Virus record (IMG/VR): IMGVR_UViG_3300028735_000025
Coordinates: 1 to 29,385 of that record
DNA: 29,385 bases
Strand: one strand, 5' to 3'
DNA from: a virus
Shown: in pieces, positions 1-29,385 of the stretch
Layout: each line of letters opens with the position of its first letter
Numbering within the stretch: position 1 is the first letter of the stretch
The notes under the pieces: generated by a model
Seen by the model: only the letters and a program-made list of their open reading frames with translations
Told to the model about the DNA's origin: nothing
Databases searched by the model: none
Translations under genes and position numbers: made by a program

Positions 1-833
1 GCCTGGGCCGGTACGACTGCGTTCCCTAACAACATCACTCGTTGGGGGCGACTGAGGTCCAGCCCGGCGGGAATCCCATCAGCCACTCCACGAACCGCGG
101 GTTGAGCCGGAGCGAGGTCGGGTCGGCGGGCGAGCACGTCTCGCCAGCAATCGAGGTCGTCAGGACGTGGTGGCCATGGCGGCAGACCCACTCCCGGGTC
201 TGCTGTGACAGCATCGTCTGCATGCGTCTGCCCGGGAGCCCGGCTGCATCCTCGTTGGCCATCGGAGTCAGCCACCATGGCCGCCGCTCTGGCCGCGGCC
301 CAACACGGATTACCATCGATGTAGGCGAGGGCGAATAGTCGTGCTCGGATGTGTGGGGCTCCCCGCTCGGCGGCGGTATAAATGCCAGCCCGAGTTGTGT
401 ACCCGAGCCGGGCGAGGTCGTCAACAACCCGGTTAAACCCGAGGTTAAGGTGCCCGGGGACGTTCTCGATGGCGACGAACCCCGGGCGACACTCATCGAT
501 GATCCGCCGGATGGATGGCCAGAGGTGCCGGGGGTCATGCTCGCCTCGGCGTGCGCCGGAGATAGAGAAGGGCTGGCATGGATAACCGGCAGTAACGCCA
601 GCCACTCTGCCGCGGAGCGGTCGAGCATCGAGGGTGTGGACATCGGCCCATACAGGCGCCGGATCCAGCTCTCCCGTCGCCATGCGAGCCGCCAGAACCG
701 CGACTGCCGGGAGTTCCCTCTCCACGTACAGCACCGTTCGAGCCGCTCCGCCCAAAGCTCGGCGGAGTCCGAAGTCGAGACCTCCGACTCCGGAGCAAAG
801 AGAGACGGTGGGCAGTAAATCCACACGGCTCAC
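1..833 (-). CDS. C5 cytosine DNA methyltransferase, partial at the window edge
   Basis: Transfers a methyl group from S-adenosylmethionine to cytosine C5 in DNA, as an orphan phage methyltransferase or part of host-defence evasion. The 277 visible residues carry the family motifs in order: motif I SLCSGVGGLDFGLR (about 11-24), motif IV PCQPFS with catalytic Cys86, motif VI IENVPG (about 122-127), motif VIII GAPHIRARLF (158-167) and motif X GNAVVP (270-275), after which the gene runs off the window. The GTG start at 833 overlaps the TGA of the preceding gene as GTGA, suggesting translational coupling; a second GTG at 824 is possible. No restriction endonuclease is visible beside it. Between motifs VIII and X, where the target recognition domain should lie, the +1 frame also looks like methyltransferase sequence (separate entry). 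The assignment is firm; target sequence unknown. Confidence 0.9.
   Translation of the reverse strand, partial: MSRVDLLPTVSLCSGVGGLDFGLRRALGGAARTVLYVERELPAVAVLAARMATGELDPAPVWADVHTLDARPLRGRVAGVTAGYPCQPFSISGARRGEHDPRHLWPSIRRIIDECRPGFVAIENVPGHLNLGFNRVVDDLARLGYTTRAGIYTAAERGAPHIRARLFALAYIDGNPCWAAARAAAMVADSDGQRGCSRAPGQTHADDAVTADPGVGLPPWPPRPDDLDCWRDVLARRPDLAPAQPAVRGVADGIPAGLDLSRPQRVMLLGNAVVPAQ
35..277 (-). other. Alternative (+1) frame inside the methyltransferase with methyltransferase-like C-terminus
   Basis: In the frame offset by +1 from the methyltransferase, an open stretch ends at a TGA at 35-37. It contains WWLTPMANEDAAG, then MLSQQTREW, and ends with RLNPRFVEWLMGFPPGWT. The last motif is the usual ending of another group of phage C5 methyltransferases. 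The main frame over the same DNA reads RGVADGIPAGLDLSRP and GNAVVPAQA, also typical of the family. No start with a good ribosome binding site was found for this frame, so it is not called a gene. It may be a frameshift relic, an overprinted ancestral frame or a coincidence favoured by high GC. Confidence 0.4.
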
Positions 834-1159
834 CCGTGGTAGCAGGCGCTCAGAAGCGCCTGCGGGATGTACTCACCGGTCTGGGCGTTCCAGTGGAGGA
901 ACGTCACCATCCGGGGGATGTCGCTCGTCGCCGCGTCCAGAACGGCGAGGGCGGCGGGCGTGAACCCCGACACAACGACCATAAAGTCGCCGGTCGGCGG
1001 GATGGCCACCTTGGCCATCTGGAAGAGCGCAATCGGGTCGAGCGGCAGCTCGTTGGGGTAAATGGCCGGGCCGACAGTCACTTGACCGAGCCCGGCGACC
1101 GTAATCACCTGGCCCGGTTGAACGTGCCGGGCCGTCATCGTGAGGATTGGTTGAGTCAT
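830..1159 (-). CDS. Hypothetical protein, 109 aa
   Basis: Not recognised. The ATG at 1159 is chosen because it follows GAGGAGGAACACG; the longer open frame upstream runs through the preceding hairpin and ribosome binding site and is not credible. The product starts MTQPILTMTARHVQPGQVIT, and the first half looks like a small beta-rich domain (VITVAGLGQVTVGPA). The second half contains a short hydrophobic run MVVVSGFTPAALAVL that is too polar at its flanks to call a membrane segment. Its last bases overlap the GTG of the methyltransferase by four, so the two are probably co-translated. Confidence 0.7.
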   Translation of the reverse strand: MTQPILTMTARHVQPGQVITVAGLGQVTVGPAIYPNELPLDPIALFQMAKVAIPPTGDFMVVVSGFTPAALAVLDAATSDIPRMVTFLHWNAQTGEYIPQALLSACYHG

Positions 1160-1184
1160 CGTGTTCCTCCTCAGGTTCGTGGTA

Positions 1185-1206
1185 GGGGGCGGGTTGCCCC
1201 GCCCCC
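1185..1206 (-). terminator. GC-rich intergenic hairpin (terminator-like, no U-tract)
   Basis: A perfect 9-bp stem, GGGGGCGGG / CCCGCCCCC with loop TTGC (plus strand), lies between the stop of the 1213-1536 gene and the ribosome binding site of the 830-1159 gene. No T-run follows on the minus strand, so a classical intrinsic terminator is doubtful. It may instead cap or process the mRNA 3' end of the upstream gene, or attenuate. Confidence 0.4.
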
Positions 1207-1212
1207 AGTGGG

Positions 1213-1536
1213 TTAGGACTGGGTGATGGTGAGGGCCAGTTCGGCCCTCGCCCCGGACTGCATCCAGCCGTCGATGATGTCGCCGATGTGGCCGAGCGGG
1301 ATCCATGCTTTGACCCGCTCGACCGCCCGCTCGACCGCCCGCTTGCCCTCGTAATGCTCTGCGAGATGGCGGTGGGCGATCGTCACATGCCAGCGGCCGT
1401 TTTCCCGCCACACATGCAGGGTGTGGGAGTCGTAGTCCGCAGCGGTCATGACCCGCCGGGCATCGTCTGCGCCGATGCCGAGGGCGGCGTTAAACCGCAT
1501 CGCGAGCGGTCCGTAAACTTCGGCAGTGTAGGTCAT
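1213..1536 (-). CDS. Hypothetical protein, 107 aa
   Basis: Not recognised. The start at ATG 1536 follows AAAGGAGGACGACGCC, a strong ribosome binding site that itself contains the stop codon region of the preceding gene. The product begins MTYTAEVYGPLAMRFNAALG and holds a beta-strand-rich centre (HTLHVWRENGRWHVTIAHRH), then a helix with a small in-frame duplication AVERAVERVKAW made by a 12-bp tandem repeat. No signal peptide, membrane segment or metal site is seen. It lies in the run of small leftward genes between the regulator and the methyltransferase. Confidence 0.7.
   Translation of the reverse strand: MTYTAEVYGPLAMRFNAALGIGADDARRVMTAADYDSHTLHVWRENGRWHVTIAHRHLAEHYEGKRAVERAVERVKAWIPLGHIGDIIDGWMQSGARAELALTITQS
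1315..1338. repeat. Two tandem copies of a 12-bp unit inside a gene
   Basis: CCGCTCGACCGC occurs twice back to back and encodes the AVERAVER segment of the 107-aa protein. The length is a multiple of three, so copy change would keep the frame. A similar 9-bp reiteration (CAGTTCGGC) sits near 1658-1676 in the next gene and encodes AELAEL. These are probably simple replication-slippage products. Confidence 0.7.
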
Positions 1537-1550
1537 GGCGTCGTCCTCCT

Positions 1551-1787
1551 TTAGTGGGTCTCGGTGATGGCCCGAAAGAGCCGGTCCTCGGCGGATTCCC
1601 ATCCGCCGTAGTTGGCGATGATCCGCTCCGCGACGCGGAGCAGATGGTCCGTCTCGGCCAGTTCGGCCAGTTCGGCCGGGTTGGCCAGCCGAGCGGCCCG
1701 GGCGATGAGGCCGTAAGCCTCGTCGCTCAGGCCGTCAGCCCGAGCCATGATGTATTGCCGGACCGTCTTGCTATCGAGCTTTGCCAT
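1551..1787 (-). CDS. Hypothetical small helical protein, 78 aa
   Basis: Not recognised. ATG 1787 follows GAGGAGGAACCTCCAG. The product is mostly alpha-helical by eye (KTVRQYIMARADGLSDEAY, then AARLANPAELAELAETDHLL), acidic and soluble, with no cysteines. It is the first gene downstream of the promoter at 1838-1869 and its transcript leader carries a short GC-rich hairpin. Its stop lies within the ribosome binding region of the next gene. It may be an early accessory protein; no function is claimed. Confidence 0.7.
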   Translation of the reverse strand: MAKLDSKTVRQYIMARADGLSDEAYGLIARAARLANPAELAELAETDHLLRVAERIIANYGGWESAEDRLFRAITETH

Positions 1788-1815
1788 CTGGAGGTTCCTC
1801 CTCGGGGGTTGGGCT

Positions 1816-1831
1816 CCCCGCTCCGGCGGGG
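1816..1831 (-). other. 5' leader hairpin of the 1551-1787 transcript
   Basis: A perfect 6-bp stem CCCCGC / GCGGGG with loop TCCG lies between the -10 box at 1838-1843 and the ribosome binding site at about 1797-1803. If transcription starts about seven bases after the -10 box, the hairpin sits at the very 5' end of the mRNA, where such structures usually slow decay. Confidence 0.35.
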
Positions 1832-1837
1832 GCAGTT

Positions 1838-1869
1838 ACAATACTGGCAGAAACTGCCGCCGGTGTCAA
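1838..1869 (-). promoter_or_regulatory. Leftward promoter with dyad operator (P1)
   Basis: On the minus strand a perfect -35 box TTGACA (1869-1864) is followed by a -10-like TATTGT (1843-1838). The 20-base gap is longer than ideal. A 13-bp dyad GGCAG-TTT-CTGCC (1858-1846) lies between the boxes, ending two bases before the -10. The same dyad occurs in the same place in the promoter at 2403-2431. It would drive the 1551-1787 gene and those downstream. The XRE-type regulator encoded immediately upstream is the natural candidate to bind it. Confidence 0.55.
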
Positions 1870-1873
1870 CACC

Positions 1874-2062
1874 CTAGCAGTCGGTCTTTACCGTCAGCCC
1901 GCGTGCCAGTTCACGCATGGCGAGAACCGCGACCTGCGGGACGGGCCACTCTCCCCGCTCCCACGCCCGGACTGTGCGGTCGGCCAGCCCAAGAAGCCGG
2001 GCCAGCTCGACTTGGGCCAGACCGTAACGGGCCCTGTACGCGCGGACCTCCTCGGGGGTCAT
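1874..2062 (-). CDS. XRE/Cro-type helix-turn-helix transcriptional regulator, 62 aa
   Basis: A minimal DNA-binding regulator. Residues about 3-50 match a helix-turn-helix of the XRE type: EEVRAYRARYGLAQVELARL as helices 1-2, then LGLADRTVRAWERGEWPVPQ with the typical W-E-R-G turn after the recognition helix. There is no separate dimerisation or peptidase domain, as in many short phage Cro-like repressors. ATG 2062 overlaps the stop of the preceding gene (ATGA). It lies between two promoters sharing a GGCAG-N3-CTGCC dyad, so autoregulation from the promoter at 2403-2431 plus control of the promoter at 1838-1869 is the simplest reading. That link is inferred from position only; the fold is clear. 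Confidence 0.85.
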   Translation of the reverse strand: MTPEEVRAYRARYGLAQVELARLLGLADRTVRAWERGEWPVPQVAVLAMRELARGLTVKTDC

Positions 2063-2376
2063 GACAGCAACCCCCGGATGTGCCCGAACGCCTGGGCGAT
2101 TTCCATGTAACGCGCGGCCGGGCTCTTGGTCTCGTCGGAAGAGACGGCAGCGATGTAAAGCAGCCGCCGCCCTATCTGCCGCCGGGTTGCGACGTCGCGC
2201 GGCGGAAGCCCATGCACCGGGTTCGCGTCCAGTTCCGCCGCCAGCAGCCCCAGCGCCTCTGCCAGCGCGCCGTCAGCCATTCGGCGCAGCTGGACTGTGT
2301 CGAGCGGCGAGCACAGCAGCGGCAACGCTGCCCGAGTCGCCGCGGCGATCGCCTCCGGACTAACTGACCAGTTCAC
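2059..2376 (-). CDS. Hypothetical protein, 105 aa, co-transcribed with the regulator
   Basis: Not recognised. The GTG start at 2376 is supported by GAGGAGGTCATC directly before it. The product is alanine- and leucine-rich and almost wholly helical (SPEAIAAATRAALPLL, MADGALAEALGLLAAEL), with a basic stretch RRQIGRRLLYIAA near the C-terminal third. No membrane segment is convincing. It is the first gene after the dyad-bearing promoter at 2403-2431 and overlaps the regulator start by four bases, so the two should be made together. An antitoxin or partner role is possible but unproved. Confidence 0.7.
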   Translation of the reverse strand: MNWSVSPEAIAAATRAALPLLCSPLDTVQLRRMADGALAEALGLLAAELDANPVHGLPPRDVATRRQIGRRLLYIAAVSSDETKSPAARYMEIAQAFGHIRGLLS

Positions 2377-2402
2377 GATGACCTCCTCAATGTTCTGTTC
2401 CT

Positions 2403-2431
2403 ATCATAGGGCAGATTCTGCCGCGCGTAAA
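2403..2431 (-). promoter_or_regulatory. Leftward promoter with dyad operator (P2)
   Basis: On the minus strand TTTACG (2431-2426), a 17-base gap and TATGAT (2408-2403, five of six bases of the consensus) form a good sigma70-like promoter. The gap holds the dyad GGCAG-AAT-CTGCC (2422-2410), which ends one base before the -10 box. It overlaps the last codons of the 2404-2937 gene and would drive the 105-aa protein and the helix-turn-helix regulator. Confidence 0.6.
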
Positions 2432-2937
2432 TAGGCCATCGCCTTCCGCCAGTAATGCGTGTTCAGAGCGGCCTGTTCAAGGGCCCGGGCCGCGGCGCCC
2501 CGGTCGGTCACCATGACCCTGTACTGCCCATCGGTCTCTAACCCCAGCCCGGAGTCCGGCTGCCCGGCCGCGATCGAGACGATGGTCCGGACGCGCCTGA
2601 GTACCGGGGCGGACACGTCAAGCTCGCGGTTTAACAGCACCCAGCGCCATTCCGGCAGGCGGGCCAACAAATCGGCGGCCAGCACGTACGCCTCGGCCAG
2701 ACGGGCATACTGCGGCGGGATGGCAGCCGGTATCGGCGGGGCAGCGGCGGGGAGTTCAACCCGCTGTCGCTCATACGCGGTTTCCCGCCAGAAATGCGGC
2801 CCACAGAGCCCATCGTGGGCTCCCGGCGCGTCACACCCATCGGCCCGGCAGGGTTGAACTGGCCCAGGCGGTTCGGGTGCCATATCCTGCCAGCTGTCGG
2901 CCAACCGGACATCCCGGCGCCCCACATCAACCCACAT
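2404..2937 (-). CDS. Zinc-knuckle-like phage protein, 177 aa (paralogue of the 9733-10203 product)
   Basis: Function unknown. ATG 2937 follows GGAGGGGACGCC and gives MWVDVGRRDVRL, the same opening as the protein at 9733-10203 in the rightward operon. Both then carry the pattern C-x4-C-x9-C-x2-H ending in DGLCG-x-H (residues about 30-48 here), probably a zinc-binding knuckle, and both end with a domain containing VTDR-x-x-A-A. The middle is rich in Ala and Pro. Such a pattern suggests nucleic-acid or protein binding, but no catalytic motif is seen. It overlaps the preceding gene by 11 bases. Presence of one copy in each divergent operon implies an old intragenomic duplication. Confidence 0.75.
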   Translation of the reverse strand: MWVDVGRRDVRLADSWQDMAPEPPGPVQPCRADGCDAPGAHDGLCGPHFWRETAYERQRVELPAAAPPIPAAIPPQYARLAEAYVLAADLLARLPEWRWVLLNRELDVSAPVLRRVRTIVSIAAGQPDSGLGLETDGQYRVMVTDRGAAARALEQAALNTHYWRKAMAYLRAAESAL

Positions 2938-3166
2938 GGCGTCCCCTCCAAACTGCCAGCTCATCCTCGAACCCCTCCCAGTCGGCAGGGTTGACATCCA
3001 GCCGAACATCTGGCATGCCGACGGACACTTCTCGCTCGAGCGTCAACACCAGCTCCTGCCGGTCGCGTGTTCCCGTCGCCCGCACTCCGGTGATGCGCCA
3101 GCCGCCCAGCGTGTACGTGGCGGCCAGCCAGTCCCAGTCGATCTTCTTGCCGTCATCAGTTGCCAT
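2927..3166 (-). CDS. Hypothetical protein, 79 aa
   Basis: Not recognised. Two adjacent ATGs occur at 3169 and 3166; the second is chosen because GGAGGG is only one base from the first and four from the second. The product (MATDDGKKIDWDWLAATYTL) is acidic, tryptophan-rich and probably a small beta-strand protein: GGWRITGVRATGTRDRQELV looks like a strand-turn-strand. It overlaps the following gene by 11 bases. Upstream are an orphan GAGGAGG and the hairpin that follows the helicase gene. Confidence 0.65.
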   Translation of the reverse strand: MATDDGKKIDWDWLAATYTLGGWRITGVRATGTRDRQELVLTLEREVSVGMPDVRLDVNPADWEGFEDELAVWRGRHVG

Positions 3167-3225
3167 CATGCCCTCCGCGTGCCATCATGTAATCGGGTCT
3201 GAGCCGTCAGGACCTCCTCAGGGTT

Positions 3226-3251
3226 GATGGGGCGCCACTGGGCGCCCCATC
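3226..3251 (-). terminator. Strong hairpin after the helicase gene
   Basis: A perfect 11-bp stem GATGGGGCGCC / GGCGCCCCATC with a 4-base loop lies four bases beyond the helicase stop on the minus strand. No T-run follows. It may act as a partial terminator or mRNA 3'-end stabiliser that sets lower expression of the small genes downstream. Confidence 0.5.
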
Positions 3252-3255
3252 GCTC

Positions 3256-4821
3256 TTACAGGCCGCATGCGAGTCGGCCGCTCGGTTCAAGGATCACCAG
3301 CCGCTCGCGCGCCCGGGTCGCCCCGGTGTACATCAGCCGGATCATCGCGTCCTGCCCGTTTCGGGTCGCCAGTGACTCGGCGCCCTGCAGTGATAGGTCC
3401 GGCGAGATGATGACGTTGTCGGCCTCGCCGCCCTTGACACTGTGGATGGTGCCGAGGATCAGCTGGGGGCGTTGACGCAGGCGACTGAACCCGCCGCGCC
3501 GGGCGATCGCCGCCATGAACTCGATGGTGCCTCGATAGTCGCGTAACGCCGCCTGGGCCAGCCAGTCGAGCCGCAGGTCGGCCATCCCGGCCCGGGCCTC
3601 GTCAACCAGCGCATCTGCGACCATGTCGATGTTCAGGGCGGGCGGGTTCGCTAGCAGGCGTTCACGCGCGCCGCGCTCCGCGAACTGGTCGGCTCGCAGC
3701 ATCCGCAGCCAGACCGCGAAATCCTCGCTCTGCCAGAGCCGTGCGTCGTCGCCCCAGACCTCGGGGTGAGGGCGCAGAAACGACAGCACCCGTGACACCG
3801 TGCTGATGCGCCCCTCGCCGACCTCCTCGCGCAGAGGGTTAAGCGACGTGTCGGCCCGGCGGTACGGGTTCCACCATGGCAGCCCGGCATCCCTCAGCGC
3901 GGCCATCAGCGGCCGCAGCATGTAACCGCAGGTCGTCAACACCATCGTCGTCCCGGGCAGCTCTTGGATGAGCCGGATCACACTGTCGGTTTCACGCAGT
4001 CGGATTCCGGCGCGCCGGACCTCGCCGTCCTCCGGCCGCGGCCGATACCACCGGCCGCGCGACATCGGGCCCGAGTGTTGCAGCAACAGTGTCTCGGCGA
4101 ACCGGTGAACCTCGCCCGGCAGGCGGTGACTGCGGTCGAGCAACAGCTCGCCCCATCCCTCCTCAAACAGCGGAGCCGGGGAAGCCCCGGCCCACTCGTA
4201 AATCGTCTGGGCCGGGTCCCCGGCCACTACGACCTCGTCGACAAACCGGGCCCAGTGTCGCACCAGCGCCCAGCCCGCAGGCGTCAAGTCCTGGGCCTCG
4301 TCAACGATGAGCACCGCTGGCCGCAGCGGCGGCGGCAGTCCCCGGCGAACGGGCAGAGTCAGCATGTCAACGAAATCGACGGCCTCGAACTCGGCTTTAA
4401 ACTCGGCCCATGCCCTCGCGAGCGCCGCGAACCGCGGCGGCGGGTCGGCATCCGGCGCCGCCGACTCTCGCCATCGCTGGAACTCGGCGAACAGCTCGCC
4501 CTCACGCGACTCGGTCCCAAGCGGGTCGCCCGGGTCACGCTCGGCGCCGATCCTCCAGTCGTCTCGGGGCGCCCGCTGGTTCCATTCCCGTGCCAGTTTC
4601 CCAGCCTCGGCCACCGGCGGGCGGCCCAGCGCGCGGTACGCATGGCTGTGCAGGGTTCCAATCGCTTCCGGGTTTACGTCATCGATCCGGGCGGCCAGCA
4701 CCCGCGCCGCGGTGCGTGTATGCGATGCGAGAAGCAGTGACCTGTGCGGCAGCCCGGCCACGAACGTCTGCACCCAGGACGTTTTGCCCGTTCCGGGCGG
4801 GCCGATGACTCGCGTCAACAT
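3256..4821 (-). CDS. Superfamily 1 (UvrD/PcrA-like) ATP-dependent DNA helicase, 521 aa
   Basis: Unwinds DNA using ATP, most likely in phage replication or recombination. Motifs are complete: Walker A GPPGTGKT (7-14), motif Ia-like LLASHTRTAARVL (30-42), motif II DEAQD (174-178), motif III GDPAQTIYEW (201-210), motif V-like GTIHSVKGGEAD (457-468) and motif VI YTGATRARE (498-506). At 521 aa it is shorter than cellular UvrD (about 700 aa), with reduced 1B and 2B subdomains, as usual in phage versions. ATG 4821 follows TTGGAGGAGACG and gives MLTRVIGPPGTGKT; a longer reading overlaps the preceding gene implausibly. It overlaps the primase-polymerase end by seven bases, so they form one replication unit. 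Confidence 0.93.
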   Translation of the reverse strand: MLTRVIGPPGTGKTSWVQTFVAGLPHRSLLLASHTRTAARVLAARIDDVNPEAIGTLHSHAYRALGRPPVAEAGKLAREWNQRAPRDDWRIGAERDPGDPLGTESREGELFAEFQRWRESAAPDADPPPRFAALARAWAEFKAEFEAVDFVDMLTLPVRRGLPPPLRPAVLIVDEAQDLTPAGWALVRHWARFVDEVVVAGDPAQTIYEWAGASPAPLFEEGWGELLLDRSHRLPGEVHRFAETLLLQHSGPMSRGRWYRPRPEDGEVRRAGIRLRETDSVIRLIQELPGTTMVLTTCGYMLRPLMAALRDAGLPWWNPYRRADTSLNPLREEVGEGRISTVSRVLSFLRPHPEVWGDDARLWQSEDFAVWLRMLRADQFAERGARERLLANPPALNIDMVADALVDEARAGMADLRLDWLAQAALRDYRGTIEFMAAIARRGGFSRLRQRPQLILGTIHSVKGGEADNVIISPDLSLQGAESLATRNGQDAMIRLMYTGATRARERLVILEPSGRLACGL

Positions 4822-6344
4822 CGTCTCCTCCAAACGCGCCAGCCCGCGCCGTCGGCATCGTTCCACGTGGCCGGTTCCCACCCGGCCTGCCGCGCCCACG
4901 TGGCCGCCGTCCGCTGGTGGATGCGCAGTCCCAGCCGCACTTCCAGCCAGACAAGCAGGCGGCCCAGCGCGACCCAGTGATACACGTTGCCGCCGACGGT
5001 CCGTCGGACAACCGAGCCGCGCCGCATCAGGTCTTCCGTTGCGGTCGGCAGGTCAACATCGCCGTCCGAAACGCCGCGCTCGGCGATCAGCATTTCAACC
5101 CAGCTGTTCCATTGTTCGGCGCCGGGCGGCAGGGCCTCGATGCGCTCGGCGAGGATCAGCAACCGGGCGGCAAACGCCTCCCAGCCGCCCCGGTCCCTCT
5201 GGGGCATGATGTAACCTGTTGCGTTAGCGACTGCCCGCCGGACGGCCAGCTGTGAAAGCAGGTCCGACCCGACCGAAACCTCGCGCCCGTCTTCGAGCGC
5301 GATGTGCCACTCGACTCCCTCTGGCGCCTCGTACGCGATGATGCGCCGGACCGGAACCGGCAGGCCTGCCTGCGACCACGCCATGTTTATCAGCTCGCTC
5401 CGCTGCGACGGGGTGAGCGTCGCCATGTCGTCCTCGGACAGGCCTGGGCGTTCATCCAGTTCCTCCGGGGTGACTGGTTCCATGCCGGTCAGCTCGCGCA
5501 GCTCGCGCTGTTCACGGTCCCGCCGCCAAATCGACCTGAGGATCGCCTCGACCTCCGGCCGGGGAAGGGGCGGGGTGCAGAGTCGCTCGTTGATTTCGTG
5601 CAGGCGGGCCTGCACTTCAAACGGGTCGTCCCGGTGGGTTGCCACCAGCCAGCCAGCAACTCGGGTGAGGTTCCCGTTTCGCTCGCCCTCTGGCCAGTGG
5701 CGGGTTAGCAGCCCCTCGATGCCCTCGCCGCCATGCCGTTCGATGGGGGCATGGCGCCGGATGTCTGCGAGGTACGCTGCGGGCAGAGTCGGGATGTCGA
5801 TCTCGTACACCGCCCGCTCGGCTTCCCAGCCATACGGCCGACCGCTGGCATGGGTTGACGGCGGGGCGATAATTTGGCCGCCGTCGGCCCGGATGTCAAT
5901 CCCCGGCCGCCAGCCCGCCCGGCTCTGGATCTCGGCGCCCCCGGGGTGCCGGAAGAGTAAATGCTGGCCGCCCCCGCCGGTAATGGCCCGCGGGCCATCC
6001 GGCAGAGGTCCCAGCTCGCGTTCCAGATCGGCGAGTGACTCATCGCCGCCATGCCCGGGGTCGACGTCGATGACGACCAGACCCGAGACCGCGCCGGTGA
6101 CGATGCTGATGTTCGCCTGCGGCCAGCGCCGCCCCCACCAGTCGATGATTTTCTCCCGCGGCGCCCGCATCCGCTGGTATGCGGCCCACGGGATGAGCGG
6201 GTGTTTGCCCGGGCTCGCGCAGGCCATCCGCCCGCACGAGCACCGGACCTCACCCGTTTCCGAGATGATGGGCCACGCGGCCGGGACGACCGAAAGGCCC
6301 AGGTCGAAATACCGGAGGGCGGCGTCTAGTCGCTCAGACGGCAT
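4815..6344 (-). CDS. Bifunctional primase-polymerase (AEP family), 509 aa
   Basis: Synthesises primers and possibly DNA at the phage replication fork. The N-terminal prim-pol domain (about 1-185) has the catalytic VVIDVDPGHGG (Asp93, Asp95), GGGGQHLLF with His128, and GIDIRADGGQIIAPPS (148-163). A Cys cluster CSCGRMAC (35-42) lies before GKHPLIPW, as in related phage enzymes. Residues about 210-275 resemble the primase C-terminal helical domain (GNLTRVAGWLV, then RPEVEAILRSIW). The last 230 residues contain no helicase ATPase motif and end in a winged-helix-like segment (VWLEVRLGLRIHQRTAATW). ATG 6344 lies within the end of the preceding gene, after GAGGGCGGGGACC. The helicase that partners it is probably the superfamily 1 enzyme next door. 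Confidence 0.92.
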   Translation of the reverse strand: MPSERLDAALRYFDLGLSVVPAAWPIISETGEVRCSCGRMACASPGKHPLIPWAAYQRMRAPREKIIDWWGRRWPQANISIVTGAVSGLVVIDVDPGHGGDESLADLERELGPLPDGPRAITGGGGQHLLFRHPGGAEIQSRAGWRPGIDIRADGGQIIAPPSTHASGRPYGWEAERAVYEIDIPTLPAAYLADIRRHAPIERHGGEGIEGLLTRHWPEGERNGNLTRVAGWLVATHRDDPFEVQARLHEINERLCTPPLPRPEVEAILRSIWRRDREQRELRELTGMEPVTPEELDERPGLSEDDMATLTPSQRSELINMAWSQAGLPVPVRRIIAYEAPEGVEWHIALEDGREVSVGSDLLSQLAVRRAVANATGYIMPQRDRGGWEAFAARLLILAERIEALPPGAEQWNSWVEMLIAERGVSDGDVDLPTATEDLMRRGSVVRRTVGGNVYHWVALGRLLVWLEVRLGLRIHQRTAATWARQAGWEPATWNDADGAGWRVWRRRC

Positions 6345-7008
6345 CGGTCCCCGCCCTCAGCGTCGAGAGTGCGGGGATGAGCGCCGAGCGCATCGCCTCG
6401 ACCTCGGCCAGCTCGTCCGGGTCGAGCGCCTGCCCGGCCGAGAACTCCGGCACGCTGTACGTCACGCCGCCAGCCGACTGGATCCGGCGGAGCGCGATGG
6501 TCGTCCGGAGCCCCCAGTAGGGCAGGCCGGTGGCGATCAAGGTGTTGACGATGTACTGCCGGGCGAACGCCGCTGCCGACGGGGGCAGCGCGAGCAGCAT
6601 GGGGAACTGGCCCGGCGCCCGGGTGATGAACAGCCGGGTTATGAGCCGACAGGCCTGCCCGCGCCCGCTCGAGCCGAACTGCGAGTACGGGCAGGTTGCG
6701 CAGCTGCCGCCCGGGTCACCGACACCAGTGACTGCGTCATCGCTGGCGCAGGCGGGCGGCTCGCTGCCGCCGTCAAACGCGGTCGGCCAGTACGCGCGGG
6801 TCAGCTGCCGATGGACGATGATGACGTCGAGGGCCTTAACCGCCTCGCCGGTCGGCAGCTCCCACGTGGTGCCGCCGCCCGCGGGGATGCGCAGGCGGGG
6901 CAGGTCGGCCAGCCCGGGGCGTTCGCCCGGGGCGAGGATGTCCTCCATGCCGTACCGGTGAGTGGTGGCGGCGATGGGGCGCGGGGTGACGGGTTCGATG
7001 TCTGCCAT
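6334..7008 (-). CDS. Phage early protein with four-cysteine motif, 224 aa
   Basis: The middle holds a cysteine-rich signature: a Cys in PPACAS, then GDPGGSCATCPYSQFGS and finally GQACR, likely one zinc- or cluster-binding site. Proteins with this signature occur in many phage replication regions and are usually left as hypothetical; a role in binding single-stranded DNA or the replisome is plausible but unproved. The C-terminal half is a mixed alpha/beta domain (LPYWGLRTTIALRRIQSAGG) with an acidic tail. ATG 7008 follows GAGGAGGTTTTAAGCC. It overlaps the primase-polymerase by 11 bases. Confidence 0.75.
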   Translation of the reverse strand: MADIEPVTPRPIAATTHRYGMEDILAPGERPGLADLPRLRIPAGGGTTWELPTGEAVKALDVIIVHRQLTRAYWPTAFDGGSEPPACASDDAVTGVGDPGGSCATCPYSQFGSSGRGQACRLITRLFITRAPGQFPMLLALPPSAAAFARQYIVNTLIATGLPYWGLRTTIALRRIQSAGGVTYSVPEFSAGQALDPDELAEVEAMRSALIPALSTLRAGTDAV

Positions 7009-7011
7009 GGC

Positions 7012-7089
7012 TTAAAACCTCCTCAGCGTGTCGATGCCGATGATGATGACTGCGGCGATGAGGATCGCCTGCACGAGCATGGTGGCCAT
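7012..7089 (-). CDS. 25-residue single-pass membrane peptide
   Basis: A tiny open frame whose ATG (7089-7087) shares one base with the TGA of the upstream gene (TGATG), the coupling used by many genes here. The product reads MATMLVQAILIAAVIIIGID followed by TLRRF: an uninterrupted hydrophobic helix of about 18 residues and a positively charged C-terminus. Its stop TAA sits in the spacer between the GAGGAGG and the start of the next gene. It could be a phage membrane peptide affecting host envelope or holin-like function, but it is short enough to be chance; the exact junctions at both ends favour a real gene. Confidence 0.5.
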   Translation of the reverse strand: MATMLVQAILIAAVIIIGIDTLRRF

Positions 7090-7490
7090 CAGCGCGCCCT
7101 CACCCGCGCCCTCGGCCGGGTCGTGATGATGACGGTGCCCTCGGCCCATGCGGGCGGCTCGCCGTACAGGTCGAGGTGCGACCGGATGATCGCGCTGAGC
7201 GTCTGCGGTTGAACGCGGCGCCGCGCGATGTCGCCCAGCCCCTCCGCGTCCAGCCGCTCGACCAGCATGTCCTGCACCTCCTCGATGGGCCGGGCCCAGA
7301 GCTCGTTGGCGAGGTAGATGGTTGATGTCTGGGTGCTGATGCTCTGCAGCCCGGCAGAACCCATCGCATCAACCATCTCGGCTTCCAGCTGTTCCGCCAG
7401 CTGGTTCACCTGCCGCAGCGCTGCCTCGAGGCGGCGCTTCTCCTGTATCACCGCCTCGAACCGGGCTGCCAGTTGCCCGATGTCCGTCAT
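7089..7490 (-). CDS. Coiled-coil phage early protein (gp157/Gam-like in layout), 133 aa
   Basis: ATG 7490 follows GAGGAGGTTACAC. Residues 1-55 form a long amphipathic helix or coiled coil (ARFEAVIQEKRRLEAALRQV, then NQLAEQLEAEMVDAM), followed by a small beta domain (AGLQSISTQTSTIYLANELW) and a C-terminal helical part with LDAEGLGDIARRRVQPQTLS. This layout, a coiled coil then a small 'Gly, substrate-like' strand pair and an LGD-x-x-x-x-x-V motif, recurs in phage early regions beside single-strand-binding and nuclease genes. Binding DNA ends or inhibiting a host nuclease would fit, but this is inference. The first 122 bases overlap the end of the VRR-NUC gene. Confidence 0.7.
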   Translation of the reverse strand: MTDIGQLAARFEAVIQEKRRLEAALRQVNQLAEQLEAEMVDAMGSAGLQSISTQTSTIYLANELWARPIEEVQDMLVERLDAEGLGDIARRRVQPQTLSAIIRSHLDLYGEPPAWAEGTVIITTRPRARVRAR

Positions 7491-7776
7491 GTGTAACCTC
7501 CTCGATGTGCTGGATTGCCGCGACCGCCTCGTCGGCGGATCGTGCCACGATTGCGATGCCCCCGGCCTGCCGGATGCGTTCCAGCCAGACACTTTGCAGG
7601 TGAGTCGGCTGCCCGCCTGGGCGTTTGACCTCGATGGCCAGAAACTGCCCGCGGTAACAGGCGATGTAGTCCGGCAGGCCTGCCCCGCCATAGGCCCCGG
7701 TCGTGCTGATCAGCGCGGCGCCCCGCATCGTCAGCGCCTCGTGGATCGCTCGCCGTATGGCCCTCTCGCTAGGCAT
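7369..7776 (-). CDS. VRR-NUC domain nuclease (PD-(D/E)XK superfamily), 135 aa
   Basis: A small stand-alone nuclease that probably cuts branched or replication-fork DNA. The core covers residues 1-95: RAIHEALTMRGA, then GAGLPDYIACYRGQFLAIEV-K with the catalytic D and E-x-K pair, then QSVWLERIRQAGG, where the Gln is part of the active site. This matches the 90-100-residue VRR-NUC domains common in phages. Start ATG 7776 gives MPSERAIRRA; its ribosome binding site is weak and starts upstream (for example 7824 or 7815) are possible. The last 40 codons overlap the next gene in another frame and are Gly/Ala/Pro-rich, so they may be a non-functional tail. It is the first gene of the leftward operon. 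Confidence 0.82.
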   Translation of the reverse strand: MPSERAIRRAIHEALTMRGAALISTTGAYGGAGLPDYIACYRGQFLAIEVKRPGGQPTHLQSVWLERIRQAGGIAIVARSADEAVAAIQHIEEVTHDGHRATGSPVRGGDTGEAPPRGSAAAGEPAGGTAGSRDG

Positions 7777-7911
7777 CGGCCGCCAGCGTAGATCATCGTT
7801 GACATGGCGCGCAACCCCTGCCATCATCGGCACCATGACTGCCCCGCTGGCCATCGCGACTCCGCATGCGGCCCCTCCGCGGGCCCATCACCCAAACGGA
7901 TGTCTGGCAGC

Positions 7912-8055
7912 AATAGTCGCGATTAGTTGCGATTTAGTTGGGATTAGTTGGGATAGTTGGCTATACGGCGCTCTCGGCCCTCTCGCGCGAAATGGCGGAA
8001 ATCCCAACTAATGCCGACTAAATCCTGACTAACCCCAACTAAATCCTGACTAGGC
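7912..8055. repeat. Ten-unit, helically phased, head-to-head repeat array (iteron or operator cluster)
   Basis: Units of about 10-11 bp with consensus GATTTAGTTGG occur five times on the plus strand and five times inverted. The TAGT cores start at 7914, 7924, 7935, 7945 and 7954; the inverted ACTA cores end at 8010, 8020, 8031, 8041 and 8052. Spacings are 9-11 bases within both arms, so all units of an arm face the same side of the helix. The arms are symmetric around about 7983 and separated by roughly 45 GC-rich bases. Such arrays bind many copies of one protein: an origin initiator, a partition protein or a repressor. The two further TAGT words at 8071 and 8097 overlap the promoter boxes. 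Confidence 0.9.
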
Positions 8056-8073
8056 CCGCCAGCGCGGGCCTAG
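8050..8073. promoter_or_regulatory. Perfect 24-bp inverted repeat upstream of the rightward promoter
   Basis: CTAGGCCCGC (8050-8059), loop CAGC and GCGGGCCTAG (8064-8073) are perfect 10-bp arms. The left arm overlaps the last unit of the array and the right arm ends exactly at the -35 box. It could be an operator for a dimer, or a transcription terminator insulating the promoter; the absence of a T-run argues against simple termination. Confidence 0.65.
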
Positions 8074-8102
8074 TTGACAGGGGGCAGAGCCCCTGCTAGT
8101 CT
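8074..8102 (+). promoter_or_regulatory. Rightward sigma70-like promoter
   Basis: A perfect -35 TTGACA (8074-8079) and a -10-like TAGTCT (8097-8102, three of six) are separated by the ideal 17 bases. The spacer is a small dyad GGGGC-AGA-GCCCC (8081-8093). The start codon of the helicase follows 20 bases downstream with AGGAGGTG at 8111-8118. This probably drives the early part, perhaps all, of the rightward operon; no second promoter was recognised before the head genes. Confidence 0.6.
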
Positions 8103-8121
8103 ACCCGGCGAGGAGGTGGAA

Positions 8122-9486
8122 ATGACGGAACTCTGGCCGCATCAGCGCCGCGCCCTCGACTGGCTGGCGGCGCCGGAACAACAGGCGGGCGGCCTGCTAC
8201 ACGTCGCGATGGGCGGCGGCAAGACCAGAATCTCGATCGAGTACATGCGCCAGCGGGGGGCGAGGCGGGCTCTGATTACAGCCCCGCTGGCAGTCCTGCC
8301 CGCATGGCAGCGGGAACTTGACCGGTGGTGGCCCGATCACCCGCCGGTCGTCGACGCGTGGACCGGGCCCATCGTCAAACGCGGCGCCCGGGCCCTGCAG
8401 GTCGGCCAGAACGGCGGCATCGTCCTGAGCAATTACGATGCCGTCTGGCGGCCCCCGTTGGGCGACACCCTCGCCCGGACCGAATGGGATGTGGTCATCT
8501 GGGACGAGTCCCAGCGGCTCAAATCGCCCAGTTCACGCTCGAGCCGGTACGCGGCCCGGCTGCGGCGGCAGGCCCAGGCGGTGTTACTCCTGAGCGGCAC
8601 CCCGATGCCGCAGGGTCCCCACGACGTCTGGGCCCAGCTGCGGGCCTGCCGCCCTGAGGTGTTTCCCCCGGCTTACACGGCGTTTCTCGCCCGGTACACC
8701 ATCGCCGGGCGGTTCGGGCTCGGCAACATCGTCGGTTATCGGAACCTGTCGGATTTCGAGGCCCGGCTCTCCCGGGTTACGTTCCCGGTCGACGTCTCGC
8801 ATCTGGAGCGGCCCGACTCGATCGTAGTGGACATCCCGGTGCAACTAGAGCCCGGCGCCCTGCGGGCGTACCACCAGCTGGCCTCGTCGATGGTCGCCTC
8901 GATCGGCGAGGGCGAGCGGGTCAGCGTGTCATCGGTGCTGACTATGCTCCTCCGGCTGCAACAGCTGACTGGCGGCTGGCTGCCCTCGGATGAGGGCAAC
9001 CCGGTGCAGGTAAGTAACGCGAAACGCGAGGCGCTGCGCGAGCTGGTTGAAGAGCTGCCGCCAGACGAGCCGCTGGTCGTCTTCTGCCAGTTCCGCCGCG
9101 ACCTCGCCACCGTCCACGAGGTTGCCCGCGAGCTGGGCACTACGTCGGCCGAGCTGTCAGGCGGCATCAACCAGCTGGCCGAGTGGCAGGCCCCCGGCGG
9201 TCCCCGCATCCTCGCCGTCCAGACCCGGAGTGGCGGGGTCGGCATCTCGCTCGTCCGGGCGGCCTACGCGGTCTGGTTCTCGCTGACCTACTCGTACGGC
9301 GACTATGAACAGGCGTTGGCCCGGCTAGTGCGCCCCGGGCAGACCCGTCCGGTGACGTTTTACCGGCTGCTCGCCCGCGGGACCGTCGACGAGCGCATCG
9401 CCCGGACGCTCGAGCGTAAGGGCGACATCATCGAGGAAATCGCGGCGGAAATCACCCGCCGACATGAGGAGGTGTTCTGTGCCTGA
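8122..9486 (+). CDS. SNF2-family (superfamily 2) helicase-like ATPase, 454 aa
   Basis: Uses ATP to translocate on double-stranded DNA; phage members are thought to act in replication or DNA remodelling. Motif I is AMGGGKT (29-35), motif II is DESQ (128-131, in place of DEAH and usual in this phage group), motif III is LSGTP (157-161), and the C-terminal lobe has GGVGISL and the SNF2-type motif VI QALARLVRPGQ (about 397-407). At 454 aa it is essentially the two RecA-like lobes without accessory domains. ATG 8122 follows AGGAGGTGGA and the rightward promoter, making this the first gene of the operon. With the primase-polymerase and superfamily 1 helicase on the other strand it completes the replication set. 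Confidence 0.93.
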   Translation: MTELWPHQRRALDWLAAPEQQAGGLLHVAMGGGKTRISIEYMRQRGARRALITAPLAVLPAWQRELDRWWPDHPPVVDAWTGPIVKRGARALQVGQNGGIVLSNYDAVWRPPLGDTLARTEWDVVIWDESQRLKSPSSRSSRYAARLRRQAQAVLLLSGTPMPQGPHDVWAQLRACRPEVFPPAYTAFLARYTIAGRFGLGNIVGYRNLSDFEARLSRVTFPVDVSHLERPDSIVVDIPVQLEPGALRAYHQLASSMVASIGEGERVSVSSVLTMLLRLQQLTGGWLPSDEGNPVQVSNAKREALRELVEELPPDEPLVVFCQFRRDLATVHEVARELGTTSAELSGGINQLAEWQAPGGPRILAVQTRSGGVGISLVRAAYAVWFSLTYSYGDYEQALARLVRPGQTRPVTFYRLLARGTVDERIARTLERKGDIIEEIAAEITRRHEEVFCA

Positions 9487-9730
9487 CGAGGACGGACGCA
9501 TGACCATCACCGAAGCCGTCCTGGCCCTTAACGATGGCGCCCTGTCCATCGACCCGCCGACCATTGACGACCCGTCAGCCGCGCTGGTCGTCGTCGCCGG
9601 TACAGCATGGCTGGAGCTGATGGTTGAGGACGGGTGGCCGCGCCCCCGCCTGTATGGCACCCTGTACTATGACGCCCCGGGCGGCCCCTACAGGTGGCGC
9701 ATCAACGGGCATGCCGAGTCGGAGCTGTAA
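9479..9730 (+). CDS. Hypothetical protein, 83 aa
   Basis: Not recognised. The GTG at 9479 is chosen because TGAGGAGGTGTTCT precedes it; it overlaps the helicase end by eight bases. An internal ATG at 9500 (MTITEAV) is a possible alternative. The product looks like a small alpha/beta fold: a helix ITEAVLALNDGALSI, a hydrophobic strand AALVVVAGTAWLELM and a Tyr/Pro-rich strand pair RPRLYGTLYYDAPGGPYRW. No catalytic residues are evident. It lies between the SNF2 helicase and the zinc-knuckle protein. Confidence 0.7.
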   Translation: MPDEDGRMTITEAVLALNDGALSIDPPTIDDPSAALVVVAGTAWLELMVEDGWPRPRLYGTLYYDAPGGPYRWRINGHAESEL

Positions 9731-9732
9731 GG

Positions 9733-10203
9733 ATGGCATGGGTTGACGTCGGGCGCCGGGATGTCCGGCTCGGGTGGACACTCGACCTGCCCCCGGCCCC
9801 ACCCGAGCGCCCCTGCGAGCATGGTGAATGTCACCGCGCCAGCCGGTTTGACGGCCTCTGCGGCATTCACTGGTGGCGCGTACATGGCGGCACCGCGACG
9901 ACACGCAGCCGTTACCGCCGGTTCATGACTGCCGCCGATGCCGCGCTGGAACGGGCCCTCGCCATCATCGAGGCCGCCCCGCTTGAGAAACCGGTCTCCG
10001 TCAACCCCCAGCTGGACGACGCCACCCAGCACGTCCGGCGATACGTTCGGCAGTTTCTCGCCGTTACTGACGGCCATGGCGCCGAGACGGCCGGAACTGC
10101 CCGGTCGATGACGATCACCGTTACCGACCGCGCCACCGCCGCAGAGGTGCTGCGGCGGTGGTATGCTGACTTTACGGAGGGCGCAGATGCAGCCGTGGTC
10201 TAA
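9733..10203 (+). CDS. Zinc-knuckle-like phage protein, 156 aa (paralogue of the 2404-2937 product)
   Basis: ATG 9733 gives MAWVDVGRRDVRL, nearly identical to the start of the 2404-2937 protein. The same C-x4-C-x9-C-x2-H pattern follows (CEHGEC to GLCGIH, about residues 33-51), then a linker, a helical domain (ALERALAIIEAAPLEKPVSV) and the shared C-terminal segment ITVTDRATAAEVLRRW. Likely a metal-binding adaptor; its partner is unknown. The ribosome binding site is weak (GTAAGG), so translation may depend on the gene before, which ends two bases upstream. Conservation is concentrated at the N-terminus and the VTDR segment. Confidence 0.75.
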   Translation: MAWVDVGRRDVRLGWTLDLPPAPPERPCEHGECHRASRFDGLCGIHWWRVHGGTATTRSRYRRFMTAADAALERALAIIEAAPLEKPVSVNPQLDDATQHVRRYVRQFLAVTDGHGAETAGTARSMTITVTDRATAAEVLRRWYADFTEGADAAVV

Positions 10204-10867
10204 TCGCATCGTCCGGTTTGCGGAGGTCTCTCCGCTGGAACTGTTCGAGAACCCGGACAACTGGCGAGTTCACCCGCCCGCGCAGGCCGAGTCGCTCGGC
10301 GATGTCCTGCGGAAAGTTGGGGTCGTCCAGTCGGTCATCGTCAACCTCCGGACCGGCCCCGAGTGGCCGGACGAACAGCGGAACCGGCCGACTCTCGTCG
10401 ACGGGCATCTCCGGGTTCGCCTGGCCATCGTGAACCGGCAGCCGACCATCCCGGTTGTGTTCGTCGACCTGCCGCCGAACGAGGAGCGCCTGATCCTCGC
10501 GACCCTCGACCCGCTGGGGGCGATGGCCGAAGCGGGCCGCGAGGCCCTCGGCAGTCTTGTGTCGTCAATCGAGGCGCTGCCCGACGCACCGGCGATTAAC
10601 TCGCTGCTTGACGAGCTGGCCCGGGCAGCCCGGCCGCCTGTAACCGCCCGGCCGCAGGACGACATGGACGAGCGACTGCGGGAGGCCCAGCAACGGATGC
10701 TCGACCGGTTCAAAGGACGAGACCCGAGCATCTTAAACGAGTTCGTTGACATCGTCTGCCCCGCTTGCGGTAACGAGTTCTCGATGCTGCGAGGCGAGCT
10801 TGTAAGTGGAGGACGCCATGAGTCGGCCGCCGTGCTTCATCGTTCGGACGGTGCCGGAACGGCTTGA
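10187..10867 (+). CDS. ParB-like nuclease-domain protein, 226 aa
   Basis: The N-terminal 110 residues match the ParB/sulfiredoxin-like fold: LELFENPDNWRVHPPAQAES, then GVVQSVIVN, the family motif VDGHLRVRLA (71-80) and IPVVFVDLPPNEERLI with the LATLDPLG segment usual in phage versions. A Cys pair CPACG (191-195) near the end suggests a small zinc finger. There is no DNA-binding helix-turn-helix as in chromosomal ParB, so a partition role is unlikely; such stand-alone domains act as nucleases, kinases or DNA-modification partners. ATG 10187 follows CGGAGGGCGCAG. The end overlaps the glycosyltransferase gene by 50 bases. It opens a cassette with a glycosyltransferase and the IbrA/IbrB-like pair. 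Confidence 0.82.
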   Translation: MQPWSNRIVRFAEVSPLELFENPDNWRVHPPAQAESLGDVLRKVGVVQSVIVNLRTGPEWPDEQRNRPTLVDGHLRVRLAIVNRQPTIPVVFVDLPPNEERLILATLDPLGAMAEAGREALGSLVSSIEALPDAPAINSLLDELARAARPPVTARPQDDMDERLREAQQRMLDRFKGRDPSILNEFVDIVCPACGNEFSMLRGELVSGGRHESAAVLHRSDGAGTA

Positions 10868-11378
10868 CATGCTGGCCGCCATCCTCCGGGAGCTGCCCGA
10901 CGCCATCGTCGTCCGCGACCGTTGCCGGGACGCAATGGACACGTTCCTCCGGGCCCTCGACGCGGCGGGCGACGCCCCGGCGGTTCACATCGAGGACGAC
11001 GCCATCCTCTGCCCGCGGTTCCGGGAACGGGCCCAGGCCGAAATCGCCGAGCGGCCAGAGTCGTGCATCCAGTTCTTCTCGATGCGTGGGGCCGACCTGA
11101 CTGTCGGCTCGCGCTGGGATAGGAACTTCATGGCGGCGCTCGCGTTTTACATGCCAGCCGGTTGGAGCGCCGAGCTGCGCGAGTATGCCGCAACATGGCC
11201 CCGCCGGGCCGAGCACCCCACCGGCGTTGACACCATGGTCGGCGACTGGCTGCGCTCCCGGCGGCGGCCCCACTGGATCGTCGTGCCGAACCTCGTGGAC
11301 CATGCGCCGGTCAGGTCGGCGATCGACCCGCGGCGGCGCCGGAATCGGCAGAGTTTGACGTTCGGGAGGAGCGCCTGA
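10818..11378 (+). CDS. Phage glycosyltransferase (family-25-like), 186 aa
   Basis: Starts at ATG 10818 after GGAGGACGCC. The protein has a Rossmann-like opening (PPCFIVRTVPERLDMLAAIL) and a nucleotide-sugar/metal motif HIEDDAILC with Glu59-Asp60-Asp61, as in family 25 and other GT-A enzymes, where this acidic motif binds the metal of the sugar nucleotide. SMRGAD and TGVDTMVGDWL later in the sequence are also typical of such small phage glycosyltransferases. The acceptor is unknown: it could be a modified base in DNA, a phage or host protein, or a cell-envelope sugar. Sitting between a ParB-like gene and a PAPS-reductase-family gene favours a DNA or nucleotide substrate, but that is inference. 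Confidence 0.75.
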   Translation: MSRPPCFIVRTVPERLDMLAAILRELPDAIVVRDRCRDAMDTFLRALDAAGDAPAVHIEDDAILCPRFRERAQAEIAERPESCIQFFSMRGADLTVGSRWDRNFMAALAFYMPAGWSAELREYAATWPRRAEHPTGVDTMVGDWLRSRRRPHWIVVPNLVDHAPVRSAIDPRRRRNRQSLTFGRSA

Positions 11379-12505
11379 TGCGCATTTACACAAAACGGTC
11401 AGTTTACGAGGCGGCCCTCGACCGCATCCGCTGGGTGTTCGACGAGTTCGAGCGGGTCGCGGTGTCGGTGTCCGGCGGGAAAGACTCAACGGTGCTGTTC
11501 CATCTCGCCCTGCAGGTCGCCCGGGAGAAGAACCGCCTGCCTCTGCCGGTCCTGTGGCTGGATCAGGAAGCCGAGTACGACGCGACGGTTGACATCGTCG
11601 AGAGCTGGATGACGCACCCCGACGTCAAGCCCCTCTGGCTGCAGATCCCGTTCCGGCTGTCAAACGCGACCTCAACCTCGCAACACTGGCTGAACTGTTG
11701 GGCCCCCGAGGCCCGCGACGTCTGGATGCGCCCTCAGCATCCGCTCGCCATCACCGAGAACCGGTACGGCACCGACCGGTTTCACGACCTGTTCTCCGCC
11801 ATCTGCCGGGCCGAGCTGGGCTCCCCCGTCGCATGCCTCGTCGGCATGCGGGCCGAGGAGTCGCTGCAGCGGTTCATCGCCCTGACGTACCACCCGGCGT
11901 ACAAATGGGCGACATGGGGCTCGGGCGACAAAAAGAAGGGCTATTACGCGCTCTCGCCGCTTTACGACTGGACGACCCCCGACATCTGGCATGCCATCGC
12001 CGAGCACGACTGGCCTTACAACCGGGTTTACGACGCGCTCTGGCGGCTCGGCGTTCCGATCCGCGCCATCCGCGTGTCGTCGCTCACCCACGAGCTGTCC
12101 ATCCATGCCCTCCGGACCATCGAGGCGGTCGAGCCCGACACGTACGCCCGGCTCATCCGGCGACTGCCCGGCATCCATGCATTTACGAAACTCGGCAACG
12201 ACGCCTGGGCCATCGACGAGCTGCCCAGCGCGTTCGACTCGTGGCGGGAGTACCGCGACTACCTTCTCGAGAACCTCATCACCAACCCCGACTGGCGCGA
12301 GCGGATGCGCCGCATGTTCAAAGAGGACGACGAAAACGTCGGCAACTTGCTGGGCGTCCGCCTTTACCGCGCCCAAATCGCCGCGATCCTCACCAACGAC
12401 TGGGAGGGAACGCGCCATCGCCAGTTCCAACTCCGCAATGATTACATGCTCGCCCGGGAGGCCCATCGTGCAGCAACCGCCGCATCTGCAGCATCCAGTC
12501 GCTAA
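11378..12505 (+). CDS. PAPS-reductase-family (IbrA/DUF3440-like) protein, 375 aa
   Basis: An ATP-pyrophosphatase-fold protein. The PP-loop VSVSGGKDSTVLFHLALQ is at residues 29-46 (SGGKDS 32-37), followed by PVLWLDQEAEYDATVD, the GMRAEES segment characteristic of PAPS-reductase-like adenylating enzymes, and a C-terminal region (TKLGNDAWAIDE, DWRERMRRMFKED) as in IbrA/DUF3440 proteins. IbrA and IbrB of Escherichia coli were described as co-regulators of eib genes and occur in prophages; the biochemical reaction is unknown. DndC of the DNA phosphorothioation system belongs to the same superfamily. ATG 11378 overlaps the glycosyltransferase stop by one base (TGATG). The following IbrB-like gene overlaps its end by 38 bases. 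Confidence 0.88.
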   Translation: MRIYTKRSVYEAALDRIRWVFDEFERVAVSVSGGKDSTVLFHLALQVAREKNRLPLPVLWLDQEAEYDATVDIVESWMTHPDVKPLWLQIPFRLSNATSTSQHWLNCWAPEARDVWMRPQHPLAITENRYGTDRFHDLFSAICRAELGSPVACLVGMRAEESLQRFIALTYHPAYKWATWGSGDKKKGYYALSPLYDWTTPDIWHAIAEHDWPYNRVYDALWRLGVPIRAIRVSSLTHELSIHALRTIEAVEPDTYARLIRRLPGIHAFTKLGNDAWAIDELPSAFDSWREYRDYLLENLITNPDWRERMRRMFKEDDENVGNLLGVRLYRAQIAAILTNDWEGTRHRQFQLRNDYMLAREAHRAATAASAASSR

Positions 12506-13034
12506 CGTCCAGTGGGTCCCGCTCGAAAAGGTCCAGCCCAACGAGTACAACCCCAACCACGTCGCCCCGGCCGAGCTGGAGCTGCTGTACCGGTCGATCC
12601 GCGAGGACGGCTACACCCAGCCGGTCGTGACGTACTATGATGCCGCCCGGGACCGGTACATCATCATCGACGGTTACCACCGTTACTTGACCATGAAGAA
12701 CCATGACGACATCCGCGAGTCGACCGGTGGTCTCCTGCCCGTGGTGGTTGTTGCCAAAGACGAGGCTGGACGTATGGCATCAACCGTGCGGCACAACCGG
12801 GCACGTGGGACGCATGAGGTTACGAGCATGGCGAACATCGTCATGAACATGATGGAGGCCGGGATGAGCGATGCCGAAGTGTGCCGGGCCCTCGGCATGG
12901 AACCCGACGAGCTCGTCCGCCTCAAACACCTGACCGGGTTCGCTGAACGCGACTACAGCCGCGAATGGGTGACCCGGCGCATGGTCCGGCTCCGCCGCGA
13001 GTACGATGATACCGTAAAGCTGAGGGAGAGCTGA
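12468..13034 (+). CDS. IbrB-like ParB-domain protein, 188 aa
   Basis: Partner of the preceding IbrA-like protein. GTG 12468 follows CGGGAGGCCCATC and gives VQQPPHLQHPVANVQWVPLE. The ParB fold occupies about 14-115: VPLEKVQPNEYNPN, then SIREDGYTQPVVTYYD, the DGYHRY motif (68-73) and MASTVRHNRARGTHEV, the most conserved segment of IbrB proteins. A helix-rich tail with MSDAEVCRALGMEPDELVRL may contact DNA. The high resemblance to IbrB and its place directly after IbrA make the pairing secure. Whether the pair regulates transcription or modifies nucleic acids here cannot be told from sequence. Confidence 0.88.
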   Translation: MQQPPHLQHPVANVQWVPLEKVQPNEYNPNHVAPAELELLYRSIREDGYTQPVVTYYDAARDRYIIIDGYHRYLTMKNHDDIRESTGGLLPVVVVAKDEAGRMASTVRHNRARGTHEVTSMANIVMNMMEAGMSDAEVCRALGMEPDELVRLKHLTGFAERDYSREWVTRRMVRLRREYDDTVKLRES

Positions 13035-13399
13035 TGCCAGCCATCCGTCGCTGCGAACACTGCGGCCGCATCCTCTACGCTGGCCAGCGCTGCCCTCGAT
13101 GCCGCCAGCGCGGCGCCCCCCGCGGTTGGAACTGGTCGATGCGCATCGTCCCCGCCATCCTCGACCGAGACGGCCACCGTTGCGTGGTCTGCGGCCGACC
13201 CTGCCCGCATCCCCGGCATCATCATGTCGATCACATCATCCCCCGCTCGCAGGGCGGCAGCGATGACCCCTCGAACCTCCGAACGGTCTGCGCCGAACGG
13301 AACCTCACTGGGCGCTGCCCGTTTTTTACGGGCCCATCGCGCGGAGAGGGCCGCACGCCGGTTCCGCCGCACATACCGAATCCCCCGGGAGCCGCATAA
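13034..13399 (+). CDS. HNH endonuclease, 121 aa
   Basis: Begins with a zinc ribbon (Cys7, Cys10, Cys20, Cys23), followed by the HNH domain: RDGHRCVVCG (45-54), HHHVDHIIPRSQGG (62-75) with His64-Asp66-His67, then DDPSNLRTVCAERN with Asn81 and Asn90. An HNH nuclease directly before the small terminase is common in phages with HK97-type packaging and is needed for DNA cutting during packaging in several of them. ATG 13034 shares its A with the stop of the preceding gene, and its stop overlaps the small terminase start, so it belongs to the packaging unit. Confidence 0.9.
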   Translation: MPAIRRCEHCGRILYAGQRCPRCRQRGAPRGWNWSMRIVPAILDRDGHRCVVCGRPCPHPRHHHVDHIIPRSQGGSDDPSNLRTVCAERNLTGRCPFFTGPSRGEGRTPVPPHIPNPPGAA

Positions 13400-13893
13400 T
13401 GCCGGGCCGCGCACGAACACCCCTGACTCTGCTGTCCAACACCGCGGGCGGCCGGGCCCCGTCTGCGCCCCAAATCGCCCAGGCGGAGGGCGAGATTCCG
13501 CCGTTTCCGCTGGCAGATACCGGCGACAGGCTGGCTGCGCGGGACTTCTGGGCCCAACTCTGGCGGTCGTCGGTCGCCCGGCTCATTGACCCAGTCGCCG
13601 ATGCCTACGCCCTGCAGCGCTGGATGCAGGACATCGACGAGTTCGAGCGGCTCTCGTACTACTGCTCGGCCTCCCCGGTCGTAAAGGCTGGGTCGGGGCC
13701 GCCTCGGCTGAACCCGCTTTACGCGCGAGTCGCCCAGCTGAGCCGGGCGCTGGCCGAGTGGGAGGAGCGGTTCGGCATCACACCGCGCGGTCGGCAATAT
13801 CTGCGCGTCCAGCCGGGCGACGACCCCGCGCAGGCGGTATGGGCCATGCTTCATGAGCCGTTTGGGGAGGACGCCGATGGTGGACTGGCCTAG
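13399..13893 (+). CDS. terS: Terminase small subunit (P27-like), 164 aa
   Basis: Recognises the packaging site on phage DNA and recruits the large terminase. Supported by its position between the HNH nuclease and the large terminase, by length (150-170 aa is usual) and by a family-like layout: a proline-rich N-terminus, a helical core with RDFWAQLWRSSVARLIDPVA and DAYALQRWMQDIDEFERL, and the C-terminal segment RLNPLYARVAQLSRALAEWE followed by RFGITPRGR as in P27-type subunits. ATG 13399 sits inside TAATG after the HNH gene. It overlaps the large subunit by 17 bases. Confidence 0.85.
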   Translation: MPGRARTPLTLLSNTAGGRAPSAPQIAQAEGEIPPFPLADTGDRLAARDFWAQLWRSSVARLIDPVADAYALQRWMQDIDEFERLSYYCSASPVVKAGSGPPRLNPLYARVAQLSRALAEWEERFGITPRGRQYLRVQPGDDPAQAVWAMLHEPFGEDADGGLA

Positions 13894-15421
13894 GGTGACT
13901 GTCCGTGGCCGCGAGTTTCACTCGCAGGGCCCGTTCGTCAGGCGGTTCATCGAGCGGCTCTGCCGCCTGTCCGATGCCGAGTGGGCTGGCCGCCCGTTTC
14001 GGCTGATGCCGTGGCAGCGCGAGCTGGTGGACGAGCTGTTTGAGGTCGACCCGGCGACCGGCCTGCGCGTGTATCGCCGCGCACTCATCGGCCTACCCCG
14101 CAAGTCTGGAAAATCACAGCTGGCCGCCGCGCTCGCCCTTTACCTGATGCTGGCAGATGGCGAGCCCTCGGCCGCAGTCTACTGCGCCGCGGCCAGCGAG
14201 GACCAGGCCGACGTGGTGTTTGAGGCGGCCCGCCGGATGGCCATGACGCCGCCCCTCTCGGCGCTCTGCGAGGTGCCCTCCCGAAACATCATCGCCTCCC
14301 GGGGCGACCCGTTTTCGGCGCTCCACCGGCTGAGCGGCAAGGGCTCGACCAAACACGGCCTGAACATCCACGGAGTCATCCTCGACGAGCTGCACACTTG
14401 GGGAGTCGGCCAACAGGAGGAGATGTGGCAGGCCCTCGTGACGGGCTCCGGCGCTCGCCGCCAGCCGCTCCAGATCGCCATCACGACTGCCGGGGCCGAC
14501 CTCGAACAGAGCCGGTGCGGGCAGCTATACCTGCTCGGCCGGGAGCTGGAGGAGCGCGGGCAGGATGCCATGCGCGAGGCCGGTTTCCTCTTCCGCTGGT
14601 GGCAGGCGCCGGACGGCTGCGATCATCGCGACCCGGCCATGTGGCGGCTCGCCTCGCCCAGTTACGGCGTCATCGTGTCGGAGGGGTTCTATCGGGCAGA
14701 GCTGGCGACCATTCCGGAGGCCGCGTTCCGCCGGTTTTACCTCAACCAGTGGGTCCGGCAGGGCGATGTCCCGTGGGTTGATGCCGCCGGGCTCGATGAG
14801 GGCCGGGTACCGCAGGTCGAGTTCTCGCCGGACGAGCCGGTGTTCCTCGGAGTCGACCTCTCCGAGAGCCGGGACGCGACTGCCGTGGCGGCAGTCCAGC
14901 TGCGAAATGGCCCAGGGCGGCCATGCAGCCACACCTCCGGGCCCTGTCTGTGGGTGGATGTCCGGGTCTGGGAACCGCCGCGCCTGCCAGACGGGCGACT
15001 GGACTTCAGCTGGGAGCTGCCGGTGGCCGAGGTGCTCGACCACATCATGCGCCGCTATGCGGAGCTGCGCGCCAGCGGGGCGGTATTTGACCCGTGGCAC
15101 TCCCGGCTGATCCAGCAACAGCTGGCCGAGGAGGGTCTGGCAGTCGAGGAGGTCTGGCAACAGGGCGCCCGGCGGGCCCGGGCGACTGCGGTGCTGCGCC
15201 AGTACATCACCGAGGGGCGGTGTCACTGGGCCGAGCCCGCATTCCGGCGCCATGTAATGGGCGCGACGGTCAAGAGTACCACAAGGGGGGGCGAGGCGAT
15301 CGTTAAATCGTCGAGTGGTGCTAGAATCGACGCAGCCATGGCTGCCATCCACGGCGTTTACGGGCTCGAATTCCTCCAGCCGACCTCGGGGCGGCTGGTT
15401 ATGGCGGTGGCGAGTGTCTAA
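13877..15421 (+). CDS. terL: Terminase large subunit, 514 aa
   Basis: Packaging motor and headful/site nuclease. The ATPase has Walker A GLPRKSGKS (72-80), Walker B GVILDELHTW (166-175, Asp170-Glu171) and ITTAG (202-206, coupling motif). The RNase H-like nuclease has its acidic residues in FLGVDLSESRDATA (Asp327), VFDPWH (Asp405) and GARIDAAMAA (Asp485). Length is normal for the HK97/phi-type family. ATG 13877 follows GGGGAGGACGCCG. The end overlaps a small membrane protein gene by eight bases. Confidence 0.96.
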   Translation: MVDWPRVTVRGREFHSQGPFVRRFIERLCRLSDAEWAGRPFRLMPWQRELVDELFEVDPATGLRVYRRALIGLPRKSGKSQLAAALALYLMLADGEPSAAVYCAAASEDQADVVFEAARRMAMTPPLSALCEVPSRNIIASRGDPFSALHRLSGKGSTKHGLNIHGVILDELHTWGVGQQEEMWQALVTGSGARRQPLQIAITTAGADLEQSRCGQLYLLGRELEERGQDAMREAGFLFRWWQAPDGCDHRDPAMWRLASPSYGVIVSEGFYRAELATIPEAAFRRFYLNQWVRQGDVPWVDAAGLDEGRVPQVEFSPDEPVFLGVDLSESRDATAVAAVQLRNGPGRPCSHTSGPCLWVDVRVWEPPRLPDGRLDFSWELPVAEVLDHIMRRYAELRASGAVFDPWHSRLIQQQLAEEGLAVEEVWQQGARRARATAVLRQYITEGRCHWAEPAFRRHVMGATVKSTTRGGEAIVKSSSGARIDAAMAAIHGVYGLEFLQPTSGRLVMAVASV

Positions 15422-15560
15422 GTTCCTCCTCGGGCTGCTCGAACTGGCCGGGGTCATCACTGTCCATATCGGACTCTGGCAGATTTATCCGCCCGCAGCC
15501 ATCGTCGCGGCAGGCCTGACTGCCATCGGTTACTCGGTGTTGCTCGGGAGGGAGCCATGA
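15414..15560 (+). CDS. Small two-helix membrane protein, 48 aa
   Basis: GTG 15414, just before the terminase stop, opens a frame encoding MSKFLLGLLELAGVITVHIG and a second hydrophobic helix (PAAIVAAGLTAIGYSVLL), likely two membrane segments with a short turn at QIYPP. It overlaps the portal start by four bases (ATGA). Small membrane proteins of about 50 residues in this spot between terminase and portal occur in other siphoviruses; their function is not established. The tight coupling on both sides supports it. Confidence 0.75.
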   Translation: MSKFLLGLLELAGVITVHIGLWQIYPPAAIVAAGLTAIGYSVLLGREP

Positions 15561-16699
15561 TCTGGCGGGCGTTCCGGGCCGCGCCGCCCAGGGGCAGTTC
15601 AAACCCCCTCCTGGCCCTCTTGACATCGGCTTTCGGCGGCCGAGCCGCCGATGGCGAGCTGGTCACGGTTGACACCGCCATGCGAGTCGCCGCGGTTTAC
15701 GCCTGCGTCTCACTGATTTCACGAACCATCGCGGCTCTGCCCCTGCATGTTTACGAGCGGACTCGGGCAGGCGGGCGTGTCCTGATGCGAACTCCGAGCA
15801 CGGAGTTCCTCTGGCGGCGCCCAAATCCCGAGATGACCCGGACCGAGTTCTGGGAGGGCGCGATCGCCCACGCGGTTCTGGAGGGTAACGCGTTCATCTA
15901 TGTCGCCCCGGCCACCAACATCTCGGGCCGCCGTCCGGCCGAACTCTGGCCGCTTGACAGCAGCCGGGTGGCCATCGGCGGCCGCGACTCGCAGGGGCGG
16001 ATGACCTATATCATCGACGGCACGACCCCGCAGCTGAGCTGGTCGCAGGGCGGGAACATCCTGCACATCCGCGGCCTGACGCTCGATGGCGTCTCGGGGG
16101 TCTCGCCCATCGCCGTGGCCGCGACCTCGATCCGGACTGCATATCTGTCGGCCCAGTCGGCCGCCCGCATCATGGGCAGCGGCGGCATCCCCTCCGGCGT
16201 GCTGACCATCGCCGACCGGATCACACAGGAGGAGGCCGACCGCATCGCCGCCGAGTTCGAGGCCCGGCATGGCGACCGGCGTTCTGTGCTCGTCCTGAAC
16301 CGCGAGGCCAACTGGAAACCGGTGGCCATCTCGCCGGACGACATGCAGGCCATCGACACCCGCCGGTTCGAGGTGGTCGACATCGCCCGGGTGTTCGGAG
16401 TCCCGCCGGAGATGATCGGCGCCGGCGCCGAGGGCACCTCGCTGACCTACGCAAACGTCCAGGACCGGATGATCCAGTTTACCCAGCTGAGCCTGCAGCC
16501 ATGGATCGCCCGGATTGAACAGGCGGTTAGTGATGAGCTGCTTCCCGCCGCGCAATATGCTAAATTTGACCTGCGCGGTCTGTTGCGTGGAAACTCCGAG
16601 CAACGGGTCCATTACTACACCGCTCTCGCGGGACTGGGTGCCCTGACGGTAAACGAGATCCGCGAGCTGGAGGACATGCCAGCGCTGGAGGGCAGCTGA
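15557..16699 (+). CDS. Portal protein, HK97 gp3 family, 380 aa
   Basis: Forms the dodecameric ring at one capsid vertex through which DNA enters and the tail attaches. Family features: AMRVAAVYACVSLISRTIAA near residue 36-55, LPLHVYER, the clip/stem region around NILHIRGLTLDGVSGVSPI, and VFGVPPEMIGAGAEGTSLTY with Q-DRMIQFTQLSLQPW, typical of HK97 portals. Length is within the family range (about 380-430 aa). ATG 15557 overlaps the small membrane protein stop; its own stop overlaps the protease start (TGATG). Confidence 0.96.
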   Translation: MIWRAFRAAPPRGSSNPLLALLTSAFGGRAADGELVTVDTAMRVAAVYACVSLISRTIAALPLHVYERTRAGGRVLMRTPSTEFLWRRPNPEMTRTEFWEGAIAHAVLEGNAFIYVAPATNISGRRPAELWPLDSSRVAIGGRDSQGRMTYIIDGTTPQLSWSQGGNILHIRGLTLDGVSGVSPIAVAATSIRTAYLSAQSAARIMGSGGIPSGVLTIADRITQEEADRIAAEFEARHGDRRSVLVLNREANWKPVAISPDDMQAIDTRRFEVVDIARVFGVPPEMIGAGAEGTSLTYANVQDRMIQFTQLSLQPWIARIEQAVSDELLPAAQYAKFDLRGLLRGNSEQRVHYYTALAGLGALTVNEIRELEDMPALEGS

Positions 16700-17262
16700 T
16701 GACAGAGACGCTCCTCGTCCGCGGCACTGTCAGGGCGACCGATCCGGAGGTCCCCATCGTCACTGCGGTGGTGTCTACCGAGAACCTCGCCCGCGATGGG
16801 GCCATCATCCGGGCCGATGGCTGGGTGCTCGACGCGTACGCCAGCAACCCGGTGGTTCTCTGGGGTCATGACGACACTAACCGCCTGCCGATCGCCCGGG
16901 CCATCAGCACCGAGGTCCGCGGTAACGAGCTGGTGCAGGTCCATGAGTTCGATGAGGCCGACCCGCTCGCGGCGGCCATCCTCCGGAAAATCCGCACCGG
17001 GTTCATTAACGCGACCAGCGTACGCTGGCGCCCCGGCGAGACCGAGTGGCGGAACATCGACGGTCGGCAGGTTCTCGTGTTCGTCCGGGGCCATGAGCTG
17101 CTTGAGGTCAGCTACGTGGCCATCCCCGCCGACCCGGGGGCGCTTGTCCAGCGGGCTGATGGCCGCTCGCTGGCCGAGATGTTCCCGCCCCCGGCTCATC
17201 GTAACGAGCTCGCCCGCGTCCTGCGGGAGGCCGCATCAATGCTCACAGGAGGGCAAGAATGA
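16699..17262 (+). CDS. Prohead maturation protease (HK97 gp4 / U35 family), 187 aa
   Basis: Serine protease that removes the scaffold part of the capsid protein during head maturation. The catalytic His57 is in NPVVLWGHD, the nucleophile Ser107 in GFINATSVRW, and the following ELLEVSYVAIPADP (133-146) supplies the third acidic residue (Glu136 by alignment). Length is typical. It is encoded between portal and major capsid protein, with a four-base overlap with the latter. Confidence 0.95.
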   Translation: MTETLLVRGTVRATDPEVPIVTAVVSTENLARDGAIIRADGWVLDAYASNPVVLWGHDDTNRLPIARAISTEVRGNELVQVHEFDEADPLAAAILRKIRTGFINATSVRWRPGETEWRNIDGRQVLVFVRGHELLEVSYVAIPADPGALVQRADGRSLAEMFPPPAHRNELARVLREAASMLTGGQE

Positions 17263-18749
17263 CTGAAGAACAGGTGACTGAGGCGGCGTCCGCGGTCGCG
17301 GATGCAGTCCGCCAGAGTGTGTCTGAGGTGACGACCCGCACCGATGCGCTTCTGGCCCAGACCAGCGAGGCGGTCTCCCGCATCGCGGATGTAGTGGAGG
17401 TGCTGCGCGCGCAGGCCGCGCCGGTGCAGCGCGACCCGCAGATGCTGCCGGGCAGCGTCAACCCGCTGGACTCGATGCGTAACGCGATCGAGTCCCGCTG
17501 GTGGGACGATTCCGCCGGGCTCGATGAGAACCGGCGCCGTGTCCGGGCGAACCTCGAGCTGGTGGGCATGCTGTTCGACGGCGCCGGTCGGCTCTCGGTC
17601 CAGCCGCTGCGGCTGGAGATGAGCGATGACCTCAAGGCGACCTGGCGGGCGTATCTGTTCGAGCACATGCCGCCGCCCCGCATCGTCTCCGAGGGTGTCG
17701 ATGACGCGATGGCCCGGACCCCCCGGACTCGCGCGATGGACACGCAGGAAACCGGCTACGGTGCCGAGCTGGTGGGCGCCCAGTACGTCTCGACGCTCTG
17801 GGAGGCCGCGCGGCGCTCCGACGGGCTCCTCCAGTCGATCCCCGAGATCCAGATGGGCGCGCCGACGGTGTACGTCCCGATCGATGGCGCCCTGCCGGAG
17901 ATGCTCCTCGTCGGCGAGTCGACCACGTCAAACGCCACGCCCTACCCGGACAGCAAGGCTGGGACTGGCCGCCGGACGCTGACCGCCAAGAAGTTCACCA
18001 TTCAGATGATCTGGAGCGCCGAACTCAGCGAGGATTCGATCATCGCGTTTGCCGACATGCTCCGGACGAAACTGGGCATCTCTTACGCGCTGCATCTCGC
18101 CTCGGCCGTTTACAACGGCGACGAGACGAACGCCGCGACCGGCAACATCAACAGCGATGATGCCGACCCGGCCGACACCCGGCACTACCTCGCGTGGGAC
18201 GGCATCCGGCATTACTGGTTGGTCGATGACCCGGCCAACGGCGTCAACGGGACTGGCGGCGCCATCTCCGCGGCCCTGATTTATCAGGCCCGCGCGAAAC
18301 TCTACGGCGCCAACAACTCGGTCAACACCATCGACAACATCGACTGGGGGACCGACCCGGGCAACCTGCGCATCGTCTGCAACCCGGGGCTCTACAACAA
18401 GCTCCTGTCGCTGCCCGAGGTGGTGACTGTGGATAAGCTCGGCCCGGGCGCCACCATCGTGACGGGCCAGCTGGCCTCCATCGGCGGGGTCCCGATCATC
18501 GCCCCGGCCTACGCGCCGAAGACCGAGGCCGACGGGAAACTGTCGGCAACCGCCACCAATAACACGCTCGGCCAGCTGAGCATCGTCAACCCGCGGGGCT
18601 GGCTGCGCGGCAACTACCGCGGGTTCCAGCTGTTCGTCGACCGTATCCAGCGGACCGATCAGTTCCTCATCGAGGTGTACACCCGGCAGGCGTTCACCCG
18701 GTGGGGCGCCGACGTCGCGGCTGGCGTGTACAACGTGACGAGTGACTAA
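17259..18749 (+). CDS. Major capsid protein, HK97 fold, 496 aa
   Basis: Forms the head shell. The N-terminal 60 residues are a predicted coiled coil (VTEAASAVADAVRQSVSEVT), the scaffolding delta domain that the preceding protease should remove; no separate scaffold gene is seen. After a longer than usual N-terminal part (to about 165) the HK97 core begins with ETGYGAELVGAQYVSTLWEA and PTVYVPIDG, continuing with ARTKKFTI-like strands (RRTLTAKKFTIQMIWSAELS) and ending GFQLFVDRIQRTDQF and TRQAFTRWG. The usual size is about 385-420 aa. ATG 17259 follows ACAGGAGGGCAAG. Confidence 0.94.
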   Translation: MTEEQVTEAASAVADAVRQSVSEVTTRTDALLAQTSEAVSRIADVVEVLRAQAAPVQRDPQMLPGSVNPLDSMRNAIESRWWDDSAGLDENRRRVRANLELVGMLFDGAGRLSVQPLRLEMSDDLKATWRAYLFEHMPPPRIVSEGVDDAMARTPRTRAMDTQETGYGAELVGAQYVSTLWEAARRSDGLLQSIPEIQMGAPTVYVPIDGALPEMLLVGESTTSNATPYPDSKAGTGRRTLTAKKFTIQMIWSAELSEDSIIAFADMLRTKLGISYALHLASAVYNGDETNAATGNINSDDADPADTRHYLAWDGIRHYWLVDDPANGVNGTGGAISAALIYQARAKLYGANNSVNTIDNIDWGTDPGNLRIVCNPGLYNKLLSLPEVVTVDKLGPGATIVTGQLASIGGVPIIAPAYAPKTEADGKLSATATNNTLGQLSIVNPRGWLRGNYRGFQLFVDRIQRTDQFLIEVYTRQAFTRWGADVAAGVYNVTSD

Positions 18750-18948
18750 CGTGACGCGCCTGCGGGTCGTTTCTCGGTATCGGGCCGGGCCCCTCGCTTA
18801 TGACGAGGGGCAGGTCATCGAGGTTCAGCCGGAGTTCGCCGAGTTCCTCATGCGCGACGCGCCTGGCGTCTTTGTCCCCGACGAGGGCGCCGGGCAGCCG
18901 GAGCGAAGCGAGGCGACCAGACCGGTGAGAGGGGCGCGCCAGCGGTGA
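18742..18948 (+). CDS. Small head-region protein, 68 aa
   Basis: Not recognised by sequence. Two in-frame GTG codons (18742 and 18751) could start it; the first overlaps the capsid gene by eight bases. The product contains a strand-rich core RYRAGPLAYDEGQVIEVQPE and then FAEFLMRDAPGVFV, with a charged disordered tail (PERSEATRPVRGARQR). Similar short proteins between the capsid and the first connector gene are common and may be head accessory or connector-associated factors. Stop overlaps the next start as GTGA. Confidence 0.65.
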   Translation: MTNVTRLRVVSRYRAGPLAYDEGQVIEVQPEFAEFLMRDAPGVFVPDEGAGQPERSEATRPVRGARQR

Positions 18949-19766
18949 CCATCTACGCCCGCCTCCCTGCGCTGCGGCGACAACTCGGGCTGCCGGAGGG
19001 CGTCGATGATGACGTCCGGCTGCTCGACCTCGCCCGGCAGGTGAGTCGGCAGATGGACGCGATGGCTGGGTATCCTCTGTTTCCGGAGATCCGCACCATC
19101 CGGGTCCCGCGGCCGGTGGTGTCGCGTACCGACCCGGCAGTCATGTTCCTCCCCCGCCCGGCCCAGTCGCTCGATTACCTCGGGTATGGCTGGGCCTCGG
19201 CAGAGGTCGAGCTGATCGAGGGCACCGACTGGCAGTTTGAGCTGCCGTCGGTGCCCCACATCGGCTATCGGGCACTCCGCCTGTTGCCGGATTCCCGCCT
19301 GCAGGCCTGGCCCCGTTACTGGACCCGCTTGCATGGAGTCTGGGGCCCATCATGGGGGCGGGCAGACACCGGGGTGACCGGGTCTGTCGGCCTGTCGGGC
19401 GACACCGTTATGGTCCCCGATGGCACGACTGGGCTCATCTACCCGGGCGACACCATCGAGATGGGCTCGGAGTGGCTGGAGGTTGTCGCGGCCTCGCCCA
19501 CGACCCTAACCGTTGCCCGGGCGGTAAACGGTTCGACGGCCGCGGCGCACTCGGCGGCGCCGATCCGGGTGCTGATGCCGCCAGAGGACCTCGAGCGCGC
19601 CCTGCTATCATGGCTGGGAGTTACCGCATGGAATGACTCGGCCGGATGGCAGGGCTCGGTTGTCCTGGCCGAGCATGGCGTTGATGCGGTTGGGAACAGG
19701 AGCACACCCCCGTGGCGGGCAGTCGCCGCCGCGATCGCCCCGTATCGGCAGGTGGCGCTGGCATGA
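18945..19766 (+). CDS. Head-tail connector/adaptor protein (gp6-like), 273 aa
   Basis: Probably binds below the portal to extend the neck. The N-terminal helical region (LPALRRQLGLPEGVDDDVRL, LLDLARQVSRQMDAMAG) and the C-terminal DLERALLSWLGVTAWN resemble the helices of HK97 gp6-type adaptors, and the position after the capsid gene fits. A central beta-rich insert (about 85-210), with GDTVMVPDGTTGLIYPGDTI and LTVARAVNGSTAAAHSA, makes it longer than simple adaptors (about 110 aa) and looks like a small decoration domain. GTG 18945 overlaps the preceding stop. Assignment rests more on position than motif. Confidence 0.7.
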   Translation: MTIYARLPALRRQLGLPEGVDDDVRLLDLARQVSRQMDAMAGYPLFPEIRTIRVPRPVVSRTDPAVMFLPRPAQSLDYLGYGWASAEVELIEGTDWQFELPSVPHIGYRALRLLPDSRLQAWPRYWTRLHGVWGPSWGRADTGVTGSVGLSGDTVMVPDGTTGLIYPGDTIEMGSEWLEVVAASPTTLTVARAVNGSTAAAHSAAPIRVLMPPEDLERALLSWLGVTAWNDSAGWQGSVVLAEHGVDAVGNRSTPPWRAVAAAIAPYRQVALA

Positions 19767-20284
19767 GTGTCGTCAAAATCGCCCTGGGCGATGTCAAGGT
19801 GTCGGGCCCGCTGTTCGACCGCCCCGGCCGGGCCCTCGCGCAGGGCGCTGCCGTGCTGATCGCCGACTACGCCGGGGTCGGGGTCGAGATCATGCGCAAC
19901 CAGATGGAGGCGCTGGGGGTCCGGCGTACCGGGCAGGCCATCAACTCGGTCACTGCTCGCCATGTCCGGCGGAGCGAGAACGTCGCCGGGTATGCCATCA
20001 TCCTCCCGACTGCAGTGTGGGGCGGCGTGTTGTCGGTGCGGAGGGCCGGGACTGAAACCTACATTAACCGCCGTGGGCAGACCCGGACTCGGACTGTCTG
20101 GGAGCGCCGGGTTCTGCAGACCGATGCATCGCGCCCGACCCGGGAATGGCTGGCCTATGGCATGCGGGGCGGCCGGAAGCTAGGAAAACAGCGCAACTTC
20201 TTTGGGCGAACATCGACGGAGCTGCGGCGCAGATATGCTGCGGCGCAGGCGGTCGCCCAGCTGGTAAAGGCGCTCAATGATTGA
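19763..20284 (+). CDS. Head-tail joining / tail component, HK97 gp10-like, 173 aa
   Basis: ATG 19763 overlaps the previous stop (ATGA). The protein is basic: AAVLIADYAGVGVEIMRNQM helix, VRRTGQAINSVTARHV (the R-T-G-x-x-x-x-S segment common in gp10-like proteins), then a loop NRRGQTRTRTVWERR and a C-terminal helix AAAQAVAQLVKALND. Position between the adaptor and the tail terminator matches the head-closure or neck gene set of HK97-like phages. Confidence 0.7.
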   Translation: MSVVKIALGDVKVSGPLFDRPGRALAQGAAVLIADYAGVGVEIMRNQMEALGVRRTGQAINSVTARHVRRSENVAGYAIILPTAVWGGVLSVRRAGTETYINRRGQTRTRTVWERRVLQTDASRPTREWLAYGMRGGRKLGKQRNFFGRTSTELRRRYAAAQAVAQLVKALND

Positions 20285-20762
20285 CACGACTGAGGTTGTC
20301 AACGCGCTGGTAGGCGCCCTGCAGAGTGTGGCGAGTCAACTGCGTCCGATGGGCGGCCCGCGCCTGATGGCAGTCGTCCCCGGTGTCCCGGTGGGCGCCA
20401 CCGATGTCGATCGGGCGGCCTACATCTGGTGGGACGGAGAGGACTCGGAGCGCGAGACGCTCGGCAACATCATGGTCACGCACCGGTTCGTAGTCGCGCT
20501 GGCGTGGGTCGTTCGGCCCAGTCGTGCGCTCTATGCCGAGCTGGAATCGGAGATTATTGACACGGTCAGGGCTGTCAAGACCCAGCTGCGGGGCGATTCG
20601 ACGCTGGGCGGGGCGGTTACGGACCTGAAGTTGACCCCGGCGATCCGCACCACCGGGCCGCTCCTCGACCCGGCAGTGTCCAGCGGGGCGGCGCCGGTGT
20701 ACCATATCGTCCAGTTTGACGTCCTCATCGATGATTACGAGGCGGAGGTGATCGCGCCATGA
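20277..20762 (+). CDS. Tail terminator/completion protein, 161 aa
   Basis: Probably caps the tail tube and joins it to the head. The alpha/beta pattern fits tail terminators: a helix IDTTEVVNALVGALQSVASQ, strand AAYIWWDGEDSERETLGNIM, HRFVVALAWVV and a long helix YAELESEIIDTVRAVKTQL, ending with a conserved hydrophobic strand VYHIVQFDVLIDDYE. Length and location directly before the first tail tube gene agree. No catalytic motif is expected. It overlaps both neighbours by four to eight bases. Confidence 0.72.
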   Translation: MIDTTEVVNALVGALQSVASQLRPMGGPRLMAVVPGVPVGATDVDRAAYIWWDGEDSERETLGNIMVTHRFVVALAWVVRPSRALYAELESEIIDTVRAVKTQLRGDSTLGGAVTDLKLTPAIRTTGPLLDPAVSSGAAPVYHIVQFDVLIDDYEAEVIAP

Positions 20763-21496
20763 AACAGTCCGGTTTGGGAGACCGCCTGCTAGTGGGCGGG
20801 TTTGACGTCAGCGCCGACATCGGCGGCATCTCTGCCCTCTCGTTTCCCTCCGACGTGTTGGATGTAACCGCTCTGCCCTCCGAGGCACGGGAACGCATCT
20901 ACGGACTGGCAGATGTGTCCATCACGTTTACCGGTTACTGGGACTCTGGAGCTGGCCGCCTGCATGCCGCCGCAGCCGACCATCGGACGCCGGGTCTGCG
21001 GGTCGTCACATATCTGCGCGGTGCTGGGCTCGGCAGGCCTGCCGCCGGGGCAGTGGTGCGGCAGGTCAACTACGACTGGACGCGCGAGGCGGGTGGCGCC
21101 CTGTCCGGCACCATCCAGTGTCAGGGCGCGGCAGGTTATGGGCTCGACTGGGGCATCCAGCTGACCGCAGGCGTTTCGACTCTGGCCTCGGCCGGGGCCT
21201 TGACAGGGCTTGACAACGGGGCAGCCTCGTCAACTGGGTGGTCTGCGTACCTGCAGGTCGTCGGCCTGACCTCTGGCAACCCGACTGTCATCGTCGAGCA
21301 GTCCGACGACAACGGCGGCGCCGACCCATGGGCGCCCCTCTCGGGCGCATCCTTTACCGGTCTGGCTGCCCCGGGCGGTTATGCTCTGCGCTCCCCGACG
21401 GCTGCCGTCAAACGATGGGTCAGGGCCCGGGCGACCGGGACGTTCTCCGGCCTGCAGTTCGCGCTGGTGTTCAGCCGCGAGCCGGTGGTGCTGTGA
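20759..21496 (+). CDS. Tail tube protein paralogue with C-terminal beta-sandwich domain, 245 aa
   Basis: The first 135 residues parallel the 137-aa tail tube protein at 21866-22279: DVLDVTALPSEARERIYGL-ADVSITFTGYWD here against DVQDVTGIDKSARERLHLL-ADFSVTLNGVF there, and both carry TREAGGAL before the last strand. Residues about 136-245 add a beta-sandwich (LTGLDNGAASSTGWSAYLQV, RWVRARATGTFSG), a form that decorates tail tubes in several phages. It may be a second tube subunit or tail decoration. ATG 20759 overlaps the preceding stop. Confidence 0.75.
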   Translation: MKQSGLGDRLLVGGFDVSADIGGISALSFPSDVLDVTALPSEARERIYGLADVSITFTGYWDSGAGRLHAAAADHRTPGLRVVTYLRGAGLGRPAAGAVVRQVNYDWTREAGGALSGTIQCQGAAGYGLDWGIQLTAGVSTLASAGALTGLDNGAASSTGWSAYLQVVGLTSGNPTVIVEQSDDNGGADPWAPLSGASFTGLAAPGGYALRSPTAAVKRWVRARATGTFSGLQFALVFSREPVVL

Positions 21497-21873
21497 TGGA
21501 ACGGTTCGCCCTCTCGCGTCCGCTGGCAACGCACTGGCGCCCCGCGACCTGCGAGGAGGTCGACTGCCCGCATTATCTGTTTGGCTGGGAAATCCGCCTG
21601 GACCCCGACGATTCGCTCTTCGAGGCGCTCCGGGCCGATATTCGACGGTCGGGGCGCCGTTATCGCGAGGAGGGCACCGACGACGGGCTCCGGCGATACG
21701 TGTTCGAGGCCGGGCAGCGGTGTTTCGCTGAGCATCGCCTCCCGCTCGACCGGGAACCGGTGTACACTCATGTCAGGCCGACCGGCCAGCTGATCCGGCA
21801 CGCGAGCTGGGAGAGCTGGCGGGACGAGTTCACTGAACGCGCATGGCGCGCAGGGAGGTTAATCAATGGCTAA
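21496..21873 (+). CDS. Conserved tail-region protein of unknown function, 125 aa
   Basis: ATG 21496 shares its A with the preceding stop (TGATG). The product has a recognisable layout: W-RPATCEEVDCPHYLFGWEI near the N-terminus, a helix FEALRADIRRSGRRYREE, then YVFEAGQRCFAEHRLPLDREP and a C-terminal WESWRDEFTERAW. Proteins with the C-x5-C-P-H-Y-x-x-GW pattern and the AGQRCF segment are found in tail operons of other siphoviruses but have no assigned role. Two Cys plus His could bind a metal. It separates the two tube paralogues. Confidence 0.7.
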   Translation: MERFALSRPLATHWRPATCEEVDCPHYLFGWEIRLDPDDSLFEALRADIRRSGRRYREEGTDDGLRRYVFEAGQRCFAEHRLPLDREPVYTHVRPTGQLIRHASWESWRDEFTERAWRAGRLING

Positions 21874-22279
21874 GGAATCTGGGCTCGGGCTGTCCGTGCA
21901 GGTTGATGACTCTGCCGGGACTCTCCGCAACATCAGCAACGACATCACCAACTGCAGCTGGCAGATGCCCAGCGACGTGCAGGATGTCACGGGCATTGAC
22001 AAGTCCGCCCGCGAGCGCCTGCACCTCCTCGCGGACTTCTCGGTCACCCTCAATGGCGTGTTCAACGATGCGGCCAACGCCTCGCATGCCGTGTTTAAGA
22101 ACTACCGCGTCCTCGCCGCGAACCAGCTGGGTCGGACCGTCACCATCACGCACAGCGGCCAGACCCTGACGAACGAGGTCCTGTTCACGGATTACCAGCT
22201 GACTCGCGAGGCGGGCGGCGCCCTGACGTGGAGCGCCCAGGGCCAGCTGTCCGACGGCACCGTCCCGGCGTGGAGCTAA
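21866..22279 (+). CDS. Major tail tube protein, 137 aa
   Basis: Hexameric rings of this protein build the tail tube. The beta-rich sequence (GLGLSVQVDDSAGTLRNISN, DITNCSWQMPSDVQDVTGID, RTVTITHSGQTLTNEVLFTD) and the position just before the frameshifted chaperone pair identify it; 130-150 aa is normal for compact tube proteins. ATG 21866 overlaps the end of the preceding gene by eight bases after CAGGGAGG. See also the longer paralogue at 20759-21496. Confidence 0.85.
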   Translation: MAKESGLGLSVQVDDSAGTLRNISNDITNCSWQMPSDVQDVTGIDKSARERLHLLADFSVTLNGVFNDAANASHAVFKNYRVLAANQLGRTVTITHSGQTLTNEVLFTDYQLTREAGGALTWSAQGQLSDGTVPAWS

Positions 22280-22284
22280 CCCGG

Positions 22285-22683
22285 ATGGGCTTTGAACTGC
22301 GCCGCGAGGTTGTCCTGACGTTCGAACCGCCATACGACGGACTGGAGATCCGGTGCTCGGCGACGGTCCCGGTCCGCCGGGTGTTCGAGCTGACTCGGGC
22401 CGCCGCCGAGGTCCCCGATGACGACGATGGCAGCGGGTTCGAGCGAGTCATGCAGCTGTGGGTGGACATCGTCCAGCCGCGCTGGAACGCCGAACTCGAC
22501 GGGCAGCCGGTGCCCTGCACCGCCCAGGCCATCGTCGACCTGTTGCCAGCCGAGCTGGCGTTTCGGCTCGTCCCGGCATGGCGCGATGCCGTAACCGGGG
22601 TTTCCGCCCCTTTGCCCGAGACCTCGCCAGATGGCGGGCCGGTGCCCAGTTTGGCGAGGTTGTCAACCCCCCTGCCGAGCTGA
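22285..22683 (+). CDS. Tail assembly chaperone, short form (lambda gpG-like), 132 aa
   Basis: Binds the tape measure protein and helps the tube polymerise around it. The gene lies between the tube and tape measure genes, ends soon after a slippery heptamer and has no close recognisable domain, as usual for this family. ATG 22285 gives MGFELRREVVLTFEPPYDGL; the ribosome binding site (GGAG) is rather distant. Core: VPVRRVFELTRAAAEVPDDD, then FERVMQLWVDIVQPRWNAEL and a C-terminal LLPAELAFRLVPAWRDAVTG. Without the shift it ends SLARLSTPLPS. Confidence 0.85.
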   Translation: MGFELRREVVLTFEPPYDGLEIRCSATVPVRRVFELTRAAAEVPDDDDGSGFERVMQLWVDIVQPRWNAELDGQPVPCTAQAIVDLLPAELAFRLVPAWRDAVTGVSAPLPETSPDGGPVPSLARLSTPLPS

Positions 22684-22814
22684 CCGAGGCGCTGGCGCTG
22701 CACGACATCTGCCGGGTGTATCCGGGTTATACTCCGGAAGAGGCGCTGGAGGCCCCGGCATGGGTGTTGCAGAACATCGCCATCCTGCGGACTGCGGGGG
22801 TGATTAATGGCTAA
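22285..22814 (+). CDS. Tail assembly chaperone, frameshifted long form (gpGT-like), about 176 aa
   Basis: Made by a -1 shift on the heptamer C CCT TTG at 22608-22614. Translation continues from 22614 in the -1 frame for 66 further residues beginning ARDLARWRAGAQFGEVVN and ending PAWVLQNIAILRTAGVING, with stop at 22812-22814. The -1 frame extension is well formed (LTEALALHDICRVYPGYTPE) and ends at the tape measure start, exactly as gpGT-type extensions do. The ratio of short to long product is usually fixed in tailed phages. Confidence 0.85.
22608..22614 (+). promoter_or_regulatory. Programmed -1 ribosomal frameshift site CCCTTTG
   Basis: The zero-frame codons are CCT TTG preceded by C, which is the canonical X XXY YYZ pattern. 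After slippage the tRNAs pair with CCC and TTT. The following GC-rich stretch could form a stimulatory structure, but none was modelled. Confidence 0.85.
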
Positions 22815-25800
22815 CGAGGTCCGGGTCGTCGTCAAAGCCGACACCGGTGGGGCGCGGCAGGAGATCCAGGGCTTTCAACAGGTCCTGCAGGGCTCGTTCC
22901 TCAACGCATCGAACATCGCTAAGGGCGCGCTGCTAGGCCTCGGCGCGGCGGGTGCCGGGGCGTTCGCGGGCGCCACCAAGGTCGCCGCGGATTTCGAGTT
23001 CCAGCTGTCGGCGGTCGCTGCAGTCAGCGGTGCCACAAAAAGCGAGATGGCAGGGCTGCGGCAAGAGGCCCTGAAAATCGGGGCGGACACGGCATACTCG
23101 GCCGGGCAGGCCACGTCCGCCATGGAGATTCTGGCCGCAAATGGTATTTCGGCAAAGGACATCATGGGCGGGGCGGCGAGGGCCGCAGCCGACCTCGCGG
23201 CAGCCGGTGGTACGTCGCTCGCTAACGCGGCGACCATCGCCTCAACCGCCATGGCGGTTTGGAACCTGCGCACTCAGGACCTGACGGATGTCGTTAACCG
23301 GCTGGCAGCTGCCGCCAATGTCAGCCGGTTTGGGGTGGAGGACATGGGGCAGGCGATCGCCATGGGCGGCGGCGTCGCGGCGGTGGCTGGCGTTTCGTTC
23401 TCCGACTTTGCGGCGACCATCGCCGCGACGGCCCAGTACTTTACGAGCGGCTCGGATGCAGGCACGTCGTTTAAAACGTTTCTGACCTCGCTGACCGGCA
23501 ACTCGGAAAAGGCCAAGGAAACGATTGCTGAGCTGGGGCTGGAGTTTTTTAACGCCCAGGGCCAGTTGAAACCGATGTCGGCCATCGTACAGGAACTGCA
23601 TGACAAACTGGGCGGGCTGAGCGCGCAGCAACAGACAGTCGCCCTCAAGACCATCTTTGGTAACGACGCATTCCGGACTGCGGCTGGACTCATGAAAATG
23701 ACCGGGGCCGAGTTCGAGGAGCTGTCCCGGAAAATGGGCGACACTAACGCGGCGGATGTCGCCAAGACCCGCATGACGAACCTGAAAGGCTCGATGGAGG
23801 AGCTGACCGGGTCGATTGAGTCACTGAGCATTAAACTCGGCTCGGTTGCCCTCCCCGCTCTGGCGGGCATGGCGGATGGCGCGACGCAGGCGGTCAACAT
23901 AATCAGCGGCCTGCCGACATCGACTCTCGCCACGGCCGCGGCGTTTACTGCCATCTCGGCTGCCGCCCCGGCGGCGGTGTCGGCCGTAAAGGCGCTGGCG
24001 AATGGCATCTCTGGCCTCGTCACATCCGGCAACCTCGCGAAACTCTCGCTGACTGGCATTGGGCTCGCCATCGGCGGCATCGCCACTGCGGCCGACCTCA
24101 TCCTCCAGAAGACCACCGGGCACGGCCTGTTTGAATGGATATTCGGCGACGTCGCCGGGGCCGAGCGGTTCGAGAAGGCAGCCGCGGCTCTGGAGGGCAG
24201 GTTCAAGGCGGCGGGCGAGGGCGCAGACCGCGCCAAGATCGCCATGGAGGAGGTGGCGGCGGCTGCCAGCCGGTGGGCCGATGCAGAGCGACAGTTGAAC
24301 GAGGCGGCGCAGAGCAACGGCAAACTGTACGAGCGGCAGGCGCAAATCTGGAAGTTCGGGGACGCGATGCGCGAGGCGGAGGCCGCAGTCCGGGCCGCCG
24401 GAAAGGCCATGGTCGACCAAAACGCCTCGGCCATGGACCTCTGGCGCACGTGGGCCGACCTGCCCCAGAAACTCAAGCCCGCGTTCGAGGAGGTAACCAA
24501 CCTCCAGAACATCCTGTCATCGCCAGAGTTCAAGAAGGCGTTTACCGAGATGGTTAACACTGGCGCCGATGAGATCGAGGCGCTGAAAGAAACCCTCCGG
24601 CAGACTGCCCCGGCCGCCGAGGCCTCAGCCTCGGCGGTAAAGACGCTCGGCGAGCAGTTCGATTTTGCCGGGAAATCTGCCGCCGAGGTTGACAAAATCC
24701 TCGATTCGCTGATCGCGAGGTTCGCGAGCGGTGAGGAAACCTACCGGCGCAACACGTTCCTGATGGCGCTGTATGGGGAGGAGCTGGCCGACCTTAAAGC
24801 CAAGGGTGACTCGCTGACTGCCGCAGAGCGGGAGCGGGTGCAGTGGCTGGAGGTGCAGATCCAGCGGCTCGGCGAGGTCAACAAGGCGATGGACGACAAC
24901 GCCAAGTCCGTCGAGTCAATGCGCACGTACCTCGTCGACGCGATGGGCGAGCAGGGTTTCGCCGGGTTCGTAGCGGCGATGGCGGCGGCGAAACGGGGGC
25001 ACGAGGAGCAGATCGACATCCTCGGCCGGGTCGGGCTGGCCTACGCGGCTCTGAAGGACGGTGACCTGGCGCGGTTCCGGCAGGCGATCCTCGACCTCCG
25101 AAATACGTTAACTCCCGAGGAGTTCCGTGAGCTGAGCATGGCTGCCGGGTCGGCCATCGCGCAGGGCATCGCCTACGGCATGTTTACGAACATCGGGCAG
25201 GTCGGCGCAGCGGCAGAGGCGCTGATGGATGCGGCGCTCGAGAACGAGGCGAGTGCGACCGCGCGCGGCCAGTCGGTTGGACAGGCGATCGGGCAGGGTG
25301 TCGCACAGGGGATGAACTCGCCGAGCGTCATGAGTACGGTGGCGGCGGCGGCGAACAACATCATCTCCTCCATCCGCAGTGTGCTCGGTATTCACTCGCC
25401 GTCGCAGGTCGCGCGTGATCAGGTCGGTAAGCCAGTGGGGCAGGGCATCGGGCAGGGCATCCCCGAAGGGCTGCGACAGGAGTACATACAGGTCATGGTA
25501 GCGATCACCGAGCTGCGGGAGCGGATGCAGCAGGCGCTCGACATCGGCGACAAAATCGGCGCGGCGATCATCCAGAAAACCATCGAGTCGTTCCAGTCCC
25601 GCATGGCTGAAATCGCGACCGCGGCCCAGAACGACGTCGGCCAGCCGACCGGTAACAGCGTTGTCGAGGGCATCCTCGACATCCTTAAGAAGCGCCAGGC
25701 CGACATCGAGAACCAGATCCGCGAGCTGCGCGAGAAACTGAAAGTGGCGGCGGCCGAGGTCGGCGGCGAGGCGGGCGCGGCGATGATTCGCGGGATGATC

Positions 25801-26439
25801 GCTCAGCTGCAGAAACAGGCGGGCGAGGTTGCGCAGGCGATTAAGGACGTGCAGTCCGGGAAAGGCTACGCGCCGGGCGAGACGCTCCCCGCCCCGCCGG
25901 GCGACAACATCAGTTACGAGCTCGGCAATGATGGCAAGTGGTATCCCCGGGGGCAGGTCCCGCCGGACAAGCAGCTGGTCACGAAACCTGTAACGTATCC
26001 GGTCGGCAGTGTCGTCGGCGGCGCCGGGACTGGCCTAAAGGTTTACGATACTGCGGTCACCATCCCGCCGAACGACGGCTCGGTTTGGGAGCCATGGGAG
26101 GTAAACGGCATCACCGTGTATGTCCCGCGCGGTTACCGGCCGCCCGACATCTCCGCCACGCCAATCATGACCGGGGCGAACGGCCAGCGACTCGTGTGGG
26201 TTGAGTCGCTTAAGGCATGGGTCGACCCCAGCATGGCGCAGGGCGTACAAGGCATGACCCCGCGGCAGTGGGCTGCCAGCATGACCCCGCAGCCGTGGAG
26301 CGGGCCGCCGCAGAGTTCTGTCTATTACGGCTCGACTCAGCCGCTGCAGGTCAGCATCGAGATCGATGGCCAACAGGTCGCGCGGGCTATCCTCCCGGAC
26401 ATCATCGCTGAGGCCGAGCGGCAGGGGGTGACACTGTGA
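22807..26439 (+). CDS. Tape measure protein, 1210 aa
   Basis: Sets tail length and is ejected with DNA. The N-terminal part (about 60-380) is a TP901-type tape measure domain: VAADFEFQLSAVAAVSGATK, ALKIGADTAYSAGQATSAME, TIFGNDAFRTAAGLMKM and TRMTNLKGSMEELTGSIESL. Next is a hydrophobic, alanine-rich segment (TAAAFTAISAAAPAAVSAV, LTGIGLAIGGIATAADLIL) that may cross the host membrane. Then come coiled coils, the repeated G-Q-x-x-G-Q-G segments with LGIHSPSQ (about 860), and two copies of a 71-residue unit (873-943 and 944-1014). If about 1.5 angstrom per residue holds, the tail is about 180 nm long. ATG 22807 overlaps the chaperone stop. Confidence 0.95.
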   Translation: MANEVRVVVKADTGGARQEIQGFQQVLQGSFLNASNIAKGALLGLGAAGAGAFAGATKVAADFEFQLSAVAAVSGATKSEMAGLRQEALKIGADTAYSAGQATSAMEILAANGISAKDIMGGAARAAADLAAAGGTSLANAATIASTAMAVWNLRTQDLTDVVNRLAAAANVSRFGVEDMGQAIAMGGGVAAVAGVSFSDFAATIAATAQYFTSGSDAGTSFKTFLTSLTGNSEKAKETIAELGLEFFNAQGQLKPMSAIVQELHDKLGGLSAQQQTVALKTIFGNDAFRTAAGLMKMTGAEFEELSRKMGDTNAADVAKTRMTNLKGSMEELTGSIESLSIKLGSVALPALAGMADGATQAVNIISGLPTSTLATAAAFTAISAAAPAAVSAVKALANGISGLVTSGNLAKLSLTGIGLAIGGIATAADLILQKTTGHGLFEWIFGDVAGAERFEKAAAALEGRFKAAGEGADRAKIAMEEVAAAASRWADAERQLNEAAQSNGKLYERQAQIWKFGDAMREAEAAVRAAGKAMVDQNASAMDLWRTWADLPQKLKPAFEEVTNLQNILSSPEFKKAFTEMVNTGADEIEALKETLRQTAPAAEASASAVKTLGEQFDFAGKSAAEVDKILDSLIARFASGEETYRRNTFLMALYGEELADLKAKGDSLTAAERERVQWLEVQIQRLGEVNKAMDDNAKSVESMRTYLVDAMGEQGFAGFVAAMAAAKRGHEEQIDILGRVGLAYAALKDGDLARFRQAILDLRNTLTPEEFRELSMAAGSAIAQGIAYGMFTNIGQVGAAAEALMDAALENEASATARGQSVGQAIGQGVAQGMNSPSVMSTVAAAANNIISSIRSVLGIHSPSQVARDQVGKPVGQGIGQGIPEGLRQEYIQVMVAITELRERMQQALDIGDKIGAAIIQKTIESFQSRMAEIATAAQNDVGQPTGNSVVEGILDILKKRQADIENQIRELREKLKVAAAEVGGEAGAAMIRGMIAQLQKQAGEVAQAIKDVQSGKGYAPGETLPAPPGDNISYELGNDGKWYPRGQVPPDKQLVTKPVTYPVGSVVGGAGTGLKVYDTAVTIPPNDGSVWEPWEVNGITVYVPRGYRPPDISATPIMTGANGQRLVWVESLKAWVDPSMAQGVQGMTPRQWAASMTPQPWSGPPQSSVYYGSTQPLQVSIEIDGQQVARAILPDIIAEAERQGVTL
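25423..25848 (+). repeat. Two tandem diverged copies of a 213-bp unit in the tape measure gene
   Basis: Copies span 25423-25635 and 25636-25848. At protein level VGKPVGQGIGQGIPEGL aligns with VGQPTGNSVVEGILDIL, ITELRERMQQALDIGDKIGA with IRELREKLKVAAAEVGGEAG, and IIQKTIESFQSRMAEIATAA with MIRGMIAQLQKQAGEVAQAI. The unit is an exact multiple of three and lies in the predicted coiled-coil part. Tape measure repeats can change tail length. Confidence 0.6.
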
Positions 26440-26804
26440 CCGCCGATTTCCGGGTCGATGGCAACCCTCTCCCCGCGCCTGCATCGGTCATCATCCTCCC
26501 GCAGGTACTGGCCGACTCGGCCCGCGGACTCGATGGAACGCTCCACGTCGATTACCGCGCAACCAAGCGTCATCTGCGAGTTCAATGGACAATACTCTCG
26601 CCCGCCGACATGCAGGCGGTCCAGGCGGTGTTGACCCCGTTTCGTGTCGTTCAGCTGAGCTGGGAGGAACCAAGCGGTACGGTAACCATCTCCGCCATCC
26701 CCCAGCTGGTTAACCGCGGCCTCTCCGCCGGGCGCAGCAAGTGGGACAGCGCGGCGCAGCGCTGGTGGTGGGCCGACGTGCAGGTCGAGTTCGAGGAGGT
26801 GTGA
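26436..26804 (+). CDS. Distal tail / tail-tip protein, 122 aa
   Basis: The GTG at 26436 overlaps the tape measure stop (GTGA). The product is beta-rich: ADFRVDGNPLPAPASVIILP, TLHVDYRATKRHLRVQWTIL, then SPADMQAVQAVLTPF and VVQLSWEEPSGTVTISAIPQ, ending RWWWADVQVEFEEV. A shape like this directly after the tape measure gene suggests a small distal-tail-type ring protein that starts the tube at the tip. Length is short for distal tail proteins (about 250 aa), so only a galectin-free core may be present. No motif is decisive. Confidence 0.6.
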   Translation: MTADFRVDGNPLPAPASVIILPQVLADSARGLDGTLHVDYRATKRHLRVQWTILSPADMQAVQAVLTPFRVVQLSWEEPSGTVTISAIPQLVNRGLSAGRSKWDSAAQRWWWADVQVEFEEV

Positions 26805-26805
26805 G

Positions 26806-28560
26806 GTGCGGGAGGCGTCGACGGCGCACGTTGCGGCGATGGCTGCCCCGGTGCGTCAACTGGAGGTTGAGGCCGAGCTGGTGCTCGGCGGCCTCTACCC
26901 GCTCGACGCGCCCCCGCCGGTGACGGTCAGCTGGACGCTGCCGCGCATCTCGCACACGGCGCAGCTCGTCGACGGGCTCACCGGCGTGCCGCGCCGCTAC
27001 GCGGTGCTCGGCCAGTGGGTGGTCGGCTCGGCAGACTGGGGCCTCGCTCCGTCGGACGGGATGCAGCAGATGGGCGCATGGGGTGAGGCCGGCTACGTCG
27101 GCGGTGCCGGCGACACGCTCACCCCGCCCGCTGTCATCACCGTCACATGGCCCGCGCCCCGCGAGGCGGTTGCCGTGACGGTCGCGGCGGACGAGCGCTG
27201 GCCAGGGAAGCCGACCGCGTGGACGGCCGTCCTCAAACTCTCCGGCACGCCCGTGGCCACCGTGACCGGCGGCGGCCAGCATCGCCAGACGGTGCCGCTC
27301 CCGTCGGCGCCCGTGCTCGGCGACGAGCTGATCGTCACCATCACCGGGTGGACGCAGGGCGAGCGGGTGCGGGTGGTCGAGGCCTCGACGGTGGACACCG
27401 TCCGCTGGACCGGCGTGCAGCTGGTAAGCGTCAGCCACCTGCAGGAGGTCGTCAGCGAGGCAGGCGAGCTGTCGGCTGACGAGACAGCGGTGCAGGTGCT
27501 CGGCACCGGTGACCTACCCGAGCTCGAGGAGCGGCTGATGCGGCAGCCGGCGCGGCTGCAGGCGAGCATCGGCCCGGCCGGGCTCGACCTCATGCACCTC
27601 CCGCCGATGTGGACGCGCTCGGTGCGGCGCCAGCAGAGCGGGCGGCTGGACCTCCGGGCGGAGGATGTGGTCAGCCTGCTCTACGGGCGGGAGTTCCGGG
27701 GCCTCGAACCGACCCAGAGCATCAGCGTCGGCGACGTGGTGCGGGCGGTCCTCGCCGACATCCCGTCATCGCTGTGGGTGGTCGACACGGCGCTCGACAG
27801 CGAGGTGCTGCCGTGGGCGTCGCTCCCCGCCCAGCGGGTGCGCCCGGCGCTGGCGGCGCTGGTCGTGCCGCTCGACCTCACTGTGCTCACCGACTCGGCG
27901 GGTCGCCTCGTCGTGCGGCGGCTCGGCACCCCGTCGTCGTGGCTGCCCATCTCGCCGTCGGATGTCTACGACGCCGAGCGGCCGATCGACGACCAGCGGC
28001 TGGCGACGAGGGTGGTGGTGCGCTGGGGACCGCTCCAGCTGGCGCCGTCAGCGCAGCTGGCGCAGTGGTCTGGGACGCTGTCGGGGCAACAGGTCATCTC
28101 CCTCGGCTGGGACCAGCCGGCCCGTAACCGCTCGGTGCAGCTCACCGGCTGCACGCTGGTCTCGACCATCGAGGACAGCCCATGCCGCTGGGCCGGGACC
28201 GTGACCGGGAGCGGCTCGGCGTCCGTCGCGGTCAGCGGGCAGGTGCTTATCCGCCAGTTCGAGGCGGAGGCGGCCGCCGAGGACGAGCTGGCGACCATCC
28301 GCTACGGCGAGCGTGTGCTGAGGGCCGACCACTTGCTAGTCCAGTCGCAATTGCAGGCGCAGGCGCTCGCCGATCGGTTGCTGGCCGAACGCTCGTCGCC
28401 GCGGTCGCGGCTGGTGCTCGACTGGCGCGGCGACCTGCGGCTCGAGCCCGGCGACGGCATCAGCTGGCAGGGCGACCACTGGATCATCGAGCGGATCGAA
28501 ACGCGCCTGGAGGGCCGATTAACTCAGCGCCTCGTTTGCATCCCGGGAGGTCAAACATGA
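26806..28560 (+). CDS. Tail-tip / baseplate hub-like protein, 584 aa
   Basis: Probably the tail hub or a tail-associated adsorption component, from position after the tape measure and size. Residues 1-200 are beta-rich domains (VTVSWTLPRISHTAQLVDGL, VITVTWPAPREAVAVTVAAD). The middle, with QEVVSEAGELSADETAVQVL and GRLDLRAEDVVSLLYGREFR, and the C-terminal part with DVYDAERPIDDQRLATRVVV and LADRLLAERSSPRSRLVLDW and a final GDGISWQGDHWIIERIE, look like hub proteins of siphoviruses. GTG 26806 follows GAGGAGGTGTGAG. Composition differs from its neighbours: no TTT occurs before the last 20 codons and TTA/TAA words are scarce. This suggests that the gene was exchanged horizontally. Confidence 0.75.
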   Translation: MREASTAHVAAMAAPVRQLEVEAELVLGGLYPLDAPPPVTVSWTLPRISHTAQLVDGLTGVPRRYAVLGQWVVGSADWGLAPSDGMQQMGAWGEAGYVGGAGDTLTPPAVITVTWPAPREAVAVTVAADERWPGKPTAWTAVLKLSGTPVATVTGGGQHRQTVPLPSAPVLGDELIVTITGWTQGERVRVVEASTVDTVRWTGVQLVSVSHLQEVVSEAGELSADETAVQVLGTGDLPELEERLMRQPARLQASIGPAGLDLMHLPPMWTRSVRRQQSGRLDLRAEDVVSLLYGREFRGLEPTQSISVGDVVRAVLADIPSSLWVVDTALDSEVLPWASLPAQRVRPALAALVVPLDLTVLTDSAGRLVVRRLGTPSSWLPISPSDVYDAERPIDDQRLATRVVVRWGPLQLAPSAQLAQWSGTLSGQQVISLGWDQPARNRSVQLTGCTLVSTIEDSPCRWAGTVTGSGSASVAVSGQVLIRQFEAEAAAEDELATIRYGERVLRADHLLVQSQLQAQALADRLLAERSSPRSRLVLDWRGDLRLEPGDGISWQGDHWIIERIETRLEGRLTQRLVCIPGGQT

Positions 28561-28835
28561 CGCGCATCTGGCTGAGCCCCGAGAACGTAACCGCACCCGA
28601 CCTTAACGCGCTGGAGGCCGCACTCGACGCCACCGAGGCGGGGGTTGCGCAATCTGCCGGGGACCTGTTTACTGGGGTTGGTTCAGGTGTGTTAGCCCGT
28701 ATTCCCATTGGGAGCAACGGGCAGGCGCTTACGGTGATGTCCGGCACCCCGGCATGGGCGCCCGCGCCGGAACCGGACCGAACTGAGGACCTCGCCCTGC
28801 CGACATGGTGGGCACCCACGGAGGGTTACCGATGA
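28557..28835 (+). CDS. Small tail-tip protein, 92 aa (tandem paralogue of the next gene)
   Basis: ATG 28557 follows CGGGAGGTCAAAC and overlaps the hub stop. The product has a helix NVTAPDLNALEAALDATEAG, then LARIPIGSNGQALTVMSGTP and AWAP, a short motif frequent in phage tail-fibre and collar proteins, and an acidic Trp-rich tail. The next protein has the same layout, so the pair arose by duplication. It probably contributes to a tail tip or side fibre; no adhesin domain is visible. Confidence 0.7.
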   Translation: MTRIWLSPENVTAPDLNALEAALDATEAGVAQSAGDLFTGVGSGVLARIPIGSNGQALTVMSGTPAWAPAPEPDRTEDLALPTWWAPTEGYR

Positions 28836-29095
28836 GCTGGCAGACTCCGAAGACCAACTGGCAGATAGGCGACATCGTTGGTGATGACGACCTCAACCGC
28901 ATCGAGGGCAACCTCGCCGAGACAGGCCCGGCGAAGGTCGCGGCCGCCGGGGACTTGGTTGTCGCCGCCGGACCAAACGCCCTCCAGCGGTTGCCCGTCG
29001 GGACGAGCGGGCAGGTGCTGGTGGTGTCCGGCGGCATGCCCGCATGGAGTGACATCGTGCCCGACGAGCACCTCGCGATGTGGGGGATGGTCTGA
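28832..29095 (+). CDS. Small tail-tip protein, 87 aa (tandem paralogue of the previous gene)
   Basis: ATG 28832 overlaps the previous stop (ATGA). It starts MSWQTPKTNWQIGDIVGDDD with DLNRIEGNLAET, then LQRLPVGTSGQVLVVSGGMP and AWSD, matching LARIPIGSNGQALTVMSGTP of its neighbour. The first helix resembles the trimer-forming segment D-x-N-R-I-E-x-N seen in many phage tail-fibre proteins. Short fibre or tip component is the best guess. Confidence 0.72.
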   Translation: MSWQTPKTNWQIGDIVGDDDLNRIEGNLAETGPAKVAAAGDLVVAAGPNALQRLPVGTSGQVLVVSGGMPAWSDIVPDEHLAMWGMV

Positions 29096-29385
29096 TGCCG
29101 AGAGAGATCTACACCGGCGGGCCGCCCATCAGCGGCCTCGGGACGTCGATGACCGACATCATCGGCACCGTGCCGCCCGGCGAGGTGGTGCAGGTTCGGG
29201 TGGCCGTGACCAACCGCTCGACGTCGATGACCACGCTCCGGGTAAGCATCACCGACGCCAGCAACACCGAGCTGGCCCGGCGCATCCATGACGTGGCCAT
29301 CGACCCGGGGGCGGTGCTTGAGTTTGACGTCCGGCTCGTCGGCGGCCAGAAGCTCCGCGGGCAGGCCGGGGCAGCCAACGCGCTC
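29095..29385 (+). CDS. Beta-sandwich tail-associated protein, partial at the window edge
   Basis: ATG 29095 shares its A with the preceding stop (TGATG); 97 codons are visible and no stop is reached. The sequence PREIYTGGPPISGLGTSMTD, then VPPGEVVQVRVAVTNRSTSM and ITDASNTELARRIHDVAIDP with PGAVLEFDVRLVGGQ, is typical of small beta-sandwich receptor-binding or tail-tip proteins in siphoviruses. The rest lies outside the window. Confidence 0.75.
   Translation, partial: MPREIYTGGPPISGLGTSMTDIIGTVPPGEVVQVRVAVTNRSTSMTTLRVSITDASNTELARRIHDVAIDPGAVLEFDVRLVGGQKLRGQAGAANAL

Follow-up and report, generated by a model that had tools for sequence, protein, structure and literature searches.

A paired array of helically phased repeats between divergent phage operons as a candidate two-set iteron replication origin

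The array and its genomic surroundings

The window analysed here, i.e. the whole stretch of 29,385 bp, is an IMG/VR record of a virus of bacteria with a GC content of 67.7%. Between two divergent operons, it carries five TAGT cores on the plus strand, starting at positions 7914, 7924, 7935, 7945 and 7954 (core-to-core spacings of 10, 11, 10 and 9 bp). These face five TAGT cores on the minus strand, read as ACTA on the plus strand, which end at 8010, 8020, 8031, 8041 and 8052 (spacings of 10, 11, 10 and 11 bp). The positions of mirror-image cores sum to 15964-15966, which places the axis of the array at 7982-7983 (about 7982.5) with a symmetry exact to within 1 bp. An earlier note on this DNA had described the same ten cores, 9-11 bp spacings and symmetry about 7983, and this description is confirmed. 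The leftward operon contains genes for a VRR-NUC nuclease, a gp33-like protein, a PHROG_23155 protein, a Prim-Pol/PriCT_1 protein and a UvrD-like helicase (Table 1).

Table 1. Coordinates of the array, its flanking elements and the neighbouring genes in the window (G001, close relative described below).
Feature	Position	Strand	Remarks
UvrD-like SF1 helicase	3256-4824	-	Homologue found in every ppC-class locus and in none of the DUF927 class
Prim-Pol/PriCT_1 primase-polymerase	4815-6344	-	ppC C-terminal region at 4818-5516; proposed initiator
Prim-Pol C-terminal 107 residues	4818-5138	-	Predicted winged helix; proposed array-binding domain
PHROG_23155 protein	6334-7008	-	Function unknown; replication-module marker
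Pam3 gp33-like protein	7089-7490	-	
VRR-NUC nuclease	7369-7836	-	Gene 1 of leftward operon; ATG at 7854 lost in G001
Left arm	7912-7960	+	Five phased units with TAGT cores, all kept in G001; 41% GC
Spacer between arms	7961-7998		22/38 positions identical to G001 (58%); inner-core distance exactly 53 bp, also in G001
Right arm	7999-8053	-	Five phased inverted units; 44% GC
26-bp palindrome	8049-8074		Includes last core of the right arm; in G001, stem conserved but loop different
Promoter-like TTGACA-17-TAGTCT	8074-8102	+	Putative, for rightward operon; recognised by eye and by alignment with G001
SNF2-family helicase	8122-9486	+	Gene 1 of rightward operon

The array is exact and lies far beyond chance. 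The whole window was shuffled 400 times (Markov-1), and all tetramers were examined for phased runs that face each other within 250 bp: runs of 3+3 units occurred in 12 shuffles and runs of 4+4 units in none (0/400), while the window has 5+5. A single five-unit run of some tetramer is not rare (9/300 shuffles), and the significance resides in the pairing of two opposed runs, not in one run alone. The arms also form the AT-richest 100-150 bp of the contig and those of lowest thermodynamic stability, which holds for G001 as well. The centre of the array had previously been described as GC-rich, which was held to speak against an unwinding origin; its 38 bp have 68% GC, i.e. the genome average of 67.7%, and the objection fails because the AT-richest stretch of the contig is formed by the arms. 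GC skew, which the earlier note had proposed as a check, has its minimum near 13.5 kb and does not support an origin at 7983. The contig has a second AT-rich site of low stability at 2358-2417, between genes encoding proteins of 105 and 180 aa.

On the right, the array merges into a 26-bp palindrome, ACTAGGCCCGC-CAGC-GCGGGCCTAGT, which ends with an eleventh TAGT at 8071 and adjoins the promoter-like sequence of the rightward operon, whose counterpart in G001 reads TTGACG-17-TAGGCT. This sequence was absent from the output of a consensus promoter scan, and no convincing leftward promoter was seen. Another promoter-like sequence, TTGACA-17-CATCAT at 7799-7827 (+), falls within the beginning of the VRR-NUC gene, is unchanged in G001 and is 79% like 8073-8096 over 24 nt; transcription from it could run through the array.

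Because the array occupies a divergent promoter position, the main rival to a replication origin is a pure operator, at which a phage regulator would bind the arms as cooperative multimers and switch the leftward and rightward operons without any role in replication. The adjoining promoter-like sequence, the edge of which is overlapped by the eleventh core, fits this explanation. Candidate regulators are, for example, a 62-aa XRE protein (1874-2062) and two similar-looking proteins, one per divergent operon (2404-2946, minus strand, and 9739-10203, plus strand). The XRE protein weakly matches CII-like regulators, and the half-sites of CII are direct repeats separated by one turn. The other two proteins share a W/VDVGRRDVRL start and a zinc motif, C-x(4)-C...C-x2-H, and had no family match in Pfam and PHROGs scans. 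However, homologues of the XRE and zinc-motif proteins were not found in array-bearing relatives within the fetched flanks, and the arrays of these relatives, located 3' of the primase in one-directional gene runs, are poorly placed for an operator. The XRE protein, which the earlier note had considered for a master repressor, is thus not the general binder and was rejected as a general explanation, while it could still use the site in the window. We consider it unlikely that the array is an operator only; both roles may coexist.

Conservation and recurrence of the layout

The closest relative found, G001 (IMGVR_UViG_3300036768_001740, 27,355 bp), aligns with most of the window in blocks of 86-91% identity. 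The two records represent similar genomes in circular permutation, with a composite size of ~33-34 kb: positions 21831-26173 of the window are missing from G001, ~5.9 kb of a G001 tail/lysis region are missing from the window, and positions 1-1780 of the window (methylase end) have no match in G001. A TerL match of 52% in a Dehalococcoidia MAG provides a weak lead to a Chloroflexota host. Across the array, G001 keeps 40/40 core bases and the exact inner-core distance, the spacer itself having drifted. A distance that stays fixed while the sequence drifts would be expected if protein complexes interact across the spacer, and by this comparison the array is under constraint. The earlier note had proposed to search related phages for the consensus; apart from G001, exact and strict pattern scans of IMG/VR for the TAGT array yielded nothing but three-unit chance matches from AT-rich contigs, and the exact core is therefore known from two phages only.

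A structural origin was also evaluated by Rfam, folding and pair changes; the arms are 80% complementary to each other over 41 nt, and the array has a fold z-score of -6.1. Here, the head-to-head arms would extrude a large stem-loop, as a cruciform or in single strand, rather than act as protein-phased iterons. There is a precedent in pRN1, a plasmid with a Prim-Pol replication protein, which depends on a large stem-loop located 3' of the gene for this protein (PMC4234260). However, the changes between the window and G001 both break and gain pairs and none is compensatory, and a stem does not require one-turn phasing. In addition, the relatives L108-L112 and L151 have both sets of repeats in the same orientation, from which a head-to-head stem cannot form. 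This explanation was ranked low and appears highly improbable.

Phased arrays recur in more distant phages, as revealed by searches of loci fetched with different marker genes. A first detector found them in 24/60 loci fetched with PHROG_23155, against 1.8 expected, some of these positives being probably coding repeats. With a stricter detector, phased arrays in both orientations were found in 17/61 PHROG_23155-fetched loci versus 3/75 TerL-fetched loci (Fisher 1.3e-4), with 0 expected from shuffles, and 2/3 of the TerL-control positives (L022 and L057, with an identical array) have a Prim-Pol gene adjoining the array. The loci are not all independent, L059 being the same phage as L115 and one core being common to L117, L122 and L123. 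Among loci fetched with Prim-Pol, 13/29 have at least 3 phased pairs; this set partly overlaps the PHROG_23155 set (L161 is the contig of L103, L163 that of L139 and L170 that of L132), and several of its marine contigs carry one common TTTCGC array. In the marine Prim-Pol phages L171, L172, L175-L177 and L179, this TTTCGC series near the primase has spacings of 31, 31, 33, 11, 10 and 11, i.e. a mixed three-turn and one-turn phasing. The PHROG_23155 protein was rejected as a necessary binder, arrays being also present in Prim-Pol loci where no homologue of it was found (L022, L057, L167, L171, L180 and L187).

In the recurrent layout, a set of typically 2-4 units at intervals of 8-12 bp is separated by ~40-70 bp from a second set, inverted or direct, often in a non-coding gap beside the primase gene. 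The cores vary among relatives and include GGTAAC, GGTGTAAC, GAATACG, GAGTACC, GGGTCAC, TTAAAC and CTTAC, among others. This variation bears on the idea that a host DNA-binding protein of the response-regulator or nucleoid type uses one-turn direct-repeat sites to time phage transcription. Phased direct repeats are indeed typical of OmpR/PhoB-like and BldC-like binders, but the cores differ completely among phages with the same module while the layout is constant, and the arrays track phage replication genes; a host regulator appears highly improbable.

A partition site of a low-copy phage (parC- or parS-like) had also been envisaged, from the presence of a ParB-like protein. The layout resembles R1 parC, in which two sets of five ~11-bp repeats flank a central region. 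However, the ParB-like gene of the rightward operon (12465-13034) overlaps a PAPS-reductase (DUF3440) gene, the two spanning 11378-13034, and they appear to form an IbrA/IbrB-like pair and no obvious partition system; no homologue of this IbrB-like ParB was found in the fetched flanks of array-bearing relatives. ParA, ParM, ParR and TubZ were found neither among the 20 Pfam-scanned proteins of the window nor among the PHROGs-scanned ones, a scan outside of which lies the ~6 kb region present only in G001. The array also differs from R1 parC by its inverted arms and its linkage to a primase module, with no ParM or ParR genes identified. ParB-dependent partition was rejected as a general explanation and, for the window, is the least credible of all readings. 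At 10163-11378, there is a second ParB-like protein, whose gene overlaps a glucosyltransferase-like gene; it has a match to a phage DNA methyltransferase family, in the N-terminal part of the latter, and a Cys-rich motif at its own end; these genes are possibly a DNA-modification cassette.

Two primase classes and a candidate array-binding domain

Modules of the PHROG_23155 type contain two kinds of primase: a DUF927-HTH_56 class, Cch/SaPI-Rep-like, and a helicase-less class, to which the window belongs, defined by a previously undescribed C-terminal domain that we name ppC. In all DUF927-HTH_56 loci (14/14), the best or tied-best phased signal lies in the 350 bp that immediately follow the 3' end of the primase-helicase gene. 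Among ppC loci, the strongest signal is found beside the primase in L103, L109-L114 and L151, and it is visible there also in L108; the array is located between the primase and UvrD genes in L108-L112, L114 and L151, and 5' of the Prim-Pol gene in L103. The signal beside the primase is weak or absent in the ppC loci L116, L120, L145, L146, L149 and MMP7. The latter, a Meiothermus phage, is one of the cultivated relatives that have this module, another being Thermoanaerobacterium phage THSA-485A. In the window, the Prim-Pol and UvrD genes overlap and thus leave no gap between them, the array being in the divergent region instead.

The distribution of the helicase follows the same division. A homologue of the window UvrD was found in 14/14 ppC loci versus 0/13 DUF927-class loci (p 5e-8, treating loci as independent). 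The helicase thus appears to be either fused to the primase or encoded by a separate gene, as two mutually exclusive solutions within one module. The only Pfam domains of the window Prim-Pol are PF09250 and PriCT_1, with no DUF927 helicase and no profile match to HTH_56.

The C-terminal 107 residues of the Prim-Pol were modelled with a pLDDT of 87.5 and a pTM of 0.75. The predicted order of elements (helix, two strands, two helices, two strands) looks like that of a typical winged helix. In a structure search of this tail against the PDB, the highest TM among the listed matches was obtained with SCCmec Cch (5dgk_B, TM 0.52), a weak match with a probability of 0.84 but an E of 0.18, and the top viral matches include phage primases (TM 0.66). 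The resemblance of the model to Cch and viral primases is suggestive, not proof. Foldseek with the whole ppC model returned nothing, and a search of the ppC sequence against the PDB returned calmodulin-type matches only, judged spurious. ppC had no match in Chloroflexota genomes with related TerL genes, nor in named phages.

An origin model and its relation to known systems

We hold, with moderate confidence, that the array is a two-set iteron replication origin of the SaPI/PICI type, read by the C-terminal domain of the Prim-Pol. Replication would be initiated at this site, where two groups of five iterons in helical phase oppose each other head to head over about five turns of DNA. The predicted winged helix would bind one unit per turn on one helix face, and we propose that each arm thereby nucleates a multimer, the two multimers facing each other from either side of the spacer. 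The AT-rich arms would then melt, and the UvrD-like helicase would be recruited, as proposed from the lack of a DUF927 helicase domain in this class of primase, after which the Prim-Pol would prime. We thus infer binding, melting, helicase recruitment and initiation at the array. As the array fills the divergent promoter region, binding of the initiator probably also adjusts transcription of both operons.

This mechanism is the best supported of those considered, given the low stability of the arms, the conservation in G001, the linkage of arrays to the module and a C-terminal domain that is conserved among primases of the window's class. Among the three options raised by the earlier note (origin, partition site and repressor operator), the origin has gained comparative support from the recurrence of arrays with the same primase module, mostly beside the primase gene, and partition has found none. 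Against an origin, ~1.5 kb separate the array of the window from the Prim-Pol gene and the DNA around it is a divergent promoter region, both of which set it apart from most relatives; its spacer has average GC and is not AT-rich.

More generally, and tentatively, a helicase-less Prim-Pol with a ppC winged helix may recognise a two-set iteron origin and hand it over to a separate UvrD-type SF1 helicase, in a system evolutionarily interchangeable with fused DUF927-HTH_56 primase-helicases; a layout claimed to be unique to PICIs would then be a general design of phage origins. On this equally provisional reading, such a two-protein initiator system (ppC Prim-Pol and UvrD) has not been described as such before. 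Origins are unknown for most metagenome phages. If the proposal is true, paired one-turn repeats together with a primase carrying a C-terminal DNA-binding domain would pinpoint origin and initiator in many uncultured phages, PICI-style origins would not be confined to phage satellites, and a specific initiator-helicase pairing, ppC with UvrD, could be named as replacing the fused primase-helicase.

Several known initiators share parts of this organisation. ORF904 of pRN1 has a Prim-Pol of the same family (PF09250), a C-terminal winged helix and a non-coding origin element near its gene, but pRN1 has a stem-loop in place of iterons, and its SF3 helicase is fused. The alpha protein of P4, likened here by description, is a primase-containing initiator which binds origin repeats with a winged helix (PMC4234260), but its primase is of the TOPRIM type and it includes a helicase of its own. 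SCCmec Cch and Cch2 are reminiscent of the window system by a C-terminal DNA-binding domain of the initiator and repeats in the intergenic region beside the gene, in addition to the weak structural resemblance of the ppC tail to Cch; unlike the window primase, both are themselves helicases, and ppC and HTH_56 have no profile homology.

The closest likeness is to SaPIs and PICIs. SaPI Rep uses its C-terminal domain to recognise an iteron origin that directly follows the Rep gene (PMC7581432), and PICI origins contain two sets of iterons (PMC6092414). As in these elements, two sets of short iterons flank a centre, are linked to a primase or initiator gene and differ in specificity from element to element (PMC6092414, PMC7581432), the window having 5+5 phased units. 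In contrast, the AT-rich DNA lies in the arms and not between the sets, and the array is 5' of the Prim-Pol gene instead of immediately 3' of the initiator gene, the position found in many relatives. The window is, moreover, a full phage with its array between divergent operons, and its primase lacks the DUF927 and HTH_56 domains of Cch and SaPIbov1 Rep, a UvrD-like helicase being present instead. Lacking the position and the AT-rich spacer, the array is not filed as a member of the SaPI/PICI group and is best viewed as a variant of the same kind.
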